Source: Anaspis maculata
Taxonomy: Eukaryota > Arthropoda > Insecta > Coleoptera > Scraptiidae
Direction: 5' to 3'
DNA: 64,000 bases
Assembly: GCA_949128115.1 (NCBI GenBank)
Contig: OX421966.1
Location: 64,229,416-64,293,415 of the forward strand
Made by a program: the position numbers and the translations under genes. Below the pieces are notes generated by a model. That model was given only the letters and a program-made list of their open reading frames with translations, was not told the DNA's origin and did no database searches. Below are positions 1 to 64,000 of the stretch, one piece after another (within the stretch, counting starts at the first letter, position 1; the number at the start of each line of letters is the position of its first letter).

Positions 1-1175
1 TCCGAAAAAAGTGAACTTTGAAGAGCTGTATTTTTGTCATTAGGCCAAACTTTGCAAAATGGTATATAGATTTTCGTCATATTCTGACGAGATCACAGTC
101 AAATCTTTTGCTATCATCAATGAAATACCTTGTATAGTAAAAGAAAGTTGGGTAATATCTGGGGTAGGTTACAAAATATCAAGTTCCACATGGTAAAGGA
201 AAGTTGGGTAAAACAGGATAGTATGGTAATAGAGTTGCTAATCGGCCCGCTTGACAGTCTTAACTTATTGACTACGGTTCGGCGATTAGTCGGTTTGAAT
301 CGTCATTTCTCGGTATAAAAACAATTCGAATTGATGCTTAGCGTTGGAATTGTTGCTTTGTTTCTTTACGTCGGAGCAATCTGTTCGACTTGATCGAATC
401 GCAACTATTACGAATATTGATGTGAATCTCAAATAACGCATTGACCTTGTTGAATGTTAGATTGGACGGTATTGACATCGAATTGCAGAAAAGTTGGTTT
501 CGAGATCAAGTAATCGATTTTTCTTCTCATTCGAATTGTGACCGAATCGAATTGATGCAATCGAATGAGATTCAGACGAAACCGAAATCATTATTTTGGT
601 CGCAAATACACATTATTCGATTCTCAGTTGATAGGTACCTACTGCCTAATTGTTGAGTCGATTCGGTTCTCGACTTCGAATCGAAGAGAAGGCATTGTTC
701 CGAACTGATTTGTATAATTCAAGCAAGCTGAATCGCGAGAACAAAAATACGACATTGATTAGGTATTTTGTGCTTTGCACAATTACGACCGAATCGAATC
801 GATGCAAATCGATGATTCAGGAACGATTTTGATGTTAATACATCTCACCACTATGGCGTTGCTTCAGTATAAAATCATATTATTATATTCGAATTGCTTC
901 TCACATACTTTGCCGCATAGGACATGACTGCTGTCCTACAAGTGCGAATGACCCTACTTGATGACTGAATATAAAGCTCGATATAAAGCTTGAATAATAT
1001 ATGAGCAGAGGATGCTTTATTATTTATGTAATAATTTTTTTCACCTATTTATATGAGTGGTGAGGTATTATCAAAACGGGGAATTGCGGAAAAGTAGCAC
1101 ACATTCGATGATAGCTTTGAAAGCGATAGCAGGTGTGATGTGTGTACAAAGACTGATTGTGTGTTTTGTCTGCAG
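1..1175. other. Intron DNA upstream of first visible Pde11 exon; TCGAAT-rich patch
   Basis: No exon was recognised. Between about 290 and 830 the motifs CGAATCGAATTGATG and relatives recur on both strands (for example near 541 and 788), giving a degenerate TCGA-rich repeat patch. The rest is unremarkable AT-rich DNA. Confidence 0.4.
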
Positions 1176-1424
1176 GTGATAAACAAACTGGGCGATCAGC
1201 CATTTACGAAAGTGGACGAGGAGGTCTTCTCGAGTTACCTGCAGTTCTGCGGCATCGGCCTGAGGAATGCGCATCTGTACGAAAAGTCGCAGCTGGAGGT
1301 GAAAAGGAACCAGGTCCTGCTGGACCTGGCCAGGATGATCTTCGAGGAGCAGAGCACCATCGAGCACGTCGTCTTCAGGATACTCACGCACACCCAGAGC
1401 CTTATCCAGTGCCAGAGGGTCCAA
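1176..1424 (+). CDS. Pde11: Pde11 exon: end of GAF-A and linker
   Basis: 83 codons, phase 0 at both ends. Acceptor tgtctgcag, donor gtatgt. It begins in the last strand of GAF-A with [16 protein letters not shown], which carries the NK...F-x3-DE motif that closes cyclic-nucleotide-binding GAF domains. The helix [16 protein letters not shown] and the helical linker towards GAF-B follow. Because it starts inside the domain, at least one more 5' exon must lie upstream of the window. Confidence 0.95.
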
Positions 1425-4400
1425 GTATGTTTTTTTTCAGTTCAAATCGAGTTTTAATGATGCTTTGATTCTTTATAAGAAAATAAGCCATTTATATATA
1501 TGTACGTGTAAGTTAGCATAGCTACCTATATACTGTTATTACCAAAGCGAAATAATTCTTTAGTTATTAGTGTTATGACTGATAATTCCACAAGCTATTT
1601 TAGCTGTTTGTCCGTTGCCGTTGCTTAAGGTGGCCGGAATATTGGTCAAATAACACGGTTTTCCTTCAGTTCCAGTAACCTTATTCTCTGGAAGAAAATT
1701 ACCATTTAGGTCTCTTTTGAAAGCTACAAGAGTAGTCTTCAACTTAACGAGCTCAAATTAAATTAAAAAAAAAAATTGTTTTCAAAAATTTGAAATTCGA
1801 GCTCATTAAGTTGAAGAACATTCTTGTAGCTTTCAAAAGAGACCTGAATGGTAATTTCCTTCCAGATAATAAGGTTACTGGAACTGGAGGAAAACTGTGT
1901 TATTATTTGACCAATATCTGGCCACCAGTCGTTGCTTAAAGCTCAACTCAAGAGATACTTCGCGAAAAGTGGCTTTCAATAAGCCATCAGAGACTGTATC
2001 ATCCAAAGTTCTGAGTATGGTATACACTAAAACGGACTCGATTCAGGAGTTGATTTGGGATTATCGGAGTTGATTTGGGATTATCGCAGTGTCGGGGCAT
2101 GCAGTTCGAAACCTCCCCATCCATCAGTCAATCGCCGGGATCGAGAGGAAATTTCAAAGCTCCACTGAGCCGAAACCGCGCGCTCTTCCCTTTTCCCGTG
2201 TTCAAACCCCGTTCCTTCCCCATCATACCCCACAAGGTTAACAATTAATCGTCTGCGAGGTGACGTAATTGATAGCGCGGTCCTCCAGGGGGATATTATG
2301 TTTGCACACGCGGGATCGCAGATAATGCAATTACCTTCCGACACTACATCACCCGATGTTTGTCTAAAATTAGGGGTAATGGCTGTGTGTACGGGGTGAG
2401 GGGGGGTTAAGAACCATATGGGAGGGGATGATGGGGGGGTGTTGATATAAGCGGAGGAATTATCGCTGCCGCTGTACGGCAAGTACAAAGTGGCGCTCGG
2501 CCTCAGCACACCTGAGATTATGGGAAGGGGGGGCTAATAGGGTTTCGGTAAAGTTGGGTAGAAGGCGGGTATATAGTCGTGGTTTGGAGTGTTTGAGTTG
2601 GCACCGGAAAGGAGTTGGAATTAGTGGAAATTGAATTTGACGTGGGGGTGTGTGGTGGTGGGTGGTACGAAATTGTATAGACTCCCGTGCTGGAGTTGGC
2701 AAACACGGCAGGGAGTAACGAAATTCCACGATTTACGCTTGGGGATAAAGAGTTAACACTTGAACCGCGGCCGGCTCAAACAATCGAAGCTTTATTGCAA
2801 GCTCGGTTTCTTGCGAGAGCTCCAACAAATATCTTAATTGATACTTTCGGTGGATTACATCAGAAGTGACGCTTTTTGAACTTTGAACATTATGGCTATC
2901 TGCAGTAACTTTCAGACTTTTGGTAGCCATCCATCACGATGCCTGTCAAATCGAAATGCCTTCAAAATATTCTTTGAAATATCTTGAGTATGTAAGTGAA
3001 CTTTTGGAACTTTGATTTGATACTGTAAATAACTTGAAAAAAATGCAAAATGCACGGCATTTCTACCACACTTGAACCGTCTTGCATACCTGAGATTGTT
3101 TTTCGCTTAATTTTTTTTTTTTGGAATTTGAAGCATTTGTTTCAGTAACAATAAACTGTGATTGTTCTTTGAACGAAAGAACGTTTCAAATCTCAGCATA
3201 CGAGATAAAAAAAAGTTATCAGCTCAAGTGCTAGGGATTTCTTTGTAATTACTAGCAAATCATTCACGTAATTTGTATCTTGTGAAAGTAGGTGGGTACT
3301 CATACGATTCCACTGGAAAATAACTAGAACGAAATAGTAAAAAAAAAAGCTGTAAAATTAAGTATTATTGTTAAAAAATTGAGCATGAAAATAAGATTAG
3401 CTAAGACCAAATCTTGATTGTTCACTTCCGCAATTAAACCATCATTTGATGATAAGAAAAATTGCGAACTCGTTCTCTTTGATTAAGTTTACATATTGAA
3501 TGGTCTGTAACATTTAAATAATTGTTCCAAAGCGAAATATTGGGAACTACTTTGTGGAACTGCGTAAAACACCACTAGAGAGAGAATAACGGGTTTAATT
3601 ACGAGCGCAATTTATTTCGAATCCCGCCGTTTTCCGATAGATTTAACATTGAGAATTTCGTTTTCCGCGTTCCAGGTCCTGCTCGTCCACCAAGGGTCCA
3701 AAATAAGCTTTTCCCGAGTTTTCGACTTCGAAGCCAACGATCTGAGCGGCGAAGAGGGCGAGTCGCGGACCAGCCCGTTCGAGAGCCGGTTTCCCATCAA
3801 CGTTGGCATCACTGGATACGTCGCCACCACTGGAGAGGTAATATTCTTGCTTGTTTTGGTAATTTCGCCCTAATCTGTCAATGATAAATGAATACTTCTC
3901 ACTCGAGGGTGGGAATGGGAAGTACCGAACAGAATTTCAGTTCTTCAGTTGGTGCTACCAGCTTGACATATGACAGAACGTCATTATTTGCTAAGACAGT
4001 GTCAAATTTTGGAGCACTTGTCAGGAATCTTGACGTCATGCGAAGACTCTTTTGGTACGACTATGACACATGACACTTGACATTTGACGTTGACGCATTC
4101 AGTTGTCCCGCAAGGGTATAACGGGTAATAATAATGAATAACAAGTATCAAAGGGCACTTTTCTAGTTTCTGAGTTGGAATTACTACTAGCGTTGAGTGA
4201 AAATTTATAGAGCCGCCACCGGTGACATTTCTGACACTGACGATGGTTTTGACAAGTATTCTCTGGCTGTGACCCACAAGGTGAGGTGAGAACTGCGGCT
4301 TCATCCTGAAAAATTTTTTTGAAATGACCAGAGAAAAATCCTTTCAGTACTTCACTCTGTTAGAAAACAATCCGCTCCAAAGCTGGCTTCAAAAGTTGCT

Positions 4401-7400
4401 TATACCGTGGCGCCATCTACCGGCCTATGAAAAAAAGTTACCCTTGTGCCACTTTGTATATTTTCACTCAACGCTACTACCTTTAGAAACTGACAGTACG
4501 TAACTTTTTATCAATGCAGTGTCAAATTATGAAACAAAAAATCTAGAAAGCGACAATGAAATTTTTCAGTTGGCACTACTACTAGCTACTTATTTAGCAA
4601 CTGACAGGACGTCATTTGTGCTAACGCACTGTTCACAACTAAAACAACTACTGTTTTGTGGCCCTTGTACCTACATTGTGAGTTTGAGAGAATCATCAAA
4701 TGAAAAAGTTTTCCCCTTTGAAATTATTGCAAAAGGGGGAAGTCTCCAGCAGGTATACAGGATAACCCAGAATAAAGTAGCCAACGGCCTATGGGAGATA
4801 GTCCAGGAGAAACTAAGAGACCTCTATATTATTTTTTTTGCAAAAACCTAATATTAACCGAGATACAGGTCTTCAAAATTTGACTTTATTGGTTTTTCAT
4901 GAAAAATTCATAAACGGGTCGAAGTATTCGGCTGAAATTTGCCAGAGACTTGTTTTGAAAGATTGATCATGGATGATTATATTATATATACTTATTGGTA
5001 AAATTCCACTAAAATTCAACCAGTAATTGAAAAATCTCAATGAAAAATTAAAAAAAAAATTCGAATGCAAAACAAAAATGTGTAGGGGCCCCTAATTGCT
5101 CATGGGCTATCTCCCTCCCTTGGCGTTTGGCTACTTCATTTTGGGACACTTGTATAGGGAAAGAGTATTCTTGCGTTAACATCCTGTATCTAAGTATTGT
5201 TAGGGATTTTTATGTTCCGTGCAAAGACTAGATTGGTATTGGTACGCCTTCTGGTGCGCCCGTTAAAGTGACATTATAATTAGTGAACTCACGATCCGCT
5301 CCGATATACCGGGTGAGCCATAAAAAACCGTGCTCTGAATTTTTCCTTTTAAAATTCTTATTCCTCCACCGATTTCATCGAACTTTTCAGCATTGGATGG
5401 ACAATTGAATAGGCTATCATTTTTGTATTTCATAGCAACACAGCAAAATTCAAGATGGCAAAAACACTTGAAAATAGGCCTTCTTTTGTTCTCGTTGCTT
5501 TTTTGTAAAAGTTCTCACATGAAAATGGCAGCTAGTCCAATTGGCTAGCCATTGATACCAAATTTGAAAAACTTGGTTGGAAAATAAGGATATGGCAGGC
5601 AGGATTCCTAAAGGGTCGTTTATGATGCGGGAATAAAGGAACCTGTAGGTAGGCTTCGCTTCATCTCGCCGTAGCTCCTCAGCAGATGACCGGATTTGAT
5701 TGGTTGTGGTCTTGGACTGTCAAGAAAGGTCTATTTTTTCATAATAAATATTGGTTTTGACTTTTTGCTGATTTTTATTAAAAAGCAATAAGGACAAAAG
5801 AAATTCTATTTCCAATTGCTTCCACCATATTGGATTTTGACATGGACGTCATTTTCTTATATTGAAAAGATAGCCTGTCCATGTCCAATTGGCTAGCCAT
5901 TGATACCAAATTTGAGAAAATCGGTTTAGAAATGAGTCAATGGCGGATTGGCGGACAGGATACCTAAATTTGGATCAATTATGCGGAAATAAAAAAAAAA
6001 CGAAAAGTAGGCTTCGCTTCAACTCGTAATAGCTCCTCAGCCGATGACCCGATTTCACTGGTTGTGGTCTTGAATTAACAAGAAAGGTCTATTTCTTTAT
6101 AATACATTATTGGTTTTGACTTTCTGGTAACTTTCAATAAAAAGCAACGAGAACAAATGAAGGCCTATTTTCAATTGTTTCTGCCATCTTGAATTTTGAT
6201 ATGTCGGCCATTTTGAAATACGGAAATATTAGCCAATTCAATTGGCTAGCCAATGCTGAAAAGTCTGATTAAATCGGTTGCGAAATAAAAATTTCAAAAG
6301 GAAAAATTCCGAGCACGGTTTTTTATCGCCCACCCGGTACGTTTTGACCAGACTATTCGTTCACCTGGCAAAAATTGAATATTCGATTGGAACTTTGATT
6401 GGAACTGACAAAGAATAAGCGACCAGAGGCCCTATTTTTAGAACCGGGGAGCAGCTAATCAGGTGATGTTGCCTAGGTGACAGCCAATCACTGGCCTGGT
6501 TGCCTAGCAACTTCACATGTGAACTGATTACCTGTGTCCTGAAAATAGGGTCCCAGCTGTCAAAAAGGAAGCGATCGCGGGCTGAAAAGCCAGTGAGCAA
6601 ACGTCAGCTGTCATTCATGTCACTTCCAGAGCTGCGAAACGCAGAACCATAACTCAAGTGAAGAAAATGAAACTGAAAAATAGCATCAAATAGTGAAATT
6701 ATAAATATTTGGACCAGATCCTTGTTAGTGTAAGCTTTTCATGTGATATTTTGACAGTGTTTGTGATATTTTGTATGTACCACAACCGTTTCTATACAGG
6801 TGTCTCAAAACTCGCGCCCTACAGCTGCACTCGGTATATGGAATCTTCTATGACCGTGTTATTGTCTGCTCTACATTGGTTAAGGGATCAAAAGAAACGT
6901 TTGCAGGCATTTTTGAAGACAAATAATTTTAGAGATTTATCACTCGCCCTGTATAGTACTTAGAAATTTAGTACACATCCAGTGGTTGATATTTTTCACT
7001 CAATATTATGCCATAAACAGATCACAAAAACCTTTTGAAATAACGAAACTAGGTAGAAGAGTTCGAAGGACCAACCTTTGACCCTCCATAACTTGAAAAA
7101 TAAAAGTGGAAAAAAAAATCATTTTTTGGAGGCTATATGGAAGATTCCATATACCAAGTGGAGCTTTGGGGCGCGAGTTTTGAGACACCCTGTATACATG
7201 CAGGATGTCCAAAAATCTATGATGGAAAAAGAAACCATGAACTCCCCATTTTATGTGAAGACCTCCATGCCATTTGTTTCCCGAAATTCAGCCCTGTGAC
7301 GGAAATGATACTTACACCACTCAAGGCTGAATTTTTAAATGTTTTTTTGCAAAAAAACTCATCAGCGGCTTGGCACCAAGTTGTAATTTGACAATCAATG

Positions 7401-10400
7401 ATTGTGGGCCTCCTGTTCACCTCTAACGGTAATTTTAGAGAAATTCTATCAGCGATTTCAAAGTTGTGACAGAAATGGTAAAATAACAAAAGTCAAATTT
7501 TCAAAAAACTTCAGCCGATCACTTGAGGACCCTCAAGTTAGACTAGACTTTGGCTTAGATAGCAGTAGTTGGCTTTCAACTTGAGGGCTTTCATTGGTCT
7601 CTGAAACCATTAGTGACAGCTGACAGCGTTGTTAGTTTCTCTAGTGCCCGCCGCTGTCACTGAGGACCAATGAGACGCTCCCTTTCAAGCGCCAAATTTG
7701 AAATTCCACGCCCACTTGGAATCGAAGCCGAAACCAGTACCCATATGTACAAACTAACGTGGTGTTGCAAATTTCAGACGGCCAACATCCCTTGCGCCGA
7801 AGACGACGAGCGGTTCGACCCGAGCGTCGACGAGGGCACCGGCTTCAAGCACAAGACAATCCTGTGCATGCCCATCAAGAACTCGACGGGCCAGATCATC
7901 GGCGTCATACAGCTGATAAACAAATTCAACGACCTGCTGTTCACGAAAAACGACGAGAATTTCGTCGAGGCATTCGCCATCTTTTGCGGCATGGGCATCC
8001 ACAACACGCACATGTACGAGAAGGCGATGGTGGCCATAGCCAAGCAGAGCGTGACCCTGGAGGTCCTGTCGTATCACGCCACCGCCAGCATGGAAGACGC
8101 ACAAAGGCTACGGGTGAGTATCCGCCTTTTGCGTCATCACATTGTCGTCGCTCTTGTCACTGTACCGACTGGAACTCTGACTCGCTACGCTCGTCAGAAG
8201 AAGTAGCGCTGAATTTATAATTGTCGTTTCAGAGCTTACGGGTACCTTCATCAGCACATTTCCGGCTTCATGATTTTTCTTTTGACGATATCAGAATGGA
8301 CGATGATGACACTCTCACTGTAAGTGCAAAAAATACAGTTGTCTAAATTTTTTTTTTTAGAAATTGGTTTCGAATTTTTTCAAACTGACTGAAATATGTT
8401 TTCAGGCCTGCATCAGAATGTTCTTGGATCTGGATCTAGTCGAGCGCTTTCACATGGACTACGAGGTCCTCTGCAGGTGGCTGCTGTCAGTCAAGAAGAA
8501 TTACAGAAACGTCACGTATCACAACTGGAGGCATGCCTTTAACGTCGCTCAGATGATGTTTTCTATTTTAACTGTAAGCATCCCGGAAATTATTCAATAT
8601 AAGACAAAAATGATGATTGAAAAGCGCTACTTTGCACCCTAGTCAGCCTTAAATTGAGGCTTCAGAGCTTCAAGTATGTAAAAAACTGTGTAAACATATT
8701 ACTGTTACAAGAAAGGTTTATTAGTTCGATTTATTGCATTGCGGTGCTTTGGTCCACGAATAAAAATAGTTCAATAACTACTTGAACACTGCATGACCGC
8801 TGTCGATCAGATTTTTGTCTGGACATTAATTTCGAGGGAACAAACTTAAACACTTGAAAGTTATAGGCATTAGGAGTTCTTTCTTTATAATCTGATTGAA
8901 TGGTAGATTATCATTTGACGTTCACAAAATGATAATTAGCTTCCATTATAAACTTGATCTAACTTAGAAAACTCTTTATTTCTATAGCGCAAAATGGCAA
9001 ACTCCACAGCCGCCCAAGATGTCATCAACTTATTTCATTCGAATTGTACTATTTTGTTTTGGTGAATATAAGTACAACCACGTGATGATAACGCTGAATG
9101 TCACAGCAAATTTGAATTAGGAGTAACTCCTCATGAACGTGGAAGGAAAATACCAAAAAAACACCTGTATATTTTGTTTGCCTCTATGACGACTAGCTCA
9201 ATCAAAATAAATAATTATTAGTAAATGCGGAACTGAAATGGAATAATAAGAGGATTAGTGATATGATAAGACATGATAATTATGTGAAAACATGATGATA
9301 AAAAAATGGTTTGATATGATGAAAAACTATAACATTATTTAGTTCACCTTACCTATGTAATAATTTGGAATAGCGTAAACGATAATATATGATAATTATC
9401 AATTATGATAATAACAAGGATATGATAATTTGGTTTGATAAAATAATGATGAAAATAAGTAGAATAGTAGATTTCAGATTTTGATTGGAATTTCGTTTTG
9501 TTTCCAGGCCACCCAGTGGTGGAACATTTTCGGAGAAATCGAATGTCTGGCTTTGATGATTGCCTGTCTGTGTCACGACCTGGACCACAGAGGTACCAAC
9601 AATTCCTTCCAAATCAAGTAAGTCTCTTCCACTTGAACAGTTACTCAAATTTGAGCTACTGGTACTATTATTTACAATAGAGAACAACAATTCTTTGAAC
9701 GATGACATTGTTTTTTTTTCTTCAGAGCTTCTTCGCCGTTGGCCCAGCTGTACTCCACCTCGACCATGGAGCACCACCATTTCGACCAGTGCATCATGAT
9801 CCTCAACTCGCCTGGCAACCAGCTGCTGTCCAACATCTCCTCGGAAGACTACTCGCGGGTCATCAGGGTGCTGGAAGAGGCCATCCTCTCCACGGATCTG
9901 GCCGTGTACTTCCGCAAGCGCGGCGCCTTCTTCAACGTCGTCCGGGAGGGTCCCTGCTGGAGCCTGGACGAACACCGGGAGCTCCTGCGCGCCATGCTGA
10001 TGACGGTCTGCGATCTGGCCGCCATCACCAAGCCGTGGGAGGTCGAGAAGCGGGTGGCCGAGCTCGTCTCGTCCGAGTTCTTCGAACAGGGCGACATCGA
10101 GAGGGAGGAGCTCAACATTACACCAATTGTAAGTCATCGCTTCAGGTACCACTGCCACTTCCACCCATAAATTGAGCACTTGAGCAGTTGAGCACTCTAG
10201 CTCACGCCATCCGAGCGCTCTCCCTAGCGCGCTCAATTTTAGCTGGAAGTGTAAACTCACCTTTGGCATTGAAATCGTTGTACTAAACTGAACTTTTTTT
10301 GTTGCAGGACATTATGAACAGGGAAAAAGAGGACCAATTACCTTTAATGCAGGTCGGCTTTATCGATTCGATTTGTTTGCCAATTTACGAGGTGAGATTC

Positions 10401-13400
10401 AATTTAGAAATTTAAATGCAATGTTTAAGGGCAATGTAAACTCTTGGAACTTTGTGAAGGGGCGTTTACTGAATTCCGTAATTGAGTTGGAAATTGTATC
10501 AGTTCAGTCATTAAATTGTTTGCAAATGGTTTTGTAGCTCGAATGCTTGAAACTCTTTGGAGAGTGTCCATTGCTGTAAGAATTATGCACAGTCAACTAT
10601 GTCCTGAAAGCTTCCAAACAAAGATTTATCAAGGGCTCTCAAAAGCTTTTCATTTCAATTAGGTACTGGTGGTACCTACTAGTAGGTAATTGGAAGAGAT
10701 TTTCAAAGGAGTTTTTCAAACTCACAGAGCTTTCACCGAGGCTTTCACCCATACCAGGCTTTTACAGCCGCAAGTTTTTTGGGCAGTCAATTAATCCAAA
10801 AAAAGGATTGCCCAAATTGCTGCCAAGATTGAATAGACACTTATGAGAGTCCTAAATTTGTTCTTGAATTTTGAGAGTCATGTAGGAAGTTCTTATTGAA
10901 GCTTTTTCTATCACACAGTATTTATTTTATTTCATCTGATACCAAGGAAGTAGTTCAAACTACCTTGCTGCTGCTGGTGAAGCTGTTGAAAACTATTGCA
11001 ACCAAATGAATGTTGTAATGTAGAGAGTTATATATCATTATTATTCCCAAACAGTCTTGGATTTTTTGAAAAATCTACAGACGTGAGAATTGTGAGATAT
11101 AGGTAGAACTTTTCTCGGACATTTCACAACCACAGAAGGATCTTGTCGAATCACTCAGTTCTAGAAAAGTCAACCAAATAAGTGTTGCTGAAATCTTTCA
11201 AACATGAAATCAGATGTTGGATTCTTTGAAAGCTCCATACTATTTTTTCAAACTTGAGGAGTTATATGCAGCAAGCTCTCATTGGAGCTTCTTGAGCCAC
11301 AAAGTGCTCTTCTTCAGTTCATCCATTACAAAAATTAAATAGTTTAAAACGAGTCTCTGGCAAGTTACAGGCATATTCACTGGTCACAATTTTAAGGACA
11401 CGCAAACGATTCAACAACTTCAAATACTGCAATTTGCTTCATTGATCAAATGCTGAAACAGCTTACACATAATTAAAGATCAATTCTTTTTTCATCAACT
11501 GTAGCTTCTTCTGCTGATCTGGGCCAAAGTGCCCCTTACAGCGTGAGGAGGAAAACTTCTAATGATGTTTCCCCTAGTGCAGGAACATATCTGATAGCCC
11601 TGTGGTTTTTAATTTGATTTTTTCAAGTAGCTTATGAAAGTCAGCAATTTTTGTTTACTCCTCTATGTTTCATAGTTCTGAAGATTGTTTCTTTTGTAAG
11701 ATGGATTTTTATTCATTGAATTTTTTGTAATTTTCACTGGGTGACTTTTAAAACTACACCAAGTTGGTAAGTCGATTATTGGCATAAAAGTAAACAAACA
11801 CTTTAAAAAAAAATGGTTCCTTCAAGTGAAGCTGTGATAAATAGGGCAATCGGAATGATTCAAGAGGGAATGTCACAGAAAAGAACTGTATCAAATATGC
11901 GTCTCTTAGTCAAATCAACAGCCAGAGCAGGAAAACATCGTGAATGAATTTTTTCAAAGCAACGAAACCGACAAAATGATTTGGCCGGCCTTGGCCCCAG
12001 ATTTGAACCCCATCGAACATAGGTGGGATGCAATCCAGCAATCTCCGGAAACCACCGGTTCAACCTGCAACACGAGATGAACACGGAAACTCTGTTGAGG
12101 AATAGACACATTCCAGAGGACTCAATCAATGATTTTACAAGAAGCATGCCCAAACGCTGCGAAGAAGCTGTGCAAGCCATTTCCAGGGAAAAAAAATCAT
12201 ATTTCGGTTGCTGCGCAACATCTAGCAGTAAACAAGAAATTTCTAAGTTCCCCGCATCATAGACTGCTTGATAGAATGAAATTGGAAACTACAAGGTGAT
12301 CAGAAAAGTTCCTCCGCTGGAGCAAAAATTAGCACAAGTGCAAGGCTTTCTGTATCACCTTGTATGGGGCATATTTTGGACATGATCAACAGAATTAGGT
12401 ACCGTTTCTGAAAAATAAAGAATTGATCTTTAGTTATGTGCAAGCTGTTTTACAATCCGATTATTGTCAAGCAAATTACAGCTATTTGAAGTTGGTGAAT
12501 TTTTTGGTGTCCCACTTTAAGTTGTGACCAGTGTATCACCCTTTATAAATTACTTATAAAAGAGCAATTGATGAGTAAAACTTTGAAGGGCCTGTCTCTC
12601 TGGATGGTCTATCCACCCTTGAAATTGATAGGGTCAAGTTCAGGACACCCTGTATAATTTGAAACAAATCTGAAGATTTAGATACCTACAATTTTTCAAA
12701 TATTTTTGGAAGTTCTTTGATTTCCTATTTGGAATCTCTCGAACAAATTTCCGATCTCCTCTTGGAGCTTTTACAGACCGGAGCCTTGTGAAGTTACTGA
12801 ATACTAGAAAAGTAGTCCAAAAGTTCAAACATGTTGAACATTTTTGAAGGTTTTTCGAAGATTCTTTCAAGTTTTGGGAGCTTTTGTGGGACCTCTTTGG
12901 AGATTTCTCAACAACAGGAAAACCGATTTATCTCATCTAAATGGCTCAAATTGCTAATGAAAACTGTTGGATGTGAAAAATTAATCATTTTTATCACTTT
13001 CAAGATTCCCAATTCGGAATTAAGTGTCTTGATTTAGGAGGAAGTGTAATGTGAGAGCCCTCTGAAAGGGATTTCCTGAACTCTCGGATCTTTTACAGGC
13101 ACAGAAGGCTCTTGGAGAGTCATTCAGTGCGGAAAAACGTGGGCCAAATTGTTGTTAAAATCTTTCAATCATAAATGGGATTTTTTGAAGAATCGAGGAT
13201 TGTTTTGAATTTGAGAGCTTTGTGGAGCTCTCATTTGAGCTTTCTACGGTATAGAGTGCTTCTTTCAGCTCATCTGATGTGAGCTTGATGTGAGCGAAAT
13301 GCCTTGTTCAATTTAAAATAATAAATTCCGAGAATTATCAAAGCTTTTTGAATATTTTTTCATATTTCTGGCAGCCCTTTCCATGTGGGAGCTCTTGAAC

Positions 13401-14382
13401 CTATTTCCAAACGATTCTCTGTCTGTAACACAAAAGCCTTTTGGAAAGTCATTCAATACTACAATAGCATAAACAGTTGTCGAAGCCAAAACTTGACGAA
13501 GCTTTCCAAAGGCTTTTTTATATTATTCAAATTCTGGGAGCTCTGTGAGAGTTCTCGTTGAAGTTATCCAGGCCACAGCGCCTTTTTGTTCCATTTGATG
13601 TTAGAAAAACAACTCGTTTTGGTAATTATTGACGACCACTACTTCTCGACTTCAGCCACCAACGTTTTACGGTTAGGTAGACACCACCACAACATCACGT
13701 TCGTCGACCGTAATTTCCTGGGAAAACCACTATTTCCACTGTAAAATGTTCCTTCTTTCCATTACTTATCCACCAATGTCCTACGACGTAAGTAGAGGCA
13801 AGAAGGAAGCATCCTACATAGCTGTTCAAGTGGTTGCCTAACTCTTAGAAAATGCTAGTCGAGAAGTAGTGGTCGTCAATAATTACCCTCGTTTTATATT
13901 TTTCTGAAGAACTTTAGAGGTATTTGATTTCTCATACATTTTTTTGAGTTTCTGAAACTTTTTGGGGCTCTTTAGCATGTGGGAGCTCTCAACAAAATTT
14001 CTCAACCCCACTTTGACAACCACAGAGAGGCTTTGGAAAGTTATCATTACTGAAGAAGCTGTATTGTGTTGGTACGAAGGGTACGATGGTGACTTGATGC
14101 TAACGTCTTGGTGTCGTCACGACAGATTTTTTCAACGTTTCTTTCTGTCTTTTCCAGGCGTTTTCCAGTCTATCAGACAACCTCCAGCCCCTGATCGAGG
14201 GCGTGCGGAAGAACCGCGACAAGTGGCTGGAAATAGCCGCGGCCCAGCGTCTGATCCCTTCGGACCAAGAGCGGGACTCGAACGACAACGTGTCCAAGCC
14301 CAACACGCCCGAATCGAACAACACCCAGCAGGCGAGCACCCCCAGCGCCGCCACGACCACTCCGCCCCCCATTACCGACTAG
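1176..14382 (+). CDS. Pde11: Pde11 dual cAMP/cGMP phosphodiesterase, 3' part of gene (9 exons)
   Basis: Spliced coding region; 607 residues are visible and the 5' exons lie outside the window. Joined exons 1176-1424, 3676-3837, 7778-8113, 8233-8319, 8406-8573, 9508-9617, 9726-10128, 10308-10391 and 14158-14382 give one open frame with AG/GT borders at every junction. Order: end of GAF-A, GAF-B, class I phosphodiesterase catalytic domain, low-complexity tail. The family hydrolyses cAMP and cGMP in the cytosol using two metal ions; GAF domains bind cyclic nucleotide and regulate. Visible metal and catalytic signatures are [21 protein letters not shown] and the Asp of [11 protein letters not shown], plus the nucleotide-gripping Gln in LMQVGFID. 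The assignment to Pde11 rather than the PDE5/6-like insect paralogue rests on the whole GAF-B and catalytic sequence as I remember the insect family. Exons are GC-rich against AT-rich, transposon-filled introns. No break was seen, so the gene looks functional. Confidence 0.95.
1628..1926. repeat. Short foldback (palindromic) element in Pde11 intron
   Basis: Two ~130-bp arms are inverted copies (for example TCTCTTTTGAAAGCTACAAG near 1711 against its complement near 1825). The A/T-rich spacer has an A11 run. No target duplication could be fixed. It is probably a MITE-like insertion. Confidence 0.7.
2040..2870. other. GC-rich intronic stretch with a tandem 21-bp duplication
   Basis: A ~21-bp unit (ggagttgatttgggattatc plus one base) is repeated directly at about 2046-2087. 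Beyond it lies GC-rich, G-run-containing DNA without a recognisable exon. Open frames here show no family resemblance. Confidence 0.35.
2871..3675. other. Intron DNA, nothing recognised
   Basis: AT-rich intron sequence before the GAF-B exon. No repeat, exon or mobile-element end was recognised. Confidence 0.4.
3676..3837 (+). CDS. Pde11: Pde11 exon: first part of GAF-B
   Basis: 54 codons, phase 0. Acceptor gttccag, donor gtaata. The peptide runs from [20 protein letters not shown] to [14 protein letters not shown]. The [11 protein letters not shown] segment is the usual GAF turn before the cyclic-nucleotide pocket. The acidic, serine-rich loop in between (about residues 23-35 of the exon) is typically variable in this family. 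Confidence 0.95.
4190..4474. mobile_element. MITE with TACTA target duplication
   Basis: 285-bp element in the GAF-B intron. Terminal inverted repeats start GCGTTGAGTGAAAAT on both ends, with weaker pairing continuing to about 37 bp. TACTA flanks it directly on the left (4185-4189) and right (4475-4479). It has no coding capacity. Superfamily unassigned. Confidence 0.75.
4756..5154. mobile_element. Foldback element, TACAGG-tipped
   Basis: 399 bp. Left end TACAGGATAACCCA; the right end read in reverse is TACAAGTGTCCCA. Inverted blocks such as AAGTAGCCAA and GGGAGATAG continue inwards. Non-coding. The tip matches the other foldback elements in this window. Confidence 0.7.
5307..6339. mobile_element. 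Foldback element, TACCGGGTG-tipped (1.03 kb)
   Basis: Ends TACCGGGTGAGCCATAAAAA and, reversed, TACCGGGTGGGCGATAAAAA pair closely. The interior is a long imperfect palindrome in which CAATTGGCTAGCCA-type blocks recur near 5538, 5886 and 6238. No coding capacity. Confidence 0.8.
6428..6553. mobile_element. Short MITE
   Basis: 126 bp. Termini GGCCCTATTTTTAG and, reversed, GGACCCTATTTTCAG; inner inverted blocks around TGCCTAGGTGACAG and TTGCCTAGCAAC also pair. Non-coding; no clear target duplication. Confidence 0.6.
6795..7194. mobile_element. Foldback element, TACAGG-tipped (400 bp)
   Basis: Left end TACAGGTGTCTCAAAACTCG, right end reversed TACAGGGTGTCTCAAAACTC. Pairing continues through CGCGCC and the blocks around TATATGGAATCTTC. 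Same tip family as the other foldbacks. It lies in the long intron before the main GAF-B exon. Confidence 0.8.
7778..8113 (+). CDS. Pde11: Pde11 exon: main part of GAF-B
   Basis: 112 codons, phase 0; acceptor atttcag, donor gtgagt. It holds [20 protein letters not shown], the sheet [19 protein letters not shown], the closing NK...FTKNDE motif, and the helix [15 protein letters not shown]. The open frame extends upstream of the acceptor (from about 7670), but that part does not resemble the family and lies in intron. This is among the most conserved stretches of insect Pde11, which gives high confidence in the assignment. Confidence 0.97.
8233..8319 (+). CDS. Pde11: Pde11 exon: linker between GAF-B and catalytic domain
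   Basis: 29 codons, phase 0; acceptor gtttcag, donor gtaagt. The peptide [19 protein letters not shown] leads into an acidic run (RMDDDDTLT). It forms the lead-in to the first catalytic helices. The intron before it is short (119 bp) and the one after only 86 bp, so this is the compact part of the gene. Confidence 0.93.
8406..8573 (+). CDS. Pde11: Pde11 exon: start of phosphodiesterase catalytic domain
   Basis: 56 codons, phase 0; acceptor ttttcag, donor gtaagc. It contains [20 protein letters not shown] followed by [11 protein letters not shown]. The first His of [10 protein letters not shown] is the family's proton-donor His and the second is a metal ligand of the HD superfamily. Confidence 0.97.
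9508..9617 (+). CDS. Pde11: Pde11 exon: HD metal-binding signature
   Basis: 110 bp, phase 0 to phase 2; acceptor tttccag, donor gtaagt. It encodes [20 protein letters not shown] and then the phosphodiesterase signature [11 protein letters not shown], whose His-Asp pair binds the two metals. The last codon (Lys, AAA) is split across the intron, the only phase-2 junction among the visible exons. Confidence 0.97.
9726..10128 (+). CDS. Pde11: Pde11 exon: catalytic core
   Basis: One base completes the split Lys codon, then 134 codons in phase 0; acceptor cttcag, donor gtaagt. Begins [20 protein letters not shown] and includes LSTDLAVYF and [13 protein letters not shown]; the latter Asp is the fourth metal ligand. 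It ends with [17 protein letters not shown]. The exon is strongly GC-rich compared with the surrounding introns, which also keeps a long antisense frame open by chance. Confidence 0.97.
10308..10391 (+). CDS. Pde11: Pde11 exon: substrate-binding Gln segment
   Basis: 28 codons, phase 0; acceptor gttgcag, donor gtgaga. The peptide includes [20 protein letters not shown]. By family knowledge, the Gln of LMQVGFID is the invariant residue that hydrogen-bonds the purine ring. A 3.8-kb repeat-filled intron follows. Confidence 0.96.
11378..12533 (+). mobile_element. Dead Tc1/mariner-type transposon
   Basis: About 1.16 kb with ~110-bp terminal inverted repeats, tips CACTGGTCACAA; the inner ends AAAGATCAATTC also match. 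A TA follows the right end. A transposase relic is readable: a helix-turn-helix-like start near 11820 ([18 protein letters not shown]) and the third catalytic motif [11 protein letters not shown] near 12000. The middle of the transposase is missing and the frame is broken, so it cannot move by itself. Confidence 0.85.
13621..13887. mobile_element. hAT-type MITE with 8-bp target duplication
   Basis: 267 bp. The ends are inverted repeats of at least 30 bp, tips GGTAATTATTGACGACCACT. CTCGTTTT occurs on the left (13613-13620) and right (13888-13895). An exact 8-bp duplication points to the hAT superfamily, although the tip lacks the usual CAG start. Non-coding. Confidence 0.85.
14158..14382 (+). 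CDS. Pde11: Pde11 terminal exon: last helix and C-terminal tail
   Basis: 74 codons plus TAG stop (14380-14382); acceptor tttccag. [20 protein letters not shown] and [12 protein letters not shown] form the last catalytic-domain helix. The remaining ~40 residues are a Ser/Thr/Asn/Pro-rich, presumably disordered tail ending in PPITD, a part that varies in length among insect Pde11 proteins. Confidence 0.95.
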   Translation, partial: AFSSLSDNLQPLIEGVRKNRDKWLEIAAAQRLIPSDQERDSNDNVSKPNTPESNNTQQASTPSAATTTPPPITD

Positions 14383-15520
14383 TATCACACACCACTTAGT
14401 GTTTCTCTATCGTCTCAAATTTGAGAAGAATAATCTCAATAACACATAATGAAACCAAAAAAAAAAAATTGATAAAACGAAAATTATTTATCCCAAATTT
14501 CTACAATATACTGTACATATTCCTCAAGACTATATTTATTGACTAAAGTAGCAAAAAGACTATTACTATTATTATTATTAAATAATGAAAGAAGGCACAA
14601 TTATAGTTCCAGAAGCGTGGTACAGCTCGCCCAATGTTATTTTTCTAAGAGAGTATTGTTAGTGATGGGCGACGAGCGCTAGTTTTTCGGAACATTTTCA
14701 CCCTTTTCCCCTCTTTTTGTCTCCTCCCCCCCGCCCCCTCCCCTTAGACGTTTAATATTTATTGTATACACACATACACACACAAAATCTCAATTTTATT
14801 ATTTATTTTTAGCGAGTATTTTAGTATGCTCTCTTGGAGTTTCTTTTATATTTTTAATAAGAAGAAGAATATTGAAAAAACTAGTTTTTAGTTTTGTAGT
14901 CACTTTTTGTGATATTCTAGTGGACTCTAAGTGTAGAGGGCCGTATTTTAATATGGTATTATTACGATGTTTGTGTTTGTTTCTTTTTTTTTTGCATAGA
15001 ACTATTATACCAAAGTGTATTTGTTAATAATATCAAATTACTAATTATTATATTGTTAAGTCAAAAAGGATGTTGTCTGAGGAGAAATTTTCGTGTGTCA
15101 GTCAAGTGTGTGTGCCACTCTGTGATCAGCTTGGAGCGCAGGGTGTTTGGTTACTTTTTCTTTGGTTTGAAAATCAGATGTTTTGTAAGATTCTGTGTAC
15201 ATTACGTGTAAAAAAATTGATGCAGTAACATTAATATATTTATCCACATGAACTTGTCGGTGTTTTTGTTGTTATCCTCTCCGGTTTCCGCTCTGAATCT
15301 CCTCCTCAAGTTTTGAAAGGAGCTTATTGCGTTTGTTGTGTGGAACATTTCGTGGGGGGAAACAAGTTTCTGGCACGAAGTTCTGTGTGTACTTAAAACT
15401 TTTAATTTAAAATGCCCTGGAGGGCGTTGTAATATTTCAATGCACAAAATGCCTTCTGTGAATGTTTCTTTAAAGGAACACTTCCCTGTTGTGTCTAATA
15501 AAAAGCAGTGAAAAAAGTGG
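14383..15520 (+). other. Probable Pde11 3' UTR
   Basis: AT-rich DNA with poly-A, poly-T and ATT runs follows the stop codon and has no transposon-like structure. The best polyadenylation signal is AATAAA at 15497-15502, followed by a GT-rich stretch; earlier near-signals cannot be excluded. The 3' boundary is an inference. Confidence 0.5.
15497..15502 (+). terminator. Candidate polyadenylation signal of Pde11
   Basis: AATAAA hexamer about 1.1 kb past the stop codon, with a G/T-rich stretch (gtggtgctgtttg) starting ~15 bases downstream. The usual signal layout is present, but nothing in the sequence shows which signal is used. Confidence 0.4.
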
Positions 15521-17584
15521 TGCTGTTTGATAAATGAATTTCTATTTATATCAAGATGAAGATGCCATTGGTATAATAACAATAAAAACTGGAAATAGAC
15601 ACACTTATCTTATGGTCGTATTCAGAATAGGTAAACTCGAGGGTAAACTCTACCTAAGAATGAACTCCAATCTGCTAAATATTGATTACTACAGAAATTC
15701 TTTTTTGTCCAATACCAACTGATTGAGACTAAGGCAGACCACTAAGATATGTAGCGATTGGATTGATCAACTCGCAGTCCAGAACTAAATATATTTCAAG
15801 GAGTCACATAGGTTGTTTCTATGGGTCCAATAGTTTAGTACTAGTATTACCTCGAGTATTACAATCCCATAAATAATAGCGTGAGTAACTGTCTCCAGTA
15901 TTGAAGAATCAACCATTTTTATACAATCATGATACACTGTTTTCTGAGGTTACTCTAAGAATTCTTGGGGAAATTCGAAGGAAAATCAATATTCGGATCT
16001 TTAGCGACACTAATAACATTAGGTCTTCATTACATTATATAATAAAAAATGTCACAAACTTGTTTGTATCTAACTTTCTCTCACAAACAATTAAGGAATT
16101 CATTTTGAAATATCCATATGGGTACCTATTAAGAATTGTTATTGGGATTTATTGTTACAATATCACTATCGGATACAGACACTTCAACTGACGATGAAAA
16201 TATACTGGTCAAATACCCAAGAACGAGAACACCCACTGGCTATAAAAGCATTTGCTATTTCTACGCAGGATAAGGAAGAAACAATAAGCAGGTTCCTTTC
16301 TTGAAAAAATACAACTACCTGCGGTATATATGCAAAAAAAACTTCAAAACTAATAACGGTTTGAAGACACATTTGAAGACACACAATGGTATACCTAAAA
16401 TAGTCTATAGGTAAAATTCTCCAACCACAACTACTAGTGTGAAGAGTGAGGACAACAACACCATATCACACACTGAAGATGTTTTATTTCGGAACCCTTT
16501 TATCATCACTGGAAATAAATGTTGCAACTCTGAAGCGATGTCTGAAGAGAGCTCGCATGGTTCTGGCCAATCCGAGGGCCAATCTGATGGCTGATAATCC
16601 AGAAGAGGTAACGTCTGCTGGTTCCGAACACTCTCCTGGCGCAAGCTACGAGTATTCCTACTTCCCTTCAGTGTCATATTGCCCGAGGTCTTGTCTGTGC
16701 CGAAGAAATCGGACAACGTGAAAAATCTAACAACTCGGACTAAAATGAAAATTGCCGACTTCAGCCAAGTATTCACAGACTGGTTGGTACCTAGTCGGAT
16801 GCCTCACGAAAATTCTCAAAAAAAATCTTCTGAACTTAAGCCTTCACTAGGTACACTTTTGAACATGAGCAAAAAGGTTGAGGCAAAGTTAACCCATTGA
16901 GACAGTCGTGAAGCTTGAAAACTTTTGGCCTCCGACGACTCCCTTGCACCAAACGACCACTCAACATTGACTGCCCTTAGCGAGAAACGTCCAGTCGTCC
17001 AAATCACCCGGAAACCAACTTCCTTTTCCGAGCCCCCTGAAAAGCGGACACAAAGCAAACCCTCTTTACATTATTTCAACTTGTCAATTCGATCCCAATG
17101 ATGTATGTAGGATAAAGGTATTGCAAGTATCTACTAGCGCCTGCTAGGCTGAACAAACGTCCCAGTATGGATCCCTCTGAAAAAACTCCTGCATGATTTA
17201 GTACCGAGCTCTACCGCAGACCACAGTTGGCGTTTTTTTTATGTAAATCGCCTATAATGATAAAAACGCGACAGAAGAGTGTTCCCAATGCATGCATGGA
17301 GTCTATTAAAAAAAAAGGAATAGTCATAATTATGAAAAAAGACAATGAAATATTACTAAAATTTCTCGTTACAAAAATTAAAATGCTGCAAAAGAGGCTG
17401 AGAGCCTGAAATGGCACAGCGTCCGAGTGTCGTTCAACACGTTACCGTTACCGCTCTTCAAAATAAGAGAGAACTCGAAATTTCTTTCAAATTTGACATT
17501 ACTCCCGACAAAATGTCAGGCGTGATACGTGAAGGGTAAAATCTATAAGTAGGTATATCAGGGAGTTTGCGATCTCAAGGAACG
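15521..17584. other. Intergenic DNA, no recognised gene
   Basis: AT-rich sequence. Open stretches around 15901-16191 and 16446-16900 show no family resemblance and no splice-consistent structure. No repeat ends were identified. Confidence 0.35.
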
Positions 17585-18599
17585 TAATGGCCCGTCTCCA
17601 ATGGTCGCTAAACGTTAAACGCAGAACGTAAGGCAATCGCAGAGGGAACGCAACACGCAAGAAACACCATCGCAGAAGTCAACCAACTTTCCTGCGTGTG
17701 CTTGCTGCAACCTTGCGTCAGCCAATGATAAATCGGAATACGATTTGTTTCCGCGCCAACGCGAGGTTTTGTTTTTCTCCATGGTTTTCTGCATCTTGTT
17801 GACGGCTTTCATCCCGTGTGTCATCCAGTGTCATCTACAGTACTAGCGCAGCGGTTCGCTGCTTCAACTCGAACAATCCTGTATTTTGTGATACAAACAA
17901 GAACTTCAGCACAATTGCTCTTGAAACCAAAATGAATTATCTGGTCCGCTGCTCTTTTCGATCATCTCCTGCTGGTCCAGGACTTGGAAAGTAGGTACAA
18001 GGGGGACATGACAATTTTTTGCAGCAAGGACTGAACGCTGCTATCGGATCATGCTTGATGCCGTTTCTGCATGAATAACTACAACCTGCAGTTCACGATG
18101 CTGCCACTGTCAGAATGATAAGCCTGTTGGAAGACAAGGTAGAGTAGTCAGTTGTGTCATGGGGGGCCCCTGGATTAACAAAGGTTGGTCGTTGAAGGGG
18201 ATGTGTGGGGTATCATTTCTGACATAAAAGAGGTCTGCGAACTCGTTTCTATTTGTAGTTGTATTTATTGGTTTGGAACTGTGGAAAATATGAGGGGTCA
18301 ATATCGTCATAATTGATTGTCAGACATTTACGATTCGCACTGAATTGAGTTTCGCAATGGACGCAACAACGCAAGAAACGCAACGCAGAAGTTGACCAAG
18401 CTCCAACTTTCTGCGACCTGCGACGTGCTTGCGGCTGCATAGCGTCAGCCAATCAGCTGAACCCGGAAGAAGATATAAATTTTCCTGTATTTTGGGGGCA
18501 TTTGATGGTGTTGCAACTATTGAAACAGATAGGTATGAATAACCTTTTTTTCGAAGTGAAGGTAGCGGTGAAGTAGCAGACTTCGATAAGAATAATTCA

Positions 18600-18857
18600 T
18601 GCCTCGACCCCGAAAACCGTAGCCGCTCCTCCTCAGATTGGGTATCAACGTCTCAAGTGCCCCAACCAACATTGTTCAGGGGCAAAGCAGTGCAGTCATT
18701 ATCTGGTGTTGAAGTTTTAAAAGGGAAAATGGACAACAACTGCGGCTTCACTCAGTATGTAGACAAGCTGGCTGAGGGGGATCTGCAAAGGAAATTCCAA
18801 GAAAGATTTTCAACCTGCCCTGTACCACAACGGCATCAAATAGAGGCTCTGAAATAA
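18600..18857 (+). pseudogene. Unrecognised open stretch inside the Harbinger-type element
   Basis: An open frame of about 85 residues (SSSDWVSTSQVPQPTLFRGK and onwards, ending QIEALK at 18857) lies between the element's left arm and the LINE fragment. Harbinger elements often encode a Myb/SANT-like DNA-binding partner besides the transposase, and this position would fit. No diagnostic motif is visible, so that identity is only a guess. Confidence 0.25.
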
Positions 18858-19569
18858 AGTGACATAGGTCCTGGATGGGCTTCGTGCCAGAAGAGAGAAA
18901 GCTGAAATGCGATATCGATATTTTCAGGTTTGCAGAAGCCCATAGGGGGGGGGGGCGGTTGAAGTGACCATCCCAGAAAAGCAACTGAGTATGGAGGAAA
19001 TAAGTAAGCATTATGAAAAAAAAAACTGTCGTATATCTACAGGCGATCCCAATAAACGGTCAAGAGAACATCACCAGGTCTCTCTGGACCAAAGATACTC
19101 CTTTCTACCATTTTTCCTCGCATTTTTCAATCATCACATGTCAATGATTGGAGTGATTCCCCCGAAAATTTCTTGTAAAAAATTCACCGATTTCAAAAAT
19201 GTTTGTTCTTTTGGATAGCGTATTCTGTTGACTATAGAAACCTTTTGATAAAATTACCCACACGAGAGTCAGGGCCACACGGAGTTCCACGGGAAGAGGT
19301 TTCCGAATACTTGTCTTTGCAAGGAAAAGAGCCACAAGCTGAACTAAATGATCAAACTTTTGCAGCCAGATTCGCGTATATTCGTAAAACATCCTCATGG
19401 TCGTTCTCTTTATTCATATACCTAAACATGCAGGCTGTGATAACGACCTTCTTCACGGCGATTACAAATAATTGGCCTAACCCATCATTTGCGATGCTGG
19501 TGTCGTCGCTGATTCTGTATTTGAAGTAGCCATTCCAGCGTTAAACGAAACGCTTGTAAAAATTATGAT

Positions 19570-20830
19570 AATAATAATTTATTGATTTTAAAAGGACTTC
19601 CCTTAAAACAAGACCGGGCATGTACATAAAAAAGCACTTCAATATAAATATAACACTACACAATATGAATACAATACTTTACACTGAAACCAAAACACTG
19701 TACAGTAGCAAACGTCTCCTACTACTCATTTCTGGCAAACGCTGCACACTTCATCCGCTTTGACCATGCATGTAGCAACATCCATTGACAGTGAACTTCA
19801 AGAGCCTTCGACCAGACAGACGTAGCTAAGTTACTCTTTTAACAGTCTGAAACCTGATGTTGAGGAGGGGTGCTGAGCAGGGAAGCCAGACAGCACAAAT
19901 GTATTGTAGAACATCGAGTAGCCAAAGCTAAAAAGGGCGACGATATCTCGTTGGTATAGCTTCTCTTTGTATTTCATAAGCAGATCCCTCTTATGGTGCC
20001 TGAGCGAAGGCAAGGTGAGAGACCGCAGGATTTCCAGGGAGTTGATAGCAGTGAACTAGGACCCAATTTGTGTAACCCAGTTGTATTTTGGGTCGGTCTT
20101 CTATGGCAGGGAACTCAGCTAGGTGTAGCAATCTGTCGAAGCAAATCCTTGGGTAGCGCTCTGACGTCATGGAGAGAATCTTCTCTAGCCAGGAAAGCCA
20201 GGAATGAGATCCAAAGCGGAGATGAGATTCTCAAGTTTAACGACTCCAAACTCCAGTCTAACAAGATGGTCGGGGCCGTGTAGCAGCAGTGAGAATAATC
20301 TCTTTAAGAAGTTCACTTGTAGTCTTTCTACGACGCGACGCCTGGATAACGAATGCCCCATATAGCCATGTTGTGTGTTAACACTCTTCAACACCATCGA
20401 TTCGTACAGCTCGACCCGGGAGTGCCAGGAGTTCAACTTCGCCCTGCACATTGTGGATATGACAGATCCTAGGCAAGCCGCCGACCTCACAAAAGTGGCC
20501 GATGCCTCCGAAAAAAGGCCAAAGGATACAACTGGGACGCCCAGATAGGTGTAAGAGCGAACGGTCTTCAGAGGCTTCTCTTTGTAATAGAAGCGCAGCG
20601 TCTTCGTCTCTGCATAACCGCCTCTTCTGAAGCACATGACGTCGGATTTGTCGGCGTTTATTTCCAGACCAATCGTCACAAATGCTTGTAATAAGTTGCG
20701 TGTATTTCCATTTCCATCCATTTTGCCATTGCCCGTACAGTAAACAACGATCAGCAAAGAAAATGCGAACAAACCACTCTGACAAGAACTTTGACAGGAT
20801 GAAATTTTCCGCTGCGACGGCTGCGACCAC
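19570..20830 (-). pseudogene. LINE reverse transcriptase fragment inside the Harbinger-type element
   Basis: Minus-strand frame (20185-20850 open) with the post-catalytic reverse transcriptase pattern LEINADKSDVMCFRRGG, then SYTYLGVPV and LKRLFSLLLHGP. This is the 'KSxVMxF...YLGV' segment after the YADD motif in CR1/RTE-like LINEs. It continues in broken frames to about 19570, ending in an AATAAATTATTATTA-like tail on the minus strand. It is 5'-truncated and dead. Confidence 0.7.
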
Positions 20831-20927
20831 TGTAGACGGATTTCAAACACCTTGCGTTGGAATTTTGCGACGAGCCTGCGTCAAGCCTACGTTCTTGCGT
20901 TCTGCGACCATTGGAGACGGGCCATAA

Positions 20928-21629
20928 CAAGTACAACGTAACGCAACGAAGAACGTGAAAACTCCCCCGTAACTAAAGAATTGCAAATAACAACCTCGCC
21001 AATTTTCACGTTGAAAGTTACGTTACGTCGTACGTACATCAAACTCCCCATTCGATTATGTACCTAAGTATCATTTCACACGTTATACCTATGTAGTTAT
21101 CTAACCTTTGAAAATTTATTAGCCATCGCTCGCAGTGGGTGTAAAATTTTTAAAATTATAAATAAAAGGCGGTCTTCCCAAAAAACGTTGAAATAATTCC
21201 TTACTGCGGTTTCTGCTGCCTCTTGTCGCAGTAGTCTAAGTCTAGTCGTCAGAGGTAGAATACTAAAACAAAATAATCAAATTGAATATAAAATTCGAGA
21301 TAAAATTGGTAAAAAGTATAACATACGTAATAGCTTGTAAAATATTCTGGTGAAGGAGTAGAAGCAAATATTTGGCATAACTTGTCAAATTTTTGAGGTA
21401 TTTTCAATTGAAAGCAGAATATTTTGAGAGATGGTTGTGATAGATAACTATAATTTAGCTCGTAATTTAGCAACAAACGATCAAAGTCTAAAGCGCTATA
21501 AAAATTCTGGAAAATCAACAAAATCATTAAAATAATGATCGTTTGTGGCTTTACTTTCTAAAATTTCTGAATCATTCAAAAGTTCACCATTATTACATAC
21601 AGTGTATTTCAAAAATAAGTACCTAGCTA
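20928..21629. other. AT-rich intergenic DNA, nothing recognised
   Basis: No gene, terminal repeat or transposon motif was identified in this stretch. Confidence 0.35.
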
Positions 21630-22073
21630 TACAGGGTGGCCTAAAGAAAACGCAACAGACAGATTTTCGGGCATTCGCCCTCATTTTTTCGTGATAAGCC
21701 CACAAGGTCAACATTGTTTCAAGGGGGACGTTCAACTGCTAATTATTTGACCGTGGAGTTCAACCCCGGTAGTCAGGGTGGCAGCCCCTTTGGAAATTTT
21801 CAATGACAATTGGGTTTGAGTGATACATCATTTCAAAGTTGGTTCAATTGTCTTTATAGCGGTGCTAGTTTTTGTTTTCGATTCGATGCAAATTTTTCAA
21901 GATAATGCTAATTTCAGTGTTTTGGAGGGTTACAGCCCCTTCTAGGAGGCTGGCTCGAAGTTGCCGAACCCATGACGGGGCTTATGTCAGTCTAGTAAAC
22001 ATGTCAGAATACAAACAAATGAGGTCAAGTGCCCGAGAATTTGTCTGTTTCGTTTTTGTTGGGCCAGCCTGTA
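21630..22073. mobile_element. Foldback element, TACAGGGTG-tipped (444 bp)
   Basis: Left end TACAGGGTGGCCTAAAGAAA, right end reversed TACAGGCTGGCCCAACAAAA. Both arms continue through ACAGACA and the TCGGGCA block. No coding capacity. Confidence 0.75.
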
Positions 22074-23000
22074 TATTGCCGAATTTAGCTTTTTAAATGT
22101 GGAATTTGCGATAAGAATGAATTGCAAGAGGTGCTCACTAAGAAAGTTACGGCCCCTCAAAGTTCAATTTTGAAAATCATTTCTCAACTTCTGAACTGTT
22201 CAACCGATTTTAATCGTGCAAAGATATTAGAGAAATACTCTCCCCTAATAGTGGCAATTCTGTAAAATTTGCATTCCTGTATTTTTGCATGTTCTGGACG
22301 TGGCGTGGAAGATTTATTAAGGTACATATTTCTCATTTTAGCCTATCGATTGAGATAGGTAGTATTGTAGTTGTTATTCATTCAGAAAAACGAAGTAAGA
22401 CGCCACTCACAGATGACAACAAACTCCATCATTAACGTTTGGTACCAAGAGGTCTCATTCATCTCTAGCCTGGGTCAAGTTTGAGTAGCCTGAAGTCTGC
22501 TGGTCTCCCGCTTGGTTCGAGTGGAGTGGCCGTGTAGTTTTTCGTGTTGGTGCAGTCATTTTAAATTCAAATAAATGTCACATTTGATGTTTTGAATTAC
22601 ACGTTACACGTCAAAAGTGACAACGTGATTAAACTTTGGAGATGCTTAAATATGTCGGTAAAGTAGGTCACGTTTGGTTTGCGCGCGAGGTTCACCGAGT
22701 GACGTCATAGATTAATAAGAAATATTTTTTTTCTAGAAAATTAGAGGCGAATTTAATGTACCTGTTACATGGAAGGCTTAATTTGATTATAAACAATCGG
22801 AATACTCAATAAAAATAATAGATTGGAAGCCGACTGCGTGACAAGACCTTCGAACCTCGCTCACTAGAGTATTTGAGACAAAGAATAAGCATCGAAATTC
22901 AACGCGGAAATGCCATTGCGATTATTTCCTGCTTACCGGAGTCGTCACAACTGCATGAAGTTTTTTTCATTTGAATTAGATATTTGCTATTATACATTTA
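22074..23000. other. Intergenic DNA, nothing recognised
   Basis: Low-coding AT-rich sequence with no terminal repeats or family motifs seen. Confidence 0.35.
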
Positions 23001-24085
23001 TATCGGGTGATCATTTGAAAACTATCCACCTGCGATAACTCCCGATTCCCAATCAATATTTCTTTGAGCAAAAACGGGTCGATTTTAATATCGAGGGGGA
23101 CATCTAAAACATACATTGGCAAATTTCCATCTTCAGCCTCCTCGCCCCCACCCATCCCAAAAATAAAATTTCAAATAAAACTACCTACCTTGCGATACAT
23201 CAAATTGAAGAAAATTGAATTCCCTTTTTGAAAACGATATTTTCAAAAAATTCAACTCTATCCCCCTTCTCCCTAAAAATTCCCTGAGTGTCCCTTTCAA
23301 TATTCTGGACCCCTCAATTCTCTTCAGTTTAGTCAGCATCATCCTGGATAACTTCCAAGAAAAGAATTTCCGGTGAAAAAAGTGCCACCCAAATTCACCC
23401 CATTGCTCTCCCCCACCTCAACTTCAAAATTGACCAATATACCACCCACTTTGAGATACATCAAATTGAAGGAGATTGAATTCTCTTTCTAAAAACAATT
23501 TTTTTGAAATTTTCAACCTCTCCCCCATTTAACTGGACATTTGGAGTATTTTAGTAGGAAAACAGAGGTTCCAAAAATTTTGAAAAAATTGTGCTCATGG
23601 AGATAATTCAATTCCCTTTAATTTGATGTATCACAAAGTAGGTATTGTCATTTTAGATTTTTAAGGTAAAGAGGGGGGAGCAAAGGGGTGAATTTGAGTG
23701 GCACTCTTTCCATAGAAAATTTTTTCTTCCGATGCTGTGCAGGATGACGTTGATTGCATTGAAGAGAATTGAGAAGTCAATAATATTTAATTGGACACTC
23801 AGAGAATTTAGGGGGGGGGAAAGGGGTGGGGTTCAAAATTTCAGAAATATTTTTTCAGAAAGAGAATTCAATTCTGTTGAATTTGATGTATCGCAAAATA
23901 GGTAGTGTCATTTGAAATTTCAAAGTTGGGGTAGGTGGGGGCGAGGGGGCTGAAGATTAAAAATCGCTAATGCATGTTTTAGATGTCCCCCTCGATATAA
24001 AAATCGACCTGTTTTTGCTCGAAGACATTTTCACTAGGAATCGGGAGTTATTGCAGGTGGATAGTTTTCAAATGATCACCCGGTA
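23001..24085. mobile_element. Foldback element, uninterrupted copy of the family seen again at 53572-62788
   Basis: 1,085 bp; ends TATCGGGTGATCATTTGAAA and reversed TACCGGGTGATCATTTGAAA. The arms carry GATATAAAAATCGACCTG-type and GGGGGACATCTAAAACAT blocks in inverse orientation. Internal modules repeat the pattern 'GATACATCAAATT, purine/pyrimidine run, CACCCAAATTCACCCC'. Because this copy is uninterrupted, it serves as the empty-site reference for the nested copy at 53.6 kb. Confidence 0.85.
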
Positions 24086-24299
24086 TTTAGTGAACATATT
24101 TCAAATAAAAATAACTACTTTTTTCTCAATATAACACCTCATTCCAGAATTCTCAGAAGGTTTTAGATAGTCTTTAGGTCTCTGGTGTTCACAAAATAAC
24201 AACAGAGATCTGGTTTTCAAAAAGATTGAAAAACATCTTCGACAATATTAGATGTAGAAAAAAAATTAAACGCTGTATAATGTTTTCATTTTCCTCAAA

Positions 24300-24935
24300 A
24301 TAATTGACAAAAAAAAGGAAAGAGATTTTGACTGGAATTTATTAAACAGTTTTGAAATGGTTCTATTGTTATAGTCATTGACTTCAGGTAGAAATTTGAT
24401 TATGTTGAATTTTTTTTTGAAATTTATGTCTGATAAAGGTATTTTGAGAAGTCGATGGAAAAAAGAATTAAAAGCAGCAAAGTGATTTGTTGGATGGAAG
24501 AGTAGGTATTTGGCAATAAAAGAGTCAAGTCAGGTATGCGTAGCTTTTCTGTGAATACTATGAATAAATTTATCATTATCATTTTTGCTAATCAAGTGGT
24601 TTCAAAAGGGTAAGGTGTTTTTTGATTTAGTTCAAAAGTGAACTTAATTTTGTGATGCAGAGAATTTAGGTAACTTAGAAATTGAGCCAAGTTATCATCA
24701 TTACCATCAAATAAAACTATGCCAATCGTCTACATATCTGAACCAAAAAAGCACATCAGATTTGAAAGGATTGTTATTTGAAATGTGGTTCGATTCAAGG
24801 TTAGACATGACATTTAGAAAAGGTGAAAGATTTGAGCCCATCGATAAGCTGAATTTTTGTCCGAAGAAACAATCATGATTCATCAAATTTGAAAAAATTC
24901 TGTTCCAAGGCAAGTCCTAGTAAAGAACAAATGTT
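24300..24935 (-). pseudogene. Penelope-like element reverse transcriptase relic
   Basis: Minus-strand frame 24707-24913 reads GQKFSLSMGSNLSPFLNVMS and ends DVLFWFRYVDDWHSFI. The pair 'GlxMGSxLSP' and 'RYVDD' are reverse transcriptase motifs in the form typical of Penelope-like elements. Broken frames downstream (to about 24300) still show the HRKATHTD-like segment that follows in that family. Frameshifts and stops make it non-functional. A gypsy LTR begins immediately beyond its upstream end. Confidence 0.75.
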
Positions 24936-24943
24936 TGGAATAT

Positions 24944-26486
24944 TGTTACGAACGGCCATTCTGCGGCACGCGATCTTTCTAGACTCTTCCCATCAGGTCG
25001 CAGTTTACAAGTGCGGATATACACACATCAAAAGAATCTAGGGGACAAGCAAATTCAGACGATTTCTAAAATCATCATAGCTTTTGATTTCCGTAAGCGA
25101 TTTCATATCGGTTTTCAGTGTTCGATTGCCCAATCTTTCGTTTTGATGCCCTTGATCACGTCAAATACGTACAGTGTTTCATAAGGTTGCTACAGGGTGA
25201 TCAATGAACAGTGTAAAATAGCCGAAAGTTCAGTACGAGCGCGATTTCCCAAAAAAAATATTTCATGCATTCCAATAGCACAGTTATGAACATCGGTGTT
25301 TCAGCTTCAGTGACGTTTTTGAATTTTGAAAATCGAAGGTGAATTGCCAAAGATATTGATCATTTTGTGCCGCCGTGTTGAATTTCCAAGAAAAAAGAAA
25401 GTGGTCCGATTTCATTGAAACTTGGAACACACTCATGTCTGGCTCAAGTAATTGGAATTTCAAGATTAAATGTCACTTTCGATCACTTTCGAGCCGCTAT
25501 ATTGAACTTTTTACATAAATGATTCAATTTGAATGAAACTTGAAACACACTAAAATCGAATCATTTACATAAAAGTTCAATATGGCGGCTTGGAAGTGAC
25601 CGAGAAAGACATTTGACCTTGAAATTCCAATTACTGAAACCAGACATGAATGTGATCCAAGTCCTAATGAAATCGGATCACTTCTTGGGAATTCAACATG
25701 GCGGCACAAAATGATCAATATCTTTGGCAATTCACCTTCGATTCCCAAAATTCAAAAACGTTACTGAAGCTGAAATACCAGTCTTTATAACTGTGCTATT
25801 GAAATGCATAAAATATTTTTCTTGGGAAATCGCGCTCGTACTGAACTTTCGGCTATTTTACACTGTTCCATTGATCACCCTGTAGCAACCTTATAAAACA
25901 TTGTTCGTATTCGACGTGATCAAGACATGAAAACGAAGGATTGGGCTATCGAACACTGGAAACAGACATGAGATCGCTGACGGCAATCAAAAGTTATGTT
26001 GATTTTAGAAATCGTCTGAATTTGCTTGTCCCCTAGATTCTTTTGATGTGTGTAGCTATGGATATTTCCAGAATATACGCGATGGCTTGGCAATTGAAAG
26101 ACATGAAGACACTTCAACGGTCGATCAGAAAACATCAGCCGAATTGGCGGAGATGCCAACATTCCAGAACCCACGGGAAGCACGCGAAAGGTGTGTGATT
26201 TTTCGGGAGTCGCCTAGAAACCGTATGCCGGGTCACTGTGAAATTTGCTGGAGGACCCGTGGAAGATTCGAGATCAATGGTCGGAGCTATATAAGGCACC
26301 GATCCTCGGCTTACGAACCAGTATTGGATGCGAAGTGGTAGATAGCGGATAGAAAGAGACTAGTAACCAGCGATATTCCCAAGTAGTGATTGTTGGCCTG
26401 TATTTATTGTAGTACGCAGTGATAAAGAGTGTGTGTTTTAAAACGACTGTCCCAATTATGAACGTTCGTACGCGAAATACGTAAGA
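24944..26486 (+). mobile_element. Solo Ty3/gypsy-type LTR split by a foldback insertion
   Basis: Begins TGTTACGAACGGCC and ends CGTACGCGAAATACGTAAGA. ATAT occurs directly outside both ends (24940-24943, 26487-26490), a 4-bp duplication as expected for gypsy elements. A TATA-like box (GCTATATAAGGC, about 26286) is in the right part. Once 25021-26053 is removed, the native LTR is about 0.5 kb. Both tips match the very short LTRs of the gypsy element at 41893-44384, so they belong to related families. Confidence 0.8.
25021..26053. repeat. Palindrome inside the solo LTR: foldback element plus inverted copies of flanking LTR DNA
   Basis: Core foldback element 25191-25884 has ends TACAGGGTGATCAATG and its reverse. 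Unlike the others, pairing continues outside both tips for another ~170 bp (25021-25190 against 25885-26053). The outermost bases are ACACACATCAAAAGAATC and the complement. The right outer arm is continuous with LTR sequence, so the left outer arm looks like an inverted duplicate of it. Confidence 0.75.
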
Positions 26487-26490
26487 ATAT

Positions 26491-26977
26491 GATAAGTCAA
26501 AACATAAGAAAGAAAAACAATGTTTCTTCTAAACAAATTTATCATAGATTATGTATTACTTTGAGCGTTGTGTATCTATGAAACGATTACTCACGAAAAT
26601 ATTGTGCGGAGAAAATCATTTCAGGCCCCGTTGATGCTTTCTTAGAAAGCGAAACGGCCGCCCAGAAGAAAAAGACAAAGTGATTGAAACGGCAATAAGC
26701 CGATCCAGTTAATTTATTTCATCGGTCATAATCTCCCTCCGAATTGCCCATCACACATTTTATGGCCTTACGAAACAGAAAGAAAGAACACCCCAGGCGA
26801 GGGCGAGACAGATTCGATCAACATCGATATATGTGTCTTTTTCTGGCCCGCCGCGCAAAAAAATCGCATATTATAACAATGTTATGACCTAATCCTGCAA
26901 AATAACTCTCTTCGTCTCTAGCTGAAAAAAAAACGCTGAAAAAGCCCCAGTCGGTGTGCTCTTGTGCGTGTCTTCAC
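26491..26977. other. Intergenic DNA, nothing recognised
   Basis: No exon, terminal repeat or retroelement motif was identified. This may be a continuation of the target DNA of the solo LTR. Confidence 0.3.
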
Positions 26978-27786
26978 TACAGGATGTCCCAACTAAAACA
27001 ATCCAGCGCAATTTTCTCAGAAAAAAGCGAGACAACAAAAAAAAAATTCAATTGGGGGAAAGCCTGACCCTTCAGCTTATTTCTTTTTAAGGGGCGCCGA
27101 TGCTTGTAGGTGCTCTAGTTCCCAAGAAAATGCAAATTTCAATCGAGCGAGTCACAAGAATTCAAAAATTCATGATCGACAAAACAAAATACTTCAGATG
27201 AAAAAAAAAACCTCTTTCTTTGGGCTTTCCATTGGTGTGTCGCCGATGGCTGTGCCTGGCCCAGTAAGCCAGATATTCTGCTTCACAGTCCAGCAAACAC
27301 AATAATCGGAATTCATGACCTCACCGATCACACACTTGTTGACTTAAACACTAGTCGTTACTAGGACTTTTTCACTTACCATACCTGGATTCACCAGAGC
27401 AATGAATACTGGCTGATGTTAAAATCAACAAGTGTGTGATCGGTGACGTCGTCATGAATTCCGATTATTGTGTTTGCTGGGCTGCAAGGCAGAATATCTG
27501 GCGCACTGGGCCGGGTAAAGACATCGGCGACACATCAATGGAAAGCCCAGAGAAAGAAGATTTCTCTTCCTCTGAAGTAAATATTTTGTTTTGTCGGTCA
27601 TAAATTTCCGAATTCTTGTGACTCGCCCGATTAAAACTGCATTTTTTTAGAAACCTACAAGCATCGGCGCCCCCTAAAATAAGAGCTAAAGGGTCAGGCT
27701 TCCCCCCAATCAAGATTTTTTTGTTGTTGCCTTTTGATATTTTCTAAGAAATTCGCGCTGGGTTGTTTTAGCTGGGACAGCCTGTA
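26978..27786. mobile_element. Foldback element, TACAGG-tipped (809 bp)
   Basis: Ends TACAGGATGTCCCAACTAAA and reversed TACAGGCTGTCCCAGCTAAA. The arms pair through AAACACAATAATCGGAATTC near the centre. The spacer is about 70 bp. Non-coding. Confidence 0.85.
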
Positions 27787-28923
27787 TACGTCTTAGGGGG
27801 TGGCGGTTAGGGGTGGCTTTTTCAGTAGTGAGTGCTTATACTGCCTACTCCATAACTTTATACTAAAATAGCAAGTGGAGATGGGTATGAAGGGAACGAG
27901 ATATACACCGGAAATAGGTCATAGTTTCATGTAGAGAAAATCTTCCAACATAGAGCACTCAACCGCATGTCTTGCATCGTGCGATGAGATGACGGTGACA
28001 AATGTTACATTATAGGAACATAGCACATGTAACAACCAGCTGCCAAGACGTTATCATCAAGTTAGCATCGCACCATCAATACCTCTACCAACACCACACG
28101 TTTTCCCCTTCGCTTGCTCTAATGAAAAACCCGAAAAACTGAATATACTCTCCAAACTATTGTTTCAGTTTCAGTTTATCATCACCCTGAACTATAATCA
28201 TCAAACGACGGCTGGTTGAAATTTGCGAAAACCAGATGACGGATTTTGATAAGGTATTTTTTTTTTTAATTTTCGCAAACGAACCGCAATACAAGTTGAC
28301 GATGGGAAATTTCCAAAATTTCTGCTGAATTTGAGGGGATTTTTCGGAAATTCATAATTCATTCCAAATTTTTCCAGGGAATCGACATATAAAATAATTC
28401 GCTCCAGATTTCTTGATACCTTTTGCGACAAAAACTCGGCTTTTCGGGCAGAATTTCGAAAAATTTGGTGTGACATGCCGACCGGGGGGTTTCGGGGGCC
28501 GCGTGTCGTCCGGTGCGGGCCATTCGGTGGGGCTTTGCTTGAAATTTCGCCGAAAAATGTTAGAAAATCGAAACACGGCCCCGGCCATCTAGGAACGTCA
28601 TTGACGAAGCTCTCGATTTCGAAAAGCAACACAAAGAACACCTCGGCATTTGAACAGTGTTTTTGGAATAACAATGATCTAGTCAGGGTACGAAATGTGA
28701 CCGTAGTGGTCCAGTAGACCCTTAGCCGTTTGCCAGGCAACTCAAACACAAGGTCCCCTTCAAATTAAACGAGATGGATCAAAATTTCCAGGCCGGCTCT
28801 GGTATTGGAGGAGTAATTTTATCAACACAGGGGAACTGGGGAAGCGAAATGGATATAAGAGGTACTCACGATAAATTTACACTGGGGCCAGATTTTAGCA
28901 GTTCACATTTGCAAAAAAGTGGC
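27787..28923. other. CpG-rich flank of the giant element; possible host first exon
   Basis: From about 28440 to 28800 the DNA is richer in CG dinucleotides than its surroundings. A plus-strand frame starts with ATG at 28774 (MDQNFQAGSGIGG) and runs 53 codons into the edge of the giant element at 28933. No family was recognised. A 182-codon minus-strand frame (28201-28749) is also open but resembles nothing known to me. It could be a promoter and first exon disrupted by the insertion; this is inference only. Confidence 0.3.
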
Positions 28924-28932
28924 CTCTTTCGT
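28924..28932. repeat. 9-bp target-site duplication, left
   Basis: CTCTTTCGT, identical to 51248-51256 and directly abutting the inverted-repeat tip. Confidence 0.85.
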
Positions 28933-29440
28933 ACGTGTGTGAAGATAGCTCCTAGGAGCTGGCTCCTTTCGCCAGCTCCTGTCACTGCATTTGAGTGCAT
29001 ATCAGAGACCGCCCTCGCGCCGGTTTTCAGGAGCCAGTTTATCAAGAAATTGCGGCCGCATTCACGCCGACCAATAATTTCGTGTTTTGGGAATAGAAAA
29101 TTAGAAAAGCGCGTTTCCTAACAACCAACCATTATGAAAGTGAGTTCTTGTTGAAACTAGCATTATTTGCACTTTTTCACCTATGTAATAAATCTTTTGG
29201 GGTAATTTGCCCTCGAGTATGTGTAGGCATAGGTACCTACTCGATTTGCAGATTCCGTAATCCAGGGGCTTTGTCTAAAGCAAATAGGTACTTACTATCA
29301 GTAGGTAGATACCTACCTCTATGATAGGTACCTACCATAATATAAACCTATACTTACCTTGCCATATTGTCTTGATCCCATACTTCCCTTCCACAAAAAA
29401 AAAATACTCACAAAAAATATATTCCGATTCATGGAGGCTT
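28933..29440 (+). repeat. Left terminal inverted repeat, unique part
   Basis: About 508 bp, near-identical to the complement of 50735-51247. It carries a small perfect palindrome (AGCTCCTAGGAGCT) close to the tip and a run of GTAGGTACCTA-like motifs near 29235-29335, both conserved in the right arm. It passes directly into satellite units. Confidence 0.85.
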
Positions 29441-32400
29441 GAAAGGGATGAAGCCTACATACATGTGTTGAGACTCACCGCAGTTTCAAGGTGTCACAAA
29501 CTTCCGTTCCATGGAAAAAAAATAAAACAAAAACCAATATGTTCTAATCCAAGGGGCGACCTAAAGGGATGAAGCCTACTTACATTTTTTCTGTAAATTT
29601 CCCAGGCCGTTCACAGTGACATGTGTTAAAACTCACCGCAGTTTCAAGGTGTCACAAACTTCCGTTTTATAGAAAAAAAAATTAAAACAGAAAAATCATA
29701 CATGTGTATATTCATGGGCGAGTTAAGGGATGAAGCCTACATACAATTTTTCTGTAAATTTCCCAGGCCGTTTACAGTGACATGTGTTGAAACTCACCGC
29801 AATTTCAAGGTGTCACAAACTTCCGTTCCATGGAAAAAAAATTAAAACAAAAACCAATATGTTCTAATTCAAGGGGCGACCTAAAGGGATGAAGCCTACA
29901 TACAATTTTTCTGTAAATCTCCCAGGCCGTTCACAGTGACATGTGTTGAAACTCACCGCAGTTTCAAAGTGTCACAAACTTCCGTTCCATGAAAAAAAAA
30001 AAAAACAAAAACCAATATGTTCTAATTCAAGGGGCGACCTAAAGGGATGAAGCCTACATACAATTTTTCTGTAAATTTCCCAGGCCGTTCACAGTGACAT
30101 GTGTTGAAACTCACCGCAGTTTCAAAGTGTCACAAACTCCCGTTCCATGGAAAAAAAAATAAAACAAAAACCAATATGTTCTAATTCAAGGGGCGACCTA
30201 AAGGGATGAAGCCTACATACAATTTTTCTGTAAATTTCCCAGGCCGTTCACAGTGACATGTGTTGAAACTCACCGCAGTTTCAAGGTGTCACAAACTTCC
30301 GTTCCATGGAAAAAAAATTAAAACAAAAACCAATATGTTCTAATTCAAGGGGCGACCTAAAGGGATGAAGCCTACATACAATTTTTCTGTAAATTTCCCA
30401 GGCCGTTCACAGTGACATGTGTTAAAACTCACCGCAGTTTCAAGGTGTCACAAACTTCCGTTTTATAGAAAAAAAAATTAAAACAGAAAAATCATAACAT
30501 GTATATTCATGGGCGAGTTAAGGGATGAAGCCTACATACAATTTTTCTGTTAATTTCCCAGGCCGTTTACAGTGACATGTGTTGAAACTCACCGCAATTT
30601 CAAGGTGTCACAAACTTCCGTTCCATGGAAAAAAAATTAAAACAAAAACCAATATGTTCTAATTCAAGGGGCGACCTAAAGGGATGAAGCCTACATACAA
30701 TTTTTTTGTAAATTTCCCAGGCCGTTAACAGTGACATGTGTTGAAACTCACCGCAATTTCAAGGTGTCACAAACTTCCGTTCCATGGAAAAAAAATTAAA
30801 ACACAAAACAATATGTTCCAATTCAAGGGGCGACCTAAAGGGATGAAGCCTACATACAATTTTTCTGTAAATTCCCCAAGACGTTCACAGTGACATGTGT
30901 TGAGACTCACCGCAGTTTCAAGGTGTCACAAACTTCCGTTCCATGGAAAAAAAATTAAAACAAAAAACAATATGTTCTAATTCAAGAGGCGACCTAAAGG
31001 GATGAAGCCTACATACAATTTTTCTGTAAATTTCCCAGGCCGTTTACAGTGACATGTGTTGAAACTCACCGCAATTTCAAGGTGTCACAAACTTCCGTTC
31101 CATGGAAAAAAAATTAAAACAAAAACCAATATGTTCTAATTCAAGGGGCGACCTAAAGGGATGAAGCCTACATACAATTTTTCTGTAAATCTCCCAGGCC
31201 GTTCACAGTGACATGTGTTGGAACTCACCGCAGTTTCAAAGTGTCACAAACTTCCGTTCCATGAAAAAAAAAATAAAACAAAAACCAATATGTTCTAATT
31301 CAAGGGGCGACCTAAAGGGATGAAGCCTACATACAATTTTTCTGTAAATTTCCCAGGCCGTTCACAGTGACATGTGTTGAAACTCACCGCAGTTTCAAAG
31401 TGTCACAAACTTCCGTTCCATGGAAAAAAAAAATAAAACAAAAACCAATATGTTCTAATTCAAGGGGCGACCTAAAGGGATGAAGCCTACATACAATTTT
31501 TCTGTAAATTTCCCAGGCCGTTCACAGTGACATGTGTTGAAACTCACCGCAGTTTCAAGGTGTCACAAACTTCCGTTCCATGGAAAAAAAATTAAAACAA
31601 AAACCAATATGTTCTAATTCAAGGGGCGACCTAAAGGGATGAAGCCTACATACAATTTTTCTGTAAATTTCCCAGGCCGTTCACAGTGACATGTGTTAAA
31701 ACTCACCGCAGTTTCAAGGTGTCACAAACTTCCGTTTTATAGAAAAAAAAATTAAAACAGAAAAATCATAACATGTATATTCATGGGCGAGTTAAGGGAT
31801 GAAGCCTACATAGAATTTTTCTGTAAATTTCCCAGGCCGTTTACAGTGACATGTGTTGAAACTCACCGCAATTTCAAGGTGTCACAAACTTCCGTTCCAT
31901 GGAAAAAAAATTAAAACAAAAACCAATATGTTCTAATTCAAGGGGCGACCTAAAGGGATGAAGCCTACATACAATTTTTTTGTAAATTTCCCAGGCCGTT
32001 AACAGTGACATGTGTTGAAACTCACCGCAATTTCAAGGTGTCACAAACTTCCGTTCCATGGAAAAAAAATTAAAACACAAAACAATATGTTCCAATTCAA
32101 GGGGCGACCTAAAGGGATGAAGCCTACATACAATTTTTCTGTAAATTCCCCAAGACGTTCACAGTGACATGTGTTGAGACTCACCGCAGTTTCAAGGTGT
32201 CACAAACTTCCGTTCCATGGAAAAAAAATTAAAACAAAACACAATATGTTCTAATTCAAGAGGCGACCTAAAGGGATGAAGCCTACATACAATTTTTCTG
32301 TAAATTTCCCAAGCCGTTTACAGTGACATGTGTTGAAACTCACCGCAGTTTCAAAGTGTCACAAACTTCCGTTCCATGGAAAAAAAATTAAAACAAAAAA

Positions 32401-33563
32401 CAATATGTTCCAATTCAAGGGGCGACCTAAAGGGATGAAGCCTACATACAATTTTTCTGTAAATTTCCCAGGCCGTTCACAGTTACATGTGTTGAAACTC
32501 ACCGCAGTTTCAAGGTGTCACAATCTTCCGTTCCATGGAAAAAAAATTAAAACAAAAACCAATACGTTCTAATTCAAGGGGCGACCTAAAAGGATGAAGC
32601 CTACATACAATTTTTCTGTAAATTTCCCAGGCCGTTCACAGTGACATGTGTTGAAACTCACCGCAGTTTCGAAGTGTCACAAACTTCCGTTCCATGGAAA
32701 AAAAATTAAAACAAAAAACATTATGTTCTAATTCAAGGGGCGACCTAAAGGGATGAAGCCTACATACAATTTTTCTGTAAATTTCCCAGGCCGTTCAAAG
32801 TGACATGTGTTGAAACTCACCGCAGTTTCGAAGTGTCACAAACTTACGTTCCATGGAAAAAAAATTGAAACAAAAACCAATACGTTCTAATTCAAGGGGC
32901 GACCTAAAGGGATGAAGCCTACAAACAATTTTTCTGTAAATTTCCCAGGCCGTTCACAGTTACATGTGTTGAAACTCACCGCAGTTTCAAAGTGTCACAA
33001 ACTTCCGTTCCATGGAAAAAAAATTAAAACAAAAAACAATATGTTCCAATTCAAGGGGCGACCTAAAGGGATGAAGCCTACATACAATTTTTCTGTAAAT
33101 TTCCCAGGCCGTTCACAGTTACATGTGTTGAAACTCACCGCAGTTTCAAGGTGTCACAAACTTGCGTTCCATAGGAAAAAAATTGAAACAAAAAACAATA
33201 TGTTCTAATTCAAGAGGCGACCTAAAGGGATGAAGCCTACATACAATTTTTCTGAAAATTTCCCAGGCCGTTCACAGTGACATGTGTTTAAACTCACCGC
33301 AGTTTCAAGGTGTCACAAACCTCCGTTCCATGGAAAAAAAAAATAAAACAAGAAACAATATGTTCTAATTCAAGGGGCGACCTAAAGGGATGAAGCCTAC
33401 ATACAGTTTTTCTGTAAATTTCCCAGGCCGTTCACATTGACATGTGTTGAGACTCACCGCAGTTTCAAGGTGTCACAAACTTCCGTTCCATGGAAAAAAA
33501 TTAAAACAAAAACCAATATGTTCTAATTCAAGGGGCGACCTAAAGGGTTGAAGCCTACATATA
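29441..33563 (+). repeat. Satellite array A, ~158-bp units, plus orientation (about 26 copies)
   Basis: The unit starts GGATGAAGCCTACATACAAT and includes AACTCACCGCAGTTTCAAGG, an A8 run and GGGGCGACCTAAAG. Units repeat every 158-159 bp. A variant with TTTTATAGAAAAA replaces the usual CCATGG at 29665, 30461 and 31735, spaced about 5 and 8 units, so the array has higher-order structure. Open frames here are by-products of the repeat. Confidence 0.95.
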
Positions 33564-35304
33564 GTAGAGGAAAATATGAAGCAAAATGTGCTTATTTGAG
33601 AAGTTCGTGTGCACGGAAAGGTAAAAAGCTGGGGTGCATTTTTTATGGTGTAGTATGGCTTGAGGATGAAGAATCCACTTGTCGTCAAAAAATCGTCCAG
33701 TGTGGGGGCGGTATGGGGGCGGTTTTGTGAAAAAACAGTTTTTTAAAAAAATGTTCTACAGTTTGTCAGCTTTTGGCTGATATTAGCTAGGAACAAATCC
33801 GTCAACTGTAAGTTGTCGTAAATAATTTATGAATAAAAAGGTGATCATTTACTTTGCCATTAGGATACACGTAAAACTTGACTGCCTCGTGCGCAAAGAA
33901 CGTTGAATATCTCAGTAACGTGTTGAATGACATTTTTCATTCCACTCCCACTCGATTATCTCCGTAACCACTAGTTCAATCAAAAAAGTTCCTTCTGTAA
34001 ACCATGTTACCTATTCCATTGCGATTCTTGCGGTTTTTTCAGATTTGATTTATCTTGAATAGTAACTGAGCTAGGGACGGAATTGTAATGTACTGCATGC
34101 AGCGAACAACTGCAGCGCTGAGGCCCTCGCGTACCCCTGCCACCCGCGCATCCCCGCGAAGGCCATGGTGTATTGAGGCGGGAAATCTGCAGACTTATTA
34201 TTGTGGCTGATGATCGAAACATTGTAAAAGTGTAGTCGGTAAATTTGCAATATAAATAAATATATACCCCTTGAATTACGACGTACGTCTTCACATATTA
34301 TAATGGTCCAGTCAAAATAGGTTTTAACCGGAAATAAATTCGGAAGTTGACGAAATTTGGTGGATCGATGCAGAATTGAACGTGGAATAACATACTGAAA
34401 TTCCCAAAAAGCTTGTTTTTTTTAGGACCAATAAAAAAGGGCCATCCTTGAAAATTTTCTTTTTTTCTGAATGGATTGTGAACTATTATCTCTTCAGAAC
34501 ACAGCACCAGCACCAGCAAAGCAAATGTAGCCCGTTAAATTCCCAAGAGATCGTACAAAACTCATCACTTTTTGGTCAATAGCCTCTGTGATATCGCGTC
34601 TACAAAAACGCAGTGAAAATTACTCAAAATATATTTCCGGATTTTATGTAAAAATATGCATGGTGTCAATTCAGGGGCTGTAACGTGGACAGCGAATGTG
34701 CGAATTTCAATGTGTTTTACATGCGGGAAAAGCTAATTCAACATTCGGTATCACACTTTTGTCTAGAAGTCAAGAAGTCGCCAACTTCAAAATGGTACTT
34801 TTCCTCGACCTGTGGAATCGATACTTGCTGTCTCGAAGAATCCCCAAAAATCGATTTTTTTCATACCATACTATTTGCCTCATTTTTCACTTAGGTAGAG
34901 CAAAACCATCCAGGGAAAATATGAAGAATTGAATACAGAAAAAATAACATGTTTCGGAATATTTATCCTATAGTGATGGTTTCTGAGTTGTATGGGTTGA
35001 AAGACTAAAACGACCTATTCAGAAAAAAAGGTAGTCCGGACACTAACTGCTGAATATTGTACTTGCATTTGATGATTGTTTTTAAATTCTTCAGATGTCA
35101 ATATAACATTTGTGATGCTGTCGTGGAAGAACGGACAAAAGAGCTTGATGGAAATGTATGGAATAATAGAGCTAATAATAATGGTACAAGGTGGGTGATA
35201 AATAATGAAAGCAGGATGGTTGACTAGATAGAGAAAAGGTTATTTGAATCAAAGGCGTTGTAAAAATGTTTAAAAGGGAAATCTATACAATCATTTAGGC
35301 AATT

Positions 35305-35817
35305 TTGGAAAGAATTATTAATCATATTCATCTAATCATCAAAATCATCTCAGAAAATCATAACTTCGTCCTTGGAACTAATTTTGAAATTTTACATGTT
35401 TGTAAAAAAGGACGGCTTTTAGATAGTATAGAGGTTCTTGAAATTTGTAAAGCAACTAATAATTCTGTCCGAAATTGCCTAAAAGATTGTATAGATTTCT
35501 TTTTTAAACATTTTTACAACGCCTTTGATTTAAATAAGCTTTTTTCTTTCCATTCAACCATCCTTTCATTAATTCATCACCCACCTTGTACCATTTTTAT
35601 TAGCTCTATTATTATTTCATGCATTTCCATCAAGTTCTTTTTTCCGTCCTTCCATGACAACATCACAAATGTTATACTGACATCTGAAGAATTTAAAAAC
35701 AATTCACTTATCATTCACACAAACTTTATCTTCACCATTTATACAATGTCGGTGATTCGGTGTGTTATCGTTCACCTTTTATGTACCTACCCACTTGTTT
35801 TATGTATTTTATTTTAG
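35305..35817 (+). pseudogene. Penelope-like element C-terminal (GIY-YIG) relic
   Basis: The frame reads SENHNFVLGTNFEILHVCKK then GRLLDSIEVLEICKA. This 'NHxF...ILHxxxKGxxLxxLExxEI' pattern is what I associate with the C-terminal GIY-YIG endonuclease region of Penelope-like elements. The reverse transcriptase is absent. Past the match the frame runs into low-complexity sequence. Part of the coding DNA (about 35480-35710) is mirrored in the left arm of the palindrome. Confidence 0.55.
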
Positions 35818-35821
35818 ACTC

Positions 35822-35868
35822 CACACTTTGATGAAGAAGGGCCAGAGACCTGCGAAACCGGTCAGAAA
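35822..35868 (+). ncRNA. Candidate decayed hammerhead-ribozyme-like motif
   Basis: TTTGATGA (35827-35834), a small hairpin-capable stretch AGGGCCAGAGACCT, then GCGAAAC (35852-35858) followed by CGGTC. This is close to the hammerhead core CUGAUGA-stem II-GAAA, except that the first core C is U here. Penelope-like elements are known to carry hammerhead motifs, and this lies just past a Penelope-like relic. The cleavage-site strand was not located. Confidence 0.25.
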
Positions 35869-36406
35869 TAAAAACAATCAATTTGAAGGAAGACTGCGTG
35901 TAGATCATTCTATTTATGAAAAAAATCGATTTTTGCGGGTTCTTCGGGACATCAAGTATCGATTTCAAAGGTCGAGAAAAAGTACCATTTTGAAGTTGGT
36001 GACTTCTAAACAAAAGTGTGATACCGAATGTAGAAAAAACACATTGAAATTCGCACATTCGCTGTCCACGTTACAGCCCCTGAATTGACACCATGCATAT
36101 TTTTACAGAAAATCCGGAAATATATTTTGAGTAATTTTCACTGCGTTTTTGTAGACGCGATATCACAGAGGCTATTGACCAAAAAGTGATGAGTTTTGTA
36201 CGATCTCTTGGGAATTTAACGGGCTACATTTGCTTTGCTGGTGCTGGTGCTGTGTTCTGAAGAGATAATAGTTCACAAGCCATTCAGAAAAAAAGAAAAT
36301 TTTTAAGGATGGCCCTTTTTTATTGGTCCTAAAAAAAACAAGCTTTTTGGGAATTTCAGTATTTATTTCCGGTTAAAACCTATTTTGACTGGACTATTAT
36401 AATATA

Positions 36407-36435
36407 CGTACGTCGTACGTACGTACGTACGTCGT
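36407..36435. repeat. ACGT microsatellite
   Basis: A short run of ACGT/TCGT repeats in the right arm of the palindrome; the left arm at about 34279 has only one or two copies, so it expanded on one side after the arms formed. Confidence 0.7.
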
Positions 36436-37139
36436 AATTCAAGAGGTATATATTTATTTATATTGCAAATTTACCGACTACACTTTTACAATGTTTCGAT
36501 CATCAGCCACAATAATAAGTCTGCAGATTTCCCGCCTCAATACACCATGGCCTTCGCGGGGATGCGCGGGTGGCAGGGGTACGCGAGGGCCTCAGCGCTG
36601 CAGTTGTTCGCTGCATGCAGTACATTACAATTCCGTCCCTAGCTCAGTTACTATTCAAGATAAATCAAATCTGAAAAAACCGCAAGAATCGCAATGGAAT
36701 AGGTAACATGGTTTACAGAAGGAACTTTTTTGATTGAACTAGTGGTTACGGAGATAATCGAGTGGGAGTGGAATGAAAAATGTCATTCAACACGTTACTG
36801 AGATATTCAACGTTCTTTGCGCACGAGGCAGTCAAGTTTTACGTGTATCCTAATGGCAAAGTAAATGATCACCTTTTTATTCATAAATTATTTACGACAA
36901 CTTACAGTTGACGGATTTGTTCCTAGCTAATATCAGCCAAAAGCTGACAAACTGTAGAACATTTTTTTAAAAAACTGTTTTTTCACAAAACCGCCCCCAT
37001 ACCGCCCCCACACTGGACGATTTTTTGACGACAAGTGGATTCTTAATCCCCAAGCCATACTACACCATAAAAAATGCACCCCAGCTTTTTACCTTTCCGT
37101 GCACACGAAAGTCACAATAGAGTCTCATTTTTCCTCTAC

Positions 37140-39600
37140 TAATACCATTTTTCTGTGAATTTCCCAGGCCGTTCACAGTGACATGTGTTGAAACTCACCG
37201 CAGTTTCAAGGTGTCACAAACTTCCGTTCCATGGAAAAAAAATTAAAACAAAAACCAATATGTTCTAATTCAAGGGGCGACCTAAAGGGTTGAAGCCTAC
37301 ATACAATTTTTCTGTAAATTTCCCAGGCCGTTCAAAATGACATGTGTTGAAACTCACCGCAGTTTCAAGGTGTCACAATCTTCCGTTCCATGGAAAAAAA
37401 ATTAAAACAAAAACCAATACGTTCTAATTCAAGGGGCGACCTAAAAGGATGAAGCCTACATACAATTTTTCTGTAAATTTCCCAGGCCGTTCACAGTGAC
37501 ATGTGTTGAAACTCACCGCAGTTTCGAAGTGTCACAAACTTCCGTTCCATGGAAAAAAAATTAAAACAAAAAACATTATGTTCTAATTCAAGGGGCGACC
37601 TAAAGGGATGAAGCCTACATACAATTTTTCTGTAAATTTCCCAGGCCGTTCAAAGTGACATGTGTTGAAACTCACCGCAGTTTCGAAGTGTCACAAACTT
37701 ACGTTCCATGGAAAAAAAATTGAAACAAAAACCAATACGTTCTAATTCAAGGGGCGACCTAAAGGGATGAAGCCTACAAACAATTTTTCTGTAAATTTCC
37801 CAGGCCGTTCACAGTTACATGTGTTGAAACTCACCGCAGTTTCAAAGTGTCACAAACTTCCGTTCCATGGAAAAAAAATTAAAACAAAAAACAATATGTT
37901 CCAATTCAAGGGGCGACCTAAAGGGATGAAGCCTACATACAATTTTTCTGTAAATTTCCCAGGCCGTTCACAGTTACATGTGTTGAAACTCACCGCAGTT
38001 TCAAGGTGTCACAAACTTGCGTTCCATAGGAAAAAAATTGAAACAAAAAACAATATGTTCTAATCCAAGAGGCGACCTAAAGGGATGAAGCCTACATACA
38101 ATTTTTCTGAAAATTTCCCAGGCCGTTCACAGTGACATGTGTTTAAACTCACCGCAGTTTCAAGGTGTCACAAACCTCCGTTCCATGGAAAAAAAAAATA
38201 AAACAAGAAACAATATGTTCTAATTCAAGGGGCGACCTAAAGGGATGAAGCCTACATACAGTTTTTCTGTAAATTTCCCAGGCCGTTCACATTGACATGT
38301 GTTGAGACTCACCGCAGTTTCAAGGTGTCACAAACTTCCGTTCCATGGAAAAAAATTAAAACAAAAACCAATATGTTCTAATTCAAGGGGCGACCTAAAG
38401 GGTTGAAGCCTACATACAATTTTTCTGTGAATTTCCCAGGCCGTTCACAGTGACATGTGTTGAAACTCACCGCAGTTTCAAGGTGTCACAAACTTCCGTT
38501 CCATGGAAAAAAAATTAAAACAAAAACCAATATGTTCTAATTCAAGGGGCGACCTAAAGGGTTGAAGCCTACATACAATTTTTCTGTAAATTTCCCAGGC
38601 CGTTCAAAATGACATGTGTTGAAACTCACCGCAGTTTCAAGGTGTCACAATCTTCCGTTCCATGGAAAAAAAATTAAAACAAAAACCAATACGTTCTAAT
38701 TCAAGGGGCGACCTAAAAGGATGAAGCCTACATACAATTTTTCTGTAAATTTCCCAGGCCGTTCACAGTGACATGTGTTGAAACTCACCGCAGTTTCGAA
38801 GTGTCACAAACTTCCGTTCCATGGAAAAAAAATTAAAACAAAAAACATTATGTTCTAATTCAAGGGGCGACCTAAAGGGATGAAGCCTACATACAATTTT
38901 TCTGTAAATTTCCCAGGCCGTTCAAAGTGACATGTGTTGAAACTCACCGCAGTTTCGAAGTGTCACAAACTTACGTTCCATGGAAAAAAAATTGAAACAA
39001 AAACCAATACGTTCTAATTCAAGGGGCGACCTAAAGGGATGAAGCCTACAAACAATTTTTCTGTAAATTTCCCAGGCCGTTCACAGTTACATGTGTTGAA
39101 ACTCACCGCAGTTTCAAAGTGTCACAAACTTCCGTTCCATGGAAAAAAAATAAAACAAAAACCAATATGTTCTAATTCAAGGGGCGACCTAAAGGGATGA
39201 AGCCTACATACAATTTTTCTGAAAATTTCCCAGGCCGTTCACAGTGACATGTGTTTAAACTCACCGCAGTTTCAAGGTGTCACAAACTTCCGTTCCATGG
39301 AAAAAAAAAAAACAAGAAACAATATGTTCTAATTCAAGGGGCGACCTAAAGGGATGAAGCCTACATACAATTTTTCTGTAAATTCCCCAAGCCGTTCACA
39401 GTGACATGTGTTGAGACTCACCGCAGTTTCAAGGTGTCACAAACTTCCGTTCCATGGAAAAAAATTAAAACAAAAACCAATATGTTCTAATTCAAGGGGC
39501 GACCTAAAGGGATGAAGCCTACATACAATTTTTCTGTGAATTTCCCAGGCCGTTCACAGTGACATGTGTTGAAACTCACCGCAGTTTCAAGGTGTCACAA
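37140..39600 (+). repeat. Satellite array B, plus orientation (about 15 copies)
   Basis: Same ~158-bp unit as array A. The unit variant CTAAAAGGATGAAG occurs near 32587 (array A), 37441 and 38711, about 1,270 bp (8 units) apart within B. The variants around each copy follow the same order, so B contains copies of a multi-unit block also present in A. The array stops inside a unit after GGTGTCACAA. Confidence 0.95.
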
Positions 39601-39814
39601 AGGACACTATCTGGTTTGGGCGAATTTTGGGCCCGGCGCAATAGGTTTTTCTCAAATTGTGGTCGATTAGCTGCCGTACTTGCTTATATCAAATCTAAAT
39701 GTTACTAAGGTAGTGATTTTGAACAATTATGCATGATTTTTCACTTCCCGGTTGTTTTCGAAGTGATTAATTTCAAGAAGAAAAAAAGCTCATAACTGGG
39801 CCTGGACTCACATC

Positions 39815-41085
39815 AGGTAGGTAGTAGGTAGGTTTTGAAATGTCGATAACTTCTTCATTTTTCAAAATATTTGAATAATTCTTTGCTAATATTGAAGGAG
39901 AAACATGGGAAATTTGTCATGAAAGATGTAGAAGATCATATTCATTGAATGTCGTCCGCATGCCTCTACACAAAAACGCCATTTTCCTGGCCGTTATTAC
40001 CCGAGACGGTCACTCACCCTGGCTTTGACTAGGAATACCCGCGTTTGGTGCAGAACTCTACTCAGATGCCTTTTTCTGCTCGTAGATCGCTTTCTCTCAG
40101 TAAATTTCAACTGATATCAAAAGTAGATTACATTGGGCGTCGTGCGGGCCTATTTTCGAACTCGACACGGTTTCCATTTTCCGACGGTGATTTGTTCAAA
40201 ATGAAACTTGAACATTTCGTGAATTAGAAAAAATGCAATGCGAATCTCGACCTGCGGTAAGCCACACGAAATATTTATTTTAGGTACAGACTTGCTGCAA
40301 ATCATAGTTAGGGAAAAGGTTGAATTGAGTTTCGTGAGAAAAATTTTTGAAATCGGACTAACGGTTTTCGAGTTTTCCTCCTTAGAATAACTGCATATTT
40401 TCAACTTTTCGACCCGTAATCAGATTTTCATCAATTGTTTTTTTAACGAGGCGTTACTGGTTCTTGAACTTATCCGACAATTTCTGTCAAAATTCTTTTA
40501 ATTTTCCGAGAGTTTCCTTCCCATTAGAAAATGCAAAACTGGCCTAGCTTATCGGAGCCGGACTCAAATGATAAACTTGAATAAAGCCTCAACTACTGAC
40601 GATTTTTACAATGGTTTTATTTGGAAAAGCTTCGTGGTTTTCAGCAAAATTGTCCCATGTTTGCATCTGATTTCAATTATTAATCACAGCCTGCCTATCT
40701 TCATGTCGCTTGGTCCTTCAAAATTGTTATTGTAGGATTTTCAGATAGCAGAGTAGGTAGATATGTAGATAACTTTTGAATTTTTCAATATATTTGAATA
40801 ATTCTTTTTCAATCTTGAAGAAGAAACAAGGGAAATCCGTTACATTACGTGTGAAAAATCATATCCATCAAAGGCTGTCCGCATGCCTTTACACAAAAAA
40901 CGTATTTTTCCTGGCCGTTACTACCCGAGACGGCCGCTCACCCTGGCTTTGACTAGAAATACCCGCGTTTGGTGCAGGACTCTACTCAATTTGTTCTTTT
41001 CTGCTTTTACATCAACTCTTTTCAAAAAATTTCAACCAATATCTAAAGTAGATTTCATTGGGCGTCGTGTAGAACTGTTTTCATA
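39815..41085. repeat. Diverged direct repeat pair, offset about 0.92 kb
   Basis: 39815-40160 and 40750-41085 share blocks such as TTTGACTAGGAATACCCGCG (with small changes), CCTGGCCGTTA and TTGGGCGTCGTG. They are separated by unrelated AT-rich DNA. No coding function recognised. Confidence 0.65.
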
Positions 41086-41645
41086 TAGAATAGAATAGAA
41101 TAGGATAGAATAGAATAAAATAGAATTTTATTTGTACGGGGCCAAAGTGTCGGATGTACACGTCAAACAATAAATAAATAAATAATTAACATCATGAACA
41201 ATGTTGATTCGACAGTAACATACTATCACAGATAAAATTACAAATCACATAACATATACTCGTGGACAGAGTAGAAACAATGGAACAGCAGCAGATCCTT
41301 GACATGTTTAGGAAATTCTTTGGAGGTCATGCATAGTTTTGAACTCATGTGGTAGCTTATTATACATTTGTATACCCCTGTAACTGGGAGACCTTTCATA
41401 CTGACTAGAATTATGACTAGATCTGACTAAAGAATGTCGGTGCCTTCGACACGGTTTCAGTTTACCTGATAGCCCGATCGCGGAAGCTCTAGAGACTTTC
41501 ATCAGCTTTGCGAATATTTTGGTATCCCTCAAATAACGGCTCCTCCACCAATAATGCATTATCTGTCTTATTTGCGCATCGTGATCTCCAGCGAGTTTCG
41601 TAGTACTGACTCCCCTCCCTAAAATCTGTTCGTCCCGAGCAAGCA
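41085..41645 (-). pseudogene. LINE 3' end (reverse transcriptase C-terminus) on the minus strand
   Basis: Minus-strand frame 41308-41646 includes RSSHNSSQYERSPSYRGIQM followed by YNKLPHEFK, the 'SFxYRGxxxYNxLP' segment at the C-terminus of many CR1/RTE-like LINE reverse transcriptases. The 3' tail on the minus strand is a TTCTA-type microsatellite (seen on the plus strand as ATAGA repeats, 41087-41128). It is 5'-truncated. Confidence 0.7.
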
Positions 41646-41892
41646 CTTCGTTATTCCTGGACGTTTTTACTTTTGATCACGGTGTACGGTTCCTCCCACT
41701 CCTTTTTTGCGTTGTGGTTGTACAGTCATATAATGTTACCTTCTTGAAATCCTCCAGAGTTGGCTTCCAAGTTGTATAGCGTTATTCGCGTTTTCATCCG
41801 TCGGTCACAATACGGATCCCTTGTATTCTGAAACGGTTATTGGCTCATCCTCAGGTCTGCCAAACTTTCGTTTAGTAACAATATAACAATAT

Positions 41893-41931
41893 TGTTACCA
41901 GCGGCGATCCCGTACGCGAAATATCGTAACA
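41893..41931 (+). repeat. 5' mini-LTR (39 bp)
   Basis: TGTTACCAGCGGCGATCCCG and onwards to CGTAACA. Its start and end match the start and end of the ~0.5-kb solo LTR at 24944-26486, as if the LTR interior had been deleted. Confidence 0.75.
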
Positions 41932-42012
41932 TTTGGTGTCAGAAAGCGGTAAAATTGAGAGTAATTCGGCCTGCGACTACAGGACGTTCGGAACATTCGT
42001 GATTTGGTAAAT

Positions 42013-43010
42013 GCCGGAGACGAGAAGCATGTCGAAGACAGGAGTCGAAGACGCTTTGGCGAGCATCATGGCGATGATGCAAGAACAAAAGACGAAACGC
42101 CAGGCAGAGAAAGAAGAACAGGAGAAGAGGCGTTTGGAAGATAAAGAAGATTGAAGAATCTTCTGGAAGGACAGGAAAAAGGATTGAAAAATCTTTTACA
42201 AGAACAGCGTCTAGAAGACAAAGAAGAACTGAGAAACCTGCTGGAAGAACAGGAAAAGATACGCCTGGAGAAAATGGAAGAAATATTAGCCGTTGTGGAA
42301 CAACAAACGCGGTATTTCGACGGCAGCGTGAGCAAGCTAGAAAAATAAGTGGAAGCGGTGAAGGCCAACATGACGAAGCTGGAGCAACAGGTTCAGAAAA
42401 CCACCGCCAGTGCTGCGATGGTCAGTTCAGCGGGTGTCCAACGTGTGAAGCTGCCAAACTTCGATGGGAAAAGCCCATGGACAACCTATAAGAGACAGTT
42501 CGATGCCGCTGCCGAAGCAAACGGATGGAGCGACGATGAGAGAGCCACAGCTCTAGTCCTGGCTCTCATAGGCTCAGCATTGGAGCTGCTCCAGACGATT
42601 CCTGAGAGTGAGCAGGAGGACTTTGCCAAGCTGACGAGGGACCTGGAGCTTCGGTATGGGGACAATCATGTGCGGCAGATCCATCAAACCCAGCTGAAGG
42701 CCAGAACCCAAAAGAGCGGAGAAAGCCTTCAGGAATTCGAATCCAAAGTCCTGAGGCTGGTTTACCTGGCCTATCCAGCTCATCCAGCGGATGTTTTGAC
42801 CGACATCGCCAAGAAAACTTTCATGGGCGGAATAAAACATCCAGAATTGCGTCAGATGGTCATGATCAGCAATCCAGCCAACATCAGCGACGCACTCATC
42901 CAAGCTATTCGCATCGAGGCTGCCAAGGATGCTTCGCGCCCTCATCGTTTTAGGGAGGTGAACTTTAACGAATCCAGAGCATCACATGCTCCCGAAGTCG
43001 TTGAAGGAGA
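42013..43010 (+). pseudogene. gypsy gag remnant
   Basis: Probable original start at ATG 42013. A Lys/Glu-rich coiled-coil-like N-terminus is broken by a TGA (about 42151) with a frame change, and by a TAA near 42346. Then about 220 open codons carry the capsid-like segment VKLPNFDGKSPWTTYKRQF and LKARTQKSGESLQEFESKV, typical of insect gypsy Gag. A further frame change separates it from the zinc knuckles. Not translatable as one protein. Confidence 0.8.
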
Positions 43011-43590
43011 TGTTTGAGGAACTTCTCAGCGCCATGTCTCGGAACAGACCCCAAGGCGAGCCAAGAGCTGGAGGAAGACCGCGTTGCTTCGGCTGTGGAA
43101 GAACGGGACATCTTCGTCGGGACTGCAGGCAATGGTCGAGTTCAGCAGACTGTTTCATAGCGGAACGGAGAACGATCTCGACTGCTGATCGAGAAAGTCA
43201 CCAACCAAGAGAAAGCAATCGTAGAGGAGGAAGATCACGTTGCTTTGAATGTGGAAGGGACGGACATCTGCAACGCGACTGCAGGCGACGATACGCTTGA
43301 GCAGACTTCATTTTGGAACGGGAAGCTGCTGATCGAGGAGGTCATCAGTCGAAAGAAAGCAATCGCACAGGAGGAAGGCTGCGTTGCTCCAATTGTGGAA
43401 AGAATGGCCATCTGCAGCGTGATTGCTGGCAACCGTACCGTTCAGCAGATCGCTCCAGGCTGGAACGGGGAGCTGCTGATCAAGGAAGTGAACATCGTCC
43501 TGGAAGGAGTCATGATAATGGCAACACAGATGGTCTTTCTCGAAGACCACGCACCGAGGACTGGAGGCACGACAAGAGGGTAGACCAGCA
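43010..43590 (+). pseudogene. gypsy nucleocapsid region with three zinc knuckles
   Basis: Three CCHC knuckles: CFGCGRTGHLRRDC (about 43086), CFECGRDGHLQRDC (about 43230) and CSNCGKNGHLQRDC (about 43385). Each is CX2CX4HX4C and sits in a repeated ~145-150-bp module beginning with an Arg-Gly-Gly-Arg stretch, so the module appears tandemly triplicated. The third is in another frame from the first two. Confidence 0.8.
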
Positions 43591-44240
43591 GAATGGGAAC
43601 GTCGAAATCAAAGCACTTGTCTTTGAAACCCCGAGAAATTGGACTACGGCTGAGCTCAAGAAAGAGCAGCGTAAGGACCCAGCCATCGGTTTGCTTGCTT
43701 AAAGAAAAGAACTTGGCCAGGAAAGACCAGAATGGGCCGAGATATCTGGTGAAGGGCCCCACTTCAAGGCTCTTTGGGCTCGGTGGAATTCTCTGAGAAT
43801 AGAGAACGGGTTGCTGAAGAGAGTCTAGGAGAGTCCCGATGGGAAGAAAGAGATGGCTCAATTGGTGCTTCCAAAGAAGAGAGTGAAGGAGGTCCTAGAA
43901 AAAATGCACAATGGCGTCACTGGGGGGCACCTTGGGGTGAACAAGACGTTGGACAAGGTGCGCGAGCGGTTCTACTGGGTGAACTACCGGAACGACGTGG
44001 AAACATGGTGTCGTCAGTGCAAGGTTTGTGCGGTCAGCAAGGACCAAGAACTCGCAGCCGAGGAGAGTTAAAAACGCGTTACAACTTAAAGACGAACTCC
44101 ACGGGATTTCAAGCAGGTGACCTGGTCTGGTTGTACAATCCTCAGCGCGAGAAAGGAAGGTCTCCAAAGTTGCATCTGTCGTGGAAAGGACCGTACACGG
44201 TAGTCAAGAGGATTATTGACGTCGTGTACAGAATCTAGCG
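43590..44240 (+). pseudogene. gypsy integrase remnants (HHCC and C-terminal module)
   Basis: From about 43594 an RNase H-integrase linker-like stretch. Then the HHCC zinc-binding domain, with HNGVTGGHLGVNKTLDKV and CRQCKVC (about 43900-44030). The catalytic DDE core is absent: the sequence passes directly to the C-terminal module with GDLVWLYNP and LHLSWKGPYTVVKRI (about 44110-44215), the GPY/F-type motif of gypsy integrases. An internal deletion and a stop at about 44236 make it inactive. Confidence 0.8.
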
Positions 44241-44345
44241 GGCCCCGAAAGCCAAGATAAAAGTTGCCCACCTTGATCACCTTGCACGTTACTCCGGGAG
44301 TAACGATGAGCCTATTCGGGACGAACAGGCTCAAGAGGGGGGCAG

Positions 44346-44384
44346 TGTTACGAGCGGCGATCCCGTACGCAAAAAATCGTTACA
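44346..44384 (+). repeat. 3' mini-LTR (39 bp)
   Basis: TGTTACGAGCGGCGATCCCG and onwards to CGTTACA. Same length as the 5' copy and directly preceded by the polypurine tract, which supports the boundary. Confidence 0.75.
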
Positions 44385-44399
44385 ATATTAACAATATAA

Positions 44400-45780
44400 T
44401 ATGATATAACTTACATAATATAACAAACGTTCATATCTCTTGACCAAAGAGAACTTCGCCAATGTTCCGTCTCCTATCCGCCATTTTTAATTTTGACATT
44501 TTGGCGATTTCCAAACTGGTGTTTATAACCGGCTGAACTTAGTAGATTGCTGTTACAAAAAAAAATCGTTAAAATCGATCAATAAGTGAAAAATGGCAGG
44601 TGAGAAACTAACATGTAACTAAGTAATAGTCGATGCATATCTAAGAAAGTGATCAACAAACCTATTTGAAATCGATATATCTTCACAACTGATGAACCGA
44701 TTAAACTCGATGTGATCCTCAAATGCAAGGCAAAGTTCATTCTTCCCAATTCTGTCTATTGTTTTGTAATTTTGATATTTCTTGACCAAGCGTCGTGGTC
44801 GGCAGTGTTCCGTCTTACAACCACCATTTTGAATTCTGACATTTTGACCATTTCAAAACTGGTGTTTGTAGCCGATTCAATTAGATAGGCACTGAAGCAA
44901 ATATAGTTTGAATTGACAAATAAATAAAAATGGCAGGCGAGAAACTAATCAATGACTGCGTTCTTATCGCAGCTTTGGATCCGATCGAAACTCTATCCGA
45001 TCGGGTCGATCCGCTTGAAACAGCCAATATAAACTGTCGGGATTGAGATTTCAATCGGATCGAGGAGTTCAAGTCGATCCGGTGCTTTGGCCGGCTTGAC
45101 TTGAGTCGAGCGGATCGAGGCTTGCATCCGCTCGTATTTCACCCAATGTGAACGGGATGGGATTGAAGTGACAGATGACCAACTTGTAAACAAAGAGTTA
45201 TTTTTACGAAATCAAGGGATGCCTTCCAGTAATAGTGAATAATAACACCAAGAAAATTCAAAATTATTATCTTTTCCGGTTGGCGCAGTTTGACGCGTTT
45301 TAAACCATGTTGTTGTCTCTCATAAATTCTAACCTAATTCTAAAGTAGTGAAATAGGATTGAGCGAAGCGGATCGAACGTGCGACGATAAAAACGCGCTT
45401 GACTGGGGCCACTCTGGATCCGATCGAAACTCGAACGGGTCGAACGCTGCGATAGAAACGCAGTCAATAAAATAAGTAATCAACCTTTATTTTAAATCGC
45501 TATATCTTTGTACAGGATGAACCGATTTGGGTCGTTGTTGTTTTGGTTTGTTAGAGGAAATCTGTTCTTCCCAAAACCATCATTATAGCTACCATCGCAA
45601 GAATCGCAAGAGCGTTTATAAAAAATGAACGAGCTCAAAAAATGGTATATTTTTACTTGGCTCCGCCATTTTGAATCTTGACGTTTCGTCCATTTTGTTG
45701 CTTGACTTTTACAACCTATTCATTTGACTATTCAGTGATACTTAGTTTGCTGAAATCGGAGGAATAACAAATATTTGGCG
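44400..45780. repeat. Diverged ~350-bp tandem repeat, interrupted by a MITE
   Basis: GGCAGGTGAGAAACTAAC near 44593 and GGCAGGCGAGAAACTAATC near 44932 head equivalent copies. The block CCATTTTGAATTCTGACATT near 44822 returns with changes near 44482 and 45667. The third copy is displaced by the MITE at 44953-45466. Confidence 0.6.
44953..45466. mobile_element. MITE with TGACTGCG tips (514 bp)
   Basis: Ends TGACTGCGTTCTTATCGCAG and reversed TGACTGCGTTTCTATCGCAG. GATCGGATCGA-type blocks recur inverted inside. The insertion interrupts the tandem repeat between CTAATCAA and ATAAAATAAG. The duplication length is ambiguous because the tips are self-similar. Confidence 0.75.
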
Positions 45781-46333
45781 AGGAAAATAAAGCAGTCAGG
45801 TTTTTGCTAGGCCCACCCAGTAGGTACGTCCCTTTTATGATGAGTAACACTTGTATTTCAGGTACATTTGAGAAACAGTTCGAGATATCTCAAAGTGGTT
45901 TGTTCCACACCAATGAGCATGAGATGAGGAGTATGTGTGCTAATTTTCATGTTCCGACCTATTTTGGTTCATAAAACAGAATTTCTCGATTTTTGATCAC
46001 CCTGTAGGCATCTGCAAAAGAGTTACCATCGTAGAGACACAGTTCGAAATAAGGGCATTGGTCCGTATTACAATCCTGCCGGATGGCATCGCGATACCAC
46101 GGGAAGCAACTTTCAGGCCATTCCAAGCGAAAACATCTGTTCGATTCATAGGATCATAATAACCTGGGATAGTGGAGAAGAAAAAATTTTTTTTGATGAT
46201 GATCCCCACATGACTGTTTTTTGTAACTTTGCCTATTTGAAGATTGGCACCTTTCCAATATATGACAAAAAAATGGTGAAACAGTCATAAGGGCCTTGTG
46301 AGGCCCAAAACCTCGACGACTTCGATTGTATTC
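45781..46333. other. Unassigned stretch before satellite array C
   Basis: A lone foldback-type end (GATCACCCTGTAG, about 45998-46008) occurs here. Minus-strand frames between 46345 and 45997 are open and moderately Cys-rich, but no family was recognised. The stretch ends where satellite sequence resumes. Confidence 0.35.
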
Positions 46334-48520
46334 TTTCCGTTCCATGGAAAAAAAATTAAAACAAAAACCAATATGATCTAATTCAAGGGGCGACCTAAAG
46401 GGTTGAAGCCTACATACAATTTTTCTGTAAATTCCCCAGGCCGTTCAAAGTGACATGTGTTGAAACTCACCGCAGTTTCAAGGTGTCACAAACTTCCGTT
46501 CCATGGGAAAAAAATTAAAACAAAAACCAATATGTTCTAATTCAAGGGGCGACCTAAAGGGATGAAGCCTACATACAATTTTTCTGTAAAGTTCCCAGGC
46601 CGTTCAAAGTGACATGTGTTGAAATTCACCGCAGTTTCGAAGTGTCACAAACTTCCGTTCCATGGAAAAAAAATTAAAACAAAAAACATTATGTTCTAAT
46701 TCAAGGGGCGACCTAAAGGGATGAAGCCTACATACAATTTTTCTGTAAATTTCCCAGGCCGTTCAAAGTGACATGTGTTGAAACTCACCGCAGTTTCAAG
46801 GTGTCACAAACTTTCGTTCCATGGGAAAAAAATTAAAACAAAAACCAATATGTTCTAATTCAAGGGGCGACCTAAAGGGATGAAGCCTACATACAATTTT
46901 TCTGTAAAGTTCCCAGGCCGTTCAAAGTGACATGTGTTGAAATTCACCGCAGTTTCGAAGTGTCACAAACTTCCGTTCCATGGAAAAAAAATTAAAACAA
47001 AAAACATTATGTTCTAATTCAAGGGGCGACCTAAAGGGATGAAGCCTACATACAATTTTTCTGTGAATTTCCCAGGCCGTTCACAGTGACATGTGTTGAA
47101 ACTCACCGCAGTTTCAAGGTGTCACAAACTTCCGTTCCATGGAAAAAAAATTAAAACAAAAAACAATATGTTCCAATTCAAGGGGCGACCTAAAGGGATG
47201 AAGCCTACATACAATTTTTCTGTAAATTTCCCAGGCCGTTCACAGTTACATGTGTTGAAACTCACCGCAGTTTCAAGGTGTCACAAACTTGCGTTCCATA
47301 GGAAAAAAATTGAAACAAAAAACAATATGTTCTAATTCAAGAGGCGACCTAAAGGGATGAAGCCTACATACAATTTTTCTGAAAATTTCCCAGGCCGTTC
47401 ACAGTGACATGTGTTTAAACTCACCGCAGTTTCAAGGTGTCACAAACCTCCGTTCCATGGAAAAAAAAATAAAACAAGAAACAATATGTTCTAATTCAAG
47501 GGGCGACCTAAAGGGATGAAGCCTACATACAGTTTTTCTGTAAATTTCCCAGGCCGTTCACATTGACATGTGTTGAGACTCACCGCAGTTTCAAGGTGTC
47601 ACAAACTTCCGTTCCATGGAAAAAAATTAAAACAAAAACCAATATGTTCTAATTCAAGGGGCGACCTAAAGGGTTGAAGCCTACATACAATTTTTCTGTG
47701 AATTTCCCAGGCCGTTCACAGTGACATGTGTTGAAACTCACCGCAGTTTCAAGGTGTCACAAACTTCCGTTCCATGGAAAAAAAATTAAAACAAAAACCA
47801 ATATGTTCTAATTCAAGGGGCGACCTAAAGGGTTGAAGCCTACATACAATTTTTCTGTAAATTTCCCAGGCCGTTCAAAGTGACATGTGTTGAAACTCAC
47901 CGCAGTTTCAAGGTGTCACAATCTTCCGTTCCATGGAAAAAAAATTAAAACAAAAACCAATACGTTCTAATTCAAGGGGCGACCTAAAAGGATGAAGCCT
48001 ACATACAATTTTTCTGTAAATTTCCCAGGCCGTTCACAGTGACATGTGTTGAAACTCACCGCAGTTTCGAAGTGTCACAAACTTCCGTTCCATGGAAAAA
48101 AAATTAAAACAAAAAACATTATGTTCTAATTCAAGGGGCGACCTAAAGGGATGAAGCCTACATACAATTTTTCTGTAAATTTCCCAGGCCGTTCAAAGTG
48201 ACATGTGTTGAAACTCACCGCAGTTTCGAAGTGTCACAAACTTACGTTCCATGGAAAAAAAATTGAAACAAAAACCAATACGTTCTAATTCAAGGGGCGA
48301 CCTAAAGGGATGAAGCCTACAAACAATTTTTCTGTAAATTTCCCAGGCCGTTCACAGTGACATGTGTTGAAACTCACCGCAGTTTCGAAGTGTCACAAAC
48401 TTCCGCTCCATGGAAAAAAAATTAAAACAAAAATCATTATGTTCTAATTCAAGGGGCGACCTAAAGGGATGAAGCCTACATACAATTTTTCTGTAAATTT
48501 CCCAGGCCGTTCAAAGTGAC
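46334..48520 (+). repeat. Satellite array C, plus orientation (about 14 copies)
   Basis: Same unit as arrays A and B, including the CTAAAAGGATGAAG variant (near 47981) in the same variant order. It ends abruptly at 48520 within a unit, where the orientation flips without a spacer. Confidence 0.95.
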
Positions 48521-50734
48521 CCCTTGAATTAGAACATATTGGTTTTTGTTTTAATTTTTTTCCACGGAACGGAAGTTTGTGACACCTTGAAACTGCGGTG
48601 AGTCTCAACACATGTCACTGTGAACGGCTTGGGGAATATACAGAAAAATTGTATGTAGGCTTCATCCCTTTAGGCCGCCCCTTGACTTAGAACATATTGT
48701 TTCTTGTTTTATTTTTTTTTCCATGGAACGGAAATTTGTGACACCTTGAAACTGCGGTGAGTTTAAACACATGTCACTGTGAACGGCCTGGGAAATTTTC
48801 AGAAAAATTGTATGTAGGCTTCATCCCTTTAGGTCGCCTCTTGAATTAGAACATATTGTTTCTTGTTTTATTTTTTTTTTCCATGGAACGGAGGATTGTG
48901 ACACCTTGAAACTGCGGTGAGTTCAAACACATGTCACTGTGAACGGCCTGGGAAATTTTCAGAAAAATTGTATGTAGGCTTCATCCCTTTAGGTCGCCTC
49001 TTGAATTAGAACATATTGTTTTTTGTTTCAATTTTCTTCCTATGGAACGCAAGTTTGTGACACCTTGAAACTGCGGTGAGTTTCAACACATGTAACTGTG
49101 AACGGCCTGGGAAATTTACAGAAAAATTGTATGTAGGCTTCAACCCTTTAGGTCGCCCCTTGAATTAGAACATATTGGTTTTTGTTTTAATTTTTTTTCC
49201 ATGGAACGGAAGTTTGTGACACCTTGAAACTGCGGTGAGTTTCAACACATGTCACTGTGAACGGCCTGGGAAATTCACAGAAAAATTGTATGTAGGCTTC
49301 ATCCCTTTAGGTCGCCCCTTGAATTAGAACATATTGGTTTTTGTTTTATTTTTTTTTCCATGGAACGGAAGTTTGTGACACTTTGAAACTGCGGTGAGTT
49401 TCAACACATGTCACTGTGAACGGCCTGGGAAATTTACAGAAAAATTGTATGTAGGCTTCATCCCTTTAGGTCGCCCCTTGAATTAGAACGTATTGGTTTT
49501 TGTTTTGATTTTTTTTCCATGGAACGGAAGTTTGTGACACCTTGAAACTGCGGTGAGTTTCAACACATGTCACTTTGAACGGCCTGGGAAATTTACAGAA
49601 AAATTGTATGTAGGCTTCAACCCTTTAGGTCGCCCCTTGAATTAGAACATATTGGTTTTTGTTTTAATTTTTTTTCCATGGAACGGAAGTTTGTGACACC
49701 TTGAAACTGCGGTGAGTTTCAACACATGTCACTGTGAACGGCCTGGGAAATTCACAGAAAAATTGTATGTAGGCTTCATCCCTTTAGGTCGCCCCTTGAA
49801 TTAGAACATATTGGTTTTTGTTTTAAGTTTTTTTCATGGAACGGAAGTTTGTGACACCTTGAAACTGCGGTGAGTTTCAACACATGTCACTGTGAACGGC
49901 CTGGGAAATTCACAGAAAAATTGTATGTAGGCTTCATCCCTTTAGGTCGCCCCTTGAATTAGAACATATTGGTTTTTGTTTTAAGTTTTTTTCATGGAAC
50001 GGAAATTTGTGACACCTTGAAACTGCGGTGAGTTTAAACACATGTCACTGTGAACGGCCTGGGAAATTTTCAGAAAAATTGTATGTAGGCTTCATCCCTT
50101 TAGGTCGCCTCTTGAATTAGAACATATTGTTTCTTGTTTTATTTTTTTTTCCATGGAACGGAGGATTGTGACACCTTGAAACTGCGGTGAGTTCAAACAC
50201 ATGTCACTGTGAACGGCCTGGGAAATTTTCAGAAAAATTGTATGTAGGCTTCATCCCTTTAGGTCGCCTCTTGAATTAGAACATATTGTTTTTTGTTTCA
50301 ATTTTCTTCCTATGGAACGCAAGTTTGTGACACCTTGAAACTGCGGTGAGTTTCAACACATGTAACTGTGAACGGCCTGGGAAATTTACAGAAAAATTGT
50401 ATGTAGGCTTCAACCTTTAGGTCGCCCCTTGAATTAGAACATATTGGTTTTTGTTTTAATTTTTTTTCCATGGAACGGAAGTTTGTGACACCTTGAAACT
50501 GCGGTGAGTTTCAACACATGTCACTGTGAACGGCCTGGGAAATTCACAGAAAAATTGTATGTAGGCTTCATCCCTTTAGGTCGCCCCTTGAATTAGAACA
50601 TATTGGTTTTTGTTTTAAGTTTTTTTCATGGAACGGAAGTTTGTGACACCTTGAAACTGCGGTGAGTCTCAACACATGTCAATGTGAACGGCCTGGGAAA
50701 TTTACAGAAAAATTGTATGTAGGCTTCATCCCTT
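48521..50734 (-). repeat. Satellite array D, minus orientation (about 14 copies)
   Basis: Reverse-complement units start at CCCCTTGAATTAGAACATAT and continue to the right terminal inverted repeat. With array C it forms a head-to-head palindrome of about 2.2 kb per arm with no loop; with array A it forms the inner part of the giant element's inverted repeats. Confidence 0.95.
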
Positions 50735-51247
50735 TCAAGCCTCCATGAATCGGAATATATTTTTTGTGAGTATTTTTTTTTGTGGAAGGGAAGTATGGGA
50801 TCAAGACAATATGGCAAGGTAAGTAGGTATAGGTTTATATTATGGTAGGTACCTATCATAGAGGTAGGTATCTACCTACTGATAGTAAGTACCTATTTGC
50901 TTTAGACAAAGCCCCTGGATTACGGAATCTGCAAATCGAGTAGGTACCTATGCCTACACATACTCGAGGGCAAAATACCCCAAAAGATTTATTACATAGG
51001 TGAAAAAGTGCAAATAATGCTAGTTCCAACAAGAACTCACTTTCATAATGGTTGGTTGTTAGGAAACGCGCTTTTCTAATTTTCTATTCCCAAAACACGA
51101 AATTATTGGTCGGCGTGAATGCGGCCGCAATTTCTTGATAAACTGGCTCCTGAAAACCGGCGCGAGGGCGGTCTCTGATATGCACTCAAATGCAGTGACA
51201 GGAGCTGGCGAAAAGAGCCAGCTCCTAGGAGCTATCTTCACACACGT
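50735..51247 (-). repeat. Right terminal inverted repeat, unique part
   Basis: Reverse-complement counterpart of 28933-29440 with a few substitutions and short indels. At the satellite junction it keeps a stretch (AATTTTTCTGTAAATTTCCC and more) that the left arm lacks, so the left arm has a small deletion just inside. Confidence 0.85.
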
Positions 51248-51256
51248 CTCTTTCGT
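51248..51256. repeat. 9-bp target-site duplication, right
   Basis: CTCTTTCGT, identical to 28924-28932 and directly abutting the reversed tip. Confidence 0.85.
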
Positions 51257-52399
51257 TCTTCAGAAGCAAATTCCTTGGCGAGTTCACACCTTTTTTGACG
51301 CGAGTTGTTTGATGGGAGTTCCAGGATGATCTGCCGCAGGCTTTCGGCTGTACCACCACAAACGGTTCACCTTTCCGTCTGCAAACTTTTTCAGCGCTTC
51401 GATTGTCTATTCTCACTATTTTTTGATGAAAATACGGCGTCATTTCTGCTGGTTCGATGTAAACAATGCAAATGTCAAATCATAGACTGTCAAATGTGGC
51501 GTTTAGCGTTGGCCGCGTTGGCGTGAAGTTGCCGCCAAGTGAAATGGGAAATGGTTATGAATCGGCAGCCAACTTCATGTTTGGTTGGAAATAAAAGATT
51601 TGGAAAAATCACAACTTTCACCATAATATGGAGGAAGGCGTCTACAATCAAGCTTCGGTTCTCTTTCGTCTTCACCTATAATCAAATCTGTTGAAAATTC
51701 GTTTGAAAAATGGCCCAGACAGGACTCGTTTATAATCGACCTTTCTCGTGCAAGCCAGACCTTTCGCGTCAATCGCGTCATGCAAAGCAGATCCAGAGGT
51801 GACCTGATACAATTCGTGGGATTTTTCATGATTTGGAGCTGAACAGGTGATTTTCCGTTTCTTATGAGCGTTCACCATTTTGCTTTCAATTTCCAGCAAA
51901 ACGACTTGTAAATTTCTTTACATGTCCGTCTCTTTCGACTATCGATTTTCAACAGTCAGATTTGAAAATTTGACGTTTCGGGGGGCGGAATTGAGTGAAG
52001 TTTTTTGACAGCTGACAGGAGCACCACTTTGTATTTATTAACCAATCGACGTGCAATTTCAAATACACATATATCTACTTGTAACCGAAACTCATTTCCG
52101 TTAGATGAATTTGACATTTTGACGTTTCCGAGGCCGAAATTAATTGATTTGTTTTTGACATATACACATTATGAGACGGCCGCCATCTACTTTTCCATTT
52201 TTTCGATGTATCGACATGGAATTCTCCCTATTTGATTCCCCAACAACCAAATGAACGTTTGCGTGCTACTGTGGATTGGACCATTTTTTCTTCGCATTCT
52301 GTTTATTCTTCTAATCTGGAATATGGGCGCAGCTGGCTGCCATAGTGACCGTGGTCCGTGATTGTCTTCGTCTTGTAATACGGTTTTCTACGACTAAAG
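51257..52399. other. Right flank of the giant element; possible host exon fragments
   Basis: Short open frames on the minus strand (51225-51443, 51575-51829, 51672-51899) show no recognised family. Next to the 9-bp duplication, the minus strand reads AACGAAAGAG and would join the left flank when the element is removed. Nothing more can be said without transcript data. Confidence 0.3.
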
Positions 52400-52982
52400 C
52401 TTAGTTTATAGTCGACGCAAGCGGATATGGAACCGCATACGGTTACGTAAACGGTAGCGTAAGCAAACTCGATAGTTTATAATAGGGAACGCTTTCATAG
52501 ACGCGCGCCTGCGTCGTAGGAGAAGGAATCATAGATTGAGGATTTGTTTGCCTGATTGTGCCGCTCCACTTCACGTTGACATTGTTGTTCACTTAGCCAT
52601 CCAAACTCAAATTCTGATTGGTGAAAACCATGCAAGGTCATTTACGTATCCGCAACGCAATAGAGTTGGATGTTGACCAACTCCTTGCGTATACGGGATA
52701 CGGTTACGAGTATTGCCTTCACCATTCACTATAAACGATTGCGGCGTTTTCAGTTTGTCGAAGTATAGCGTTGCGTAACCGTATGCGGCTTGGTTTCCAC
52801 CAATCAGAATTTGAAGTTGGATGGCTAAGTGAACAACAATGTCAATGTGGAGTGGAGCGGCACACTCAGGCAAACAAGTCACCTATGATTCCTTCTCCTA
52901 CGACGCAGGCGTGCGTCTATGGGAGCGTTATCACTATAAACTAGCGGTTTTTCTTACGCTACCGTTTGCGTAACCGTTTTGC
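52400..52982. mobile_element. Foldback/MITE element
   Basis: Inverted arms share GACGCNNGCCTGCGTCGTAG, GAGAAGGAATCATAG, AACAACAATGTC and CAATCAGAATTTGA blocks around a centre near 52.7 kb. TAGTTTATA-type motifs lie near both ends. No coding capacity; exact tips uncertain. Confidence 0.7.
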
Positions 52983-53355
52983 GACAATTGCTTCGTATTG
53001 GTATTATTGGTTTTCGCATCGGACGCTAAAGCGCCGCCTGGCTATAACGGGGGGCGCAAAGCGCCTTTTTTGAATTTTTTTCAGTCGGTCGAATTTTTGC
53101 GCCCCTGGCAAAGTGCGCCCGCTTGCGTCGCACGCCTTGAACGCCCCGTTAGGAACGGCCCTGAAATCTTGAGTTTAGCACATTAATTTTTTTCGATAAA
53201 GCGACAATTGTTTAATAAATTATCTATATGTTTATTACAACTTCACAACTGAAGAAAATTGTATTCACAAGTATAGGTACCTACTAGTGAAAATAATATT
53301 ATACCATATACCCATCTTTAGGCCTCCATTTTTGTTCCCACGACCTATATATATC

Positions 53356-53567
53356 CCGTTCACTTTTTATTTTCAGTAGAATGACTTTTTGGACCAAAAA
53401 TTAAGTGACAAGCTGAAGCGCTGGGAGTGGATTAGTGGAATCTAATGGTAGCTGATAATTTCGCTCCGAAACTTTGCAGGTGCCATCAGCCGTAGTCGTA
53501 GCCCCCCAGCTTGTCACTTTAATTTTTGCTCCAAAAAGTCATTCTACTGAATTTAAAACGTGAACGG
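53356..53567. mobile_element. Short MITE (212 bp)
   Basis: Ends CCGTTCACTTTTTATTTTCA and reversed CCGTTCACGTTTTAAATTCA. Pairing continues through GTAGAATGACTTTTTGGA and GTGACAAGCTG. Non-coding. A larger foldback element starts only 5 bp beyond its right end. Confidence 0.75.
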
Positions 53568-54801
53568 CATATACCGGGTCATCATTTGAAAACTACCCAC
53601 CTGTAATATCTCTCGATTCCTAGTGCAAATGTCTAGGAAAAACAAATGTTGCAAATGTTGAGCAAAAACAGGTCGATTTTTATATCGAGGGGGACATCTA
53701 AAACATACATTGGAGAATTTATATCGTAAGCCCTCTCGCCCCCACTCACCCCAACTCTGAAATTTCAAATGACACCACATATCTTGCGATACATCACATT
53801 AAAGAGAATTAAATTATCTTTCTAAAAAAAATATTTTGAAATTTTTCAACCCCACCCCCCGTTCTTCCTAAAATTCTTTGAGTGTCCAAGTTATTATTCT
53901 TGACCTCCATTCCCCTTCAATACACTTAACGTCATTCTGCACAGCATCGAAAGAGAAAATCTTCTATAAGAAAAGTGCCACCCAAATTCACCCCTTCGCT
54001 CCCCCCACCTGACTTTAAAAATCTAAAATGTCAATACCCACTTTGTAATACACTTCTGAGCAAAAGTTAAGGGCCACTTTTTCAAATGTGAATAACTCAC
54101 AAACGCTTCTTTTGATTTTGACGAATTTTCGCACAGAGGTGGTCTTATGTGTTGTAAAGACAAGTGTGAAGTGGCGCACTCACCAATCCATAGGTTTGTG
54201 GTAGAGAGGTCTTCGAGTGTTGCTTTGCAGAAATGCGTCATTTTTAGTGAAATCAAAGCATTTGATTTTGGACAAAATGGAGGTTCATCCAATAAAAAAC
54301 GTCTAGTTTGCTTTGTTACAATGTTCTTAAGCAAGTACCATGCTGAGTTTGTTCATTGACATCTTTCACATTCAAATTTTGACCATCAATCTTTTCTTGA
54401 GTCCGGTTCGATTATGCTACGGTGCGCCTCGCGTGTTTGAACGTCCTCGCCTTTTGACAAAATTGTGGTGTTCGGCCCGCGAGTTTTTCCTAGTGTTTTT
54501 TGGATAACGTCCTGGATGGTCCACCGAAGGGATAGATCGCCTTCCCATCATTCACGGTCTACCGGAAAAACAGCTGAGTCCAATTTATTTTTCAAAACTT
54601 GCATGAATTTGATATAAGCAGGCACATTATTATCTTATCGCACCGACAACAAAAAGGCCGCTTCTTCCTATAGTGCTTTTTGCGCTATAGGAATGGACTG
54701 TTGTTGTTTATATTCACGAAAACTATTTTCTATTCTTGTTGATTGAACAAAAATCTTCAATCAAAACTAAGGCCCTGGTCACAGGAGCCAAAAAACTCAA
54801 A

Positions 54802-56148
54802 ATGTCACAACCCCAAAACAGAAATAACTCCCAACAAAACTCAAATTCACCAAATAAAAACCTATCGTACTCTAGCGTAGCTTCAATAAATACAATGTTT
54901 CCAAGCAAGGACTTGGCCATAGTCCTTGATGTCGTAGATAAACTAAAGTTAAGAGACTACGTAGTACCAATCAGCAAGCTTGTTGGTCCAAAACAAATCA
55001 CATTTGCATCGCGAATCTCAAGAAACCGCATCTGCATATTCTTGTCAACCAAACAGAATGTCGATGAAATCGTGAATAACCACGGGAAAATTGAGATTGA
55101 GGGAAAAATTGTATCAATTCGAAGGCTTATTTCACCGGCTAAGAGAATCATTCTGTCCAATGTTTGCCCAAACATTCCCCACGAGCTCCTCGAGAACGCT
55201 TTGAGAGATGTTGGCTGCGAACCAATGTCAAACATGACATTTCTCAGAGCCAACATCGAAGATGACGAACTTTCCCACATTTTAAGTTTCAGACGCCAAA
55301 TTTACATCAAGCCAAATGAAGATCTTGAGCTTCCCCCATTTGTTACCATCACGCAAGACAACACCGACTATAGAATTTTTATTGGCACGGGTGAAATGCT
55401 TTGCTTTTTATGCAAAGAGTTGGGCCACAAAGCCGACCAATGTCCAAACTTGAATATGTCCCAAACAGAACCTGAATCTCCTCCACTGCAAAACCGAAAC
55501 ACAATCGAAACAATAGCTGACGTACACTCAATAATTAATGCTGACGATCAACAGATTACAGAAACAAACCATTCTACGGTAACAATTGTAACTGAAAATT
55601 CAAAAACTCCTCTCTTCTCTACCGAAAAACCACCAAACAAAAGACCAGCATCATCTACCCTCAACAGCGGATCTACCGAAAGTTCCCCACAGGGATCCCC
55701 ACTACCAAACGACGACCATACTGGGGATTTTCAGTTTGCTAAACCGAATTCCAGAAACAACAGACACAAACTCAAATCAAAAAAAATCAAAAAATCTTCT
55801 TCCATAGAAAACGTTTCACTAACTTCCAAAGAAAACACAGAAACAATAAAACAAACGATACAGGAAAACCCAAGCAAATACATTCTCACCTCAGACCAAT
55901 TTGAGTCCTTTATTGAACAATGCACCAATGGTAAAGATCCACTAAAAACAGGTCTTTCCTTCACTGACAATATAGTTGGTCTCATCGATATGATGAATGA
56001 CATTTACCCCTGCCTAACAAACCGACATGCGAAAAGCAGATTCACAAGAATCTGCAATAAGTTGAGCCAGTCTGCTGACAATGTTGAAATATCAGACCTC
56101 TCTCAGTTTTCTATTGATCCCAGCGATTTTGAGCGATCCGAATACTGA
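54802..56148 (+). CDS. LINE ORF1: nucleic-acid-binding protein with zinc knuckle
   Basis: 448 residues from the first ATG (MSQPQNRNNSQQN); the frame is open further upstream but without ATG. It binds element RNA and chaperones it during target-primed reverse transcription, by family analogy. About residues 50-190 resemble the RNA-recognition-like fold of ORF1 proteins of this group; CFLCKELGHKADQC (CX2CX4HX4C) is a single knuckle near residue 200. A long Ser/Asn/Thr/Lys-rich, probably disordered stretch follows (residues 215-360). The C-terminus is predicted helical. Frame intact. ORF2 starts 31 bp after its stop. Confidence 0.85.
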   Translation: MSQPQNRNNSQQNSNSPNKNLSYSSVASINTMFPSKDLAIVLDVVDKLKLRDYVVPISKLVGPKQITFASRISRNRICIFLSTKQNVDEIVNNHGKIEIEGKIVSIRRLISPAKRIILSNVCPNIPHELLENALRDVGCEPMSNMTFLRANIEDDELSHILSFRRQIYIKPNEDLELPPFVTITQDNTDYRIFIGTGEMLCFLCKELGHKADQCPNLNMSQTEPESPPLQNRNTIETIADVHSIINADDQQITETNHSTVTIVTENSKTPLFSTEKPPNKRPASSTLNSGSTESSPQGSPLPNDDHTGDFQFAKPNSRNNRHKLKSKKIKKSSSIENVSLTSKENTETIKQTIQENPSKYILTSDQFESFIEQCTNGKDPLKTGLSFTDNIVGLIDMMNDIYPCLTNRHAKSRFTRICNKLSQSADNVEISDLSQFSIDPSDFERSEY

Positions 56149-56179
56149 AAACCACCACTCAACCTGACAACAAACAAAA

Positions 56180-59100
56180 ATGGCGTCTGTGATTCAGTGG
56201 AATTGCAATGGTTTTTACTCCAGATTTACTCATATCCAACGCCTGATCAGTGATCACAACCCCTCAGTACTATGTTTACAAGAAACAAACTTCAAAGGCA
56301 ACCACAGCCCTTCATTAAAAGGGTACAATACTCTCACAAAAAACCGAATCACTCAACAAATTGCCAGCGGTGGTGTCTCAATTTCAATCAAGAAAAATCT
56401 ACATCATGAGGAAGTTGTTATCTCAACTAATTTGGAGGCAATTGCTGCCTCGGTTTGGTGTCCCAGCAAAATCAACATTTGCAACATATACTTACCTCCA
56501 AATACAAATCTCGACTCCAACGAACTGGCCAACCTAATCACCCAAATCCCCCCTCCATTCATCATAGTCGGCGATTTTAATGCCCACAACATTATGTGGG
56601 GATCACACTCCAATAGTCTCAGAGGAAGAGAAATTGAAAACCTATATCTCAGAAATCCGTCCTTATTTCTGCTAAACAACGGCCAACCTACTCACTTCAA
56701 TTCATCATCCGGCAGCTTCTCTAGCATAGACCTTAGTTTCAGCGATCCACGCAGTGGCCCCGCCCTGTGCTGGACAGTTCTGCCAGAACTATATGACAGC
56801 GACCACTTTCCCATTGCAATTTCTTATCGAAAAAACAACCTCAGTGACCCCAATAAACCTTTTGAAAAATGGAAAGATAAAGGAGTTGATTGGCTGGCTT
56901 ATCAAAACATGGTTGACGAGAAATTGTCTACTTTCTCCCTCCAGGATGACATCAATGATAACGTTCAAAAATTCTCCAAGATCATAACCGAAGCAGCCGA
57001 ACAATGCATCGGGAAAAAAACTGTTATCACAAACCACAACCCAGTGCCCTGGTGGAATCCTAAATGCAGTCTTGCCGTCAGGGAATCCAAAACTGCCTTT
57101 AACAGATTCAAAAAACACCCTGACGTCGAAAATCTGATCGCGTTCAAGAAACATAGAGCAAAAGCCAGGTTCGTACTGAAGGATGCCAAAAAGTCATCTT
57201 GGCAAAATTATGTCTCCACTCTCACTAGTTCCACTCCCCTGAGGGAAGCCTGGTCCAAAATTAACAGAATAAAGGGCCTCAATTGCAACCCCTCTTCCAT
57301 AACAGCGCTAAAAGACGAAAGTAACAATCTGATTACTTCTAACGACGATATTGTGAATCTACTAGCAAATCAATTCTACAAGCACTCCAGCGACAACTTC
57401 TACTCGAATGAATTCCTGAAAATAAAGTCAGAAAAAGAGAAGATCCCACTCAATATGAACAACGTCGAAAACCCGGAACTTAATGTTCCACTGCGGAAAT
57501 CCGAATTGGATGAAGCCCTCAAAAACTGCAAAAATTCAGTCCCAGGCCCCGACTCCATCCCCTTCACTTTCTTAAAAAACCTATCCGACGCTGCAGTCCA
57601 AACTCTCCTAGACATCTTCAATTTTATATGGCAGCGACAATGTTTCCCTGACTGCTGGAGAGAATCCACTGTAATTCCCATTCTCAAACCCAATAAACCC
57701 AAAATCGAACCATCGAGTTACAGACCGATATCTTTGACCTGCACTATGTGCAAATTACTCGAAAAAATTATCAACAACAGACTAAAATGGTTTCTTGAGG
57801 TAAACAATCTACTGTCCAACCGCCAGAGCGGTTTCAGAATAGGTCGATCAACCGTCGATAATATGGTCCTCCTGCAATCTGAAATCTCAGAAGCCTTTGC
57901 TACCAATAGGAATCTAGGAGCGGTGTTTTTTGACATTGAAAAAGCATATGACACAACATGGAGACACGGCATACTGTTGAAACTTTTGAAGTGGAAGATC
58001 AACGGTAACATGGTCGCTTTCATAAAAAACTTCCTCTCACACAGAACTTTCAGAGTGAAAAAAAATAATGTTCTATCTAAGCAATTCTTCCAGGAAAATG
58101 GCATCGCTCAGGGTTCAATCGTCAGCGTCACTTTATTCCTTGTTGCTATAAATGAAGTCCTATCGAAAATCAAGCTGCCTGTTAGAGGCGCTCTGTACGC
58201 CGATGACCTCGTGATCTTTTGTAAAGGCACTAATGGACGAGAAATACAAACTCTGCTACAGGTAGCCATCAATGAGATCGAGGAGTGGGCTGTGCAGTCG
58301 GGTTTCAGATTTTCTCCTCTGAAATCTAAGGTAATGATCTTTTCCAGAAAGTACAAAATAAGCCCCCTACCTCCCATTAAAATATACAACACGGAGATTG
58401 AACAGGTCCAAGAACTGCGATTTCTTGGTCTCATCTGGGACACCAAACTAACCTGGAAACCCTATGTTGAACAACTAAAAGCCGAATGCGCCCGAAGGTT
58501 AAACCTGTTGAAGACTATTTCTCACCATCACTGGGGTTCAGAAGAAGCTCTTCTTCTGACTGTTTACAGAGCCCTAATCAGGTCGAAACTTGATTATGGG
58601 TCGATTGTATACTCATCTGCGTCGAAATCAACCTTGAGGAAATTAAACTGCATAGCTAACACTGCGATCAGAATGGCTACCGGTGCCTTTAGGACCAGCC
58701 CAATAGAATGTTTGCTCCAGCTTGCAAATGAACCCCCTCTTGATATCCGAAGAGAATCTCAAACGTTAACATACTCTGCCAGAGTAGCAGCCTCGAAAAA
58801 CAATGCAGCGTACCACTCAGTCTTCTCCACAAAATACCACCACATTTTCCAGTCGAAACCAAGACTCACTCCCCCATGTCACTACAAGCTCAAATCCATT
58901 CTAAACTCTCTAAGCTTGATCCCAACAGAAGTTTGTTCACCACAATCAAATAAGGGTGCACCATGGACCTTCTCTTCCCCAACTTACCACACCAGCCTAT
59001 CCAGCTACCCCAAACACTCCACTGCCCCTGTCATCCTTCAGAACTTACACAAAGAAATCATAGCTTCGAATCAAGGTTTCTCAGTTCTATATACAGATGC

Positions 59101-59773
59101 ATCTAAAGGCAACAACGGCGTCGGAGTTGCGATTGTGACCGCAGCCGACTCCTACAACTACCGTCTGCCCAAATCTACCAGCATTTTCTCAGCAGAACTG
59201 TACGGAATCCTTCGAGCTTCAAAAATAGTACACGCGAGCCCTCATTCCAAGTTTTTAATCTGCACCGACTCCTTAAGTTCAATCCAAAGCATGCAAATCA
59301 TATACTCCACAAATCCATTAGTGCAACAAATACAACATACTCTTTCATCGGCACTAAAGCAAAACAAAGAAGTAATTCTGAGCTGGTGTCCGTCACATGT
59401 CGGAATCCGGGGAAATGAAAAGGCTGACCAAGCTGCCAGTGAGGCGGTAAATTTACCGGAGCACACTAATTTCAAAATCACTGAGTTTGACTTGAAGAAT
59501 CATTACAAAACAGCTATTCGTGAAAAATGTATCGGATCCATGTCCAGCTATAGACCACTCACAATCCAGATCAGTCCAGCCATCCTGAGGATCGTAACTA
59601 AAACCGTCCCAAACCGAAGGGAAGAAACAACACTAAATCGTGTACTAATCGGACACACGCTCATGACACATATTCCTTCATTTTGTCAAAAGAAGAACCC
59701 CCAGGATGTCTATACTGCAATGAGGTTCGAGTCACTATTCCTCACCTTTTGTTCAACTGTCAGGGACTTTTGA
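56180..59773 (+). CDS. LINE ORF2: endonuclease, reverse transcriptase, RNase H
   Basis: 1,197 residues. Apurinic-type endonuclease at the N-terminus: IQWNCNGF (5-12), CLQET (32-36), GDFNAHN (131-137), SDHFPI (about 213). Reverse transcriptase: FFDIEKAYD (about 580), GIAQGSIVS, YADD (673-676), FLGLIWD. RNase H: YTDAS (about 972), SAELYG, CTDSLSS, WCPSHVGIRGNEKAD (about 1068-1082), all catalytic acids present. It nicks target DNA, copies the RNA and removes it. Near 59669 a small indel shifts the frame, so the annotated stop at 59773 is premature and the Cys/His C-terminus is read from another frame (59683-59895). Apart from this the ORF is intact, suggesting recent activity. Confidence 0.9.
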   Translation: MASVIQWNCNGFYSRFTHIQRLISDHNPSVLCLQETNFKGNHSPSLKGYNTLTKNRITQQIASGGVSISIKKNLHHEEVVISTNLEAIAASVWCPSKINICNIYLPPNTNLDSNELANLITQIPPPFIIVGDFNAHNIMWGSHSNSLRGREIENLYLRNPSLFLLNNGQPTHFNSSSGSFSSIDLSFSDPRSGPALCWTVLPELYDSDHFPIAISYRKNNLSDPNKPFEKWKDKGVDWLAYQNMVDEKLSTFSLQDDINDNVQKFSKIITEAAEQCIGKKTVITNHNPVPWWNPKCSLAVRESKTAFNRFKKHPDVENLIAFKKHRAKARFVLKDAKKSSWQNYVSTLTSSTPLREAWSKINRIKGLNCNPSSITALKDESNNLITSNDDIVNLLANQFYKHSSDNFYSNEFLKIKSEKEKIPLNMNNVENPELNVPLRKSELDEALKNCKNSVPGPDSIPFTFLKNLSDAAVQTLLDIFNFIWQRQCFPDCWRESTVIPILKPNKPKIEPSSYRPISLTCTMCKLLEKIINNRLKWFLEVNNLLSNRQSGFRIGRSTVDNMVLLQSEISEAFATNRNLGAVFFDIEKAYDTTWRHGILLKLLKWKINGNMVAFIKNFLSHRTFRVKKNNVLSKQFFQENGIAQGSIVSVTLFLVAINEVLSKIKLPVRGALYADDLVIFCKGTNGREIQTLLQVAINEIEEWAVQSGFRFSPLKSKVMIFSRKYKISPLPPIKIYNTEIEQVQELRFLGLIWDTKLTWKPYVEQLKAECARRLNLLKTISHHHWGSEEALLLTVYRALIRSKLDYGSIVYSSASKSTLRKLNCIANTAIRMATGAFRTSPIECLLQLANEPPLDIRRESQTLTYSARVAASKNNAAYHSVFSTKYHHIFQSKPRLTPPCHYKLKSILNSLSLIPTEVCSPQSNKGAPWTFSSPTYHTSLSSYPKHSTAPVILQNLHKEIIASNQGFSVLYTDASKGNNGVGVAIVTAADSYNYRLPKSTSIFSAELYGILRASKIVHASPHSKFLICTDSLSSIQSMQIIYSTNPLVQQIQHTLSSALKQNKEVILSWCPSHVGIRGNEKADQAASEAVNLPEHTNFKITEFDLKNHYKTAIREKCIGSMSSYRPLTIQISPAILRIVTKTVPNRREETTLNRVLIGHTLMTHIPSFCQKKNPQDVYTAMRFESLFLTFCSTVRDF

Positions 59774-59895
59774 GACAAAGACAACGGGCAGGGTTTTCAA
59801 ATGAAGTTTCCCTTACTCGGATGGTCACTCAAAATGGCAATTTTGGTGTGCTGATGGATTTTCTGAAGGACTCTGGCATTTTTGACCTGATCTAA
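59683..59895 (+). pseudogene. Out-of-frame C-terminus of LINE ORF2
   Basis: The frame contains CLYCNEVRVTIPHLLFNC, a CX2C...H...C pattern that closes ORF2 in this group, and ends FLKDSGIFDLI with TAA at 59893-59895. It belongs to ORF2 but is separated by one frame change near 59669. Confidence 0.75.
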
Positions 59896-60287
59896 AAACA
59901 AGACCATCCTCTAATACCAGTCTAATACTGCAGACTCCCCAAGCATCTTCAAGCCTCCCAACATTTCCACTCATACTTTTTTCTACCAAGTCTTAGCATT
60001 TTCTGGGAAATTAGAAATAAAAGTCCAGGACAACCGGAAAACATCTACCTACCGCCCAGTGTTGTTGGACGACTTTGGCGAATAGACCGGTAAAACCCTG
60101 ATCAGGGAAGAAGCGCAAACAGCTAGCGCTCAAACCAGTTTTGTGCCGGGCCATCCGACAACACTCCAAAGTTTCCAAACCTGAAAACCAGGAAATCAAG
60201 CAAAGACACTGAAACTCAAACCCAACCGTGGGTGCTAATAACCATGCAGTTGATGCACCCTAACAAAATCAAAATTAAAAAAAAAAA
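59896..60287 (+). other. LINE 3' UTR and poly-A tail
   Basis: Non-coding DNA between the true end of ORF2 and an A13-type run (about 60277-60289), followed by the target duplication. A standard AATAAA is not seen close to the tail. Confidence 0.7.
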
Positions 60288-60929
60288 AATCTTTTCTTAT
60301 GGCTTAAACAATGTGTGAGGCAATACTTTGCGTGATTTTGGTTGCATACAGTTCAGTCGTGTATTTCTTGTGATTTTGCGTCAACGTTTTGTGATTTTGG
60401 CCACTCTTCAGCCTCAATAACAATAAATCCTTCATGCAGACTGTTACTAAAGAACAAAAACAAGACAAAATAAAAGCTCACAAAAATGTCAAAATCTTGA
60501 GCATTGACAAGAAATAAGTCATAATTTTCATCACATGCCGATAAAACACCTTTACAGTGACCAAAGAAGAAATGGTGAATTTCTTCAGTTCTTTTGGGGA
60601 AAAGACATTTACCTACGGGGTGTCGCCAAGAGGCCAAGCGCAAAAACGATGAGAAACAACCTTGACTTATCATTTGTCATCAATATTCAAGAATTCAAAT
60701 CACTCTAACGCCATCAGGCTCTCTCGAATGCGAAGAAGTTGAAAAACTAACTTCAAGTTTGTTGCGCGGCACTGACTGAAGCCAGGAACGGAAATGGATG
60801 ATGGCCATATTCAGAAATATGCATAAGCCTTGTTTTTAAGTGTAGAAACCACCAAGAGGATCTCACGACGCAAAAAAATCAAAATCGGAGTTTGTTTGAA
60901 CCTCTGCAGTGTGAGAAACAGCTAAAATC

Positions 60930-61190
60930 GAATAAGTTCTCAATCGGGATTGTTCGTTTTTCGTAATTGTACAGGGACTGGTCAATAACGACAAAGGTAA
61001 AACACGTATCTCCCTGACAGGAAACAACTGGCGGGGTCGTGTATGATGTCGTCGTGGACAGCGGTTTCATGCAGATTGCATTTCACTCAGGATTCCGTTT
61101 AGGGGTGGCTCCATCATGGTGTGGGCAGGAATCTTTTTGATCAGTTCTTGTACGATTACGAAAGACGACAGTTCCGATTGAGAACGTCAT
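60930..61190 (+). pseudogene. Tc1 transposase fragment
   Basis: Between the inverted arms, frames read ISLTGNNWRGRVYD and then, in another frame, GGSIMVWAGI. These correspond to the segments before and around the second catalytic Asp region in Tc1-type transposases. Frameshifts and absence of both ends make it a fossil. Confidence 0.6.
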
Positions 61191-62829
61191 TCGATTTGAG
61201 CTGTTTTCCACACTGCAGAGGTTCAAACAAACTCCGATTTTGATTTTTTTGCGTCGTCAGATCTTCTTGGTGGTTTCTACACTTAAACACAAGGCTTATG
61301 CATATCTCTGAGTATGGCCATCATCCATATCCGTCCATGGGTTCACTCAGTGCAGAGCAACAAACTTGAAGTTAATTTTTCAAGATCTTCGCATTCGAAA
61401 GGGCCTGATGGCGTTAAAGTGATTTAAACTCTAGAATATTGATGGCAAATGATCAATCAAGGTTGTCACTCATCGTTTTTGCGCTTGGCCTCTTGGCGAC
61501 ACCCCGTAAATGTCTTTTCCCCAAAAGAACTGAAGAAATTCACCATTTCTTCTTTGGTCACTGTAGAGGTGTTTTATCGGCAAGTGATGAAAATTATGAC
61601 TTATTTCTTGTCAATGCTCAAGATTTTGACTTTTTTGTGAGGTTTTTTCCCTTGTTTTTGTTCTTTAGTAACAGTCTGCATAAAGGATTTATTGTTTTTG
61701 AGGCTCAAGAGTGGCCAAAATCACAAAACGTTGACGCAAAATCACAAGAAATACACGACTGAACTGTATGCAACCAAAATCACGCAAAGTAGTGCCTCAC
61801 ACATTGTTTAAGCCATAAGAAGAGATTGATGGTCAAAATTTGAAGATGAAAGATGTCAATGAACAAACTTAGCATGGTACTTGCTTAAGAACATTGTTAC
61901 AAAGCAAACTAGACGTTTTTTATTGGATGAACCTCCATTTTGTCCAAAATCCAATGCTTTGATTTCACTAAAAATTACGCATTTCTGCAAAGCAACAGTC
62001 GAAGACCTCTCTACCACAAACCTATGGATTGGTGAGTGGGCCACTTCACACTTGTCTTTACAACACATAAGACCACCTTTGTGCGAAAATTCGTCAAAAT
62101 CAAAGAAGCGTTTGTGAGTTATTCAGATTTGAAAAAGTGGCCCTTAACTTTTGCTCAGAAGTGTACATCAAATTGAAGGAAATTGAATTCTCTTTACGGA
62201 AAAGATTTTTTCATAATTTTTAAAGCCCCCCATTTCCCCCCTAGAATACTCCAAATGGCAAATTTATTGGGGGAAGGGTAGAAAATTCCAAAAAAATTCT
62301 TTTCGGAAAGAGAACTTAATTTCCTTTAATTTGATGTATTACAAAGTAGGTGGTGTTTTGGTCAATTTGGGAGTTGAGGTGGGGGAGAGCAAAGGGGTGA
62401 ATTTGGGTAGCACTTTTTCCACCGAAAATTTTATTCTCCGATGCTGTCTAGGATGACGCTCACTAAATTGAGAAAAAAATTAGAGGTCCAGAATATAAAA
62501 TGGGACAGTCAGAGATTTTTTAGGGAAAAGGGGGTGGGGTTAAAAATTTTGGAAATATTTTTTTCAGAAAGAAAACTTAATTCTCTTCAATTTGATGTAT
62601 CGCAAGGTAGGTAGTGTCATTCGAAATTTCAAAGTTGGGGTGAGTGGGGGCGAGGGGGGTGAAAATTTGCCAATGTGTGTTTTAGATGTCCCTCTCGATA
62701 TAAAAATCGACCTGTTTTTGCTTGAAAAAATATTCACCAGGAATCGAGAGTTATTGCAGGTGGATAGTTTTCAAATGATCACCCGGTATGTGTAGATTAT
62801 AAATCCACGTTAATCTGAGTGTACCTATA

Positions 62830-63000
62830 CGTGGCAGTACCGCGGCAATATCGGCAATAGAGTGGCAATAAGTCGGCAATAAGAGGAATAGGTAGGCAAT
62901 AAGGGCAATAAGTCGGCAATAAGTCGGCAATAAGTCGGCAATAAGGGCAATAAGTCGGCAATAAGAAGGGAATAGTGATGTTATTGCCGGCAATTGGCAA
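62830..63000. repeat. GGCAATAAGTC microsatellite-like repeat
   Basis: Irregular tandem copies of GGCAATAAGTC/GGCAATAAGGG. Low complexity, non-coding. Confidence 0.8.
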
Positions 63001-63117
63001 TACTGTACAAATTTTGATGCAGTGAGAGACCCCTCGTGAATCGTGAATCAAACAGTTACATTCGATATTTTGAATTTTGATAGTTTCAAGGCCGCCTAGT
63101 TTCAATATTATATTGAA

Positions 63118-63840
63118 CTTTTGCATTTTCCAACAGATCGGATTGGGATTTCCAACTTACACCTGCTTTGGGTAGGCAATCGAGATGCATTAGTCAAATT
63201 TCAATTTTTGACGTTTCAAATGGCCGCCATATTGAACTTTTGCATTTTTCAACCGATCGGATTGGGATTTCCAACTTACACCTGCTTTGGGTGGGCAATA
63301 ATCAAGATGCATCTGTCAAATTTCGATTTTTGACGTTTCAAATGGCCGCCATATTAAACTTTTGCATTTTTCAACCGATTGGATAGGGATTTTCAACTTA
63401 TAGCTGCTTTGGGTGGGCAATCGAGATGCTTTTGTCACATTCAGATTTTTGACGTTCCAAAAAGCCGCCATATTGGAGTTTTTTGCATTTTCCAACCGAT
63501 CGGATTAAAATTTTCAACCTGTACTTGCTTTGGTATGGACAATCGAGATGCATCTGTCAAATTTAACATTTTGACGTTTCAAAAAGCCACCATATTGAAC
63601 TTTTGCTTTTTTCAACCGATTAGATTGGAATTTTTAACCTCTACTTGCTTTGGCTAGGCAATTCAGATGCATCTGTCGAATTTCGATTTTTGACGTTTCA
63701 AAAGGCCTTCATATTGAACTTTTGCATTTTTCAACAGATCAGATTGGAATAATCTTCCAACTGACTTGCTTTGATTAGGCAATCGAGCAGATGCATCAGT
63801 CAAATTCAATTTTTTGACGTCTCAGAAGATCACCATGTTA
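63118..63840 (+). repeat. ~119-bp tandem repeat (about six copies)
   Basis: Each unit has CGATCGGATTGGGATTTCCA, CTGCTTTGGGT, TTTTTGACGTTTCAAATGGC and CATATTGAACTTTTGCA, starting near 63136, 63254, 63373, 63495, 63616 and 63736. Divergence increases to the right. Several reading frames stay open through units because of the period, not coding. Related TTGACGTTTC modules occur elsewhere (45.67 and 52.1 kb). Confidence 0.85.
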
Positions 63841-64000
63841 ACAATTCGGGCCCAAGCCGGCCCTGTACTCACAACCGATCGGGTCGCGTCCATACCCCAC
63901 CCAGAGTCCATACGGGAGAGAGCATCTGCGCAGTCGACAAGGCGGCAAGCGAAGAGTATGGAGATTGAACGTTGTTGATGTATCATGTCACTGTATTTTT
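63841..64000. other. GC-richer end of window, nothing recognised
   Basis: No gene or terminal repeat is identifiable before the window ends. Confidence 0.3.

Follow-up and report, generated by a model that had tools for sequence, protein, structure and literature searches.

Foldback (FB) elements of Drosophila possess long arms of tandem repeats with units of 10-31 bp, generate a 9-bp target duplication and often lack a core. Target duplications have other lengths in some further groups of elements: 7 bp in Galileo and 6 bp in Polintons, while Helitrons are not known to produce any. The presence of satellites in the termini of foldback and Rehavkus elements is already known, from Tetris of Drosophila virilis (PMC4079207) and Rehavkus-1_TC of Tribolium (PMC10218199). 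The marks described for Rehavkus are a PHD finger, 9-bp duplications and minisatellites beside the terminal inverted repeat (TIR) (PMC6446971), and in Rehavkus-1_TC the 164-bp satellite TCsat23 is located in the inverted termini (PMC10218199). Mutator-like elements are described as generating 8-11-bp duplications (PMC6446971); for arthropods, TIRs of up to 1193 bp and complete elements of 1875-9972 bp have been reported (PMC6446971, PMC13359780).

We analysed a locus of the beetle Anaspis maculata in which satellite arrays form the arms of an element with such features. The window, i.e. the whole stretch of DNA that was analysed, comprises 64,000 nucleotides (contig OX421966.1 of assembly GCA_949128115.1, positions 64,229,416 to 64,293,415). 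The element within it is very probably a non-autonomous DNA transposon of the foldback type, belonging to a Mutator/Rehavkus-like clan, whose satellite arms move together with it, whose core has presumably been lost and which received inserts at a later time. Its features are as follows (window coordinates).

28924..28932, no strand: left 9-bp target-site duplication, CTCTTTCGT
28933..29375, plus strand: left TIR, the part outside the satellite, with tip ACGTGTGTGAAGATAGCTCC followed by dyad AGCTCCTAGGAGCT
29376..29463, plus strand: degenerate boundary monomer of 88 bp, 75% alike to the satellite unit
29461..33561, plus strand: left arm block 1, 159-bp satellite array
33562..37141, no strand: first insert, a palindromic element nested in the array, with tips TAGTAGAGG..CCTCTACTA
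37142..39601, plus strand: left arm block 2, 159-bp satellite array
39602..46334, no strand: composite insert in the array, containing a decayed LTR retrotransposon
41893..44384, plus strand: LTR retrotransposon remnant inside the second insert, with terminal repeats, a duplication and gag/integrase pieces
46335..48520, plus strand: left arm block 3, 159-bp satellite array, up to the head-to-head junction
48520..50800, minus strand: right arm, 159-bp satellite array
50801..51247, minus strand: right TIR
51248..51256, no strand: right 9-bp target-site duplication, CTCTTTCGT

The initial annotation had described matching inverted ends, an exact 9-bp direct duplication and opposed arrays of a satellite of ~158 bp, all of which were confirmed. 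The ends are 98.4% identical over 447 bp and carry the same tip, which occurs once per strand, at 28933 (+) and 51247 (-). When the outer 440 bp of the TIRs are aligned, 433 positions match; 3 of the 436 aligned bases are substituted, and there are 2 gaps. The non-array TIR is 443 bp long. The duplicated 9-mer lies directly outside both ends of the element, at 28924-28932 and 51248-51256, with an additional third copy at 51661; by our own estimate, about 0.24 occurrences are expected by chance per 64 kb per strand. The measured period of the satellite is 159 bp, with 55 unit starts on the plus strand and 14 on the minus strand, and the two arrays meet head to head at 48520 without a unique core. 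Once the inserts are subtracted, the arms are unequal (about 9.3 versus 2.7 kb).

Palindromes joined head to head, like satellites, are notoriously difficult to assemble, and a locus of this kind might be an assembly artefact, produced by a read-through hairpin or a collapsed satellite. We find this hardly credible, since the best mirror alignment across the centre at 48520 is 94.5% identical over 1440 columns and is 61 bp out of phase, the window contains zero Ns, and the terminus recurs at eight further loci, of which four are flanked by perfect 9-bp duplications that differ from the one in the window. The ungapped mirror identity across the centre is 27% over 300 bp.

Dyads within the satellite unit were also considered as specially conserved sites and were rejected: TTGAAACT..AGTTTCAA ranked only 56th of 138 windows compared and TTCCATGGAA only 130th of 150, while ACATGT is invariant, yet other windows are equally so (rank 16 of 154). 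Rfam and tRNA scans gave no useful result.

The initial annotation took the element to be 22.3 kb in length, and this value had to be revised. The first insert (33562-37141) has arms of about 1.28 kb with 91% identity and is flanked by a 3-bp duplication, ATA (33559-33561/37142-37144). At the ends of the second insert (39602-46334) no target duplication was recognised; the retrotransposon remnant inside it has terminal repeats no longer than 39 bp (TGTTAC...) and a duplication of 4 bp (ATAT), and it retains gag pieces, integrase zinc-binding pieces and the sequence TGGTGTCAGAA, which we take to be a PBS-like motif. When both inserts were cut out in silico, the spacing of the units at the joins was 160 and 158 bp. 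At the first join the mean unit identity was 0.993 at lag 8 (7 unit pairs). At the second, lag 16 gave 0.981 (12 pairs) and lag 24 gave 0.998 (4 pairs), whereas lag 8 showed no rise (0.943, 7 pairs); this, like the unrecognised duplication, counts against the reading adopted here. Over the entire left arm, the identity at multiples of 8 was 0.945, a value matched by none of 2000 shuffles. An 8-unit higher-order period continues through the joins, at the second of them at lags 16 and 24 and not at lag 8. Since the joins keep both the register and this period, the array is older than the inserts, and the element which moved was therefore about 12 kb or smaller. The 22.3 kb of the window copy consist of a foldback of about 12 kb and 10.3 kb in two inserts; as a transposed length, 22.3 kb was rejected because removal of the inserts restores the repeat register.

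The proposal that the element is mobile was supported by a search of the host assembly (757.8 Mb, 50 contigs) with the 528-bp left terminus, which matched nine loci, on C1, C3, C4, C6 and C7. Five copies of this family (family A), the window copy included, have perfect and mutually different 9-bp duplications, and a sixth has an imperfect one. The outcome that the initial annotation had named as refuting its proposal, a terminus lacking further copies with 9-bp duplications of their own, thus did not occur.

Window copy: perfect 9-bp duplication, CTCTTTCGT
C4:23120278-23130091: perfect 9-bp duplication, ACAAAACTA
C7:31118622-31125537: perfect 9-bp duplication, GGTTGGAAT
C1:132346828-132351936: perfect 9-bp duplication, AACCTTGGG
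C1:98521120-98571528: perfect 9-bp duplication, AAACCGCGT
C7:31515845-31522399: imperfect duplication, ATGGAAGTA/ATGGAACGTA

At C1:44581746-44623093 the match stops short of the tip at both ends, and C1:19457445 and C3:89318318 are single ends, the latter without a tip. Where the opposed arrays meet, their matched parts are no more than about 20 bp apart in the five copies compared (the window copy and four sisters), and the sequence of the central junction is private to each copy (5/5). Faithful copying of a core-less parent would give one shared junction, and the presumed loss of the core would therefore fall during or after insertion. The number of TIR substitutions within family A ranges from 0/440 (C1:132.35) to 14/438 (C7:31.52); 10/329 were counted in the 50-kb copy and 15/250 in locus L054. 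As TIR divergence varies between copies, the insertions differ in age. That the TIRs of the window copy are so alike although its inserts have decayed fits either conversion between the arms or inserts that had decayed beforehand or were carried along.

The copies at C1:98.5 (L038-L041) and C1:44.6 (L043-L045) also contain another satellite (about 327 bp), in about 45 and 53 copies in these two giant copies and in opposite orientation, whose motif looks by eye like window positions 53350-53573. The latter is one of seven further palindromes in the window, which measure 0.2-1.1 kb and differ in their tips (1629-1926, 23000-24086, 25020-26054, 26978-27786, 35075-35703, 52439-52977 and 53350-53573). 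The window also contains, at 56180-59773, a LINE ORF of 1197 aa with endonuclease, reverse transcriptase and RNase H, whose best eight database relatives are 42-46% identical.

The initial annotation had further suggested that the element carries, spreads and possibly seeds satellite DNA. Carriage and spread are borne out: all 89 reported matches of a 637-bp array piece in the assembly lie inside the nine TIR-bearing loci. The same search found no 159-bp array outside the elements, and seeding elsewhere was therefore not seen for this satellite. It should be borne in mind that the search scores the best candidates (all 18 of them in its first pass) and skips very common words, so that its counts are lower bounds and it leaves some room for a very abundant free array. 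Tip and satellite patterns searched in viral_contigs, and the satellite pattern in genome_contigs, gave 0 matches.

Comparison of 182 units from five copies revealed mean identities of 0.930 within an arm, 0.929 between arms and 0.925 between elements; the near equality of the first and last values means that satellite variants have been carried along with the elements. The nearest neighbour of a unit was found in the same arm for 82.8 of the 182 units (25.8 expected), and this excess is the mark of local block duplication. For either arm of the window copy the best lag was 8 units; the other copies gave other values.

Family A is part of a wider clan, which we defined in the host assembly by matches to the 20-bp tip with no more than 3 mismatches. 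The tip was found at 92 forward and 91 reverse sites, as against 5 and 7 for a reversed-pattern control. Among the 100 sites listed of these 183, we recognised by eye 39 pairs of opposed tips, at distances of 0.5-51 kb, and 22 single tips. Thirty-two of the 39 pairs were sampled (six of family A, six as whole elements and 20 as left end plus right flank), and 27 of them have a perfect 9-bp duplication, expected by chance at about 5e-6 per pair; all 27 are mutually different. The duplicated sites have a GC content of 34% and no strong consensus. Conserved inverted tips together with a duplication of fixed length that differs from site to site, in 27/32 pairs, identify these elements as TIR DNA transposons, and long inverted arms of tandem repeats with little or no core place the window copy, four sister copies, L049 and L050 in the foldback class.

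Of the five pairs without a perfect duplication, three have an imperfect one (a family A copy, L069 with 7/9 and L073 with 8/9) and two (L051 and L053) have inverted-repeat flanks, the palindromes running past the clan tips, so that the inverted repeat does not end there. These two palindromes, together with the unequal arms and the missing core, could point to an inverted satellite locus formed by rearrangement rather than by transposition. Such an origin is contradicted by dozens of opposed tip sites and by private 9-bp duplications in 27 of the 32 sampled pairs, and we regard it as very improbable. The length of the duplication also bears on three other candidate identities: a P-superfamily foldback of the Galileo type, a Polinton, and a Helitron or Helentron with repeats at its centre. 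Galileo is likewise described with tandem repeats in its TIRs (PMC4079207), and Helitrons/Helentrons are presented as a common case of expanding internal arrays (PMC12628747). However, 9 bp in 27/32 pairs does not agree with any of the three, and no Polinton replication gene was found in the three ORFs of the window element that were scanned; we consider these identities very unlikely. A transposon of the Mutator/Rehavkus-like foldback type is the reading that we retain.

Of the 20 sampled left ends, 15 have a satellite-length array at most 870 bp from the tip, and five have none within this distance. Six subfamilies of the clan, selected by the tip, each carry a satellite of their own.

Subfamily A: satellite unit 159 bp
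Subfamily B: satellite unit 174 bp
Subfamily C: satellite unit 163 bp
Subfamily D: satellite unit 159 bp
Subfamily E: satellite unit 155 bp
Subfamily F: satellite unit 179 bp

None of the 15 pairs of satellites is more similar than the maximum of 200 shuffles. The scores of the closest pairs were reached by 8 (A-D), 9 (C-F), 10 (B-F) and 13 (B-D) of the 200 shuffles, which is ordinary for 15 tests; at this level a remote kinship is still conceivable. The TIRs give a different picture, since 14 of the 15 subfamily pairs score above the maximum of 100 shuffles, while D-F ties with it. Because the elements were sampled by their first 20 bp, likeness there is not independent evidence; in most pairs it reaches about 28-39 bp, in B-C and E-F 85-90 bp, and between D and each of A, B, C and F it extends barely beyond 20 bp. 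The non-array parts of the TIRs measure 113-581 bp in the subfamilies other than A. In each of the six subfamilies the tip is followed by a dyad (GCTCC..GGAGC, and GCACC..GGTGC in D). The matched change on both sides in D, a single event, suggests that the subterminal dyad itself is probably under constraint. Locus L095 (C7:46733500-46737499) is the middle of an 11-kb element with the 174-bp satellite; its opposed arrays are about 90 bp apart, and no coding core was found in these 4 kb.

The subfamilies with different satellites link this lineage to repeated satellite gain; six different satellites in the same slot would imply at least five births or replacements. Whether the arm is a satellite nursery, which keeps the length of the unit (155-179 bp) but not its sequence and uses transposition as a vehicle, seems to us an evenly balanced question. 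Alternatively, a pre-existing satellite might have replaced the inner TIR in each subfamily, so that the satellites would be captured and only spread by the arms. The mutual dissimilarity of the six satellites (no pair above shuffles) speaks for capture, and so does the observation that five of the six are unlike their own non-array TIR, where most have no visible source. On the other hand, no satellite A array was found outside the elements, the inner TIR end of B resembles its unit (score 39, shuffle maximum 28), and the 88-bp boundary stretch of A is 75% alike to the unit; both resemblances fit growth from the TIR, although a decayed edge monomer would look no different. We regard capture as a serious, if somewhat doubtful, possibility.

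No transposase was found in the elements. The three ORFs of the window element that were scanned contain pieces of LTR retrotransposons or nothing, and no MULE DDE transposase (PF10551) was detected in them. Two divergent copies, C1:44.6 (c1_44) and C1:19.46 (c1_19), have a common stretch of 646 columns (94.6% identical) with a degenerate piece of a C48/Ulp1-type protease (PF02902; E 3.5e-8 in c1_44 and 4.8e-5 in c1_19, the latter scored for C48 only). In c1_44 a PHD-like motif is located beside this piece (PF00628, E 0.0016, 18.9 bits, below the cut-off of 24). A protein search with one Ulp1/PHD piece found no relatives, and in a search of solved structures the best match was Sentrin-specific protease 5 (E 0.075). 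As a link to Rehavkus, these pieces are suggestive only.

A gene of three ORFs in c1_98 (L037:3606-8029, minus strand) was considered as a clan transposase and rejected, as it lies inside a separate nested transposon; it gave one weak Pfam match below the cut-off, and nothing in the protein search. This transposon (L037, about 1986-11841), nested in a 159-bp array, has a TIR match of 522 bp (96.4%), a 5-bp duplication CATTG and a decanucleotide minisatellite GTATTTCCAA; its three minus-strand ORFs have no Pfam match above the cut-off, and for the one of 736 aa no homolog was found.

The likeness to Foldback and Mutator suggested in the initial annotation agrees with the long TIRs and the duplication; no transposase was found. 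FB elements, as generally described, share with the clan the repeat arms, the 9-bp duplication and the frequent lack of a core, and differ in their shorter repeats. The 9-bp duplication of the clan also falls within the 8-11 bp reported, together with long TIRs, for Mutator-like elements (PMC6446971, PMC13359780), from which the clan differs in that no Mutator transposase was found in the ORFs of the window element, and also in size, complete arthropod elements being given as 1875-9972 bp.

Rehavkus is similar in its 9-bp duplication, inverted termini and tandem repeats beside the TIR (PMC10218199, PMC6446971). The 164-bp satellite of Rehavkus-1_TC is close in length to the clan satellites of 155-179 bp (PMC10218199), and the PHD finger described for Rehavkus (PMC6446971) may have a counterpart in the weak PHD-like motif of one divergent clan copy. 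The TIR of the window copy (443 bp) exceeds the 26-400 bp given for Rehavkus, although this is a reported range and hardly diagnostic (PMC10218199, PMC6446971). Rehavkus-1_TC is described as 9.5 kb in length with mostly five and eight monomers (PMC10218199), whereas the window copy has 55 and 14 unit starts. The clan further differs from Rehavkus-1_TC in having no core and six different satellites, and the likeness is one of structure.

Tetris, as it has been described, resembles the clan in its foldback structure, in the satellite-like repeats of its TIRs and in duplication inside the arrays (PMC4079207). Its target duplications are 8-10 bp and no autonomous copy of it was found (PMC4079207), as none was found for the clan. 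A likeness of 37 bp between TIR and repeat is reported for Tetris (PMC4079207), and subfamilies A and B also show likeness between TIR and unit. Compared by description, Tetris has one satellite family with a 220-bp unit (PMC4079207), whereas the clan has six satellites. The Tetris repeat was found alone in 39 assembly contigs, yet no such array was seen by fiber-FISH (PMC4079207); for satellite A, the search of the assembly found no array outside the elements. The open-access literature searched contained no clan with a single tip type and six different satellites of similar length in one slot.

These observations can be combined in one scheme. Insertion occurs through a 9-bp staggered cut, presumably made by a trans-acting Mutator/Rehavkus-type transposase that works on the tip and the subterminal dyad, and the satellite arrays, as arms of the element, travel along at transposition. 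During or after insertion the core is presumably deleted between the opposed arrays, which would join these head to head; the resulting junction is private to the copy. The arrays turn over through block duplication, perhaps with exchange between the arms, and transposons that landed in them later have inflated the length of the element.

To conclude, satellite DNA can be traced here copy by copy as transposition carries it. A property of the arm, such as nucleosome length or hairpin replication and repair, possibly sets the length of the unit whatever its sequence. With one clan, six satellites and insertions of different age, the question of whether transposons give birth to satellites becomes a comparative test, for which the handles are the different ages of the subfamilies, the passing of units from insertion to insertion, and private higher-order periods.
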